Positions 1 to 64,000 of a stretch of DNA of 64,000 nucleotides are shown here, piece by piece. The translations under genes were made by a program, and so were the position numbers. The notes beneath the pieces are model-generated. The model searched no databases, was not told where the DNA came from, and saw nothing but the letters and a program-made list of their open reading frames with translations. This DNA is from Polytrichum commune. Its lineage: Eukaryota; Streptophyta; Polytrichopsida; Polytrichales; Polytrichaceae. The stretch covers positions 43,462,001-43,526,000 of the forward strand of contig OX485804.1 of NCBI GenBank assembly GCA_950295325.1, given 5' to 3'. Each line of letters begins with the position of its first letter. Positions within the stretch are counted from its first letter, which is position 1.

Positions 1-3000
1 ATCTAATATTGTAACACTAAACTATTCTACCATGCAACAATGAAACATGGAAACGTTGAAAACTACCATAGATAAAGTACCAATGCTCCATTCATAGTTG
101 CAAAGCCTGACTCGGGCATCATTAGCTCGTGCATTCAAGACTAGTGACGGAAACTATGTTTCGACCTCTATGACACTATCAACCTCCTTATAGTATCATA
201 ATTTAGTGCAAACCTGTGTGGTACGGCCCGAAGTTTGAGATTACCGCCAACATCACAACCAGCGTACCCGTTCTAGAACACACATCTTGCACAATATAAT
301 ATGAAATTTGCAAAGCTATCTTCATGGTACATTTGCAGTTTTATAATGTATATTCTTCATGTTTTTGAAGGTGCTCGAGACGTGTGCTCTGGGACTCTAG
401 TGTCTGCAGGCCGTGTTCAGAAATCTCCTACCGATGCTACTCATTCATTCTCTAAGTAGTATTTCTGAGCATAAAATAAACATGATGAGTATGTTCGGAC
501 TTCAATTGGATCATCCTGAGACGATAATTGGATTCAGCTATTCCTAGTTTTGAAGCGCTGGAAAATATCATGTCTGTGTGGACTCTACCATGAAGATTTC
601 TGTTTCAACAAGTAAAGAATTGCATCATTCATGTATGCAGTTATTCTTCTTCGCATATTCGATTCCAGATTAACAAAAAATTCTGTCAATTGTAGGAAAT
701 GAAGTTCATGATCCAGCTATGTGGCCACAGACAATTTTCAAACATCAGGTGTTGCCTCATCCGCATAATTAGCAATTGCAAAGCGCGGATGTTGTCATCT
801 CAACTAAGTTTCAGAATCGATCTGTTGAGATGCAAAAATCAAGGTAGAGAGTCTCTTTCTCTCTTTAAATGATCACATAGGCTCTCCTGATTGCGGCAAC
901 AATCAAACTTAGAACTTTATACCATGCTTATACCGAGTAGATGGCAGCTTGATGGATCCCATGTAAAATGGCTACAAGAAGATCTCAATCAAATCCTGAG
1001 GTACCTCCATGAGGTAGTTGAAGAATATGGAGGGTTCAAGCTCTCGTTTTGTAGGCCCCAAGTCAATGATCTTTCAAACATTCTTTGGCGTGTCTTGCAT
1101 CCTCCTTTGTTTAGTATCATCCCCCTCCCCCCCCTCAAGTCAAACTCTAAAGTATGCGGGTGTTATTCAATCACTTCTCTTCAATCAAACACCTATATTT
1201 GATTGGTGTGTGGTTAGGTGACTTTGTCAAAGAACAAACACCACAAAGGCACATGTTTAAAAGAAATTGGACTATGGCTTTAGGGTTTATTAAGGACATT
1301 GCACGCGTTATTCAACATTATTGAAAAGACTTGTGTATTTAGTACAAAATCCAACAAGCATATCACACTTCTGAATCATAACAAAATCAGGGGAAGTTCA
1401 AGTTTTCAAGTTGTTGATGTTTCATTGTAGATTCGCTAATGCAACACAAAATTAAAGATGTGAATTTGATCACTAGAAGACGGAGAAAGAAAGACAACAA
1501 CCCTAACTTACATACTTTGTTATTGTACAAACGCCCTTACTCAATGTAGCAAACAACAGAAGGTCCAGAATTTTTTCGGTCACAGTCCCAGCGAGTACGG
1601 GAAGGCTAAATTGTCAGAGCCCAGTGGGAGTCCAGTGCCACTGTCTGGATCAACTGTTGGTGCCAATCCAAGTATGAGAAAGACCTCGATCATGCAAAGG
1701 TATGTGGGTGTCATTCGGTTCGGACTCCCGTGTTCTCTGACATCCACCGATTACATTTACACAACAAAACTTGTGTTGCATTAGCAAATCCACGATGAAG
1801 GATCTGCAAAAATCGGATCGGAAAATGAATATGCCTTGATTTAGTTATGGTTCTCGGAAGTGCATGTTTGTTGATTTCTACACTGATTGAACTATGAATG
1901 TTGTCTGGACATTATAGAACTTTAACCCCTGGGGGGTGGACTTGAAAATGGACTCATGAATTTATATTGAGCTTTTCAACTAATGTGATGAATGCCTCCA
2001 CTGCATATATAACATAAAAATCATAAACTAAACAAGTCTTTATTACATATAAAATCCACTCACTTTCTAGTGAGAAAATCATTGAATTTTTTTTCATTTG
2101 TAGCATGTAACCCAATGATTACATCACACAAACAAAGATATGAGCACAATAACTTAGTCACAACCCAGAGAGCAACACTCAAGAGAGCCCATGAGTGCTC
2201 CAAGAGCCCCTAGATGGAGAAACCCAAAACGCAAACAAGAATGGACAGGTAGTCATTGAGGATTATTTTCATATGACAACTATGGATGAAAATGTAAGTT
2301 GGATGAAACCAACACATCTATATTGTCAAATATTCCTCTAAACCTTAGGGCCACCTTTCGTACATCTACCTTTACTTCAAGATTCTAAATAGCCTTTTAA
2401 AAGTACACACTAGAGAAAATAATACCTCTCCCTTGTGTATATTATGCACGCTAATGCCTCAAAATAATACCCCTTCTTACACTCACATTAGTTGGTATGT
2501 GGTATGAAGAGTCCACCCCCCCCCCCCCCCCCCGAGGCATCAACATCTTCACTTGGTAATATGTACATCAATAATGAAAGATAACATTGTGTAATCTTAA
2601 ATTGTAAGTGACACTTGCAGTATTTACTATAGTCTTTGATTAAGGCATGTAAACCTTGATTTATGTTGGCTTTATGTGGTCACTCTTCTTAATTGAACAC
2701 ATCTTCTTTTTGCATATGGCACAACTTGTAGTTAATGATGGACATCAAGAATAGATGTTGTACGACAAGAGTAGACTATATGCTCAACGTAATGACAATA
2801 TTTTAGGCTTAATTGTTCGAACACAATCCAAATGGCATATGCGACCACTTAAAGAGAAAGAGGATCTTCACTTTAGACCTCCTATGATTTTTGCATTTCA
2901 AATTTGAGCCTGAAACTTGAAATGACACTTGAGTGATTCACAATTGCTAGCCATATGGGATGATTGCCAATTTAATCCAATAGTGTAAAAGGCCAGTGGG

Positions 3001-5030
3001 ACGCAACCTTTAAGTGTCCAAGAGGCTCAAATTGGGCCTCTCCAACCACAAAAAACATGCATTTGAGCCACGTACTTCCATTTTTAGCTAATGAGCTCAA
3101 AAGTGACCCTATTTAGAATCAACTTATTTTTCAAGTGCACTTTTTGCATCACTTGAGTATCTTGGTGTTAGTGAATGCTTTAAGTTCAACTACACAACAT
3201 GATTGCCAGTGGATGCAGGTACACACGTTGTACTTTGATCAACAATGTCAAGTATAAGTATATTTTATTTCCCCTTCACATAAGACAATGTATATGAGAA
3301 GGATTCAACCCCATACATATATAGAACATGATTTTCAAACTCAACAAGGCTAGTATAAATTGTGTGTAAGGATGCATATTGAGACCCCATGCCCTTTGAG
3401 GGTTAAGGTGTCCATGATGGCGCCACACACCTTAGGGCACGTCTACACAAGTGATTGTTGAATATGACCAAGCACTTTCTCTAAAATCCTTCATTGGTTG
3501 AGAAACGAGTGGCCATCCCACTTCGCTTTGCACAAAATCAGTAGAAATAAGAATGAATGAGAAAGTGACATGGAATCCTACATGTCTAGAAATGGAAATT
3601 GTTTTGTGGTCACCCAAATGTGGGACGAGACAATTCAATTAGATTGTCTCAAGAGATCTATATTTTTTCAAAAATTTGAAATTTATTTTTGCATTTCATA
3701 TTCTAAGTTTATTTTCACTAAAAACACTTCATCCGGTCCTCTAAGTCTGGTTCCACTGTGTCATGTGATGAAGGCTTTAAGAAAATGATATAGGATTTCT
3801 TGTGGCCATGGCTTTGGACCGCAACCATGACACGGAAGAATCCTAAATTCATTTTTCTCACGGCCCTTGATCACATGGGTAAAATGGCCTATATATTTAT
3901 CGCGTCCACCTTGGTTTGTATATCCTCAAATTATCATGAAAGGTTTTCAATCAACGTCCATTCATTGAAAGGGTGTAAATATGCCAAGTTGTATACATGT
4001 GAGTTAGATAGAATAAGCTTATGATAGACGGTAGAACTAAAGACCTTTTCATTTTGCAAAAAGGGCCACTATACACTAGAAGTTAAAGGGCCATGACCAT
4101 TAAAACCTAAAGTCTCTCATTGGTGGATAATGCGGAGACCGTCCCACTTCAAGTTACACTTAAACTTAAGGGTCTAGGGACCAAGGAAGACTAAAATGGA
4201 TGAGAAACCTACATAGAATCCTACATGGCATGCAATGAATAAGTCAATTGTAGGTCATTGTCCATGATCATGATGCTCATTCACTACTTTTACATGTGTG
4301 TTTGGTTAGGGGTACAACGTGTGCAATGATTCTTCCTTGGATTTAACTCAACCAAAGTTATCAAAGTAATAATATTTGTTATGTTGTTGTCAAGACTGAG
4401 TTCATGTGTTCCATTTGGCGGCCTCACATTACAAGAATTGGTAACAAAGATCCCACTTTTAATGGTCACTAATGACATTACTGTGTCTCTTTTTTAAAGA
4501 CGGATTCAAAAATGCCATTACAAGCATATGACTCACGTATAAATGACTTGCGTCACTAGAAAAAATAATCCTATGTCAATCAAGATTATGCAAAATCTCT
4601 ATCATAGTGGTAGATTTGTATATTTGTTTCAGTTTGCATGTTGATTGTTGAGGACTAGTAGTTTGCCTTTATGGATTTTTTTAGGCCAAGGAACAAAATA
4701 TGTGTCAATTGAAGTTAAGTAACAAAGGCTATTAAATCAACGAGATTTATGCCAACTATCACTCTCACTAGGATATATTTATTGTCACTCTAATAACTAT
4801 TGTCATCGGTGGATTCATCACCAATATTCTCCAAAACAAGAGTTGCATTGGAGGTATCAAAACACTCATCCCCAATGGTGCTGAAAACATCGTCGAAATC
4901 CATCGCACCAAGCCCAAAACCCTCTAGTGAAGAACTTTGTGGGAACGTAGGAGCGACATGGCCAACACAAAGCTGTTGGGGAACGTGGGGAGCGTAAGAC
5001 GACGAAAAACAAACAAACAAACAAACAAAC
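1..5030. other. gene-poor DNA, no gene recognised
   Basis: I find no convincing gene here; open frames are short and lack recognisable motifs. The stretch holds one copy of a dispersed repeat (near 1183-1300), an 18-bp poly-C run (2516-2533), and two loosely similar blocks around 3470-3620 and 4110-4240 that share a 'gaatcctacatg' core. An (AAAC)n microsatellite at about 5008-5032 abuts the first foldback element. Confidence 0.6.
1183..1300 (+). repeat. dispersed repeat family R, copy
   Basis: The core reads roughly ATCAAACACCTATATTTGA, then GGTGTGTGGTTAGGTG, then AAGAACAAACACC and CACATGTTTAAAA. The same ordered blocks recur at about 5600-5690, 6800-7030, 7170-7230 and 43195-43330, twice in each MATE arm, and on the other strand beside the SDR gene. 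It is non-coding, and I could not define its ends. Confidence 0.6.
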
Positions 5031-5174
5031 AACATTATTCATATCCATAACAATGTTTTGTGGGACTAACAATATTATGTGGAATATTCCCCACATTCAC
5101 TCTGAATGTGGGAAATATTTTGTAGAATATTGCTAGTCCCACATAACATTGTTATGGATCTGAATAATGTTATG
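5031..5174. mobile_element. foldback MITE, family F (copy 1)
   Basis: This element is almost entirely one inverted repeat. It starts AACATTATTCATATCCATAA and ends with the complementary TTATGGATCTGAATAATGTT. Both arms continue inward through GGGACTAACAATATT-like sequence to a central CCCACATTCA/TGAATGTGGG hairpin. Five other copies occur in the window. No coding capacity. It lies directly beside an (AAAC)n run, so the left target duplication is unclear. Confidence 0.8.
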
Positions 5175-8100
5175 CAGGTGGTCTAGGAAGAGGAATATTT
5201 TCATGTCTAACTATACTGCTAGTTTATGGTGTTCCTTTGACTTTTGTAGCCTTAATCTTCCCGCCTTAATCTTCTTCCGTGTTGTGAGCTCTGGCCTTTC
5301 CGGAGTGACAACCATTGATTGGTACTATGACTGAAGCGGTTAAATGCCAAACATCGATGATTAGGGTTTAGGCTTCTTGAGTTATGAGCCATTGTCGGTG
5401 CTTTTCTAACTTAGGGATACGGTTTCATGGATGAAAATCACAAATTAGATGATTCTCGTAGGCCCTCAAGGACAAGTGACATGGTCGCCTTAGAGGGCAA
5501 CATTCTGGATGGCATTTTAAGCCTCCTTTTCGACCAACATGCTGAAGGATCAAGTACACATGTTATAACAATAGATGAGTCTTAAATGGCTTGTTTTCTT
5601 AATTGGACCCCTAAATTTGATTGATATAGGTTCGGTGAGGACCACAAGCAAACATCATTAAGACACATGTTTAAAAGAGATAGAACTACGTCTTCAAACA
5701 TTGCCTTCTTAACGTGCTTCTTAATTACACATTTATAACCACAACTACATCAGAGGCAATTCGATTTTCAATCCGATTTTTGCAAATGTTTCATCATAGA
5801 GTTGCTAACTTGAAACAACTCCAGTCTTGTTGTCTAACAAGGAATAGAAGTTGGAGGACATAAGAAACGAACCCAATAATACCAACATACCTTAGTATGA
5901 ATTGAAGAAGAAGAAGAAGCTAAACTTGTTGAAAGCACAAGCCTCAAATTTTTGGTAAGTTAGATTGAGTCAACACTTGATAGTCAATTTTGAAGCTCTG
6001 CTTTGTCCTAAAAAAACTTGTATATGACTTTTGTTCTTTGTTATTGTATCACAAATCTACTAAGGTGGGTAAAGCTACTCTCGAGTGACTTATCAATGGT
6101 TTTCAATGGACACACACACATATCCAAGTCTAAAATGGCCTAGGATTTGCTGCACCCACATAAGGGAGTTCAATTAAATCTATCTCATGTAGGTTTATGG
6201 ATGATTCATCTTGACTTAATATCAACTTAACATCTTAACATATTAAGACTAATTAGGAATTCTTATTGCTAATTCCAAGGTCAGTAATGTCTACAATGAG
6301 AGAAAGTTTTGAGCTACACATGGCCGCCAACTTCTTCACCCTGTATTCACATGATTACCATGAACCCCTTGCCATTCTTGAAAGAAAACCATGTGAGCTT
6401 TATTTCATGAATTTCATAAGATATTGCCATATGGGACATCAAATGCAACAAGCTCTACTTTCATGTTTCCTCATTTGGATTCACTAATGTGGTCATACAA
6501 AAAAATCGTTTTGTTATTAAACCCATAGTACATATCTTGAAGTGCTCAAAATGTCTACAATAGGTGCACTCAACTTACTCAAAAGACATGATCATGAAAA
6601 TAAGTATTGATAGACGATACACAACCACATCTATATGATGTTGCTAAGCATGTAATAGAAGCTAAATACACCAAGTTGCAAGCCTAAGGATCTTTGCGCA
6701 ACAAGGCTAAAAACCTTAGAGATCAGTATGTGGAACTCGCATACCATATGATAATGCATTATTATACAAGTGAAATGGGCCTCATATAGTTCCTAATCTC
6801 AATTGGACACCCATAGTTGGGTTTAAGTATGTGGTTGGATGTGGAACTAAGGACAAACATTGAAAATAAATGCATTAAAAGATATTTATTAGAGTATGGG
6901 CTCAAAAAAATGTTAATTTTTTATGTTTGTTGCCTCTAGTCAACATAATTGAGAGGACTTATATGATAATTTAAGAAGTGTTTTGATCACTTTATTAATA
7001 AGTAAGATTTTCACGAATAACGAGGAAAACATGTATGCCCTCAATTTGCAATTACTAAGATTTCATATGATGCTAATTACATGTTTAACATAGCATGAGA
7101 AGTGGGTGCATGTAGCTCAATTGTCCATTTTAAGCCCTTGTAAGTATGCATGTGTTAATCGATTAGTTTTCTTAATCAAACACTTAGAATTGAGTGGTAC
7201 TTGGTTAGGTTTAGATGAGAAATTACTTAGTAAGGGACGGTAATTGCAACATTGAAAATCTATAATGCCCCAAAAAAATCACAAGGAAGGACAAATAATG
7301 TTAGATTTACCTTTAGTGTTGGTGACACTACATGGGTGGTTCACAACAAGTATTGAACAAAACAAATAGGATTGGTGACATTAAATACACTATTTAGGGC
7401 CGGCTTAGACAACACTGAAGAAGTGCCCTGGTCGAGAATTTTAGGGAATGGAGCAATACGATTCACCACGAAATGGGTTCTTCATTGGCCAGGGTTTGCG
7501 CTACAACCAAGACTTCTCCGGTGATGAACTCCTGACATGGATGACAAAATAACATGGTTGCAAACATGGCAACACTGTTCGCTAGGGGACATCCCCGGAG
7601 GACAAGTTTCTTGGGCAACCTCAAACCCTTGGGACAAGATACATCCTAACCTCCCTACTATCACACACGTGGCAACCAAAGTGCGTGTGATATTAAGGAG
7701 GTTTGTAATGTTAACATGGATGCATGATAATAGAGCATTAGTGCAGCGTGTGACATTATGAATAATGCAAAATCGACATTACAATAATGACAATGATCAC
7801 AACGCGATGCGTGCGAGCATGCGGCTCGAATTCTTCACTTGATTATTTTACTGTCAAAACCTGCGATTTATGAAAGGGAAATTCTTGACCGATCGATGCA
7901 CTTCTTCACCATAGTCAAAACCGGCCCTACACCGTACTCGGAGTCCAAGCCGTTCCAGGACAAAGAACCGAGCCAAAAAGGCTCATGTGACGGACTCCTC
8001 CGTGATCGAATCGTATCAAAGGTATAGTAGCTTAATGTAAGGGATGCATGTGGTTCCAAAGAGCATCACAGTGTTGGGATACTTTAAATATGAATTCTGG

Positions 8101-8246
8101 GCACCTTGGTGAAGCTTTTGTCAGACACTTGGCTTGCAGTTTGCATGATGGTGTGGGTGAGATTTTTGAGATTCGAAGTGGATATTTCCTTGAGCCACCC
8201 ATGCCAAGCCGCATTTTCAATAATAAAAGTAAGAGGTACACAAGTA
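5175..8246. other. intergenic, no gene recognised
   Basis: AT-rich DNA without a recognisable gene. It includes degenerate copies of dispersed repeat R near 5600-5690, 6800-7030 and 7170-7230. A relatively GC-rich patch at about 7390-7770 has short open frames on both strands, but I recognise no protein in it. Confidence 0.5.
6800..7030 (+). repeat. dispersed repeat family R, longer copy
   Basis: Shares the blocks 'aattggacacc', 'tatgtggttgga' and 'ggacaaacatt', followed by the extended part 'gtcaacataattgagaggact..atatgat' that also follows the repeat at 60440-60560. A ~230-bp non-coding copy of the family first noted at 1183. Confidence 0.5.
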
Positions 8247-8396
8247 CATAACATTATTCAGATCCATAACAATGTTTTGTGGGCCGGGACTGACAATATT
8301 TGACAAAATATTCTCCACATTCAACCTATATATGGGGAATATTCGGGAATATTGTCAATCCCACAAAACATTGTTATGAATCTGAATAATGTCATG
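8247..8396. mobile_element. foldback MITE, family F (copy 2)
   Basis: A 150-bp near-perfect palindrome. It starts CATAACATTATTCAGATCC and ends GAATCTGAATAATGTCATG. The inner arms contain GTGGG..GACTGACAATATT and its complement. TA flanks it on both sides, a possible 2-bp target duplication, but another copy (63391) is flanked by CT, so this is not firm. Confidence 0.8.
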
Positions 8397-10059
8397 TAGT
8401 TGGGAACTATGCAGGCCTATAACGTACACTTTTAACTTCATATCACAGTCCAAAGATTTCTATACAAAAATCGGAACATTTCCTACCTTCAGAAGGGCCA
8501 CAATTAAAGTAAAATACAACCATCAATGATAATGGTAGTGGTTATCTATGTGTAAACATCCCTTCAAAGGGTTTCAAATATGCTTGTGGGCTTCTAAATC
8601 AAAATCTTGCTATGTGCATTCACCAAGTGCCCCCCCCCCCCGTTACATGTTATGCAAACAAATGTCTATTCAAATCAATCTCATTCAAGAGGGCGGGGGG
8701 ATTAGAATAGTGTCAACTAATTAACATACATTCTCAATGTGCAATGAGTTTTCTTTAGATGGTGGTACAAGAAGTGGAGGAAGACAAAATTTCTTCAGTG
8801 TAGTTAATGCTCATTGCTTATTCTTTGCACTAGCACTGAATTTAATTTATTCCTTACATCTCTTTGCCACTAGACAATGTGTATATGAATCAAAATTTGA
8901 TAGGAACCTAACAAAGATGTGTGCAATTCAAGTCTTTAATACCCACAACAACAACCACAATAGTTAATGGTTGTGGTACACCTTTTGCACTCCAATTTTA
9001 AAGGCTAAAGAGGGAAAAGGTGCAATCATGACAACCACAACCACAAGCACTTTTACAACAAGATCACTTGTGCATACTTCTACATGTGGATACATGAATG
9101 CAAATGGGTCCAGCCACGACAATGGTGTATCAAAATAGTGTCACGCACTACCTTTTTTTCATAGTCCTTGGAACTCCATTTCAATAAATATTGAGATTAT
9201 CAATTTGAGCTTTATAGTCAATACTTAGCACAATTATAAAATGTGTCTCACATTTGATTAATGGTTTGTAATTTTAATCGGCAATATTGCTTCAAACATT
9301 AGTCCTTACAAAATGTAAGGACTCCTTTCTACTTAGTCCTTGGTGGTACACCTTATCATGGTTAGATCTCAGATGCAAAATAGGAGTTGTCAATGTTACT
9401 TTCGAGTAACCGCTTATTTGATGAGATTACTGATTTTTCCAAACTTTTTCCAAACTTGAATTTCCTATTTTCAAAGGCCAAACTCTTCTTCATTGAAATG
9501 CAAGGGTGGGTGGGTTGGACTTTCCGCTAGACACCTTCAACCCTTTTTTCCAACATTCAAACATGTAACAAAGTACTTGCTTACATAATAAAGTATATTT
9601 GTTTCAAATATAGCTAAGTCTATGGCCAATATATCTCAAATGTGGGCAAGGTGGGCAAATTAGGAGGCTACATGTGGTTGTGAGGTGCCGACCAACTTGT
9701 ATTGTGGGTTTTCTATAATGAAACACCAATTCAACAAAATTTATCTTCCATGTGACCACTTTAGAGATATGACACAATCAATATTGGCATTGAACTTGGT
9801 TTCATTGGCAAATGACCCATGAAGAATTTGCTAACGATGTCGTCCACTTACGCAACATTGAACAATATAATAGTTCCCCCCTTTTAACACCAAATTGGTA
9901 AGCAAAAAATATACGATTCCAAAGCCTTGATCTATGCCATTATCAACTCCGATTTTAGAGGTTTCAAATTCCTTGGTGTTGATTTGTAATTGCTAACTTG
10001 CTCAAGCTTCTATTACTTGAATCCACCGGTTGGACGATTCCATAGGGCTGGAGGTGACC
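8397..10059. other. intergenic, no gene recognised
   Basis: No gene seen. Contains a 12-bp poly-C run (8630-8641) and AT-rich DNA up to the MITE at 10060. Confidence 0.5.
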
Positions 10060-10469
10060 CACGGGGAGGTCACTTCATTGTCAAGTTGACACCACGTGCG
10101 GACAAAGTTTGCTACCCCTATATTACATGCCATATATAATTTTAAAATTTATGATATTTTTTCTACATATACATAACCATTGATAGTATCTTTTGCATAC
10201 TTTTTTGAAATTTTTAGTCATCTTTATTTTTTTTAGTAATTTTTTTAGTTCAATTCTGTGTCATTCTAGTTAGAAATGGTATGTTTTATGAAAGAAACAA
10301 AACATCAAATTTAGTTACCACTTTTGACTATGTCATAGGTAATGTGTATATCTACTCATGAAAAAAATTTGATAAAAATTTGACCCATTTTGGTGGTGCA
10401 ACTTACCAAAAGAAATTTTTTTTTGGTCGCACGTGGTGTTCAACTTGACAATGGAGTGATCTACCCGTG
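10060..10469. mobile_element. CACGGG-family MITE, 410 bp, with 8-bp TSD
   Basis: Terminal inverted repeats: the left end starts CACGGGGAGGTCACTTCATT and the right end finishes AATGGAGTGATCTACCCGTG. Just inside are complementary blocks around CACGTGCG/CGCACGTGGTG. The 8-bp target duplication AGGTGACC is exact (10052-10059 and 10470-10477). The interior is AT-rich and non-coding. An 8-bp duplication is typical of hAT elements, so I infer a hAT-mobilised MITE, although the termini are not the classic hAT consensus. Confidence 0.9.
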
Positions 10470-10477
10470 AGGTGACC

Positions 10478-11263
10478 ACATTAGCCTCATCTATCTTAGT
10501 AGTGGGGAAAGTTACAACTCTTCATGCATGTCAAGGAAATTTGCAGAAATGTCAGTCCAATGTTAGCATGGAATCTAACTTTAGGGGGACTTCACATTAT
10601 GAACGGGGAGAACCAACTGCTATATAGTTACAGATGAACCGGTTGAGTTGGAGAAATAACCGGTTGAAGTTCATAACTTCACGAAAGTTACCAATTAATT
10701 TTGAAAGAATCTATAGAATATACTTCTAATTAATAAAGAAAAACCGGAAGATCACAACATGAAACTGGTTGGACTTATAAACACTAGGATTTTAATTGAT
10801 TCATTATGCCCAAAGATGTCCCCGGATGCTGCTTTCCAGCCCAAATTTTGCTCACACCTTCAATCTTTCTCTTTTCTTTTCTTTTGGCACTTGTTTTTCA
10901 ACCGAGGATGCAAATAAGCAATGTGACTGAGTGGCCGTCCTCTCACTTCATTGACTATGAGTAGAGTATTGGCGTCTATAACCAACCACTTAACATATTC
11001 TACATCAAAAATGGAGAAGTATAAGGTGGTGCAAATATTTCCCATGTATGAAGATACAATTTTTTTTGGTGATTTGAATCCTTAAATTGAAAGTTTTTTG
11101 AAATCTTTAAGCCAAAAGTTGGACTGAACACATTGTCAATGTCTAGAGTATGTTGTGACCGCTCATTTTGAGACTAATTCCTCTTCACTTTAGCACTCAA
11201 CATCAAGGACACGTGTCATGGCACTATCAATTCCTTGGTGAAACCATAACCAAAGATGGAGAC
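10478..11263. other. intergenic with CCGGTT motifs
   Basis: No gene seen. Between 10630 and 10780 the motif ACCGGTT (or its near complement) recurs four times. The same motif recurs inside the hAT-like element at 25368-26420, so this may be the remnant of a related element end. I found no terminal repeats here. Confidence 0.4.
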
Positions 11264-11392
11264 TTAGGGTTGATTCCCATGTAGGCCACTTTGTCCACAA
11301 AATCCTAGTGGAAATGTGGATTTCACTTGGTGGCACCTACATTTCCACTAGAATATGGTGGGTGTAGCCGCCTACATGAAAACTGATCCTTA
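11264..11392. mobile_element. foldback MITE, family G (129 bp)
   Basis: Ends TTAGGGTTGATTCCCATGTA.. and ..TACATGAAAACTGATCCTTA form imperfect terminal inverted repeats. Inside, 'cctagtggaaatgt' pairs with 'acatttccactag'. The termini resemble those of the larger elements at 24337 and 60680, so I group them as one family. No coding capacity. Confidence 0.65.
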
Positions 11393-11672
11393 GAAACCGT
11401 GAAATGTGAATTCTAAAATCTTAACTTAACCACCCACAATTTTTAGTTTACCAAAATCAATCCCAACTTTATCAAAATTATGTCACTCTATAGATTCCCA
11501 ATGGAGTCCTGATCGGGAATAGGTGACTCTACTCTACACAAAATATGGTTGAGGGTGGTTGTGATGGTTGTAGTTTACTTTCTTGAGATTTGTTTATAGT
11601 TATTATGTGGCATTGGAAGAGATCACCAATGCCAAAAGAAAGGAGAGGGATTATAAAAGGAAATTACTCTTA

Positions 11673-11830
11673 TAGCCCACCCACACTTACTAATGTGGGC
11701 CACTAGTGAACGATGAGTACCAATAGTGGTTGCATCCAGTGGCTCTCATTGGCTAAACCAACTCTAAAAGTGGTCCATGCTAGTAGGAACCATTCACTGG
11801 TAGCCCGCACCAGTAAGTGTGGGTGGGCTA
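11673..11830. mobile_element. Tourist-like MITE with TTA duplication
   Basis: Starts TAGCCCACCCACACTTACT and ends with its exact complement AGTAAGTGTGGGTGGGCTA (19-bp terminal inverted repeats). It is flanked by TTA on both sides (11670-11672 and 11831-11833). A 3-bp TTA/TAA duplication with such termini is the hallmark of PIF/Harbinger-mobilised Tourist MITEs. 158 bp, non-coding. Confidence 0.85.
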
Positions 11831-12622
11831 TTAGACAACATGTACAATAGAACTCAAAACTTGTTAGCCTTTATTCTCCATTCTAGAGGTTGTACCAGTA
11901 GGAGGACAACCGAGGTCAAATTCACTCTTCAACCACATCTGTTTTGTAAATGGAACAATTTGTTCTTGTGATTGTACAACAATAGAGATGGTGATCTCAA
12001 TAGAAACCACTATTCTAATATAAATGTTTTTTCACCAAACTTACTTCCAAAGGCATAAAAGAAGACCATACCTACAACCGACACACCATAAGATTAATAT
12101 ACAAAACAACCAACACAATATACATATATTCATACAAGAATGACACATTTCAATAATTACAAATCCTTTCTAATCCAAAGTAATTAGAACAAAAAAAAAA
12201 CACATAAACACACATTAGAAAACCACAACTAAACACTATATTTTTGCTCGTTCCTAACCATCTCTTCTTGCTAAGATGTGGGGACATTGAAACCAAACCC
12301 GGCCCAATGCCAAATCTATTATAAAAACATCCCACCCCACACAAAAGGCGGCAAACAACATACTTCTTACCTAGCACAATAAAGTTTCAACCCGAATATC
12401 AACACCTGACCAAAACGTTCAAATCATTCTTTCAAAATACACACCACCTGCACATATAAACAACACTCTCATTCCCACACCTACACAAATACATACAACA
12501 ACATGTTAATCACTCTCCCCCAAGAATCATTTACGCACTGGTTATAATAATCAACCCTTCCATTTGAAGCTTGTAATACACATTTTCAACATCAACCAAC
12601 ACACGACTGGACCCTACAATTA

Positions 12623-12979
12623 TTGGACAAATTGACAAGACTAACCAACCCACCAGAACGCCACATAAAGACCCCGCACCCATACATACAATTCCGTAAT
12701 ACATATCACGATATAATCTCCCCCTCAAACCCAATCCACAAAGAATTATATAACCACATACATCTCAACCCAGAACCATCCAATATTCAAAACATGCAAG
12801 AAACATCTCCATACCTATCAAAACAACTCCTCATAGAAGCACTAAGATGCAACGAACCTATAACAAAATATAAAAACCCTACTCCCCCAATACTAAATAT
12901 ACAGACACCACTACAACAACCAAAGTCCCTAACAAACCAAAAAAATACACATCATAACCTGGAATGCCTCTTCGTTTAA
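12623..12979 (+). pseudogene. LINE N-terminal open frame, function not recognised
   Basis: A 118-codon open stretch rich in Asn, Pro, His and Thr, upstream of the endonuclease of the same element. Its composition matches the rest of the LINE coding strand. I see no zinc knuckle or coiled coil, so I cannot call it ORF1 with confidence. It may be part of a single long polyprotein preceding the endonuclease. Confidence 0.4.
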
Positions 12980-13720
12980 TACCGCAATGTCATGCCTACA
13001 AGACCTAGTTACATATTCCCAAATACCTCCATCAATTATCACCATCCAAGAAACTAAACTCTCCGCCACCAAATCCACAAAACACATACAAAACATTTTC
13101 CCACACTACTACAAACTCTTCTTCAACAACACACACAACATCACAAGGATTATACGCCAAAGAATGACATAGAGAGGCTACAGAGGATGATTGCTTATAC
13201 TTATCCATAACAAACACGCATTTCCAGGCAACCTCTCTAAACTACCTACCCCCGCAGACATATCACCATTTCTCCAAATAATCCGAGTAGCAAACCAACC
13301 ACTTCAACCATGGTTCTTAATAAACATGTATATGCCCTCACATGAAGAAGACTTACCCCTCATCCCCAATATCCAAAACACCATAACCAACCAAATAAAT
13401 GTCCATCATGGCCATACGTATATATTATGCGGGGACTTCAACCGTGACGTAGCCTTAATTGGAAGACAAAATTACCAACAAACCACACCACCACAATCTG
13501 AAGATTACCAATGGAGAACATTCACGGATGACCTATAACTAACATATATTTCAACTAACACAACATTTTTAAGACAAGGAGGACACAATTATACACATAA
13601 TAGCCTAATAGACGGTTTCTTCATAAAAAACCTCCCAACAATAATCAATACACTTCCACCACAAACCAAAACATCCATCTCAACTCTGACCACCAACCTA
13701 TACAATTATATATACCACCC
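12950..13720 (+). pseudogene. LINE endonuclease domain (EEP family), broken
   Basis: Signature pieces of an exonuclease-endonuclease-phosphatase domain appear in the right order: ITWNASS (metal-site Asn), IITIQETKL (catalytic Glu), CGDFNRDV (Asp/Asn) and NSDHQPI (the Asp-His pair). This domain nicks the target DNA to start reverse transcription. The pieces lie in more than one frame (breaks near 13170 and 13540), so the domain is not functional as it stands. Confidence 0.8.
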
Positions 13721-14459
13721 AACGCACTAATGGCCAAAACAACATTACACATACCCATGTCACCCCCTAGAATACTAAACCCCATACCTAAGGAGAACCT
13801 CAAAAACTTCCATACGCAATTCTTTGAAACTAACTCAAACCAAATAAATGAACTTACACAACTCCTTGAGCACAATGATCACTTGATAGAGGACCAATGG
13901 CAAAACATATGTACCTCATTAGATGCCTTTATCTCCAACATCTTCACATTGGTCCTAGAAACATGTAGTGCCCCACCTATTTTGACTTTACGGAACATAA
14001 TTGCCAAACAAAGAGGCTACTTATCTAAGAAACCCCAAAAGAAATGAGAAAATCACCTCTCAACCTATCATCTTATCCGAAAACAACATACATTATAAAA
14101 AATAACCAAAACTGAAGAAACCACCCCATTATCACTCAAGAAATTTATAACCATAATCACAGTATTATACATGCGCCCCCTGACCCATCTCTCCCGTATG
14201 ACACATGGATAGAGGACTTAGCCAAAAGAGAAAAAAAAAACTAAAAAAAAAGCCCGAAAAATCACAACAAAATATTCTCTAAAACAAATTAAAAAAACTA
14301 TATCTAAATACCAACAACTTTATGACAAAATTCCAAGAAAATAAATAGAAAAATCTTTAAAAACAACGACACCCCTTTACTCGACTGCTTCTTAGACATA
14401 TTTGACAACATCCTTACAAACCCAAAAGAAATCGCACAAGAAATTCACGCTCAACAATC

Positions 14460-15735
14460 AATTAGCAATAGGCCAACTGTCCCAATATGTCACTACCAAC
14501 CTGATCACTTACAACGTTGCACATGTGGAGTCAGACAATATCCATGGCATGACCTAAATGGCTATACCTTAGAAAAAAGAGGTGAACCACTACCCTCCCT
14601 CCACACATACCTAGACCAAGAAACATATGACATATGCCTCCAACAACTTGCCAACAAAAAAACCCCCGGACCAGATCAAATTCCCAATGCCATACTAAAA
14701 AATATGCCGCCAAGATTCCACACACTCCTCTTCATGTTCTTTACCCATTGCTATAAACAAGAACAAATTCCTAAATCCTGGAAAACAAGCCTCACCGTAC
14801 TCTTGTACAAAAAAGGTAATCCATATCACCTGACCAATTACAGACCAATAGCACTTGCCAACACAATATACAAATTATTTACTAGTACACTTACGAGTAT
14901 CCTCTCGGCATATGGGGAAAGACATCAAATCCTACATGACAATCAAGAAGGTTTTAGAGCTAAGAGGTGCATATCATGACAAATACAAACCCTCATCTCG
15001 GATTTAGAAGATGCTAAATTCACAAGCCATGATATATACATATTATATATAGACTTCAAAAACGCCTTTGGTTCAATTAATCATGCCAGACTCCTTGCCG
15101 TCATGAAAAACCTTAGATTCCCGCAAGATGCCGTAACTCTAGTAAGTAATATTTATTCACAATCCACTACCACACTAGTAGGTGAATACTTTGGTAAAAC
15201 ACAACTAATCCCCATACAAAGAGGAACCATCCAAGGAGATACACTTAGTCCATATCTCTTTCTTATCTTTCTCGAAGTGCTCCTTAGATGGCTACAAGAG
15301 GGAAACAACAAATACTCCTTCAAAACCTTCAATACAAAAATAAGCTCAACAGCCTACGCAGATGACCTAGCACTTTTGACCAACAAACTAACATCCCTCC
15401 AACTTCAAGTGAACAAACTCAACCAATATTATGCATGGGCAGGAATGGACCTAGGAATACCAAAATGTGCAGTCACTGGTTGCCCCAACAAATCGAAACT
15501 AAACCCACTAACCTTTAAAACACAACTACGGGACACAAACAATAACTTCATAAACCAACCAATACCCATACTTAGCCAACACGAACCATATGTCTACCTC
15601 GGAATAAGCCTAGTCCCATCATTACAATGGAAAACGCAAACACACATAACAATGACCAAACTAATAAAACAATATAAATTATTAATCACATGCCCAGCCA
15701 CCATGAAGCAAAAAATACATATGGCGGACAAATAA
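14460..15735 (+). pseudogene. LINE reverse transcriptase domain, one internal stop
   Basis: Canonical non-LTR reverse transcriptase blocks lie mostly in one frame. They include KTPGPDQIPNAIL, a YRPIAL block, LYIDFKNAFGSI, the fingers-palm block RGTIQGDTLSPYLFLIF and the catalytic YADD (15355-15366). One TGA interrupts the frame at 14977-14979 between RCIS and QIQTLI. The frame is lost after 15735 and continues about 45 bases earlier in another frame (15690-15953). Both catalytic aspartates are present. Family: a LINE with RNase H, not the zf-RVT L1 type seen elsewhere in the window. Confidence 0.9.
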
Positions 15736-17062
15736 TACGAGCAGGTATCGCATATAGTTTTTACGCCGTCCCATACTCACTCCCAATCATTAAAAAACTT
15801 GATAGGAAAGTAACCACTCAACACAAAGCTATTTGCGGCCTACCAAAATGTATGTCGAATGCAATTACACAATTACCATACGACATGTTTGGCACAGAAG
15901 CATTCTCACTAAAAAAATGCATACATCACATACATAGGAGAACAACTCATTAACACCTTCAACAACAAAGGTAGACTAGGAAGGATATACAACGGATTAG
16001 TAAAACACATACTCGCCAACACATGGAGGGGCACAAAACCTTACGCGCATATCACACCACGATTGTATAAGATCACCAATCACAAGAACCTTATTCCTAC
16101 TTAAAACAAGTTGTGGAGTCCATCTCAGAAGCACAATAGACAAATTCCCCCTCCTCCCCACACCACTGGAAACAGAATGGATGAGGCAAGCAAGGAATAT
16201 ATCAATAATAACCCCCGCACTATCCTTAAAATATCTACACAAACTAATATTACACAACATAATTGAAATCAAACACAAAACACACCCCAACGGTACACAC
16301 CTAATGACAAATGATGAATTTAAACACTACTATAGCTCACCCACTAAAATAGAAAAACTTGCATTAAACCACGCCAAAAAACTCTTTTGTCAAACCTCAT
16401 GCCACAACCAATGCCCAAATATGTGCTTAACACACACCACACCAAACACCTTAAAAAATGAATATCACATACAAAACCATAGCATACACACAAGGCCGCA
16501 AGAACACAATACGCACCCTCTACCCCCACCACCCCTAGAATACCCAAAACCACCCCTACGCATCTTAAAGGACCCCATACATTTCCCAATATACACCATA
16601 CTTAATGACCGCCCAAGTACATACAAAGATAAATACAAAATCACAAAAAATTCACATCCTACCTATGCCAATGGTCATTCCCAGATGACGAAACTTACAA
16701 CAAATGGGTGCCCCGAAGAGATTTGTTTCCTTGAAACAACCAGAACACCATAAGCCATAATATCCTACTCTTAACACAATACTACACACGGAAACAACAC
16801 CAACACTTCACTACTATACTACGAACAAACTTTAATCAGGAACAAATGAGAGACACCCGATATATACCTCCACCACTAATCATACCTCTATGCCACATTC
16901 TCACCAAATGAATGCAACCCAGAAAACGATATTGCCTACACACAAAACACTATTCAATTTCAACACGGAGTATCCCACGTATACGATAACATGGGCCACC
17001 ACTTGATCACCATTCCCGAACAAAGACTAAAATGGCTATGGGAACTTGATATGGCCGTCAAG
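15736..17062 (+). pseudogene. LINE region downstream of RT, frameshifted
   Basis: Continuation of the LINE polyprotein in several frames. Open stretches at 15690-15953 and 16181-16753 include a CxxxCxxxC-like cluster followed by a Pro-rich stretch. The last recognisable reading, around 16940-17060, runs through a Pro-Glu-Gln-Arg-Leu-Lys-Trp segment. No RNase H motif is reached before the MITE at 17063. Confidence 0.6.
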
Positions 17063-17624
17063 CACGGGTAGATCACTTAGTGCATTTTAAAAACGACGTG
17101 CGGCATAATATAGAGAGGATTAAAATCATTTGAAATGAAAATTATAAAGGAATTCCAAATAATGAAGGGGCCATTAAATGTAGACAATCCCATTATAAGT
17201 AAGTTAGATGGACATAAAACGTGGGCCATTATTTTTTTGTAAAGTCAATATAGGGGTTGAAGATAAGGATCCTAGAAGGTATGTTTAGTATGTTTGCTAT
17301 GGTCTCCTATGTGTTTTCTTCATAACTATGTTTGCAATGGTATTATTGTTTGCACCCTTCTTTGTTTCCATGCTTTCCCTCAACACTCGTCAATTACGTT
17401 AGGAAGTAGATTAGCTTTTATTACTTAAAAGGAATATAAAGTACAAAAAATTGCAGTGACTTGGACAATATAAGTAATGGAAGGGTGCAAACAAATGGGC
17501 CATTTTTGAAATTTAAGTAATTATAGGGAAGTTTTAATTCAGCCCTTGAAGGTAAATAGCCCCAAAACAAAAAACCCCCAGCCGCACGTGGTGCATAAAA
17601 ATATCTTAGAGTGATCTACCCGTG
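17063..17624. mobile_element. CACGGG-family MITE, 562 bp, no TSD
   Basis: Starts CACGGGTAGATCACTTAGTG and ends AGAGTGATCTACCCGTG. The interior closely matches the 603-bp element at 62139-62741. Unlike most relatives, its flanks do not match (left CCGTCAAG, right GGAATGTG). Missing target duplication at the exact end of a truncated LINE suggests a rearrangement breakpoint. Confidence 0.85.
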
Positions 17625-18170
17625 GGAATGTGGCAGGTTAACACGTACGATGTCCTTCGTGAAATTGCAAGGAAAATGAGGATGTTGTTGCTCGCCTTGA
17701 ATGAAATCCTCAAGTCTATCCCACAATACGACGGCTAGCATAGAGGTTTTGTGTATCCCATGGCCGTGCGTAACGTGGTTGGTCCACACCAAGTCGTCTA
17801 TGGCAAATGCGCATGGAAGGGGATTTTGAATTTTTTCTCACAACGAAAAAAATTAGATCAGCCTGCTTTGCACGAAATGTTGCAGGAGCAAAATGAGCGA
17901 GTTCGTCATCTAACTTTGGAATGGATTCAAGATGAGAGCTGACAATATGTACTCTCGCCGTATGCATGACATTATTTGTGGAGGCCATCTCCATAGAGGC
18001 GACTGTGATGAGGGAAGAGACCTCAAAATCCTATGTCCTTGCAATGAAGGTGAAAGCAGCGATGAAGACTGCAACAGTTGCAAGATCCAGCTACCTCACA
18101 TGTCGCTAAACCCTGGCATTCTTGCAAGAACTAGTTCCAACAACAAGAACTGGGAAAAATAGTGCAAAGA
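17625..18170 (+). other. unrecognised coding-like fragment
   Basis: GC content is higher than in the surroundings, and broken open frames run through 17640-18170, including a Cys/Asp-rich piece near 18000-18110. I do not recognise a family. It could be a decayed gene or mobile-element fragment; no LINE signature continues here from 17062. Confidence 0.3.
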
Positions 18171-18299
18171 ACTGAAAATGAAACAGACAGAGTACAAATG
18201 ACGAACACATGTGCCGCATAGCACACGACATGCGAAGAACTATGTGCTCTAGCTTCGAGCGTCCCCAAACCCTAGATCCGGAAATATCAGAACTTTCAG

Positions 18300-18540
18300 A
18301 TCTGCAGGACAATATATGTTCTACAAAAATGTAGAACAACATTTATATAATAATCTATGTTGTACATGATATGTTGTAATTGGTATGTGGGACAATATAT
18401 GTAGTACACTACCCGTAGGACATGATTTGTAGGACAATATGTGTGGGACATGATATGTGGGACAAGATCTGTAGGACATGTTATGTGGTACATGATATGT
18501 AGGACAAGATCTATGGGACCGTGGGACAAGATCTCAAGGA
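18300..18540. repeat. degenerate short tandem array
   Basis: About 15 degenerate copies of a ~16-bp unit close to GTGGGACATGATATGT (variants GTAGGACAAGATCTGT and GTAGGACAATATATGT). The array is a minisatellite with no coding logic; the open frame on the - strand is a by-product of the repeat. Confidence 0.8.
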
Positions 18541-18689
18541 CTGCATGACTGCCTTCAACGCGGACGTCTATGGACGTGAAAGTTATTTGGATGAGGAAGT
18601 TTTTCGTTGCTGACGTATCTTTATGGGCAGCCCTGTCGCTGTCAGAGAGAATCCCTATAAGTTCGTGGGGGGGTACTTAACGTCGTCCT

Positions 18690-19117
18690 AAATGTGCCCA
18701 AAGCCACTTTCCCCATAAATTCCGGGGATCATATGAATATCTTATTCATCATCAAAGTGAATATTCTTGTGTTCATTATATAGTCGTGTAGATCCCCCAA
18801 TTAAGTTAATTTATGAGCTAAAAATGGTTGTCATATTTTGAACACGTACTATTCCAGTTTATTTTAAACACGTGTCTTTTTGGTATTAGTTCTTGGAACC
18901 ACATCAAGCCACATATCATTCAAATATAGGTGTTTGATTAAGATAAGTACCAACATCTAAAAAGACACGTACACTTCATATTATATCATCTAAGAATGAG
19001 GAATGATTGAGCCAAGGTTGTGAGCGAGATACACGTTGCTCTTTGTGCTTTCTTTTGCATGTTCCCTTTCTTTCAATTCATTCGAGAATAAAATCATGGG
19101 GGAGTTGGTGGTCATGG
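18690..19117. repeat. direct repeat flanking the SDR gene, copy 1
   Basis: Aligns with 20595-21058 in the same orientation, from GCCACTTTCCCCATAA through AACCACATCAAGCCACATAT to ATGGGGGAGTTGGTGGTCAT. Its first ~270 bp is a reverse-orientation copy of dispersed repeat R. The SDR gene lies between the two copies. Confidence 0.8.
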
Positions 19118-19291
19118 AGGCCACCAGTCCGACAATATCTTACCAATTCCAACCTCATCACAGAACTGCGATTCACTCTCAAGAATATGAGTACAAAAGA
19201 TTGAATAGGTCTAAATTACATATGTCACATATTATTGCTAAGGTAAAACATATCTTCTATAACCATATCTTTCCGTCTACCTAAGAGTTTC

Positions 19292-20074
19292 TCAGGTTGA
19301 AGGAGCACGACCACCATTAGCACGAATAACCTGAGCATTCAACCACTCTCCCTCGTCACTAACAACAAAAAGAACAACTCTAGCAATATCTTCGGGCTCT
19401 CCCAACCGCTCGAGCGGGGTCATCTTCTTAGTACTCTCGATGTCAGCCTCCGTTTTCCCCTTCAGATAAAATTCTGTGGCGACAGGGCCCGGAGCCACAC
19501 AATTGCATGTAATCCTCTTCCCTTTCAACTCCTTAGCCAAAATCTTCGTAAAAGTCTCCACGGCAGCTTTACTTGCAGCGTAAACAGCATACCCTGGCAA
19601 AAATGTAGCACAAACTGTCGTCGTAATGTTAACAATACGGCCACCTCCTCCACTCTGTACACGGTTCGCAGCTTCCCTGGAAACAAGAAACGCTCCTTTC
19701 GTGTTAATGTTGAAGATTTTCTCCCACTCTGCCTCCGAGGTGTTCACAAGGTTAGGTAAATGGCTCAAAAGCGTTCCAGCGGAGTTCACCACGATGTGGA
19801 TCGTTCCGAATGCTTCATTTGCCTTATCAAAGAGTGCTTTCACTGCGGCTTCACTGCTTACGTCTCCTCGCACAGCTATGGCATTTCCTTCTCCCCCTGT
19901 TTCCTTCGTAATTAGGTCAACAGCTTCTTCCGCGGCTTTCTCATTGCTTGAGTAGTTCACCACAACTTTTGCTCCTTGCTTCGCTAATGCCAGAGAAATT
20001 GCTCGCCCAATCCCTTGAGAGCCTCCTGTGACGATCGCCGTCTTGCCCGCCAAATTCAAAATAGGGCTTGCCAT
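19292..20074 (-). CDS. short-chain dehydrogenase/reductase (SDR), 260 aa
   Basis: Intronless classical SDR, a cytosolic NADP(H)-linked carbonyl or aldehyde reductase by family. It carries the Rossmann glycine motif TGGSQGIG (residues 16-23), Asp-Val after beta-4 (71-72), NSAG (97-100), structural Asn124, and YAASK with catalytic Tyr165 and Lys169. The catalytic Ser, expected 13 residues before Tyr, is Thr152 here. Asn40-Tyr41-Ser42 after beta-2 fits an NADP preference. It most resembles plant 'NADPH-dependent aldehyde reductase-like' proteins. I chose Met28 of the open frame (codon 20072-20074): the longer frame begins with TTG, and 260 aa starting just before the LAGKTAIVTGG strand is the family norm. 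Part of the 27-codon upstream stretch is repeated further upstream, as expected of a 5' leader. Substrate unknown. Confidence 0.9.
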   Translation of the reverse strand: MASPILNLAGKTAIVTGGSQGIGRAISLALAKQGAKVVVNYSSNEKAAEEAVDLITKETGGEGNAIAVRGDVSSEAAVKALFDKANEAFGTIHIVVNSAGTLLSHLPNLVNTSEAEWEKIFNINTKGAFLVSREAANRVQSGGGGRIVNITTTVCATFLPGYAVYAASKAAVETFTKILAKELKGKRITCNCVAPGPVATEFYLKGKTEADIESTKKMTPLERLGEPEDIARVVLFVVSDEGEWLNAQVIRANGGRAPST

Positions 20075-20093
20075 TCTACACGCCTTACTAACC

Positions 20094-20309
20094 TTCAACA
20101 AAAATTCCACAAATGCAGAGTCCAAATGATGCAATGACAATCGATCTCTATTCAATCAAATGGATGCAAAGCTCTGGTAGCTTGGAGTTGCAAAAGACGA
20201 AAAACAAAGCAATCTTGTACCACGCCAATTGATTTATTCCCTTCATCAAATTCTTCAAAAACAGAGTCCAAATGCAGCGCTAAACGATCGTTGTTCAATC
20301 AAATGTGAA
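20094..20309 (-). promoter_or_regulatory. SDR 5' leader/promoter with a duplicated ~60-bp block
   Basis: The block ending CAGAGTCCAAATG..TTCAATCAAATG occurs at about 20094-20167 and again at 20250-20309. It lies immediately upstream of the SDR start (transcription on -). The duplication covers the sequence that would be the N-terminal extension if a non-ATG start were used, which argues that it is untranslated. No clear TATA box is assigned. Confidence 0.5.
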
Positions 20310-20594
20310 TATTCGAGCAACGATTGGAACTGCGGAGGATGAGAAACAAGTGAAAATCTGAGTTGTAGAGGAGAGAATTTTTTATCCGATTCATAGCCAA
20401 AGACAACATGGAGAAGAAGGTACTCTCTCACGCCTAGCTACAACGAAGAAACTACAATTGAAGTTTCCCTATGCAGTCATGCACATGGCCCAGAAGTCTT
20501 TATGGAATCACATCTTTGAGACTCCCAACGATACAAGGTCTTTTGTTTATGACTTTATGGTTGGACCGGTTTGGAATCAAAGGACGTATGAGGC

Positions 20595-21058
20595 CTAAGT
20601 GTGCCCGAAGCCACTTTCCCCATAATTTTTAGAGCTCATATGTATATCTTATTCATCATCCAAGTGAAGATTCTTGTGTTAATTATATGGTCATACAAAT
20701 CCTCCAATCAGGTTCATTAGTGAGCCTAGAATGGTCATCGTATTTTGAGCACATACTAGTCTAGTTTTATTTTCACACTTTTTTTTTTTTTTTTTTTTTT
20801 TGTTGTTGTTGTTGTTGTATTAGTTCTTGGAACCACATCAAGCCACATATCATTCAAATATAGGTCTTTGATGAAGATAAGTACCAACATCTAAAAATAT
20901 ATGTACACTTAATATTATATCATCTAAGAATGAGGAATGATTAAGCCAAGGTTGTGAGCGAGGTACATGTTGCTCTTTGCGCTTTCTTTTGCATGTTCCT
21001 TTTCTTTCAATTCATTCGACAATAAACACATGGGGGAGTTGGTGGTCATTGAGGCTTT
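20595..21058. repeat. direct repeat flanking the SDR gene, copy 2
   Basis: Second copy of the 18690-19117 repeat. Relative to copy 1 it has gained a long poly-T run followed by (GTT)6 at about 20780-20820. Together the copies bracket ~1.5 kb containing the SDR gene and its promoter. Confidence 0.8.
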
Positions 21059-21980
21059 GAGTTTGTCAATGATCTGTTGTGGTTCAATTCTAAGTTTTTG
21101 ATATAGTGTCTTCCTCCTAACCTCCTACCTAAGCTTGACTTGTATAAACGGGTGCTCGTGTAGTGTAATTTTTTTGCTTTCACTAAAATCGTTGCCATTT
21201 GAATATGTGTATATTGATATTAAGAAGAATTGTATCAATTGGAATAAAGAGAAATTATGATATGAACAAAAATGTTCACACTACACAAGGGATATGACTT
21301 AAAACAAATTACCTAGAATAGTGCAATCAAAGATATGATGCATTTTATTATTTATACCAACAATTTTGAATTTTTTTTAAAGGTAACATATGATGGATAA
21401 AATACGGTGTATTGGAGTACAACTAATATAAGGTCCTCTATAACATGTCCAATTTTTATTATAACATATCCTATACAACAACAACAACAACAACAATTTC
21501 GAATGTTTGTATTCTATGTTCACCAACCACCATCATTATGTAGTTTTGTGATCTAGTGTGCATCATAGTGTTGGTTATTATTGTCCAAAATCAATGCATT
21601 AATCCAATATATACTTAAATTATAGTTTGAAGTAAAATAGGGTATGCATAGTGGCAATGGAGGCATGGCCAAAATGTTACACCGTAGTCATTCTCAGCCT
21701 CATTTTTTGTGTGCATGGGATTTGTTGCGTTCTTTTTGCAAACAAACATTCTTACCATTGGAATTTGAGTAAGTCATAGTTTTGACACTCAAATTGTTAG
21801 AAACATCTATGTCTTTAATCTTTAGATTTCACTTTCCTCATTTACTTTAAATTTTTAGAATAAATCAAAGGGCTAACAAAATATGACCCTTCATCGGCAC
21901 AACTTGTAAGTAATTATATGGACCTTTAAAACATCATGAATTAGATAATTAGGTAATTGATTAGTATGTTTAAATTGTTT
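21059..21980. other. intergenic, no gene recognised
   Basis: AT-rich. An (ACA)n microsatellite lies at about 21476-21496. Nothing else supportable. Confidence 0.5.
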
Positions 21981-22629
21981 GAGCCATCAAAATACTCCCT
22001 TGAACAATACCCCTTAGTTGCACGTGATATACAACCCTCTCCAAGGAGCCCCCCCCCCCGCCCCGGTGACGCTAAAACAATATTTTATGAGGAGTTTGGC
22101 TTATCATGATTGTAATCATGTACATTGTTTTATAACCGTTTGACGCATGAGGGGGCAATTCAAGATTGGGAAAGATGATACCTTCCACAAGACGTAACCC
22201 TCTCATTCCCATACTCTCAATCTAGGGTGTTGATCTTCACAATCAAAAAGTCCAAAGAAAAGGACTCCGAATTGGTTATGTCTAGTAACCCCTCTAAGCC
22301 CTCTTGAGCCTTGAAGGGTTACCTTGTCTACACTTACATACTTTGTTGCTCTTTGTGATTCTTTTGTCATAAAAATAGTTACCCAATGGACCTTTATCAA
22401 GTCTGAGACTGGGTCCATTGTGGTGAGTGTCGAGTGAAATATTATAAAGTATAACCTATGTACTAGAATGCATCAAAACCCCAGTACATTGAATATTATT
22501 GTAATTAGTGTATTTTATGTCATTGTGGTAACTTCTCTAATGACGCCTTTTATGAATAAGTTAACAAATATTTTCTCCCAACTTACATTTAGTTCCTTCA
22601 AATGCCAATTATTGAAATGAAGTTTGGTA

Positions 22630-22822
22630 TTGATGTGAGATGACCTTAAACTACCGGATGATGGTGGAGAGATACCCAAATCTCAAGGAAGAGGTTGGCG
22701 GTTCGAATCCCGGCTGTGAAATCTCCTCTCTACTTGACGGAAAACTTGCTAGGTGGTCAACTGCCTCCTGTGCTTTGGCGTTGGCATGTCGGCCTTCTGT
22801 CTCAAAAAAAAAAAAAAAAAAA
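22630..22822 (+). mobile_element. tRNA-derived SINE with LINE-type tail
   Basis: Contains a textbook pol III B box, GGTTCGAATCC (22700-22710), about 30-40 bp after an A-box-like region. The last ~31 bp (22773-22803, TTTGGCGTTGGC..CGGCCTTCTGTCTC) matches the 3' end of the two L1-type LINE copies in this window. A 19-A tail follows. Short target duplication TGGTA (22625-22629 and 22823-22827). The matching place in the right arm (near 63215-63225) lacks it. ~190 bp, non-coding. Confidence 0.9.
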
Positions 22823-23111
22823 TGGTACATTCTGCATCCTAACATTTACGTGATGAGAAATTGTCATGGATGATTGGAATTTGGATGAAAAATTGCTTAG
22901 TTCCAACTATATAAATCTTTAATGCCCAGAATTTTTTTTACAAGGAATGACAAATAATGTTACATTTACAATCAGTGTTGGTGACACTACATGTGTGGTT
23001 TACAATTAGTATTGAGCAAGGCAAATCGAATTGGTGACAGTAAATTCAATATCTAGTATAGTAAGGCAAGCACGCCACATGCGACATAATCAAGTAACTA
23101 TGTAGACTGGA

Positions 23112-23259
23112 CATAAAATTGTTCCGTGAGAGTGACAATATTCCACATAGTATTCCCAAATATTCTCCACATTCAGTCAGAATGTGGGGAATTCCTAGGA
23201 ATATTACGTGGAATAATGTTAGTCCCAAAAACATTGATATAGATCTGAATAATGTTATG
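23112..23259. mobile_element. foldback MITE, family F (copy 3, shared by both arms)
   Basis: Palindromic, with GATCTGAATAATGTTATG at its right end and a degenerate left arm (CATAAAATTGTTCC). The central hairpin is CCACATTC..GAATGTGG. The right arm has the equivalent copy at 62778-62944, so this insertion predates the duplication. Confidence 0.8.
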
Positions 23260-23629
23260 GATGGAGTGAACAAGTGAACCTAGATGTGGAGGTTTCAAAG
23301 CACCTCAAGAAGCTATGATTAGTCTGGACCACAGATGTTGCCTACAAATGATATGTAGTTTGATTTGGTCACTCTAAATGAATTGATTCCTAATCTAAAT
23401 TATACATCTTCGATTGTGTGAGCAACATAAGTGCAATTCATTCTCAAGCTTCTGCTTCCAAATGAAACAAAACCAAACAGAATGAATGAATAAATAAATA
23501 AATAAATAAATATTATTATTATTAAAATATCAGCTTCAAGATACATAGATCAGTAATTGTATGATGCGCTGCAATTGCCTATGATGTAAGCAAGCCTAAA
23601 CAGGTCTCCAACAGTGCATTCGTCATGTA

Positions 23630-23890
23630 TAATTGATCGGTGTGTGGTTAGATGTGGATCTAAGAATGGATACCGGAAAGATGAGTATTTAAAAGATGCT
23701 CAAAATATGTCAACCATTCTAGAATCAATAGTCAACACTACCATTGGGAGGACCTATATGACCATCTATGAAAAAAGAGAATCTTAACGTGGATAACAAT
23801 GAATAAAGATATTCATGTCATCTCCAAAAATCATCAAGGAAATGGCAATGGCCTTGGTTTGGATTTTCTAATCATAAACAGGGAGAAATG
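23630..23890 (+). repeat. dispersed repeat family R, in left arm
   Basis: Contains GGTGTGTGGTTAGATGTGGA, then ACCATTCTAGAATCAATAGT and the 'aataaagatattcatgtca' block. Counterpart in the right arm at about 61610-61800, reverse orientation. Non-coding. Confidence 0.6.
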
Positions 23891-24336
23891 TCACTGTCCT
23901 ATTCAAGCCCACTCGCCATTACATTGTTTATGGTATTTAGTGTTACTTACTGTTTGAAAGCAAGGCTATAACTTCTCGCTATAGATTTCATTTGTTACCA
24001 ACAAAGATTAAATAGGCAATATGAACTTTATGCAACATAAATGACTTTACTTGGTAGAAAGTTGCATTCTTAGCAAAATGCTATAGCACTGTATAACTCC
24101 GAATTGTAAGTGACACTAAATACCATAAATGGTGTAGTTGGGCATTGCATCCAAGTGATTCTTTGTCAATATCCAATGACATATCAATACATATAGGAAG
24201 GAACACTTGCATGCATATTACGCAACATTGGCGACCTGCTGAAACTTAAGGAAAGACGCCTATCAACCAATTCACACATAAGAGAAACAACATCTTGTAA
24301 ATCCTTGAGTTATAGCAAGTAAGGTAGACGAGTGTG

Positions 24337-24762
24337 AGGGTGAGTTTACATGTAGGGGACTCACCCACTAGATTCTAGATAATACGGGGTTGGACGTGAT
24401 CGATCTCATGCATATAAGCACAAAGCCGCCAACCACCATTCCGGTGGCATAGTAGAATGTGAGGGGTTGTGGACATGGGCCAATACACTTCCATGCCCCC
24501 ACTAAAGCACTTTTTGACCTACAAGTGTTGGTCACCGAAGGATTGAAGACCAATTTTAGGAGGAGGAGGGGGTTAGTAGGTGGGCCCAAATTTGACAAGA
24601 TGAGAGTAGTTAGTTGCGACATATGAACCCTACCCCAACAAATCTCACATACATTTTGTGCACATTTCATCTACAATATGGTGGACCCCCACCAACTTAC
24701 GTTTGTCTTGATTGCCACTTGAATATAGCGGGTGTGCAACTTACATGGAAACTCACCCTTAT
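24337..24762. mobile_element. TIR element, family G (left-arm copy)
   Basis: Ends AGGGTGAGTTTACATGTAGG and ACTTACATGGAAACTCACCCT are inverted repeats. ~425 bp without coding potential. The right arm has the same element at 60680-61098, so it was there before the duplication. Termini resemble the 129-bp element at 11264. Confidence 0.7.
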
Positions 24763-24879
24763 TGGGCTACAACTTTTTTTTTTATCTTTGCACCCACTTC
24801 TTGTAGGATGTAAAACACACATATAGTACAAGATGAATAGCAAGTCAAAATCATGCCCATAGTCATTTGCCTCATGAAA

Positions 24880-25110
24880 TTTGGAGCTCATATGAATATC
24901 TTATTCATCATCAAGGTGAGGATTCTCGAGCTCATCAAATAATCTTATATTCATGTCGAATTATGTTAACTATTGAGCCTAGAATGGTTAGCATATTTTG
25001 AAGACGTAGTCCAATCTCTTTTGAATTTAAACACGTGTCTTTTTGATGTCCGTTTTTAAATTCACACCTAACCACATACCACTCACATATAGGTGTCCAG
25101 ATTATTGCTA
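24880..25110 (-). repeat. dispersed repeat family R, reverse copy in left arm
   Basis: Shares ATGAATATCTTATTCATCATC, ACACGTGTCTTTTTG and CACATATAGGTGTC with the repeats flanking the SDR gene. Right-arm counterpart at about 60360-60570. Confidence 0.65.
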
Positions 25111-25367
25111 ATGTTGGATTTAGGAACATCCACGGTATGTGAACAGAGCCCACGAAAACCGTCAGAAACCCATACACAAATGAGATTCATTTGCGAGAGA
25201 TTTCCCTGTCCTTGTATTTTTTAGTACAGGTCAGAAATCAATACCTACACATCATCGAAAATTACAAAAGAACTTTCTGGTATTATGAGACTTCGGCATG
25301 CACCTGTTCTGTTCAACTGGGTTCGGCTGCATACTTAACTTAGTATACTCGGAGGCTGGCCCCGAAG

Positions 25368-26420
25368 CAGGGTTCGGGAGGTTTTTGAGCTCAACCAGCT
25401 AAAATCCGCCCCTTCACAACTTCTACCGGTTTTTTCACGATTTGATCGGTTGTAAACTTGTTGCCATTAATTTGGACCGGCCAATATCCTATATTTTTTT
25501 TCAAGTGTCACCTAATTTCCTCTTCATTGTAATGACAACCGGCCAAAAACTTGGGCATTGATAAGTAAGCCGGTTTTCCAATGTAGCAAAATTATATCTA
25601 CAAACAACATACATCAATCAACAACAACGTCCAAAGAACATATCAACATACAACAATAATATGTAATGATATGAACATCCAACAACAATGATTGACAATT
25701 CATTACATACAAGAAACAACAACAATGATCAAAAATTTATTCATAGTAGGAGTTGAATCTAAAATAACCCATCAACTAGTTGATGGCCATGGATTTACTC
25801 TTCTATCATACCTAGGTCTTAAAACCTCATATTAGATATGAGGCCACAACATGATAAAAGAGTAACCTAACATACCATATTATATACAAAAATGACATTC
25901 ATCAATTGTTAGAGTCAAAATCAACAGTTTCATCTTCACCTTCAAGAGGAAAATGCCCTGAAAGGTATCTCTGTGGATGTGAAAACAACCATCTAAACTT
26001 TGTAGAGTTCCTCCATAAAGCTATGGCATCCATTAGTACGTTATCAAGATCACCACGAAGATCTTCCATAGACACACGTATAATACATTCTAAACTCTAG
26101 CCGTCAACAATGAATTGCAATAATGAAGCAAAAGCTTTGCCTGTCCGCCATTCACCAAATCGCTACAAGCCTACAACGAACACATAACCTAAACCCTAGA
26201 ACCAGATGATATCCGACCCTAGGTGAATCAAACCGGTGAAATCCGCCTATTTCACAATTCATCCGGATAAAAATCCTCCTCCTCAAAATGGTTGCCAGTT
26301 GAAATCCGTTTTTTTTTTAAAAGAACCGGTTTTACATCCTCCACTTTCCCAATTCAACTGGACTTTTCACAAAACCAACCGGCCGCCATTACACTAGATA
26401 CCAGTTCTCCCCGGACATTG
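25368..26420. mobile_element. non-autonomous hAT-like element, 1053 bp
   Basis: Private to the left arm. Termini CAGGGTTCGGGAGG and (complement of the right end) CAATGTCCGGGGAG match at 10 of 14 positions. It is flanked by 8-bp CCCCGAAG and CCCCAAAG (one mismatch). The right arm has a single uninterrupted CTTCGGGG at 60108-60115. The CAGGG start and 8-bp duplication fit hAT. The interior has no transposase but carries many ACCGGTT/CCGGTT motifs near both ends, as in hAT subterminal binding sites. Confidence 0.75.
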
Positions 26421-26529
26421 CCCCAAAGTTCTCTTCGAGCACCTTCGAAATAATTGGATACAAATATATTCATTCCCTCCAATCCCAAAATGGTGAGACT
26501 CTGCAAAAAACCTCTTGACGCTATCTTTT

Positions 26530-27221
26530 TCTTTTTCTTTTTTTTTGAGACAGAAGACCAACCGGGCCAACGCCAAAATGGATACCACAAAAGAAAAAAT
26601 TCACGCCCTAACAGAGGGGAGGCGGGGCCCCTCGGGCGTGAAAACACCGCCACGTAAGAGGAACAAGACACGACCCCCACCAAGGACAACCCCCCGGACC
26701 CACCAAGCCAAGGACAACCCCCACCCAACCTACCAAGGACGACCCCCAAACCACCAAACCACCTAGCCACCCGGACCCCCGAAGGGGCCTCACCACCCTA
26801 CCTACAATGTCTTCTCCAATTCCAATCGATATGCATATCCTGCCGTCGACAAAGAATGCTCCTCGCCTCCCAAGTCTTGTCGAAGCCACGCAACATAGCC
26901 ATTTTTGAGAAGCTACCAATCTTGATTTGTGCCACCACCCTTTTCCAAGCCATCTTGGCATAGATAATCAACTCATCCCAAATCTGTTGCTTAACCTTAG
27001 ATTCATGCCATTGTACCTGGTTGAACACTTTGTCATTCTGTTCAATCCAAATGGTCCAAAGAGTAATGCCCCTAAGAAGGTGCCAAATTTTAACCATTTT
27101 TCCATATCTTTTAGGAATTCTTTCCCCAAACACCACCTGTTTCCAATTGAAGCAATCAAAGTTTCCGGGTCTAACTCCGCAGAGTTCATGCATGATATAG
27201 GTAGCCCATCTCCATGCCCGC
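26530..27221 (-). mobile_element. 5'-truncated L1-type LINE with 14-bp TSD
   Basis: Oriented on -. It contains the last ~130 codons of ORF2 (ends 26798), a short G/T-rich 3' UTR, and the end GGTCTTCTGTCTC followed by an A-rich tail (complement of 26530-26546). Exact target duplication TGACGCTATCTTTT at 26516-26529 and 27222-27235. The right arm keeps the empty site (AAGATAGCGTC, 60010-60020). ~690 bp. Confidence 0.95.
26798..27193 (-). pseudogene. LINE ORF2 C-terminal fragment
   Basis: A 131-residue C-terminal piece of an L1-type ORF2, homologous along its length to the end of the 55494-56474 frame. Shared blocks are FNWKQ, FGERxPKxYG, WHLLRGITLW and QGFDKTW/RGFDKTW. It lacks endonuclease, reverse transcriptase and the CxxC of zf-RVT, so it is dead on arrival. 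The reading frame has stayed open to its natural stop, which suggests a young insertion. Confidence 0.85.
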
Positions 27222-27310
27222 TGACGCTATCTTTTCTCGAGCTTGGATTTTCAAACACCTAAAGCCGCCGTAGAAACAATCATTTCTCTTTATGGAAGAG
27301 TCCACAGAAT

Positions 27311-28951
27311 TTAGGAAATGAGATTCTGATGACCACTGTTGATGTTGATGTTGTTGTTGTCATCATCCTCGAACATGGCGGGAAGCTCATCCTTCTGGCT
27401 CTTGTTGGATTCATTGGGAAGCGTCGCACTCGCAGACGAGTAAACCCGCCCCAACGCATCTTCAGCCTGCTTCTGCCAATTGGTGGTGATTGTCAAACCA
27501 ATAAGAGACGCGGTCTGCATGAAGACTGCCAGGATCATGCCCATCCACAACCCTAAACCTTTGAGATCATACCCAAAAGCAAGCACAACCACAGAGGGCA
27601 GTCCCACAAGGTAGTAAGCCGCAAGGTTAGCAACGGCTCCAAATGCTTGCCATCCACATCCCCTGGCCACCCCTGACAACACACCTTGCACCGAATCCAT
27701 GATGGCAATTGTTGCCAGAAATGGCATACATCTTGAGACATAATCTGCCACCTCAATCTCACTTGTAAATGCCCAACCCCACAGGTTTCTCCCCATGTAC
27801 AGACCCGTGGCCATTAGGGTTCCCTCAGCCACACCCATGCCAACCCCAATTGCAACTGAAGCTTTTGCGGCATTAGGTCTTCCAGCACCAAGTTCATTCG
27901 AAACTCGAGTGCTCACCGAAGCACTTATCCCAACTGGCACCGTGTAGACGAGAGCTATGGTGGTTAAACTGATAGAAAGTGTAGAAGTTTCCAGCTGAGG
28001 GTTAGGCAACAGCCCTGAGAGGATGACAAGTCCTTCAAATGACCAATACTCCAGGCATATCATCACAGTTGAAGGGATGGCAAGCTTGAAAAAGGCAGGG
28101 AGATCATTGAAAGCTTCCATGGAGAAGGATGTCCATGTTCTTTTACATCTTGCAGAGTATTTAACATACGAGGCTAAGAGCAACACATTCAACCAGTTGG
28201 AGACTCCACTTGCAATGGCTGCTCCCCTGTATCCAACTCCGAATTTGTACACAAGAAGATAACAGAAAGGGATGTGGAAACACAATGTTGCAACGGAGAA
28301 GAGTGCCATGGGAAGCACTACACTCTGTGTTTGGAGGAATTTTACCAACGGTTGAAGCGTTGCAGTTGCAAATACAACTGGAAGCAGCCACCGAGAATAC
28401 ATCCCTGCCATCTCGCAAATCAAAGGATCTTGTCCTGAAAAGCGAAGTACCGGGCCCATGTTCCACCATAGGAATGCAACAGGGAGGCTAACCATGTATA
28501 AGACGAAGATTGCTCTCTGTAGGTAGATCCCCAGCATGTGGTACTGCTTTGCTCCGTATGCTTGTCCACATAGAGTTTCAAGCCCCGATGCCATCCCAAT
28601 TAGCAAACTGTTGCCTGTTACCACTGCGAATGAGCTTGCAATGGAGGCACTTGCAAGCTCCAGTTCACCTAAGTGGCCTACAAACATGTTGGACACCACC
28701 ACTAATGAGTATTGTAGCAAGTTTACACAGATCATTGGGCCGGCTATGTATACCTGCCTTTTGATCTCTCCCCATATCCATTTGGGTGCACATGATGCAC
28801 CTTCGTCACGTCTGCTGATGGAGCGTGTAATGCCATTCGAGAATGTGAATGCATGAGCATGTTGATGTTGTTGCGGTGGGGAAGAAGATGGTTCAGTATG
28901 CGAGATCAGTGGCTCCTGTAATGTATGCTTGATTGCATCATCGTCCCCCAT
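27311..28951 (-). CDS. MATE/DTX family efflux transporter, copy 1 (546 aa)
   Basis: Multidrug and toxic compound extrusion transporter, a cation-coupled exporter of small organic compounds at the vacuolar or plasma membrane. Substrate not predictable. Two MatE repeats (about 75-235 and 295-460) make 12 membrane spans. Family-typical stretches include AGPMICVNLLQYSLVVVSNM, GMASGLETLCGQAYGAKQ, SVSTRVSNELGAGRP and GVARGCGWQ. The N-terminus is hydrophilic and His/Gln-rich (20-45); the C-terminus ends in an acidic, Asn-rich tail (FEDDDNNNIN). No intron, though many plant MATE genes have several. The ATG at 28949-28951 is the first in frame. It differs from copy 2 at 20 of 546 residues (about 96% identity). 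Six of these fall in residues 474-486. Confidence 0.95.
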   Translation of the reverse strand: MGDDDAIKHTLQEPLISHTEPSSSPPQQHQHAHAFTFSNGITRSISRRDEGASCAPKWIWGEIKRQVYIAGPMICVNLLQYSLVVVSNMFVGHLGELELASASIASSFAVVTGNSLLIGMASGLETLCGQAYGAKQYHMLGIYLQRAIFVLYMVSLPVAFLWWNMGPVLRFSGQDPLICEMAGMYSRWLLPVVFATATLQPLVKFLQTQSVVLPMALFSVATLCFHIPFCYLLVYKFGVGYRGAAIASGVSNWLNVLLLASYVKYSARCKRTWTSFSMEAFNDLPAFFKLAIPSTVMICLEYWSFEGLVILSGLLPNPQLETSTLSISLTTIALVYTVPVGISASVSTRVSNELGAGRPNAAKASVAIGVGMGVAEGTLMATGLYMGRNLWGWAFTSEIEVADYVSRCMPFLATIAIMDSVQGVLSGVARGCGWQAFGAVANLAAYYLVGLPSVVVLAFGYDLKGLGLWMGMILAVFMQTASLIGLTITTNWQKQAEDALGRVYSSASATLPNESNKSQKDELPAMFEDDDNNNININSGHQNLIS

Positions 28952-29437
28952 GATGTCGGATGGTTACTGCGATTCCTCCAAATTCCTATGTAACCTATGT
29001 CCAGACTTGATTTGATGTGGTCCTGTACAGAAAATCAATTGTGCAACCAAACCGTCAGAAATCTTTGTCGAACACGGAAAGCATAAAATAAAGGATGGAA
29101 GCCTAACCCACAGAACTCATTTGAAATCTGGAAGTGTAGGAGGATAAGTATCGGCAGAAGCAAAGAGTCGTAACATGCAGAAAGCATTCGGGTACTGATC
29201 AGAGCTCGGAAGGCTATGTTCCGTAGTGTACGTAATTTTGTAAGAACAAGTTAGGTGCCAGTAACCTACAATTGCACTTGTGACCGACAAGATGTTTCTA
29301 GAAATGGTCGAAAAGTCCACATCGAGCTACAACCTACAGGTGGTTGAAAAGGAAGAAAACCAATGTCCATAGATATTGTCGACTCACATGAGAGACCGCA
29401 TCAAGGGTGTTTCATTTTGTAGGCATATGACTTTCCG
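28952..29437 (-). promoter_or_regulatory. MATE copy 1 upstream region, shared by both copies
   Basis: About 485 bp upstream of the start is duplicated with the gene, so both copies probably kept the same proximal promoter and leader. A 67-codon open frame (29117-29320) is also present in the other copy with several substitutions; I treat it as a possible upstream frame, not a gene. Homology stops abruptly at 29437 beside retroelement sequence, so distal regulation may differ between copies. Confidence 0.55.
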
Positions 29438-30193
29438 GAGATGACCTTGAGTGAATGTCCCCCAAGCACCCACGCAGCTAAGTGCGACGCATGCCAACGG
29501 TACTCTAGGAACGATTTGAGGCTAGAGTTGCCGTTGATCCCCCCCCTTCCCCTCACACCATTCAAGATGTGGGGAATTGACTACATAGGACCAACCCATC
29601 CGACATCGCCTCGGAAAATGGCCTACATCATTGTTGTACGAGACTATCTTACAAAGTGGGCAAAAGCCAAGGCTGTGAAGGTAGCAAACGCCGTGACCAC
29701 CGCTGCATTCTTACACGAGTAGGTGATAATACGATTTGGGGTACCAAAGGTATTGGTTAGCGATCGAGGGATCCATTTTTTGAACGAGTTGATTGAAGCA
29801 ATGACGAAGGGTTACGGCATTGAACACCGCAAAGCTACTCCTTACCACCCATAGACTAACGGGTTAGCCGAGAGAATAAACCATATAGGTGTTATGATCT
29901 TACATAAAAAAATTAACGACAACAAGCGGGACTGGGACGTAAAGTTACCCTCCGCATTCTGGGCTTATCGGACGATCTTTAAAGTCACAACAAATCAGAC
30001 ATGCTTCGCCCTCGTGTATGGAATTGAGGTTGTACTTCCGATCGAACTCAAAATCACATTATTGCAAATCGTGGTGGATTTCCAACTGACAATAGCCGAG
30101 TCGTTGTCAGAGAGATTGTTAATGTTAGAAGGCGTCAGCGAGAAACAAAGGCTAAGTATCCAGCATCTCGAGGCGATGAAGCGGGGTGTGTGA
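29438..30193 (+). pseudogene. Ty3/gypsy integrase remnant
   Basis: Single-frame integrase core with two in-frame TAG stops (29720-29722 and about 29852). The end of the zinc-binding domain (CDACQ) is followed by the DDE core: WGIDYIG (first Asp), VLVSDRG (second Asp) and GLAERINH (Glu). After this come the WDVKLPSAFWAYRT and EVVLPIE blocks typical of plant Ty3/gypsy polyproteins. Truncated at its 5' end at the exact edge of the MATE duplication. No LTR, RT or RNase H found nearby. Confidence 0.9.
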
Positions 30194-31100
30194 GCCTTAG
30201 ATTTTTCCCCAATGGCAAAAATCCTTAGAATTGAAGGCTTTAAGCAAAAACATTAGATTATTAATAGGAGAATTAGCCAAACAACCATTTACATTAAGAT
30301 GGCATCAAAAGAAAGACCATGCAAAGTTGGCTAGGTGTGTTTTATCCTTAGGGTAAGAATCTTAAACAAGTAGAGAATTAGGGACCAAAGGGGGAAAAAA
30401 ATGAAATATTTTTTATCCGAATCGGAAATATTAAGGAATGAAATAGCAAGTAGGTATGTTAAAATTGAAAGCAACCAATTCAAGCAAGCATTTCATTGAC
30501 AAAAATCAAGCAGTGGCCAAAAATGAATAATTCTGGAAGCGGCCAAGAAAGAGAAAAATGAAGATGACATCCACATGCATAAGGAGTTTGCTAACTAAAG
30601 CAAGGGATACATGTGGCCACCATTGCCAACCAAAATACAAATTCATATTATATTGATAAAACTTTTATTAAGGCTTGGGCAAGTGGGTTGCGAGGTAGCA
30701 TTATCCCTCTTCATTCACCACCGAGAGTTTGGTTCCTACCATTCAAAACGTCGGATCCCTCGGTGAATGGGAGGAAAAGAAGGCCCAACCCTTCATTAAA
30801 AAGAAATAAAACCCCCTCTTCCCCTCACAATTTTCTCTTCACTTCGCATGGCAAAGTCCTCTAAAATTATAGTTAAAAAGAACAAACCTTCTCCTCCTAA
30901 AAAAATATCTCTTCACATTTTTTATTATCAACGTAAGCCATGTTTCTTGTAGTTAGAATTACTGTGAGTGAGATAGTGTGTTTTTTAACACACCCTTAAG
31001 TTACGGCCTCATTTTCATTCGAGTCTAATGAATGCAAAAATTACAATTTAGTTCTCAGATTTTGATTAAATTTTTTTCTTGAAGTTAGCTTTTAAACCAC
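30194..31100. other. intergenic, no gene recognised
   Basis: AT-rich, no supportable coding sequence. No LTR could be recognised downstream of the integrase remnant. Confidence 0.5.
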
Positions 31101-31450
31101 CCTTAGCGTATTGAAATCAAAGTTAGTGAATAGAAATTATGAGTGTTTGAATGAAGTATCTCACATGCCATTCAATTTCTAAGCATTGACTTTGTAAGCT
31201 CACATCTTTAAGACGAAACATGTAGTTGCTTCATTCTTTGGAGGAATTATAGATCTTGTTTTGAGGTTTTAAAATGTGTAAGCGTGTTAAAATCAGAATT
31301 GATGCGTAGAATTTATGAGAATTTGAATGAAAATATCTTAGTTGCCTTTCAATTTGTAAGTACTGTCTTTATAAGCTCATATTTTAAAGATGAAATATGC
31401 AGTTGCTTTGATATTTTGAAGAGTTATAAGTCTTGTTGTTGAATTTTAAG
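31100..31450. repeat. two tandem ~175-bp repeats
   Basis: Two diverged head-to-tail copies. The block TGCCATTCAATTTCTAAG (near 31168) recurs as TGCCTTTCAATTTGTAAG (near 31343), and ATGTAGTTGCTTCATTCTTTG recurs as ATGCAGTTGCTTTGATATTTTG. They lie just past the 3' end of the transposase-like pseudogene, so may be its terminal region. Confidence 0.65.
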
Positions 31451-31467
31451 TGAAACTAAAAATTAAT

Positions 31468-33579
31468 TCATTTGAAGCTTATAAGTAAAAGTTGTGGGTA
31501 TTCAAGTAGAAGGGTGTCTACTGCGGATGACAACCACCAAGAACGAATGACATAGTACTTAATCTCAGCATCATCCATTATTTTTACATCTTTGTAATCC
31601 TTGCAAAGATGTTTGTGTTGAAATTGCAAGGATGGTTTGATATACTTTTGTGTCATCTTATCCAAACTTACAGACCAATGAAAAAGACATGTACGCTCAC
31701 GTGCAACCATAAACAAAGTTGGATCACCATCACCATAAATCATGCTCACCACATTTCAATTAGCTTGAGTATGGTCTGTCATGAACCCTTTGAAGTTTAC
31801 CATTCTCTGCCATTACAGCATTTAAATTTTCCCAAAAAAGACTTTTTGCTGTACCATCCTCAAATTGCATGTCACAACAAGTAATGGTCAACACTTTACA
31901 ATATCAACTATCGTACACATGACAAACCATTGTTGTCCAATCTTTCACACGTTTAACATGCTCAAACATAATCCAAGAGTTCTCCATGTCCCCCCCCCCC
32001 CCCCCGACTTGCATTCTTTTTATAAGCTCCACACCACTGTTTGGAAGATCTACGGACATCTTGAAAACAAACACTTTGTCTTTTGATTGCCCTGGGAACC
32101 GACTGCTATGGACAAACTTGAAAGTAGAATGGTGTTTAAATGCTATAACATTATTCATAGTTCCCATTCTACTACGTACAAAGCGTTGTAATCGAGATAC
32201 AAAATTACGACAATTTGGGGATGCAAGAGTACTGAATTTGTCTATGACCACCTCTAATGATGAACCAACTAGGTGATGGCCTCCACCAATAGTGGGAGAT
32301 TTGAAAAGATAATCGGCCAAGAATTGCTTGCTTGCACCCAAAACTATAGCTGAATTTGTTGCAGTGGGTGTTTTCAATATTTCATTTGCAACGCACTGGT
32401 ATGCCACGTCTAATTATTCACGACATATACCATTGGATACAGGGTGATCATGCATACCAAGATGAATGCAAACCCTTAACATATCAGTAGATGTGGAGTG
32501 GACATAAAATATGTGAGCATAACACAAAGCAATTCACACAAGTGGTGATCGGCATACCTTACATTCAAAAGTGGATCTAGCAGGGGCAACATCACCCACA
32601 ACAAATGGGAGATGAGTTGAACATGTCCACTCGGTGCTATTGTGCATACTTCTATTGCGATGCATGTAATTGCAATGATCATTCTGACATTGGAGATGAT
32701 CTGCACAAGTAGATCGTCAAAAGGACAATCCAAAGTTGTTTGGGATATTCGTGGTTTTGGTGGTACACGAAGGGTGACCATCACACATCTTGTCCATATC
32801 ATCCATTGAGCGGCCATATGCACTTGGAACTCCAAGTGGCACAAGGGGTAAGACAAACAAAATATCACCATCAAAAGAAGATGGTAAGTACTTGACATCG
32901 CAAACAACTATATTCTCAAAATCAATTATGGTAAGATCCGACTTTGATATTTTCCTATACTTTGTAAACTTCAAGGCACCAATGATAGTCAACCCTATAG
33001 ATGAAGGAAAATGGTGTAGTGGAGGACGTTGAGAAGGTGTGTTGTGACAAACAAACTTCTTGTACAAAGGACTGCATGAGGATTTGGATGCATGCAAAGG
33101 GACTTAAAAATAAGTATTTTTAAAAGGAAATGACGATGTCTCCGACATGTCAACGTTTGCATAAATATTATCATCAAAATCTGATAATATACACACAGTA
33201 TTAGCATCAGGCTCCAATTTAACACTTGCAATATTTGGCATTTGAATTGTGGATGCGCCAGATTGGTCTGTCAATACAACAGTTGAAGCTTGCATTTGGA
33301 ATTCAAAAAGACATATCATTATGAATGAACCAAACTCCAAATCCACATTGAACCATCTTCAATTTTATTCTTTTAGATAAGAATTGCTTCACAGACTTGT
33401 CCATCCGCAGAATACATCTCCTGCTCTATGTACATGGTTCTCATTTGGATATTGAACCTCAAACTGAGAAGATCCTCTAAGACACCTACATGACCATCAT
33501 CTTGAAGTGGCAACGTAAATGGAACAAAGGATCCATGAGCTCTAATGGTGGCCATAGAGATCGAATACAATAGATGCAC
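31468..33579 (-). pseudogene. decayed transposase-like gene (DDE type, possibly MULE)
   Basis: A ~2.1-kb coding remnant on -. Blocks at 33346, 33097 and 32407 (starts) share one frame broken by stops; the first (33579) and last (31752) blocks are in other frames. Visible parts, in order: a Cys/His cluster (CxxH...CxxxHCxYMH, near 32660-32700); a second Cys-rich patch (FECKVCRSP); an HLGMHDHPVSNG motif; a long helical middle; CCDMQFEDG with an Asp (about 31860); MIYGDGDP; and RERTCLFHWS with Cys and His. Acidic residues in the latter blocks fit a DDE catalytic core, and the Cys-x-x-His pattern recalls Mutator-like transposases. Family assignment is an inference. A 16-bp poly-C tract (31990-32005) interrupts it as a run of Gly codons. 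Confidence 0.6.
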
Positions 33580-35029
33580 TATACAATATTATTGGACGTA
33601 ACGGGCTCTTTATGTTGAATGTTGTATAATATAATATTGAATGAACTTGAAATGCATGATATCATAACATCTAATAATATACAAATAAACAGCTCACAAT
33701 AACAGCCAAAAAATATTTGTAGACGAAACATAAAGCCTTAAAGCAAAACCCTAAAAATATTCCATTTGAAAATCTAATCATACATAAACCAACCCTAATC
33801 ATACAGAACCCAACCCACTAGTGGGATGTGGATTATAATTTCATCATAACATTCTTTCTAAACAAGACCAAGTGTGCACAAAAAGAAACTTAGAAATACA
33901 AGAAGAAGGATACACGACTTTGGCAAAGAGGAGAAGAAAGAAGAAGGGTTTGATTTTTTCTAGCACGAAGCAATTACATAGGGCCAAAATTAAACGACAA
34001 ATGGGTAACGTCAGTTTATGTGAATCGAAGACACTGCACGCGTACTAGAATTTCATGCAATAGAAGAAAAGAAAATGTTGAAATCCAGACACAAGATAAC
34101 AAACAACCCCTCATTTTTGAAAATGATGATGACAAACGAGTGAGCAACACTGCCAACGATATGTCTGATGCAGAACAAGAAGCAGAATGTACTTTCATTT
34201 ACAATGCACCGGTAAGTTTTTCATGGTTTATTTATAGATGAGGCAATTTTCCAATTAATATACCTCTTGAATATCTAAAGTAACTAAGCATAAAAATTGT
34301 ATTTCTTATGCAAAATTCGATTGTAAGAAATTTAAAAACATAAAACCACATAAAAGAAAATTGGAATGTTATCAATCAAAAATATTGTATGTAGATTAGT
34401 GGCTACTACGTCTAGATTAATGTGATAAGACAACATGTAAACCTTAACCCTAAAAATCAGAAGGAATTTTTCCTTGTTTTGAAACAACTCTTTTCGGGGA
34501 ATTCTTTCTGTTCTAATCCATTTCCATGGATTTTTTTTTGTTTCGATCCACTCGTATGGGGGATTTTTCTTCCGATTTGAATTGTGTCTCCAAGAGATGT
34601 TCTAAAAATAAACATTATTTTGGCCAGAATATTTAAGGGAAATTAAACGTTTTGGAACAGTCAAGAGAGAAGAAAACCATTTCATGAGGGTTGTGCGCAG
34701 GACGCACACGGACTGCAGAGGGAGGAAAACGCTCCAAATGGAGCGCCAATGGAGAAACCAAGTGGAAGAACAATGGCCAGCGCGTTTGCTATGACAAATG
34801 AGGTCCTTCATCAAGCAGCGAACAAACCACCCACATTTGCCAGTGTATACAGAGCGTCCGATAGTAATGATTAAACGATGGTTGGCATGGATGTGGAGTT
34901 GGCAACGCCATCATCAAACCCTTCTCCAGAACAACATGTAAGTTTATTTTTCATTGTATCTATAAGTGTTTTTCAAATCCTAGTGGTAATAATTATTTTT
35001 GTAAATATTTTGAAAGAAAAATTTATTAT

Positions 35030-35780
35030 AGAGGTTTCGGTACCCCTATTCCAAATTTTTCGTTCAAAAAAACACTTATCATTCACCAATTTTATGTTCA
35101 TGCCATAGCTGTTGTTCTCATTTTCTTCTATGCTTATTTCTTCAAAGAAAATTGTGAAATAGGAGTTTCGGTACCAAAACCCCTATTCCAAATTTTTCTT
35201 TCAAAAATTTTTCTACAATTTTTCTACAATTTTTCTACAACTTTTCTACAACTTTTCTACAACTTTTCTTCAGACAATATACTTCTCAGTAAATAATTTC
35301 ATGTTGACGCCATTGCCGGTGTCCTCATTTTTTCCATGTTTATTCTTTAACGAATATTGTGGAATAGGGGTTTCTTTCAAACAATATATTTCTCATTTAA
35401 TAATTTCATATTGATGCCATAGTCGGTGTCTTCATTTTTTTTCCATGTTCATTATTAAAGAAAGTTGTGGAATAAGGATTTTGGTACTGAAACTCCTATT
35501 TCACAACTTTCTTTCAAATATTAAAATTTCTTCTTGACTAATTTCATGTCTATGTTATAACTGTGGCCTTTATTTTTTTTGTATGGCTAATTCTTGAAAG
35601 TAAGTCATGAAATAGGAGTTTCAGTACCGAAATTTTTAATCCATACTTTGAATTTGTTAATTTTAAGTAGAGGGATTAGCCACTACCCTCACTTTCTACC
35701 ATGTTTAATTCTGAAATGAAAGCTTTGGAATTGGAATTTCAGTACCGAAATCCTTACTCCAAAGTTTACTTGAAAATAAA
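35030..35780 (+). repeat. intronic tandem repeat array
   Basis: About five diverged units of ~130-150 bp inside an intron. Each contains GGTTTCGGTACC-like sequence (the core GTTTCGGTACCGAAAC is palindromic), CCTATTCCAAATTTTTC, AATTTCATGTTGATGCCATA and TCATTTTTTCCATG. Within it, a 12-bp unit TTTTCTACAACT repeats about five times (35208-35268). Confidence 0.7.
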
Positions 35781-36479
35781 TATTTCCTTTAGCAAACTAT
35801 TTTTATGTTTTCAAGTCTATATGTGTGTTTTGTATTATATCAAAATGTTGATGGTTATGTCAATTATACGGTCATGTAGGTGGCCTTCATTTATTTTGGC
35901 ATTAAATTTTAAATGTCAAGTATATTTCATTTTATAGTCTAGTTTTTTGTTTATGTGAAGTTGCTTATAATGTGCATTTGATGTTTTGTTGTAGAGTGGA
36001 TGATTATTTGTTGCATGATTTTTTTCATTTATTATAGGCTTTGATTTGACTGTGAATATGTAGGATAACATTTTGGCGGACACCGACATTGAAGAAGCAT
36101 AAAAAAGAAGTTGGACAAAACAAATTTAAACTCTGTCATCAATGGCTTGCGAATTTGACCTCTTTCTAAATTTCGTTTATCCATTCCTATATGCCATTTG
36201 AAGCCATTGCGTTTTAGAATTTGATGTTTAGTGGTTGGAAAATAAAATTTTCAATGAATATAGAGAAGATGATCATGTCTTGTATGTTTCTATCGTCAAT
36301 GATCGTAGGGAGATTTTATGTGTAGCAGAGGACAAGTTGAGTTCTTGGGTTCCAATATGGCAACAAGTAAACGATGTTTTTGAGCAGCCACTTTCCCGAT
36401 ATGAGAATTTAAAGGTTTTTAAAGGTAAAATGTTTTGGGTTTGGGAGGGTGTAGTTAGCTTTTTGGTTACAAACAAAAC

Positions 36480-38600
36480 CCAGGGAAACAATCAGAGAAG
36501 ACTTAAAAGGTGATTTGTACAACACCTAGGTGTCTTAGATAAGATCTATTAGGGAAAACACAAGGGTATATCACTTCACTTTAGATTAAGACTGACAATT
36601 GGTTTACGGGTAAGGGATAAAAACTCTAAAAACCACTCCATGTCAGTACATGCAAAGGTGACAGTCGCTCACCTCATTCTAATTTCCCAGGCGATAGTCT
36701 GGTAGTGAGTTCATTTTAATTGGACCAAGTGCGGTGCGCAATCATAGGACTCGCCATTGACCATAGTCATTTGCAAAAGTAACCCATTTTAGTCTTGCTT
36801 ATCAAAATCGAGGGCACTTTGATATCGTCCATAATCTGGCATTTAATTAATACCTTTTAATTGAACTTGAAATAGGCGGTGCCGTCATCCTCTCAGGATT
36901 GTCGAAGTTCCTTAATTAATCATTTCATTTTAGATGATACTGTCCGACCATAGTCTTTACCGAGTCTTGGCTAAAGTAACAATAACGTCTTTCCTCAAGG
37001 CAATTGATCAAAACCACTTTAACGTTAAAGGAATCATTTCATTAATGATTTACCTTATCCTCAATTAGATTTTAATAATTCAATTCTTAGAGTGGTAATT
37101 TTCCAAAGGATCCTCAATTCAATTAAGATTACAATTAGTCATCAAAACTTACGGATGCCGTAAGTATTGCGGCCTTTGGTCTCCTCCGCAGACAATAGCC
37201 TCTCCCCTTCAATGCTCCATCCTTCATGAAAGGTTAGCGGAGAATAGTTTCTCCATTTACACTACAACGACAATAGACTTTCTTATTTATAACACTAAAC
37301 AACTACATGCAATAATGAACTCAATTTCCTGGATTACTCATCCTAACCTCTCTAAGTGGCATGGATTCTCACGGAGTGGATTCGTTTTTTAGGGACTTCA
37401 ATTGTGATTAACACGAGATCATCTCAATTTAGAATTGAAGTTGATAAATTATCTGGATTTCCGGTGGGAAAACGTTAAGCATTATTAATCAGAAATCATA
37501 AATTTCGGGGCAGAAAAGAGTTTTGTAATTCCACCTACAGAATCCTCTCTATACTCTCGTAGACTACTGATCCAGACGAGTTTCTCTCAATGATTCCAGA
37601 CCGTAGTCTTAGCGGCATTAATTCTCCAGAGACGAGTCCCGGTGATTAATATCAGTGTCTATATTGACTCTCTTTCATTTGGTCATCTGTGGACAATTGC
37701 CTGGAAACAATTGTGATAAGGCCTTTCGATAGATTTAGACAATAGAAGTGATAGGGCCAGATTTCAGAGCATTAGTATTTTGAGCAATCCCAGTAATAAT
37801 AATGAAAACGAACATGATTCCCTGCCTGAACTCTCTCTCGGTGAAACATCCTAATTCAATGTGAGACCTCTCTATACAAAACAAACTATAGACTTATAAT
37901 TTTCCGAGTTCAATAACCCTCTCACTCGCCAGATTCATGCCCAATTGCCTGTGATTATCACACTTCATTCAGGAGATGAACAAACATAGATTTTAGTTAC
38001 TGCAACTATCATTGATATCAGTCCCTTACACAACCCTGATGCAGTAGACTCAGATAATCACTTCCATTTAGAATTAATTAACTATAATTTCCATTTACAG
38101 TAAATATGCCTCACACAATAATTCCGGTGTAAAACCAATACATATCCACACTCACCACCACATGACAATAGACTGTAGATTATAGTGCAATGGAAACATA
38201 GACTTTACTTTCATTAATAACTGCCTTGAGTGATATGGGAACTCAAAATACATTCACAGATTCACACAAAATATCAAGGACAAGTTCCACAATAAATTCA
38301 ATCATGTAATAATTCAGGCAATTCGAACTCCGCAGATTTTCTGTTCACCTTCGGCTCTCCCAGCCTAGTCTATTCCTTGCCTGCTACAGAAGGCTATATT
38401 CACCCAAGAAAAAAAACTCTCTATTCCAAGACAACCACCACAGCCTTCCTCCTCCCAGACAATGGCCTCTCTCCTTCTCTGAAGCCTCCTAGCATCAGAC
38501 TATAACCCTTGGCAATTACTTTTTTGATATACCAGACTATAGCCCTATTCGTATTTACTGGTTTTCATTTAAGAAGTCTAAAAATAGTTTGTTTCTCACT
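36480..38600. other. insertion-like block of distinct texture in the gene
   Basis: About 2.1 kb without exons separates two coding blocks. It is unlike the AT-rich introns around it. Motifs of the form GACNATAGNCT/AGACTATAG recur at least 15 times (for example near 36766, 36945, 37190, 37268, 37738, 38166, 38459, 38530). I could not find terminal repeats or a protein. Possibly a non-coding mobile element inserted into the gene. Confidence 0.45.
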
Positions 38601-40804
38601 TGAACATTGTTTTTGCTTTGAAAAATAAAAAATTATCATTACAGAGGGTAACCACCAAGTTACAACATAGAGACGGCACATAAATAAAGTTCATGCTGAT
38701 GAGGAAGAATGACATTATAGTGTGGATTGTATATACCTTAATGCGATGGATGCGACTAGCGTTCTTTTGGATACCATGAATGACTTCAATATGTAAGGCT
38801 TGAAGCCCATTGATTTCAAATTTTTTTGGTCAAATACATTGAACCTTATATTTATAAATTTATTTTGTTGAATGGCAGATTCATGGAAAATAATCACGTT
38901 ATGGTTCATAAAATCCATCTCATTCAGAGTTTTGGGACTTTGAAGCTACAAGAATTTAAAAATATTTTCTGTCCTAATGATTATGCTAAATGCGAGAAAA
39001 AACATCCATTGACTACATGGTATCCTCTTACTGTAGATATTTTTACAAGTTTCATCTAGAAGATGAATCTTTAACATTTCAATGTCTACACCAATTTTAT
39101 GTTCTTACATTAAGTTATTTTAGTCTTTTAAACTAAAAAAATTCAATATTGTTTTTAGCGTAATGTTGTGGCAACATTAGAAGAGGTGCGTCGTGAGTTT
39201 AGAGACAACACTTCATTGGCCCAAGATCTCCTAGGCTTGAATTGGAGGCAATAGCAAATGCAATGAGAAAAACAATGAGGGCATGTAGGTCAAAGGAATT
39301 TGATAAACTCCTTGCAGTTGCGGATCCCGCAAATGACGTTGATTTTGTGAAAGATGTAAGTATTTACATTATTCGTTTGATTTTATAATATATTTTGTTA
39401 TATTGTGTATTTTATATTCAACGTTGTTTTCATTGTTTTTAAGTGAATGGGCATTGGAGAAATTGCAAAAAATTGCAACAACTCCGGTGGATAGCAAGTA
39501 TAAAATGAAATGGTTGCAGTGGTGGAATTCATTTCTGATGACACATGAGACTTTACGTCTTTTGCCATCAAATTTTATAGACAATAACCTTGATTTGTGG
39601 TTGGTAAAAACATCATTTTGGGCCCAGATAATATTATGAATTATAATTGTGAATGCATTTATGCTTATGAAAACATCATAATTATTATATAGCATTTGTA
39701 TTTATTAAGATAGTTATTTGACATACATTTTATGTGTGAATTCTAATTTTTAGTTGAAGGAAGATGCCATCTATAAGTTTCATGACATTCTACCACAATT
39801 AGGTGATGTGGTTTGGGATAACGTCCTCTGAATTGGAGGTTACAAAAGAAAATGACATTGTCTTCTTTAGAACAAAACGTATACTCCAATGTTACGCGGT
39901 TCAGCGCCATTTGCAAAATCCACAATATTAATGAAGAATCATGAAGGCAAATTGATAGTAAAATATGTGATATATAGGTATTTTTCTACATTTGACTATT
40001 TTGAAATAATAAAATTTATCTCCATTGGTGATATTGAACTAAACTTGTTTATTGAATTGATGTAGGTACCTAACAAGGGAGGTTGAATCCCAAAAAGCAA
40101 TTTCATTGCAAGCATTACCTTCATTCTTGAATTCATGGGCTGACAGGTCAAGTGACCAAAACATATTTTCAGCCTTGCAGTTAATATTGTGGACTCATAA
40201 TTTATTGGTTCATTGTCCATGGTTTATTTAATGTCCAATAATTTTCTATCCCGCTGAAGAAAAAACTCTTAGGTTTTCAATGGAGCCATCACAACTAATG
40301 GAGGAAGAACTTCATGAGAAGCAACAACATGTTGGGAAAGGAGGTAAATGTAAACGGAAAGCGCATGCTAAACCAACACCTTATGTACTGCGAAAATGGT
40401 TTTACCGTCGTCACCACCGATGTCATCTGTACCAATGCCACAAAACAATAAAAACAATGTTGATTTGTACGTTGATGATATTGTATTAACTCTTAGACCA
40501 CCCCAAGTTGTTCTTACTTCAACACCTTCAAATTATATTTTCGAATCTCAATATGTGGTTGTTGAAGCTTCTGAAGGATCCAATATATACAAAGTTTTTA
40601 CGTTTGTGAAGAATAAGTTCATATCCAATATGTTAGAGAATGGTGCAATCGATAACCTAGTGTTGCTATATGCGTTTGAATTTGTCAAAAATGTTAGTGA
40701 ACTTGAACAACATCATTTAATTTTGTATGTTTTTGTATATTTTTGTACTTGAAAATAATTTTTTGTTGTTTATGGAATTCTAATGTTTTTTATTTTTATT
40801 TTTA

Positions 40805-41826
40805 GGTTGGCCATGCTCGTAAGACTCGTGTTTCGTCCGAAATTTGTAAATTTGGTGGATTTGATCTTATCATTGCGGATTTGCCAGAGGGTCTACATGT
40901 CCCGAATGTATCTTCTCCTTCAAATTTAATTCCATCTTTGAATGCACACAACTTAAAAGATATAGAAACTTTGTTTGAGTTTGCAGATGGTTTTTTTACT
41001 AATGATGCTCCATTGTTATTATTTCTTCTGGAGTTTAAAATAGTTAGGGATGATGTTAGGGCATATCCTACTTCATATGAATTTGCATTGGTAAATGATT
41101 GGTGGGCAATAAATAAATTGCCATTGTATCTGCCAACAGACATAAAATTTACGGTACACTCCTATCTTAAATCTTCAAGTATTTTTTTCGAATATGTGTG
41201 GATTATATTTGTTGTTTGATATCATGACAAATAACTATTTTCTATAATGAGGATACAACATTGTATATAGACTCGACGGTTTCGGCTCATGATGTTCTTT
41301 CGATTGGAGCCCCGTCCACAATTTGTTTTCAACAAAGTGGGTGGTCTATTTCCAATGGAAGTGGGGGCCTTAGATATCTTCTTCAATCGTACTACGTCCA
41401 AGACTCAATTAATGCACGAAAATATCCCATGGAGAGGAGCACATGAAAAAGATACAGAGTCTTTGCAATTTCTTATTGAAACATTGACTAAACCATGAGA
41501 TGTTATCCTTTATGTTTATGCATCTAGAGGTTAGAAACATGTTTTTTTTGTAAGTTTTAGAATTTAAGTCTTTTCTATATGACAAATATGTTATGATATG
41601 CATAATTATATTTATTGCAGGTGCATTTATTCATGCTTGCCGTTGTAGTGGCCGACACCTTGTTGCATTCGAGAGAGACTCGGTAATTTTCGACGCAATA
41701 TTAGCCCCTTTCTGTGATTCATTGCCACCTCTTATTGTTCATGGCTTGCAATCAATTAACATGGCATGCGAAGATGATGATGAGCCTATTTGGAAAGTTC
41801 CAAAGAAATCTTGCTTCAGTGCGTAA
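40805..41826 (+). pseudogene. beta-class DNA methyltransferase-like domain
   Basis: Three exon-like segments. Segment 1 (40805-41153) has FDLIIADLPEG, the counterpart of DPPY motif IV, then a hydrophobic strand (LLLFLLEF). Segment 2 (41255-41530) reads through EPRPQFVFN and ends near DVILYVYAS after one in-frame stop. Segment 3 (41622-41826) gives GAFIHACRCSGRHLVAFERD, matching the glycine turn, helix and acidic end of motif I/II. The family methylates the amino group of adenine or cytosine in DNA. Here the missing Tyr of DPPY and the stop argue for loss of activity. Other possibilities: a related RNA methylase fold, or a captured domain in a transposon protein. Confidence 0.5.
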
Positions 41827-42130
41827 TTTTGTTGGTTTGAAGGATTTTAAAATTTTGGTTTTCTTGTGGACTATTTAGTCTTCCACCAATTGTTTCTAAC
41901 ATTTTTTGATATTGTGTGTAGAAAAATGAAGGAAGCGATGTTCCCCCCTCATCAATTGATTCTCCCTGTGTATGCCGAGTCTGAGGCGATACGGTTAGCA
42001 ACCGTCATTATACCTCTTAGGCGAAGTAGATCTAAACATTATGATCTTTGTATCTTGACATTCATGAATATAGAGGCAAAGGAATGTAATGTTCGTGTTT
42101 GTAATGATAAGGAGAATAATAGATAATAGA

Positions 42131-43587
42131 TAATAGAATAGAATAGAATATAAGTGCATAAAGAGGTCTTGCACATGACTTGGTATATATGTGCACATGT
42201 TTTTTTTTGGTGGCAATTATCTAGTTTTTATAAAATAACCATTAAGAGTGGACATTGATTTGTGTGACCATTGTCTAAAATCCCTAAACCCTAATGATTT
42301 CCACAACATCATTGTTTTATAGCTTCCTTCATTGTTTTAAATGTTCATATGAATTGGAGCAATCAATTGGTAGGTTAGTTTTCGGCATGTAACATGTGTT
42401 GATGTTTGAGCTACAAATATGTGGTAATAGGATACCAAACCCACGGTGATAGGTATGTTTCTTGAAATTTTCTCACCCTAATCCGCTCATTAGTTATTGC
42501 TCACTGGTCATCGCTCATATGATAGCGCTCCTCGGTTTAAACCTAGTGAGGGGCCCAAGGCTCTCAAAACTAAATTTTTATGAAGTTGGACCATTGACAA
42601 AGGCCATCTTCCATGGTCCGACTTCATAGTCCATAGTGTAAACCGCTTAATTAAAGGTAAAGGCTAAGATAAAGGCTTCTTGTGGAAGATCCATGGTATT
42701 ATTTGGATCCATAACAATGTTCCATGGGATTGATAGTATTCTATGAAATATTCCCACATTCAGTCTGAATATGAGAATATTTTGTGGAATATTGTTAGTC
42801 CCATAGAACATTGTTATGGATTTGAATAATGTTATGCCTTCAACACTTAGATTGTTGTGGTACTTGCAATTGTGTGTGAAGGAGATTGAAACATATCAAT
42901 ACCAATTTAGAGTTTTGTGGGAATTTTCCATGAATTTCCAAACTCCATATTTTTTTGTTGATAAAAGATTAGCCAATATGGGTGCATTCACTTTCAAATT
43001 GAGTTACATGCCTTCATGACATACAATTGTATGCTAGACCTAATTCAACCAAATTCTAGATTGCATACGACTTTGGAAGGTGAGCAACCATTTCAAAATT
43101 TGACCAGGCCACTAATCAACCTTGAAGTAGATATTCCATCATCAAAGATGTCGGATTAAGACATGACTACTTTAAGGTTAAGAATCTAATTCATTTACCT
43201 ATCTTTAAGTGGTGGGTGGTTAAGTGCCCATCTAAGAACAAACACCAAAGAGACAAAGGTTTAAAGCGATTGGACTAGGTGCCTAGATTTGTTAAAACCG
43301 TTCTAGACTTAATAGTCAACATAGTTAGGGAGGGGGGGGGGGAGCTATGTGAACTTTGAAAATTTGTAAAAAATCAAGATTAGCTCCAAAGTTTTGTGAG
43401 AATGATCATGGCTTCTTCATATACATTTGCAGACACATATAACTTTCAAACACAAGAAAAATTAGGTAAGATACAACACGAAATAACCCAAATGAGACCC
43501 ACCAACTAAAAAATATAGTAACATAATTTTCCATGTAGATTCCATAATAACATGCAAAGGATATTATTGTCTTCCAATCAGCATGTA
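42131..43587. other. intergenic with one foldback MITE and repeat R
   Basis: No gene seen. Contains the element at 42692-42836, a repeat R copy at about 43195-43330 and an 11-bp poly-G tract (43332-43342). Confidence 0.5.
42692..42836. mobile_element. foldback MITE, family F (copy 4)
   Basis: 145-bp palindrome from CATGGTATTATTTGGATCC to GGATTTGAATAATGTTATG, with inner arms ATAACAATGTTCCATGGGA and TCCCATAGAACATTGTTAT and a CCCACATTCA centre. Confidence 0.85.
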
Positions 43588-43996
43588 CACAAGGAGGTCA
43601 CTCCATTGTCAAGTTGAAAACCACGTGTGAACAAAGTTTGCTACCCCTATATTATATGCCATAGATAATTTTAAAAATTATGATATTTTTTTATATATAC
43701 ATATCCATTGATAATATCTTTTTTATATTTTTTGATATTTTTAGTCATCTCCATTTTTTCTAGTAATTGTTTTAGTTCAATTCTGCGTCATTCTAGTTAG
43801 AAACGGTATGTTTTCTAGAAAAAACAAATTATCAAATTTGGTTATCAATTTTTAATATGTAATAGATACCATGTATATGTACTCATAATTTTTTTTTGAT
43901 AAAAGTTTGACCCATTTTGTTGATGCAACTTAGAAAAAGTAGATTTTTTTTGTTCGCACGTGGTTTTCAACTTGACAATGGAGTGACCTCCCCGTG
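43588..43996. mobile_element. CACGGG-family MITE, 409 bp
   Basis: Starts CACAAGGAGGTCACTCCATT (two changes from the family terminus) and ends AATGGAGTGACCTCCCCGTG. The interior matches 10060-10469. Flanking 8-mers AGCATGTA and CGCATGGA agree at 6 of 8 positions, consistent with an old target duplication. Confidence 0.85.
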
Positions 43997-45590
43997 CGCA
44001 TGGACAACACTAGTATGGGCCCATGTTGTCCCAACCCTTTGTGTCCATGCATATGACACGTCCTTTAAAATGTGGTCCCATCACCTCATGGGAACAATGA
44101 GGAACGACAATGAGACCACCACTACCACCATCGCCACATACACCACATCTTCAGTTGAATAATACATACACTTTGGGTGTAAAGGCATTGCCATTCACTA
44201 TCAACATGCAGTGCCGTGTTGCATCATAAACAACTTTGCCCTTTAAAGGACATGGGATTTTAATATACGGCTCAGAGACAACTCGTTGACAACCACACCA
44301 CTTATGTTATTTAGTGTTATGTAAATATTTGCAAAGGGCCTAACTAGGTGCCTAGAGGTCTCAAAGCGTCATGCATGCTAATTGCCAATATGATAATATT
44401 TATTAACAAGTGAAAAGTTGTTTGCACTATGAATTTAGTGTGGCACATTGGAATACTAGAGATGATAGTTTTGCGTTTGAGTATGCAAGGGGAGGATATT
44501 ATCAATTGTTCTAATGGCAAGTGTCACGTCTTTACATTTTAGTATGCAAGAGGGAGATATTCTTGAGCACACTAATGCCAAATGCCATTTATGTGCACTT
44601 CAGTCAAATTGTAGATTGAAATGTAACCTAGGCATGCAACTCATAACACAATTGAACACACTCATGCCAAGATATTTAGTAAGCACACTTGAACGCCAAG
44701 TTTCATGAGGTCACACTAATGACAAACTTGTGGATCATTAGTATAACTTAGCATTCGCCTCAAAATAGGGTAAGTGACACTACTACACATGTGACACTGA
44801 ATACCATAAACGGCGTATACCGTTTCATAGACAACTTGGGCTCTTTATACATAATAACAAAATTTCATAAACAACTCATATCTCATGTGCAAAGGCCCAT
44901 CGGATCATTGGGCTTTGGCCCATTAGATCAAGTCATCCTATTAGTTTAATATATTTTAAGTTTGGGGTCATAGATCTCGAATCGGTCTAGTGAGATGAAA
45001 TTGGGATGCATCAACAACCCATTAATTATAGGGTGGAGTATTAATTGTCGTCCCTTTAGTAGGTGTTAGGAAACCAAATTGTACTCGAATGATTGTGTTG
45101 TGGTACAAACCCACTTTTCACTCGAAGAAAAAGAATGGATATCCCATACAACACGGTTTCACACAACATGCTTGTAAAATGAACATGTGCCAATCTAGGA
45201 TTGGTCTAGATTAGGAACGCCCATTCAATAAAGGGGTTGTTTTGTACTGTGGTGTTTGAGATCACTAGAAGAAGAAGAAGAAGAAGAAGTCTGGTCTTTG
45301 GAGAGGCCGGAGTGAATGGAGTGTCTGTTCGTAGAACATCCTTGGCCACGCCCTAGGGCACTGGCGTTAGATGTAAGACTACTTCACCCTTTGCAGGGAG
45401 TAGACATTATATTAGTAACTAATAACCCGTTAACCGGTAGCATGTGAGCGTTGTTAGTGGAATTTATCCAGTAAAGTGGTATTGTTTTACCGGGTAACGT
45501 GTACCGGGTTATAAATGTGCTTATTTAGTTATGCTAGGTCATGAAGGTCTATGACAGATTGTCGGTTCTCAAGTCTTTGTTTATGAACTA
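43997..45590. other. intergenic, no gene recognised
   Basis: No gene seen. An (AAG)n microsatellite lies at about 45269-45290. The 3' limit of the LINE that follows could not be fixed by a poly(A) tail. Confidence 0.5.
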
Positions 45591-45617
45591 GTATTGAGTG
45601 TACATATTGTGTGGCGA

Positions 45618-46300
45618 TTATGTTAATTTGTTGGAATGTGTTTTTTTTTTAATGAGAGGGAGTATGAATTTTGTTTCCAGGTTTTTCATTGATGGGATGT
45701 GTGTAGTGGCTCTTGCGCCTACGACTAGTACCATGAGTGGGGCTACATTCCATCCCCTTGTTATGATGTTATTGATGAGCGGTTGGTATTTTGTGATTTT
45801 CCTATCGAGGGTTTCTGCAACAAATCTGTCATTACAATATGTAAATTCTATAAATTGTATGGTGATTCCTGTTGTAGGGGCTTTTGGTGGAGGGTGGTTA
45901 TATGGATGTCCTATGACACACAATATGTCCGGTTTAAACATGGCGTTGCAATGACATCTCTGGGTACCACATGTGCATGGCAATAGCCATGTTGGCACAT
46001 TATTTTCTTGGGGTCGTTCATTGTATGTTCCCGCATTCATAAGTGTATAGTGTCTAGATATTTTATTTGACATACTTAGTTTACGTACTTCCCATAGAGC
46101 TTTGTTATGTCGTTTTATTATAAGTGCATGAATGTGTTGTTGTTTGCATTTAAGTAGTACATGTAGCCATGTATCTGCGTCTGATGAGTTGCAGATGGGA
46201 CACGTTTTTGATGGGTAAGGTTCTCTACCAAAGAAGAATTGCTTCCAGGCGTGGCCCCATATACTGTCCCGTTCGGAATCTGATTAGGCATGTTTTTTGT
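45618..46300 (-). pseudogene. LINE C-terminal zinc finger and terminal domain
   Basis: Just downstream of RNase H: a CPICNSSDADTWLHVLLKC zinc finger (Cys-x2-Cys-x9-His-x4-Cys), then a domain with the core FTYCNDRFVAETLDRKITKY and RGWNVAPLMVLVVGARATTH. I regard this last domain as a conserved tail of this LINE lineage; its function is unknown to me. Mostly one frame, ending at 45618. Confidence 0.65.
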
Positions 46301-47010
46301 TTATCCATAATACTTGGATTTTTTCCAGAAATTGTTTGATAATGTCTTGTCAATATCTTTGTTTTCAAGCCACTTGTGTAGTTGGTGTGTTTGGTTAGCT
46401 ATGACTTCTAAATTATGGTTTTTATCATATTTGAGGACGTGTTTTCCAAGGTGTCGTATGGGGCCCTTGTCTGGTGTCTCTTGCATTGAGTGCCACCAAC
46501 CTTTTTGGAGGTAGTATGGTGTAGGGTGTGCATGTTCGTGTGGCATTACGGCGTCTCTATGATCTAGTTTGCATCCTAATTTGGCTAATGTGGCTACTTG
46601 TTCATTGCCATTTATGTTAGCATGGGCTTTGACTTTATGGAGTGTGGTGATTTGTGTGCGGGATTGTAGCATTGTGGTCATGGATTCAAGGATATTTTTG
46701 TCTGAGTGGCTATAATTATGTATTGTGGGGTGTTTGATTTGAGTGTTTAGTAAATATAGGACATTAAGGCAATCAGTGAAGATATGTGTTGGTTCGTCAC
46801 GATATGTGGTGGTCAGGAGTTGGAGAGTGTGGTGTATGGCCATCATTTCGGCTCGTAGTATGTTTTGTAGCACTGGTAGTCTTACTATAATTTTTAGATT
46901 TTTTATAGAATTGTAGATACCATACCCTGTTTTTTCACGTTTCCAGTGTCCTTGGGATGTTTCTTTAGGTGGTTTGAATGATCTATCTGTGTAGTAGCAG
47001 AATTGTGGTA
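46301..47010 (-). pseudogene. LINE RNase H domain
   Basis: RNase HI-type domain that would remove the RNA template during element copying. Motifs: YYTD (first Asp, upstream of the longest open frame, in another frame), LRAEMMAIHHTL (Glu), IFTDCLNVL (second Asp) and KVKAHANINGNEQVATLAK. In the last, the usual Asp of GNEQAD is replaced, so the fourth catalytic acid is missing. The open part spans 46301-46873; the N-terminal strand needs a frameshift near 46870. Confidence 0.8.
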
Positions 47011-47799
47011 TGTATTTGAGGGGTAGACATCTATCAATGTTAGTGATTAGTGGAATATTGGGGGTTTGGGTGATTGGGTGGTTGGGTGGTTAGTGGATGA
47101 GGGGGATATGTGAGTTTAGACCAATTTATACTACAATAAACTGGGGTGTCTTGCGGTGTAGGTGGTGTGGGTTGAGTGAACGTTGCGGATATTTGTAGGG
47201 TGTTAGCAATATTGTACATCTATTGGATATATCATTTTCATCCAGTGGGTGTGTCTTTGTGGTGGACACATACAGTGTATATGGCGCGACTTTCTATTCT
47301 AGGTTTGGTTCGTAGTTCTGGTGGGATTGTTGGTTCTTCGTATGTGATGGTGTTAGCTTTGAAGTGTGCGATAACATGTGAGTCTGGAAAATGTCCTTCG
47401 TGGGGGTTGAGGTTATAATACCAATTCTCGTTTGGTGTTACGAGGATTGTAATTGTGTCTGGGTTATTTTTGGATGTGAGACGTGCCCAATGAAGGGCTT
47501 GTTGGGCTTCTTTTTCCGTGTGTGGGTGTGCATATCCGTGTCTTTGCCATTTGTACTGGAACGATGTGCCTATTGATCCAAAAACTCAATCTCGGGGAAA
47601 TGGAGAGTAGAATTGTTTAAGTATGGTGGAACATGTTATTGGTGATGAAAAGTAGGAGTGTGGAATTTGGTAAGAGTCTATAAAGTGTTCAAGGATGGCC
47701 TTTGGGAGCGTGTATTGTGAAAGTTGTAGGGGATTATTTTTGGAAGTTCTATATTTATATCGTTGAATATATATTGATATGGCCAACAGTTAAGTTACT

Positions 47800-48000
47800 T
47801 GACCTTATGATATAGGTGAATGGAGTTAGGGATGCACACCTTGGCCGCGCTCCCTCCAACCCTAAATGGAAGTCCAGGGTTAGATAATTTACCTTAATTA
47901 TCCTCGGTTGATTCGGCTCGATGTAGGCCGAGCCGCTACCTCTTTGCTCCACTTCCCGGACATTGACCTTGTCTTCTTCCTTTTAGCTATCCAACTTCCG
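47800..48000. other. short GC-rich spacer
   Basis: Clearly more GC-rich than its surroundings, with a short inverted motif TCGGCTCGATGTAGGCCGAGCCG (47911-47933) able to form a hairpin. No protein recognised. Confidence 0.35.
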
Positions 48001-48600
48001 ACTTAAAAAATTCATAGTAAATTCATTACTACTTAGATCTGGGCTTTCCATATACTATTGAAAAGTTATTAACAAGATTTAATTTTAAAAAATATGATAT
48101 CAGCAAGTTAAGCCAAGATGAATCCAGCAGACTCCTTGTAATACAACAGTCAACCATGAAGTCTTAAACTACGTATTCCGTCTTCAGAAATTCGTATCTA
48201 ATTCATTTATTATTCAAATCAAATGTTCTTAATAACCTTGGTAAGTTATTAACAAGGTCTATTTGAAAAAAATATGTTATTAGCAAGTTAAGTCAAGATG
48301 AATGCAGCAGACTCCGTATAATACAGCAGTCAACTAGGAAGTCTCAAACAACGTATTCCGCCTTCAAACATTCATCTCTAATTCATATCCACTCAAATCA
48401 AACGTTCTAAACAATCTTGGAAAACTAAAATAAATATCTACTTGGAAAAAAATATAATTTTTCAAAATTAAAATTTGTATTGGGCAAGCAAATCTAATTC
48501 AACACCCACTACCCAAATAAACACCATGTTTTTTTATTCCATCTTTGAAAATTCATAATTAATTGCTACCTTAACCAAATCACAAATGGAAAACGGCTAC
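48000..48600. repeat. ~180-bp satellite-like tandem repeat, about 3 copies
   Basis: Landmarks recur at a 180-bp step: GTTATTAACAAG (48066 and 48246) and AGCAAGTTAAG (48102 and 48282), with AATTCAT..TCAAATCAAA blocks between. A partial first unit precedes and a strongly degenerate third follows. The period is near nucleosome-repeat length, as in plant satellites. Confidence 0.8.
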
Positions 48601-50166
48601 CGATAGTTATACAAAAAATTTATAGGAAAAAAATGATAATTATTTTGTTCGAGATCATAAACTAAGCGCACAAGCCTTCGGCGGCTGAGGTCTACAATGC
48701 CTCCACTTGCAATCATACAATCTAACCTACCTCTACAAAAGAAATGAAGAATTTTTTGTATGTTAACAAACACACATTCTAACTAGGAGAGATAGTAGAG
48801 GATTTCTCAAGCCTTGTTATCAAGCCATTGAGAAGGCAAGCTAGAAGTTTTTTCTTAACTACATAGAAGTAGGGCTTTGCCAAAACATTTAGAATAAGAG
48901 AGATAGTATAAAGTGAAAAGAAGGGGTTTTTAAATCCTTTCAAAAAATGATTGGACCACTCCGCCACCGGCTTTATTCTTCGAATACTTTCCCAAAATTT
49001 AGGCTCGGGATTTTTCCTGTTGAGGTTGTCACCCTCTCGCCAAGGTGGCTACGACGGGAGACCTTAAAAATATTTCTAAATTTTTTCCATCCAGTTGGCA
49101 AGGGGCAAGTAGCCCCTTTGTTTTCTTTCTTTTTGTCTTAAAAAATCGTCATACCGATTTCGCCTTCTTATACCAAACACCTCCAATTGTTTTGTGTGGC
49201 CCATATAAATTAATAAACTAATATTTCTTTAGCTAGCATCTACTAACTTAAATCTTAGCTAGTTGTTTTTACTAGCTAGCATGTTTTTTCTACTTTGTTA
49301 TTTTCTAATACTACTTTGTTTTCATTTTGGCCAATCTTACCCTTCACTAGATTTTTGTTTCTTCCGGTTGAAGGCCCGAAGTGCTCGGTAATTTACCTTC
49401 CTTCTTCTAGGCTAAATACTAAATGAACTATTTTTCCCTAAATTCCCTATCAATTCTAAATTTGAATACTAGCATCCTAACTAAAAGTGATCCCGCAGAG
49501 TGGTGGACCACTCTAGAGGTTCACAAGAAATGTGAATGTTATTTCAATATTCTTAGAAATAAGAGTAATATTTTGTGTCATTGTTGGAAATTATCATAAG
49601 CATGTAAGTCAGTTCACTCAATCGAGACTAAGAGTGAAGGATGATTGCAAAAGAAAAATGTAATAACCTTGTGATGGACAAATGGTCAAATGTTAGTAAG
49701 GCAAATATGTGATCAAAGGATGTGAAAGAAAATGTCAGTGAAGGCGGATAGCCTTTTGCAAGAAACCAATAAAAGAAGAGTGCAATATTGAGTCCAAGTT
49801 AGGCCAGTGATTGGCGGAGTCAAGTTGCCTAAGGATTTGGTAGTTAAGAAGAGTATGAGAGAAAGAAGTCGTGAGATTAACTTATTAGGCAATAATCTTA
49901 GAGTACGACACTTAGCTAAGAACATGTCAGTGAGAGCAATAATCCTAGGATAATTAATCAAGAGGACAATGATCCATAATTATTCAAGAAGGTAATTAGT
50001 CCAAAAGAGCCCATTGTTTATTGAAGTGAGAAGGAACCGAGGGGCTTGTGAAAGGCCATAGCCTATGAGGTAGAGAAATCGTCAAGTGTGAAGCGAGAGA
50101 GAATGAGGCGTGGGATGGGCAATTAGGAATTGAAGAGTCAATAGAGATTGAGAAAGGCGATTAGCT
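48601..50166. other. intergenic, no gene recognised
   Basis: No gene or element with definable ends. Sequence texture changes near 49500 to a purine-rich stretch (GAAG/GAGA rich) continuing to the MITE at 50167. Confidence 0.5.
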
Positions 50167-50994
50167 CACGGGGGGATCACACCCCCTTACATTTCATAGC
50201 CACGTGCGATAAAAGTTTGCTACCCTATATTACATGCCATAGATAATTTTTAAAATTATGATATTTTTCTACATACACATAACCATTGGTAATATCTTTT
50301 GTATATTTTTTTGAAATTTTTAGTCATCTTCATTTTTTGTAGTAATGTTTTTAGTTCAATGTTGCGTCATTCTAGTTAGAAACGGTATGTTTTATTAAAA
50401 AAAAAAATCATCAAATTTGGTTACAAATTTTTACTATGTAATAGATACCATGTATATCTACTCATGAAAAAAAAAATCATAAACTTTTGAACCATTTTGG
50501 TGATGCTTATGTAAAAAGTAGATTTTGTTTTATCGCACGTGGTGTTCAACTTGACCACGGGGAGGTCACTTCATTGTCAAGTTGACACCACGTGCGGACA
50601 AAGTTTGCTACCCCTATATTATATGCCATATATAATTTTAAAATTTATGATATTTTTTCTACATATACATAACCATTGATAGTATCTTTTGTATACTTTT
50701 TTGAAATTTTTAGTCATCTTTATTTTTTTTTAGTAATTGTTTTAGTTCAATTTTGTGTCATTCTAGTTAGAAATGGTATGTTTTATGAAAAAAACAAATC
50801 ATCAAATTTAGTTACCACTTTTGACTATGTCATAGGTACTGTGTATATCTACTCATGATAAAATTTTGATAAAATTTTGACCCATTTTGGTGGTGCAACT
50901 TACCAAAAGAAGATTTTTTTTGGTCGCACGTGGTGTTCAACTTGACAATGGAGTGATCTACCCGTGAACTTGACAATGAAGTGCACCCCCCGTG
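50167..50994. mobile_element. CACGGG-family MITE interrupted by a sister copy
   Basis: Outer element starts CACGGGGGGATCACACCC and ends GAAGTGCACCCCCCGTG, with an exact 8-bp duplication GATTAGCT (50159-50166 and 50995-51002). Removing the inner element (50556-50966) and one 8-bp duplication leaves 409 bp, the same size as its relatives. Confidence 0.92.
50556..50966. mobile_element. CACGGG-family MITE, inner nested copy
   Basis: 411 bp, CACGGGGAGGTCACTTCATT to AATGGAGTGATCTACCCGTG, with exact 8-bp duplication AACTTGAC (50548-50555 and 50967-50974). The target lies inside the subterminal CAACTTGACAATG block of the outer copy. Internally nearly the same as 10060-10469. Confidence 0.95.
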
Positions 50995-52220
50995 GATTAG
51001 CTCAAGTGGGACGCAAAGAGGAGTAAGGGTATGATATGGATTGAATCGTAAGAGGAAGAATTTTGCACGCCATAGGCATGACAAATGTCTCCACCGTGAG
51101 GGAGAGGACAAAGAGGCAATTTTGAGCGATTGTAGCCTAGGAAGAATAACTTGATTTTACTGGTACGAGGCTAATGGTATGAATGCATGCAGTGGACATA
51201 CTTAACATCAAGCTATAAGCAACAAAAGACACTACCATCCCGAGAAGGTCAAATGACTTGATTGAAGTAAGAATTTACTAAAGGCAATTTGACTTGAGAC
51301 TAAAGTGGTCTAAGTCTTTAATAAAAATATATAGCCTATTTGTTGATGCATTGATAATAATTTTTTTTGTGGATAGTTGTTGTGATAAATTACCAAATAA
51401 ACTGAAGATGAAGATGGTGATTACAGTCTTGGAAGAATGGGCAAATCAAAGCAAGTTAGAACAAGAAAAGTTAAATTCAAGATTATCGCAAAGCATAATT
51501 CATGATACTTAAAGACGATGCGAATACTCAGAAGACATTACCCTAGACTTTGTCCCGATGATTAACTATTGATGATTTTCCAAGCTTTTGAGTTTCACTA
51601 CTAAATTAAAGGATGAGATTAGAGTGGTAGAAGTCCATACGCACATCAGACGGAATCAGACAACAGAAGAAGCACAATGAACCACGAGAGTGAAGATTAA
51701 GTTTAATAAAAAAAAATTAAAAAAAAACCCAATTTGTTATTTTAAATCCTTAATCCAATGTGACATTAATCCTTATAGACAGTAGTCCAGTCTTCCATGT
51801 GATCTAGTTCCATGGGTTGTTTTTGTTCGAATATTTAAGTGATAGCAAAAAGAAACTAACTACAGAAGGGTTTCAAGTTTGTTTTTGAGGTTGAGAGGTT
51901 TCAGAAAGAAACTGTGAAGTTGAGCTTGAGTTCAAGAGGTCTCAAAACATTTTAGAGATTGAGAGGCTTGATAGAGCATGAGCTTGAGGAAAACAATTCT
52001 CTTAAATATGTTTTACAGTGACAGGATACAAATTGAATTACCAAAAATGTAAGGTGTTGGAATCTATTGTTGTTGTCATTGTCTTTGTTTTCTTGTTATG
52101 TGTCATCTATCTCATGTATGCTATATTTTTATCATTTTGTAACTCTCTTTAGAGTGCTCACAAAAAATATATGCATTGTATATGCTATATGTGAACACTT
52201 TCAAACAAAGATAATACTTA
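50995..52220. other. intergenic, no gene recognised
   Basis: Short open frames only, none recognisable. An A-rich tract occurs at 51709-51730. Confidence 0.5.
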
Positions 52221-52223
52221 TTA

Positions 52224-53011
52224 GTTTGGGGAGGCGACCCAAACCAACAAAGGGTTTGGGTTGATTGACCCAAACTGACCTCAAAGCACAAAAAAACAAC
52301 TACTTTATATATGTTTAAGGAAAAAACTTCAGACGATCAAACCAAATTGTCTTTAAATAAATAAATAATAATGATTTTATGTGTCTAGATTCAATTTGAG
52401 TTGATTGACCCATATTGTAATAACATCCACATTAATGTAATTTTCAGGGAAAAGTTTGCGTACATCAACGCAAAGTCTTTATAGGATTTACAATTGTTTG
52501 GGTCGACTAACCCAAATTCTCCCAAAATTTACATGGTAAATTGCTTCCTCAATACATTTTAAACAAAAAAAAATATCATTTTGGGTCCATCAAACTAAAC
52601 TACCACTAGTTTGGGTTGGTCGACCCAAACTCATCCCCTGTATGATGCATCCTATGCAATTATGGGGACATTTTGGGTCGATCAACCGAAACTCCAACAT
52701 TAGGTAGCCTTGTGGAATCCATTTCAAATATTGTTTGACACCAAAACACTTTTGCCTATGATCAAGCAAACCCAATTGTTACAATACTATTGAGAAAGTT
52801 AGAATGTGGATTGCACAACCAAACCCTATGTTGGGTTTGGGTCGACTGACCTTAAAACTACACACAAAATGAACCAATTACATTAATCCATTTACGAATG
52901 ATTATATTTTCACTTCGATCTCCCTAAGCATTAGCCTAACAAGGCACTTCCCTCCTTGAACACATGAAACGATGAGAATTTAATAAATAGTTTGGGTTGA
53001 CCGACCCAAAC
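52224..53011. repeat. cluster of TTTGGGTYGAYYGACCCAAA palindromes
   Basis: Eight clear copies of a ~20-bp palindrome: 52224, 52254, 52395, 52496, 52609, 52671, 52835 and 52990 (start positions), plus a weaker one at 52579. They are embedded in otherwise dissimilar AT-rich DNA at 30-160-bp spacing. No coding sequence. It could be a protein-binding array, the subterminal part of an element, or a decayed tandem repeat. Confidence 0.8.
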
Positions 53012-53069
53012 ATAATCGTTGAACGTTCACCTTTAAAAAAATTGAGTGCCTCACTACATGGCATCAACA

Positions 53070-53419
53070 CTCGGGGGGGGGGGGGGGGCAGTGTGTTAAA
53101 AAGTTAAGAATATAGGTGCGAACAACCACTATTTTATAGGGGGGTATTACTTTCAATTCTCTTCTTTTTTTCACATGCTGTCATTATGTAAATTTCTACT
53201 TTGGGTTAATAGAAAAATGGCTTGCATTACTCATAATTCCAAATTACCTATTATTCCGTACCATATAGTACTTTAAAGATGTCGAGTGCCATTTTTGATA
53301 CCCTATATTACTCTTAAGTCCAGTTATAATTTTTTGCCCCATGTTTTTAAATTACCCTATCATTTGTTCGCACGTATATTGCTACTCCAACCAATGACTT
53401 ACCCCCCCCCCCCCCCGAG
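53070..53419. mobile_element. 350-bp element with poly-G/poly-C terminal repeats
   Basis: Starts CTCGGGGGG (a run of 16 G) and ends with the complementary run of 15 C and CCGAG. It is flanked by an exact 8-bp duplication CATCAACA (53062-53069 and 53420-53427). AT-rich interior, no open frame. The 8-bp duplication again fits hAT-type mobilisation. Confidence 0.85.
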
Positions 53420-53427
53420 CATCAACA

Positions 53428-55432
53428 TAGTAATTTACTAGGCGAAAGATACATGGATCCCAAAGATTACATGTATAGAGAATTGTACGCTCACGCAAAA
53501 TATAGTAAATTTATTTGAGATAACTTTCTTGGGCGTATGTAGCTGTGTTTTGAATGTATATTGGTTTTCACATACCCCCACCCCCTCTTCCCTTCCTCCT
53601 CGTGTTTTAGGTTCTTTCTTGTCAACTAATTCTTCGAGGACTTTGTCCGAGCTGTTAGCGACTCCAACTTGCAAAGCCTCTATGAGTGATCAACTACTCC
53701 AAGGAGCCCCTAGACCCGGACGTAAATCTTCCAACATCGTGGATAGCCCCTCACCGGACACGTCACCATTCAAAGAGGTCACCTGAGCTCGCGATTGTGG
53801 CTGGGAAATCCTCTTGGTTGAGCGGTGACATGGCGCCTCACCGGAAGTTGTGGATGAATGTTCAAGTGACATCAGATGCGACCATCTCCGTTCCTCCCCA
53901 CAACACATTGTTTGCCCTTGTTGACTTTGCCCGGACCTTCACACTTCTCAAAGGATGCTATAGTCTATGCCAAGTTGTATTTCCCTGCCTTCGTAACCTT
54001 TGTTTTTTTTGTCCGTTATAGGGTTCGGTCATCCTCCTTAAACTAATTCCCCTTTGTTTTCTTGGTTTGTAGGTTGCGTTCAGTTTGATACCAACATGCT
54101 CTAAAGGCGGCTTATTCATCAAGTTAGAGCGATTCTTAGCCCTACATAGAAATGCAAGGCAATCTCCTTTCAAAATGACATCCCATTTGAATTCATCCTC
54201 CTATAATGCGGGCTCTTGTCGGCCTCCTAAATGTATCATGGTGGGTCCTCGTCCCAACCTTGGTTGCAAGCCCATAATAGAGAAATTCTGGAACGTGGAG
54301 GCGATGTGAGCAAAGGAAGTGGTTCCTAATTTCAAAAAGGCCAACATTAGCATAAACATTGTACATAAGGCTTAGTTTACGTTGCACTATCCAATAATGG
54401 TTACATGGCACTCATTTGCTACTTACTTTCTTTGACCAAACCTTTGTATTTTCTATTTCATGTAATATAAATAACCCCTTTCTCTTCCAATATTGTCTCA
54501 TGTTTGGGGTGTCCTACCAAAAGCATCCTAATATAATTTCTTGATCAAGTTATGCTTTCATTTGTACATGGAGTGATGTGAATCGCCACTTTTAAATGTT
54601 CACATGTTTGAGTTTCACACACCATTCCCTAATATTTATATGACATTTTCTATGTTCTTATATTTGTAAATGTCTCAAAATGCCAAAAAATGTTTTAAAC
54701 TACCTAATATAATAATTTCTATCTAAATTTTCTTACAGTTCGGAACAACACGTTCTTTAATGCATGGAATCCTCTTGAAGTTGGAGAAATAGTATTACAT
54801 AAATGTAACCACTTTATTATTAGAAAACGTGCTCTCGTCGCTCTTTATATTGTCAATCTTTTATGGTGTTTTGTGGGCCGGGGCTAGATGACCACCTCTT
54901 TGAACTAGAGCCCTACTACTATATTACCTAAGGTGAAAACCCTTGCAATTCTAGATTAGCATGTAGAGTTCTTTTCTTGGACAACTTGACATGATATTAG
55001 CATGAGAGACCCCAAATTGGTTCAAGGAAACCCCACGTGAGATGAATAATCCACAACCCTATGGGGGTTGTGTATTTACTAAACCTCCATTACAATGGTA
55101 GTAGTGATGGGGGCCCAACTCAAAGAGGCGCCTATTTTGTGCTTGGGGGTACATATGATAACGTAGGCCATCTCCAACAAACCTGACAAACCCTAAACCC
55201 TAAACCTTACTAGATGCACATGTAAGAGGATGTTCGCATGTTATGAATACATGGCCCCACATAGGGAATGTGTCGATGTTTAGCCCAGCAGCTGGACCCA
55301 TGCATTAGGCCCGACCACTATTGTTACAGTAATGTCAACGGGTCATGAAAACTCTCCCGGGTTGGAATAGCTTGGGTCTAGTCTGGCTCAACTACAACTC
55401 CTTTATAAGACAATCAACTAGCATTACCTCAC
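53428..55432. other. intergenic with unassigned coding-like fragment
   Basis: Between about 53530 and 54310 codon-like open stretches run in two + frames (breaks near 53786 and 54021), more GC-rich than the surroundings. I do not recognise the protein; an ORF1-like piece of an L1 element is one possibility. 54310-55430 shows nothing supportable. Confidence 0.35.
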
Positions 55433-55450
55433 AATCTTTAACCAATTAAG

Positions 55451-56756
55451 ATGCGAGTCGGAATTTACTCCCCCTTGCTTCCAACTCTCTACTTTGACAT
55501 TACCCATTCCGCCCAAATGTTATACCGTAGGCACTTACTCTAGATGTCTTAGAGAATGGGAACATCCGGAAGGAGAGATTGAAGGTTACTTTCATGAGGT
55601 CAAAATCATTTACACCAATAGAGGCGCTAAGAAAGAAGAAGAAGAAGAAGTGAGGGAAGAGGTTATTTTCTTTTATGGAAAAGTGGCCACTCTTTCTTGG
55701 GACCCGGATAGGTGGAGGTGGGGAGATGGCGGCCGGTTTCTTGACTACACCACAAAGAAAGGAAGAGACATTCTTACTAGTAGAAGTCAAGGCTCCTCAA
55801 GGGCGGCGGATAAGTGGCAAGGTTATCTACCGGGCAATTATAGATTCCCATGGTCTCAAGTGTGGGATCCGAACCGTTCCGGCAAGGAAGCGGCCTTCAT
55901 TTGGTCGATTTGGCATAAGGCGGTAGCGGTTAATGAGTGGAGGCCAAGGATTGCCCCGGCATCCATTTCAAAACAATGCATCTTTTGCCTTCCCAATACT
56001 AGTGAATCGGTTAAACACAAGTTTTGGGATTGCATTCAAGCTAGGAGAGCATGGAGGTGGGCCACCTACATTATGCAAGAGCTTTGTGGAGTGAGATCGG
56101 GCAACTATGATTGTTTTAATTGGAAACAAGCTCTCTTTGGGGAAAGACTTCCCAAGAAGTATGGGCCCAAAATTAAAATTTGGCACCTCCTTAGGGGCAT
56201 CACGCTTTGGGCCATTTGGATCGAGCGGAATGATAGGGTCTTCAACCACGAGCAATGGCATGAAACACGACTCAAACACCATGTTTGGGACGAACTTATC
56301 CTCTACGCCAAGACGGCTTGGGAACGGGTGCTCAAGAATATCAAGATTAGTGCTTTCTCGGCTTTGGCGTTGCTCCAAGGTTTTGACAAGACTTGGGGGG
56401 CTAGAAATGTTCTTTGTAGAAGAAACAATCTCCACATTGAGTGGAATTGGAAGAAAAGTAGGTTTTTTAGGTAGGGGGTAGGGGGCCGCTCTGTGTGTGG
56501 CGGTGGCCTTCTTTGGTGTCTTTCAAGTGGTTTGGGGGTTGTCCTTGGCCGGTGGGGTGGGGGTGGTCCTTGGTTGGGTGGGTTAGGGGGTTGTCCTTGG
56601 TGGTTCGTTGTGTGGGTCGTGGTCTCGGTCGTGGCAGTGTTCTCACGCCCGAGGGGCCTGCTCCCCCTCGGTGTGGGCGTGGGGGTTATTTCTCTCTTGG
56701 TTTTATTCATTTTGGCGTTGGCGGTTGGCCTTCTGTCTCCAAAATAAAAAATAAAA
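55451..56756 (+). mobile_element. 5'-truncated L1-type LINE, 3' end intact
   Basis: ORF2 3' part (55494-56474), a G/T-rich 3' UTR (56475-56700), then TTTTGGCGTTGGC..GGCCTTCTGTCTCC and an A-rich tail (AAAATAAAAAATAAAAAA). Imperfect target duplication: AATCTTTAACCAATTAAG (55433-55450) and AATCATTAACCAAATAG (56757-56773). Same family as the copy at 26530-27221. Confidence 0.85.
55494..56474 (+). pseudogene. L1 ORF2 C-terminus with zf-RVT domain (326 codons)
   Basis: C-terminal third of a plant L1 ORF2; reverse transcriptase and endonuclease are missing through 5' truncation. Residues ~50-120 form the pre-zinc-finger region (WDPDRWRWGDGGRF..). Then comes zf-RVT with FIWSIWHKAVAVNEW, CIFCLPNTSESVKHKFWDC (Cys-x2-Cys..His..Cys) and ARRAWRWA. 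The tail holds FNWKQALFGERLPKKYG and HLLRGITLWAIWIERND. The open frame is uninterrupted and ends KKSRFFR. The frame's first codons may be target DNA rather than element, so the true 5' edge is uncertain. Not a host gene. Confidence 0.85.
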
Positions 56757-56773
56757 AATCATTAACCAAATAG

Positions 56774-57790
56774 AATATTAGCTTCAATTATTTCTATGTA
56801 AAGCCTTGTGTATTATAAGATATTAGTTTTGATAAAGGAACCCATAATTTATGAAGCTCGTGTATAGCAGAGGCGCCTATTCCTGATCATAAGAGTACCG
56901 GCATCAAACTCAACCAAACTTACAACTGATTTGCATTCATTCGAAAGCTTCCAGGGTGCAAGAAAGAATGATGGCCATGAATCCTGGGAAGCGTACTTAA
57001 AGGGAAGTATTTAACTAGAAAGCGGTTTCAATTTGCTAAATTCTGGCTGGTGGAGTGGCTGCCAAGTCTTAGCCTACGCCGTCGACGCTTGGAATTGACA
57101 GTAAGTATTCAGTGCGGCGGGGGGTTAACAAGGTAATAAGGACATTCCGATCCGCTGCTTGATTTTGGTCGCACTTTTGAGTGATTTAGCCTTCAAAAGC
57201 AGATTCGGAGAGTTGATGAAGGCGATTACATTTCATTGGTTGAGCTTCGCCTGACCGTTGAACTGGGAATTCAAGCCCCACGTTGCTGTCGTAATTTTGC
57301 TTTGTTTTATTTTGGGTTTTTTGGTTTTATCCTCTTTCCTACGGTGGGATCGTGTCCGGGGAATAAAGGCGGTGATGAGTTCATTCTTGTTGACCTCCAG
57401 CATATGCGAATATGGATCAAGTGAGACTGGCGGTTTTCCTCATCAGCATATGTATATGCAGACTAGATGTTGTTTAGGAGTTTTCGGAGCTTCTCCTTTG
57501 TTTGGGAGTCCAGCATCCTCAATTCCATTTGTAAATCGGAAGCCTTCCTTTTCGTCGGTCTAAGGTACAAAACAAATTGTGTCTCTAGCCTTTACAGATT
57601 CTGGGATATGAGTAGTTTGGGGTTCCACATGTAGCTTAATTTGGAGGGTTCTGTGGTAGACGACATTCATTTATCAAATGTTGTTCGACGCAAACGTGCA
57701 GGTTATTCATTTTGGCTTAAACAGCAGATAACCTCTGTGTTGTCTGTATACAGGTATACAGGTAGAGTCTTCATGGGGGACTTTCACTCA
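56774..57790. other. intergenic up to the right arm
   Basis: No recognised gene. Several short + frames at 57236-57563 show no family signature. The region has near-average GC and directly precedes the duplicated MATE promoter. Confidence 0.45.
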
Positions 57791-57794
57791 AGAT

Positions 57795-58291
57795 TGTCTC
57801 CAGAAAGTCATATGCCTACAAAATGAAACACGAGTAGCTCGATGCGGTCTTTCATATGACTCGACAGTATCTATGGACATTGGTTTTCTTCCTTTTCCAC
57901 CAACTGTCGGTTGTAGCTCGATGTGGGCTTTTCGACCATTTCTAGAAACATCTTGTCGGTCACAAGTGCAATTGTAGGTTACCGGCACCTAACTTGTTCT
58001 TACAAAATTACGTACACTACGGATCTTAGCCTTCCGAGCTCTCATCAGTACCCGAATGCTTTCTTCATGTTACGACTCTTTGCTTCTGCTGATACTTATC
58101 CTCCTACACTTCCAGATTTCAAATGAGTTCTGTGGGTTAGGCTTCCATCCTTTATTTTATGCTTTCCGTGTTCGACAAAGATTTCTGACGGTTTGGTTGC
58201 ACGATTGATTTTCTGTACAGGACCACATCAAATCAAGTCTGGACAAAGGTTACATAGGAATTCGGAGGAATCGCAGTAACCATCCGACATC
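57795..58291 (+). promoter_or_regulatory. MATE copy 2 upstream region
   Basis: Matches 28952-29437 in reverse orientation with scattered substitutions. It includes the possible 67-codon upstream frame (57923-58126). A TTTATTTTATG stretch near 58150 could serve as a TATA element; this is a guess from sequence only. Confidence 0.5.
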
Positions 58292-59932
58292 ATGGGGGAC
58301 GATGATGCAATCAAGCATACATTACAGGAGCCACTGATCTCGCATACTGAACCATCTTCTTCCCCACCGCAACAACATCAACATGCTCACACATTCACAT
58401 TCTCGAATGGCATTACACGCTCCATCAGCAGACGTGACGAAGGTGCATCATGTGCACCTGAATGGATATGGGGAGAGATCAAAAGGCAGGTATACATAGC
58501 CGGCCCAATGATCTGTGTAAACTTGCTACAATACTCATTAGTGGTGGTGTCCAACATGTTTGTAGGCCACTTAGGTGAACTGGAGCTTGCAAGTGCCTCC
58601 ATTGCAAGCTCATTCGCAGGAGTCACAGGCAACAGTTTGCTAATTGGGATGGCATCGGGGCTTGAAACTCTATGTGGACAAGCATACGGAGCAAAGCAGT
58701 ACCACATGCTGGGAATCTACCTACAGAGAGCATGCTTCGTTTTATACATGGTTAGCCTCCCTGTTGCATTCCTATGGTGGAACATGGGCCCGGTACTTCG
58801 CTTTTTAGGACAAGATCCTTTGATTTGCGAGATGGCAGGGATGTATGCTCGGTGGCTGCTTCCAGTTGTGTTTGCAACTGCAACGCTTCAACCGTTGGTA
58901 AAATTCCTCCAAACACAGAGTGTAGTGCTTCCCATGGCACTCTTCTCCGTTGCAACATTGTGTTTCCACATCCCTTTCTGTTATCTTCTTGTGTACAAAT
59001 TCGGAGTTGGATACAGGGGAGCAGCCATTGCAAGTGGAGTCTCCAACTGGTTGAATGTGTTGCTCTTAGCCTCGTATGTTAAATACTCTGCAAGATGTAA
59101 AAGAACATGGACATCCTTCTCCATGGAAGCTTTCAATGATCTCCCTGCCTTTTTCAAGCTTGCCATCCCTTCAACTGTGATGATATGCCTGGAGTATTGG
59201 TCATTTGAAGGACTTGTCATCCTCTCAGGGCTGTTGCCTAACCCTCAGCTGGAAACTTCTACACTTTCTATCAGTTTAACCACCATAGCTCTCCTCTACA
59301 TGGTGCCATTTGGGATAAGTGCTTCGGTGAGCACTCGAGTTTCGAATGAACTTGGTGCTGGAAGACCTAATGCCGCAAAAGCTTCAGTTGCAATTGGGGT
59401 TGGCATGGGTGTGGCTGAGGGTACCCTAATGGCCACGGGTCTATACATGGGGAGAAACCTGTGGGGTTGGGCATTTACAAGTGAGATTGAGGTGGTGGAT
59501 TATGTCTCAAGATGTATGCCATTTCTGGCAACAATTGCCATCATGGATTCGGTGCAAGGTGTGTTGTCAGGGGTGGCCAGGGGATGTGGATGGCAAGCAT
59601 TTGGAGCCGTTGCTAACCTTGCGGCTTACTACCTTGTGGGACTGCCCTTGGCGGTTGTGCTTGCTTTTGGGTATGATCTCAAAGGTTTAGGGTTGTGGAT
59701 GGGCATGATCCTGGGAATCTTCACGCAAGTCGCGACTCTTACTGGTTTGACAATCACCACCAATTGGCAGAAGCAGGCTGAAGATGCGTTGGGGCGGGTT
59801 TACTCGGCTGCGAGTGCGACGCTTCCCATTGAATCCAACAAGAGCCAGAAGGATGAGCTTCCCGCCATGTTCGAGGATGATGACAACAACAACATCAACA
59901 TCAACAGTGGTCATCAGAATCTCATTTCCTAA
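58292..59932 (+). CDS. MATE/DTX family efflux transporter, copy 2 (546 aa)
   Basis: Intact paralogue of the gene at 27311-28951, same length, also intronless, start ATG at 58292. Same 12-span MATE architecture and family motifs (GMASGLETLCGQAYGAKQ, SVSTRVSNELGAGRP). Differences from copy 1 are clustered: LLYMVPFG for LVYTVPVG in the second MatE repeat; LPLAVV for LPSVVV; and LGIFTQVATLTGL for LAVFMQTASLIGL (474-486), in the last membrane spans. Single changes include Glu for Lys before IWGEIK and Cys for Ile in QRACFV. Both copies keep open frames, so both may be functional; substrate and membrane unknown. Confidence 0.95.
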   Translation: MGDDDAIKHTLQEPLISHTEPSSSPPQQHQHAHTFTFSNGITRSISRRDEGASCAPEWIWGEIKRQVYIAGPMICVNLLQYSLVVVSNMFVGHLGELELASASIASSFAGVTGNSLLIGMASGLETLCGQAYGAKQYHMLGIYLQRACFVLYMVSLPVAFLWWNMGPVLRFLGQDPLICEMAGMYARWLLPVVFATATLQPLVKFLQTQSVVLPMALFSVATLCFHIPFCYLLVYKFGVGYRGAAIASGVSNWLNVLLLASYVKYSARCKRTWTSFSMEAFNDLPAFFKLAIPSTVMICLEYWSFEGLVILSGLLPNPQLETSTLSISLTTIALLYMVPFGISASVSTRVSNELGAGRPNAAKASVAIGVGMGVAEGTLMATGLYMGRNLWGWAFTSEIEVVDYVSRCMPFLATIAIMDSVQGVLSGVARGCGWQAFGAVANLAAYYLVGLPLAVVLAFGYDLKGLGLWMGMILGIFTQVATLTGLTITTNWQKQAEDALGRVYSAASATLPIESNKSQKDELPAMFEDDDNNNININSGHQNLIS

Positions 59933-60359
59933 ATTCTGTGGACTCTTCTTTAAAGAGAAATGATTGTTTCTGCGGCGGCTTTAGGTGTTTGAAAATCCAA
60001 GCTCCAAGAAAGATAGCGTCGGGAGTTTTTTGAAGAGTCTCACCATTTTGGGATTGGAGGGAATGAATATATTTGTATCCAATTATTTCGAAGGTGCTCA
60101 AAGAGAACTTCGGGGCCAGCCTCCGAGTATACTAAGTTAAGTATGCAGCGGAACCCAGTTGAACAGAACAGGTGCATGCCGAAGTCTCATCATACCAGAA
60201 AGTTCTTTTTGTAACTTTTGATGATGTGTAGGTATTGCTTTCTGATCTGTACTAAATACAAGGACAGGGAAATCTCTCGCAAATGAATCTCATTTGTGTA
60301 TGGGTTTCTGACGGTTTTCGTGGGCTCTGTTCACATAACGTGGAAGTTCCTAAATCCAA

Positions 60360-60570
60360 CATTAGCAATAATCTGGACACCTATCTGTGAGTGGTATGTG
60401 GTCAGTTGTGGATTTAAGAATGTACATTGAAAAGACACGTGTTCAAAATATGCTAACCATTCTAGGCTCAATAGTTAACATAATTTGACAAGAATATAAG
60501 ATCATTTGATGAGCACGAGAATCTTCACCTTGATAATGAATAAGATATTCATATGAGCTCCAAAGTTCAT
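60360..60570 (+). repeat. dispersed repeat family R, right arm
   Basis: Counterpart of 24880-25110. Blocks: ACACCTATCTGTGAGTGGTA, AAAGACACGTGTTCAAAATA and AATGAATAAGATATTCATAT. Confidence 0.65.
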
Positions 60571-60679
60571 GAGGCAAATGACTATGGGCATGATTTTGAC
60601 TTGCTATTCATCTTGTGCTATTTGTGTGTTTTACATCCTACAAGAAGTGGGTGCAGATATAAAAAAAATTGTAGCCCAA

Positions 60680-61098
60680 TAAGGATGAGTTTCCATGTAG
60701 GCCGCTCACCCGCCATATTCAAGTGGCAATGAGGACAAATGTAATATAGTGGGGTCCACCATATTGTAGATGAAATGTACACAAAATGTACGTGAAATCT
60801 GTTGGGGTAGGGTTTGTATGTGCCCACTAGCTACTCTCATCTTCTCAAATTTGGGCCCACCTACTAACCCCCTCCTCCTCCTAAAATTGGTCTTCAATCC
60901 TCCGGTGACCGGCACTTGTTGGTCAAAAAGTGCTTTAGTGGGGGCATGGAAGTCTATTGGCCCATGTCCATAACCCCTTATATTCTACTACGCCACCGGA
61001 ATGTTGGTTGGTGGCTTTGTGCTTTTATGCATGAGAACACCTCCAAGCCACTATTATCTAGAGTCTAGGGGGGAGCACCCTACATGGAAACTCACCCT
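60680..61098. mobile_element. TIR element, family G (right-arm copy)
   Basis: Starts TAAGGATGAGTTTCCATGTA and ends CTACATGGAAACTCACCCT. Counterpart of 24337-24762, non-coding. Confidence 0.7.
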
Positions 61099-61609
61099 CA
61101 CACTCGCCTACGTTACTTGCTATAACTCAAGGATCTACAATATATTGTTTCTCTTATGTGGAATTGGTTGACATGCGTCTTTCCTTATGTTTTGGCAGGT
61201 TGCCAATGTCGGATAATATGCAAGCAAGTGTTCCTTCCTATGTGTGTTTATATGTCATTGGATATTGACAAAGAATCACTTGGATGCAATGCCCAACTAC
61301 ACCATTTGTGGTATTTAGTGTCACTTACAATTCGGAGTTATACAGTGCTATAACATTTTGCTAAGAATGTAACTTTCTACCAAGTGAAGTCATTTATGTT
61401 GCATAAAGTTCATATAGCATGCTTAATCTTTGTTGGTAACAAATGAAATCTATAGCGAGAAGTTTTAGCCTTGCTTAATTTCAAACAGTAGGTGACACTA
61501 AATACTATAAACGGTGTAATGGCAAGTGAGCTTGAATAGGATAGTGACATTTCTCCCCATTTATGATTAGGAAATCCAAACCAAGGCCTTGATGGTTTTT
61601 GGAGATGAT

Positions 61610-61800
61610 ATGAATATCTTTATTCAATGTTATGCATGTTAAGATTCTCTTTTTTCATAGATGGTCATATAGGTCCTCCCAATGGTAGTGTTGACTATTG
61701 ATTCTAGAATGGTTGATAGATTTTGAGCATCTTTTATATACTTGTCTTTCTGGTATCCATTCGTAGATCCACATTTAACCACACACCGATCAATTATACA
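61610..61800 (-). repeat. dispersed repeat family R, right arm, reverse copy
   Basis: Counterpart of 23630-23890 with 'gatccacatttaaccacacacc' and 'ttgactattgattctagaatggtt'. Non-coding. Confidence 0.6.
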
Positions 61801-62138
61801 TGAGTCATGACCAATGAACCGTAAGAGACCAATTTAGGCTTGCTTACATCATTGACAACAGCAGCGCATCATACTTTTACTGATCTATGTATCTTGAAGC
61901 CGTTATTATAATAATGCTATTTATTTGGTTATTTATTGGTTTGGTTTGGTTTTGTTTCATTTGGAAGCAGCAACTTGAGAATGAATTGCACTTATGTTGC
62001 TCACACAATCAAATATGTATAATTAAGATTTGAAATGTAATTCATTTAGAGTGACCAAGTCAAACTAGATAACATTTGTAGGCAGCATCTGTGATCCACA
62101 CTAATTGTAGCTTCTTGAGGTGCTTTGAAACCTCCACA

Positions 62139-62741
62139 CACGGGTAGATCACTTAGTGCATTTTAAAAACGACGTGCGGCATAATATAGAGAGGATTAAA
62201 ATCATAAAATCATTTGAAATAAAAATTATAAAGGAATTCCAAATAATGAAGGGGCCATTAAATGTAGACAATCCCATTATAAGTAAGTTAGATGGACATA
62301 AAATGTGGGCCATTATTTTTTTGTAAAATTAATATAGGGGCTGAAGACAAGGATCCTAGAAGGATCCTATGTGTTTTCATCATAACAGTGTTTGCAATGA
62401 TATTACTTTGCTATGGTCTCCTATGTGCTTTTTTCATAACTCTATTTGCAATGATATTATTGTTTGCACCCTTCTTTGTTTCCATGCTTTCCCTCAACAC
62501 TCGTCAATTGCGTTAGGAAGTAGATTAGCTTTTATTACTTAAAAGGAATATAGAGTACAAAAAATTGCAGTGACTTGGACAATATAAGTAATGGAAGGGT
62601 GCAAACAAATGGGCCATTTTTGAAATTTAAGTAATTATAGGGAGGCTTTAATTCAACCCTTGAAGGTAAATAGCCCCAAAACAAAACAAAATCCCCAGCC
62701 GCACGTGGTGCACAAAATGGCCTTAGAGTGATCTACCCGTG
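62139..62741. mobile_element. CACGGG-family MITE, 603 bp, with empty site in other arm
   Basis: CACGGGTAGATCACTTAGTG to CCTTAGAGTGATCTACCCGTG, with exact 8-bp duplication CCTCCACA (62131-62138 and 62742-62749). The left arm has a single TGTGGAGG at 23285-23292 with no insertion. The interior is the long version shared with 17063-17624. Confidence 0.95.
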
Positions 62742-62777
62742 CCTCCACATCATCTGCGCTCACTTATTTACTCTATC

Positions 62778-62944
62778 CGTAACACTATTAAGGTCCATAG
62801 CAATTTTCTTTGGGCTTGACAATATTCCATGTAGTATTCTCGGATATTTCCCACATTCTGAAGGAATGTGGGGAATATCCGGGAACACTACATGGAATAT
62901 TGTCAGTCTCACATAACATTGTTATAAATATGAATAATGTTATG
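62778..62944. mobile_element. foldback MITE, family F (copy 5, shared by both arms)
   Basis: Palindrome ending GAATAATGTTATG, with centre CCCACATTCTGAAGGAATGTGGG. Counterpart of 23112-23259. Confidence 0.85.
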
Positions 62945-63390
62945 TCCATTCTACATAGTTACTTGATTATGTCGCATGTGGTGTGCTTGCCTTATTACAC
63001 TAAATATTGTATTTAGTATCACCAATTCGTTTTGCCTTGCTCAATACTGCCCATGTAGTGTCACCAACACTGATTGTAAGCCTAACATTATTTGTCATTC
63101 CTTTGTAAAAAAATTTGGGCATTATGGATTCACATAGTTCCAACTAAGTGATTTGTCATGCAAATTTCAATCATACATGACAATTTCTCATCATATAAAT
63201 GTTAGGATACAGAATGTACCCAACTTTATTGCAATAATTGGCATTTGGATGAGCTTAAATGTAAGTTGGGAGACAGTATTTGTCAACTTATACATAAAAG
63301 GCGTCATTAGAAAAGCTATCACAATGACATAAAATACCATATTACACTAAATACAATAATATTCAATGTACTAGGTTTCTAATGCTTTCT

Positions 63391-63526
63391 CATAACATCA
63401 TTGATATCCATAACATTATTCTATGGGACTAACAATATTTCTTAAAAGATTCCCCCACATTCAGATTGAATGTGCAAAATATTGTCAGTCCCACGGAACA
63501 CTTATATGGATCTCAATAATGTTATG
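63391..63526. mobile_element. foldback MITE, family F (copy 6, right arm only)
   Basis: 136-bp palindrome from CATAACATCATTGATATCC to GGATCTCAATAATGTTATG. The left arm has the uninterrupted sequence GATGCATTCTAGTAC near 22465-22480, so this inserted after the duplication. The filled site reads TTTCT-element-CTAGT, consistent with a 2-bp CT duplication. Confidence 0.85.
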
Positions 63527-64000
63527 CTAGTACGTAGGTTATAACTAATAATATTTTATTGGAGTCTCACCACAATGCACCCAGTCTCAAAGTTGATAAA
63601 GGTGCATTGGGTAACTTATTTTATGCCAAAAGAATCACAAAGAGCAACAAAGTATGTAAGTTCTAGACAAGGTAACCCTTCAAGGCTCAAGAGGGCTGAG
63701 AGGGGTTACTAAACATAACCAATTCGGCATCCTTTTCTTTGGACTTTCTAATTGTGAAGATCAACACCCTAGATTGAGAGTATGGGATTGAGAGGTTACA
63801 TTATGTCGAAGGTATCGTCTTTCCAAATCTTGAATTGCCCCTCATGTGTCAAATGGTTATAAAACAATGTACATGATTACAGTCATGACAAGCCAAACTC
63901 CTCATAAAAAAAAATTTAGTGTCATGGGGGGGGGGGGGGCTCCTTGGAGAGGATTGTATATCACGTACAACTAAGGGGTATTATTGGAGGAGGTATTTTG

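Follow-up and report, generated by a model that had tools for sequence, protein, structure and literature searches.

The window, a 64,000-nt stretch of Polytrichum commune DNA (contig OX485804.1, positions 43,462,001 to 43,526,000), contains a decayed copy of a transposon. Remnants of two genes point away from each other within this copy: a transposase-like reading on the minus strand and an intron-containing accessory gene on the plus strand, both of which had been recognized in an initial annotation. The exons then proposed at 40805-41153, 41255-41530 and 41622-41826 correspond to three exons of the methyltransferase domain that are conserved among copies, 40806-41156, 41271-41531 and 41620-41757, and the DLPE box placed ahead of motif I does precede that motif. 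The features of the copy are as follows.

31521..42533: decayed transposon copy; left end gone, right terminus at 42533; homology to the copies L010-L012 starts at 31521-31525 and extends as far as the right terminus
31525..33555, minus strand: remnant of transposase exon 1, frame broken; homologous to long frames of transposase type at other places in the genome
35009..35782: intergenic repeat units; degenerate palindrome cores at 35165, 35478 and 35618, each with at most 2 mismatches
36105..36450, plus strand: first part of the candidate ParB-like exon of the accessory gene; one frame shift
36451..38643: nested insertion of ~2.2 kb within the candidate ParB-like exon; short AGGGT repeat on the flanks
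38644..38790, plus strand: remainder of the candidate ParB-like exon, around the GNHR motif; 80% identical to that of e12
38877..39071, plus strand: conserved exon B of the accessory gene; 68% identity to e12
40806..41156, plus strand: MT1, first methyltransferase exon; motif IV, DLPE, at 40878-40889
41271..41531, plus strand: MT2, covering the motif X region and the beginning of motif I; 86% identity to e12
41620..41757, plus strand: MT3, the latter half of motif I plus the acidic strand end after it; 83% identity to e12
41923..42120, plus strand: C-terminal exon of the accessory gene; 80% identity to e12
42506..42533: right terminal sequence; subterminal TGAGCRRTGA repeats

The window copy is dead: its transposase is truncated, its ParB-like exon is interrupted, and MT2 contains a stop and an altered motif I. 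Homology to other copies stops at ~31521-31525, indicating that the left end has been lost. The second transposase exon, which has the SWIM-like end, is therefore missing. The remnant of exon 1 is 73% identical in DNA sequence to exon 1 of e13 and e14, and 83-85% identical to that of e10 and e12. With the ParB-like exon of e12 as the query, tblastn matched 36105-36209 and 36211-36450 at 76-77% identity, and the homology to e10 and e12 breaks exactly at the insertion at 36451..38643. The right end, which reads GAGGAGCGCTATCATATGAGC as the reverse complement, matches the right ends of other copies.

Related elements in the genome, 11.1-12.7 kb long, are bounded by imperfect ends and encode a transposase in two exons together with an intron-rich gene in divergent orientation. 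Four of the five elements in which both ends were read are flanked by TSDs of 9-10 bp that enclose both genes (9 bp in e13 and e14, 10 bp in e12 and e16); the fifth, e11, has no TSD. The left end of e10 was not reached, and this element is not among the five. In five elements, the two ends agree at only 17-22 of their 28 terminal bases; terminal inverted repeats are absent from some MULEs. Genome-wide, the MT1 exon had at least 150 scored places from 1003 candidates, and the transposase exon, represented by a 169-aa open piece (31904-32413), at least 150 from 1426, far more than chance would produce. The ParB-like exon was found within 10 kb of 87 of the 150 transposase places listed, and all 87 pairs were divergent, as compared with a mean of 1.1 under random placement. 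Close pairs of transposase and MT1, counted over 148 of the 150 MT1 places listed, were divergent in 20 of 23 cases. With MT1 included, the accessory gene is paired with 102 of the 150 listed transposase places; 21 of the MT1 places are known from the close-pair count. Divergent pairing was also present at 9 Z-family places and 6 further places, and the accessory gene is kept in the same divergent position in about ten subfamilies. Together, the ends and TSDs common to four elements and the repeated divergent pairing demonstrate that the transposase and the accessory gene belong to one transposon family. That both genes lie in one element had initially been a supposition, to be followed by a search for intact relatives with the two genes adjacent and divergent; such relatives exist.

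The element is probably Mutator-like and represents an autonomous DNA transposon family, an assignment that we base on TSD length and a weak SWIM match. A SWIM zinc finger near the C terminus of the transposase is common in MULEs. According to Pfam, a 98-aa piece of the transposase matched SWIM PF04434 with an E of 0.0087 and 16.0 bits, below the cut-off of 19.6, and the whole transposase protein had no PF04434 match. None of the transposase pieces matched the MULE transposase domain, PF10551, in Pfam, and profile-profile comparison (hhalign) with PF10551 MULE proteins of the same genome returned a probability of 0.1 from shallow profiles of 4 and 3 sequences. The TSDs of 9-10 bp fall within the range of 8-11 bp described for MULEs (PMC6446971, cited in part). 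The initial suggestion of an undescribed transposon type thus goes too far for the transposase, but does hold, as far as we searched, for the accessory module.

The C-terminal domain of the accessory protein is of the beta-class N6/N4 methyltransferase type, so the domain initially described as methyltransferase-like is genuine. Pfam N6_N4_Mtase matched L074 (1.1e-7), L075 (1.5e-8) and L029 (3.3e-6), all above the cut-off of 26.7 bits; e13 and L005 fell just under it, at 25.6 and 26.0 bits. CcrM aligned along the whole domain, its DPPY opposite DLPE, and the domain further matched DpnA (4.9e-6) and PHROG 3008 (2.4e-7). Besides N6_N4_Mtase, Pfam searches of the accessory exons, L074 and L075 yielded only matches under the cut-off. 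The motif order is permuted, with catalytic motif IV ahead of SAM motif I.

In beta-class methylases of the N6_N4 type, the canonical catalytic motif is [DNS]PP[YFW]. This DPPY-type motif was present in 0 of the 71 copies read, the variants among which include D[LI]PE (44), DIPD (9) and QFPD (2). The last of these marks the Y subfamily, in which the first Asp of the motif is gone. In the Z family, copy L074 reads DIPY and its sister copies DIPD (9 of the 10 Z copies read). In motif I, the last glycine and the acidic residue after it are retained, so the protein may still bind SAM and have some activity. Working base methylation appears doubtful: the initial annotation had credited the element with its own DNA base methylase, a claim that the non-canonical motif in 71 of 71 copies speaks against, and for the same reason evasion of silencing by the addition of methyl groups is not our first choice.

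The accessory protein has long been kept by selection, as indicated by low dN/dS between subfamilies: 0.11 between R and S (0.157/1.377) and 0.16 between V and X (0.25/1.579). These values were obtained from 33 of the 47 motif-read sequences in seven hand-made groups; the 14 left out were L051, L052, L055-L058, L061, L064-L069 and the window copy.

The N-terminal region of the accessory protein is a candidate ParB-like region, proposed from a GNHR motif that was spotted by eye. The ParB_N family has a DGxHR-type motif, and [ED]GNHR, a single motif, is invariant across the three subfamilies aligned. Searches of the region against Pfam, PHROGs and PDB provided zero support, and PF02195 matches across the assembly are confined to the small contigs C12 and C23. 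On C12 lies L076, a bacterial ParB-methylase fusion, to which L074 had no significant similarity in BLASTP (E 0.041). A scan of viral contigs with one alignment (A3) returned 78 pattern matches and 0 confirmed relatives.

Palindrome arrays are located between the divergent genes. A core, GTYTCGGTNCCRARAC, is common to three subfamilies, X, R and V, and the Y subfamily has a different palindrome, GTGCGTTAACGCAC. The palindromes are perfect over 36 bp in X and 28 bp in Y; in R, the motif is interrupted at its centre by 2 non-palindromic bp, and that of V is an imperfect palindrome. The shared core, which was defined after X, R and the repeat unit of V had been inspected and is thus no independent prediction, occurs 5-10 times per element in X and 3-4 times in V. 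R copy A has 23 sites, 6 of which lie within introns of the accessory gene; 0-0.15 sites were expected. Genome-wide, the core was counted 494 and 471 times (reversed control, 0) and the Y palindrome 215 times (control, 0). We examined the locations of 50 of the 215 Y sites and of 75 distinct core sites. Among the 50 listed Y sites, 28 lie between transposase and ParB places, another 16 are within 8 kb of a ParB place alone, and the remaining 6 are near neither gene. Of the 14 listed core-site clusters, 11 have a listed gene place within 10 kb and the other 3 lack one. A generic scan for palindromes with arms of at least 12 found enrichment in X and Y and hardly any in R (4 sites, compared with 0.33) or V (2-4, compared with 0-1). 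In the short stretches available for the Z family, neither core sites nor strict palindromes were found. The window element has 3 core sites, against 0 in 20 Markov shuffles, and a search of this copy for strict palindromes with arms of at least 10 found none. Its repeat units with palindrome cores, at ~35.0-35.8 kb between the genes, are absent from the initial annotation.

Comparison of the subfamilies separates the two genes in this respect. X and Y have transposase cores that are 92% identical, but their methyltransferase domains are only 28% identical and their palindromes differ. X and R, whose transposase cores are 68% and methyltransferase domains 42% identical, share the core. As read from the sequences of the four subfamilies compared, the palindromes therefore follow the accessory gene and not the transposase.

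The explanation that we prefer, and to which we give an even chance, is that the accessory protein is a methylase-derived regulator that binds the palindromes of its own element in a VANC-like manner. The protein would combine the N-terminal ParB-like region with a C-terminal methyltransferase fold whose ancestor was a beta-class N6/N4 DNA methylase, and would no longer be mainly a base methylase. Probably as a dimer, it would bind those palindrome arrays that belong to its subfamily and, once bound, would control its own element. The most likely output would be that the element stays expressed or free from marks of host silencing, in the manner of VANC-type proteins, whose expression is accompanied by loss of DNA methylation on their element; a second possible output would be autoregulation at the promoter region that the two genes share. 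More tentatively, a bacterial-type ParB-methylase may have become a self-recognition system, in which gene and array form one mobile module between closely related transposases and silencing is lifted only from the module's own subfamily. Under this self-recognition reading, it is possible, to the same limited degree, that the catalytic motif was traded for sequence-specific binding and that VANC-like anti-silencing evolved independently from a DNA-modifying enzyme.

Among the other explanations considered, the one with the greatest weight, albeit somewhat unlikely, is that the protein serves as a cofactor in transposition or represses a shared promoter; it would shape the transposition complex or limit copy number and have no role in silencing. 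Most of the array sites fall in the stretch that separates the two genes and that must hold both promoters, and extra ORFs are common in MULEs (PMC6446971, in part). However, the arrays are internal rather than terminal, and the intronic sites of R copy A, 6 of 23, are more in keeping with a target of the chromatin type than with one operator. It is distinctly unlikely that the protein is an active DNA methylase despite its altered motif, marking the arrays at N6-adenine or N4-cytosine and thereby mimicking or blocking host silencing. The retained fold and SAM-binding motif I, the DIPY of L074 and the strength of purifying selection are consistent with such an enzyme, and active C5 methylases encoded by retrotransposons are known (PMC5890265, in part). 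Against it stand the lack of [DNS]PP[YFW] in all copies read, the lost Asp of the Y subfamily and the DIPD of the sisters of L074; moreover, a bdelloid N4 methylase was inactive after SPPY was changed to APPA (PMC8885841, in part).

Two further explanations have little or nothing left to them. MULEs frequently capture gene fragments (PMC6446971, in part) and the window copy is broken, yet it is very improbable that the methylase-like gene is a functionless captured passenger: the low dN/dS values contradict this, and the gene has held its divergent position across some ten subfamilies. The probability that two unrelated repeat families lie side by side by chance is practically nil. Nothing except the decay of the window copy favours it, and it is ruled out by the 87 of 87 divergent pairs against 1.1 by chance and by the common ends and TSDs.

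If the preferred explanation of a palindrome-binding regulator holds, the family would be a second candidate, independent of VANC and with a different protein, for plant transposons that mark themselves for special treatment. Protein and array differ together among subfamilies, and natural swaps, in which an almost unchanged transposase goes with another accessory gene and palindrome, make specificity directly testable. The family also adds a eukaryotic, transposon-borne branch to the N6_N4 methylase fold; in the cited part of PMC8885841, eukaryotic homologs of the N6_N4 enzyme of bdelloids, N4CMT, were reported as absent.

Several known mobile elements likewise combine transposition with genes related to DNA modification. 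Mariner elements of giant viruses are DNA transposons with a transposase and a methyltransferase, but the latter is of the Methyltransf_26 or C5 type, is accompanied by an endonuclease and resides in viral genomes (PMC3627910, in part). Fungal TET/JBP DNA transposons carry a DNA-modification-related gene that has moved between transposon lineages; they differ in encoding a dioxygenase and in belonging to fungal hosts and other superfamilies (PMC12730594, in part). The retrotransposons of dinoflagellates and charophytes that carry a DNA methyltransferase gene encode C5-cytosine methylases of demonstrated activity (PMC5890265, in part). Among prokaryotic proteins, CcrM, DpnA and phage beta-class methylases have the same fold, the order IV-X-I and whole-domain alignment, whereas the transposon protein has D[LI]PE, DIPD or QFPD in place of DPPY or SPPY, is split by introns and is borne by a eukaryotic transposon. 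The bacterial fusion L076 likewise has a ParB-type region first and an N6_N4 methylase last; it has a clear ParB_N match in Pfam and DPPY, unlike the transposon protein, whose candidate ParB-like region is without profile support.

The closest parallel in organization is provided by VANDALs, Arabidopsis MULEs in which the accessory gene VANC lies beside a conserved transposase and, as in the present family, the transposase is more conserved than the accessory protein (PMC5735166 and PMC10398659, both in part). The targets of VANC are tandem repeats that change fast and are located ahead of the transposase gene, on its upstream side, as well as within the introns of VANC (PMC5735166, in part). 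The motif arrays described here, between the genes and in introns, resemble these repeats and are putative targets in the same sense. VANC carries DUF1985 and DUF287 (PMC5735166, in part), neither of which is among the Pfam matches of the accessory exons scanned. By contrast with VANC, the present protein has a methyltransferase fold and its motifs are palindromic, and any anti-silencing effect that it may have is putative.

Genome-wide searches were performed on the 408-Mb assembly, nearly all of which is made up of seven large contigs of 42 to 78 Mb and whose intron-rich genes are suggestive of a plant. Two exon queries were taken from the window copy of the element and are listed here with an insertion in that copy:

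31904-32413, minus strand: piece of the transposase exon, search query
36451-38643: insertion of ~2.2 kb inside the ParB-like exon, with AGGGT at both sides
40806-41156, plus strand: methyltransferase exon MT1, search query

Each query yielded at least 150 scored places in the genome. The MT1-transposase count took in 148 of the MT1 places listed: for 23 of these, a transposase place was listed within 12 kb, and 20 of the 23 pairs were divergent, in the same order as in the window. Random placement gave a mean of 1.3 and a maximum of 5 pairs (500 draws). The ParB-like exon of L070, a subfamily Y locus, provided a cleaner test. Among the matches listed, it occurred within 10 kb of 87 of 150 transposase places, and all 87 pairs were divergent (random mean 1.1, maximum 4; 300 draws). 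Together, the ParB-like-exon and MT1 pairs covered 102 of the 150 transposase places among the matches listed. Two more accessory subfamilies were divergent at 9 of 15 and 6 of 11 places, which may overlap the 102.

Six copies of the element, e10-e14 and e16, were put together with their flanks. Exact flanking duplications of 9 bp (e13, e14) and 10 bp (e16, e12) enclosed elements of 11.1-12.7 kb. Among the copies read at both ends, e11 had no flanking duplication; the left end of e10 lay outside the assembled sequence. The element termini start with GAGGGAAGC and GGGGAG, agree with each other at 17-22 positions out of the first 28, and are followed inward by TGAGCRRTGAGC repeats. Overall, the divergent pairing and the common duplications around e12, e13, e14 and e16 bear out the initial annotation's proposal that a transposase and a methylase-like gene are carried in one element.

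The transposase is encoded by two exons, and many copies keep the first open, with a maximum length of 742 aa. By eye, motif rules pick out a putative block D...C-x2-H, another with NLAE in exon 2, and an end of CxC...CKH form. This end matched Pfam SWIM weakly (0.0087, below cut-off); the other blocks had no Pfam support. The transposase did not match PF10551 (MULE transposase), and comparing its profile with those of MULE proteins from this genome gave no match. Mutator-like membership is therefore a best guess.

The series of conserved exons in the accessory gene starts with a ParB-like exon and leads up to three methyltransferase exons. The first is named solely for its conserved [ED]GNHR motif and on the analogy of bacterial proteins that join ParB to a methylase, for example L076. 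This fusion, which has DPPY, is on C12, one of three small contigs (C10, C12, C23) with ParB_N and N6_N4_Mtase matches that look like bacterial DNA remaining in the assembly. The methyltransferase domain scored above the Pfam N6_N4_Mtase cut-off in L074, L075 and L029, and slightly under it in e13 and L005. It also matched PHROG 3008 and DpnA (4.9e-6), and CcrM aligned weakly (0.023) over the entire domain, with DLPE opposite DPPY. In phage genomes, at least 80% of the domain was covered in 9 of 156 matching records; the top matches were annotated DNA methylases, 18-20% identical, whose E-values were weak at 0.03 or above. In L074, a 577-aa open frame (2227-3960) contains the entire domain without introns.

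Catalytic motif IV was read in 71 copies, from batches of 47, 2, 2 and 20; copies within one subfamily are not independent, and about ten subfamilies agree. The motif was D[LI]PE in 44 copies, DIPD in nine, QFPD in two and DIPY in one, L074, nine other Z-family copies reading DIPD. The remaining 15 had other, mostly decayed forms, and none of the 71 had [DNS]PP[YFW]. The last glycine and the next acidic residue of the SAM motif were retained in most copies. The gene that the initial annotation called beta-class methyltransferase-like has such a domain, and its catalytic motif is non-canonical in all copies read. In a bdelloid enzyme, replacement of SPPY by APPA abolished activity (PMC8885841). 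Between subfamilies, dN was low relative to dS (R-S, 0.157 and 1.377; V-X, 0.25 and 1.579), with dS saturated in most other pairs; within subfamilies, dN/dS was higher, about 0.3-0.6. The altered motif therefore persisted while purifying selection acted on the accessory protein.

The intergenic region of subfamily X (e10-e12; the decayed window copy, also X, has degenerate palindrome cores) contains 36-bp perfect palindromes, TGGAATAGGGGTTTCGGTACCGAAACCCCTATTCCA and variants, spaced ~136 bp apart. That of subfamily Y contains 28-bp palindromes, AAACCCTGTGCGTTAACGCACAGGGTTT, mostly spaced at 64 bp (12 in L070 and 22 in L071, at up to 4 mismatches). In R, the near-palindrome GTGTCTCGGTGCCGAGACAC is repeated every 295 bp. 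A core pattern, GTYTCGGTNCCRARAC with up to 2 mismatches, was defined after X, R and the repeat unit of V had been viewed. The window copy had 3 sites and R copy A had 23; the counts were 7, 5 and 10 in e10, e11 and e12, respectively, and 3, 4 and 3 in the V elements e13, e14 and e16. The core was absent from L070, L071 and 48 kb of control window DNA, and shuffled sequence yielded 0-0.15 sites. Genome-wide, the stricter GTYTCGGTRCCGARAC matched 494 times on one strand and 471 times on the other (reversed control, 0), and the Y palindrome had 215 (control, 0). A generic palindrome scan found clear enrichment in X and Y only. A 26-bp perfect palindrome, GTGTCTGCCAAGATATTGGCAGACAC, was seen once in another accessory subfamily (L029, 766-791).

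X and Y share 92% identity over the transposase core (202 aa), 28% over the methyltransferase domain and 46% over the ParB-like exon, and their palindromes are unrelated. In X and R, the transposases are 68% and the methyltransferase domains 42% identical, and the palindrome core is common to both. Across the four subfamilies compared, the palindrome differs with the accessory gene, not the transposase, which makes the accessory protein the candidate reader of the palindromes and suggests that gene and array are exchanged together as a module.

Elsewhere in the window, 29423-30193 has readings that resemble, by eye, a Ty3/gypsy-type integrase (GIDYIGP, LTKWAKA, TNGLAERIN). A 550-aa open frame without introns (27311-28963, minus strand) has the look of a MATE-type transporter. 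A repeat at 47789-49525 was found again next to e14 with 75-81% identity, and at 12001-16000 the strands differ markedly in composition, with GC skews of -0.54 and -0.35 and an AT skew of about 0.29.

No account of the element was found among the listings of the open-access library searched. In word searches, 'methyltransferase' did not occur in the main text of a MULE survey, the source that lists SET-bearing Phytophthora MULEs (PMC6446971), and methyltransferase, methylase and ParB had no occurrences in the searched text of a 2026 gene-capture review (PMC13317346). On record are C5 methylases (PMC5890265) and TET/JBP genes (PMC12730594) on transposons, and viral Mariner methyltransferases (PMC3627910). 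VANC proteins of Arabidopsis VANDALs bring about a loss of methylation and bind tandem-repeat motifs, which lie in VANC introns and in the region upstream of the transposase gene (PMC5735166, PMC10398659).
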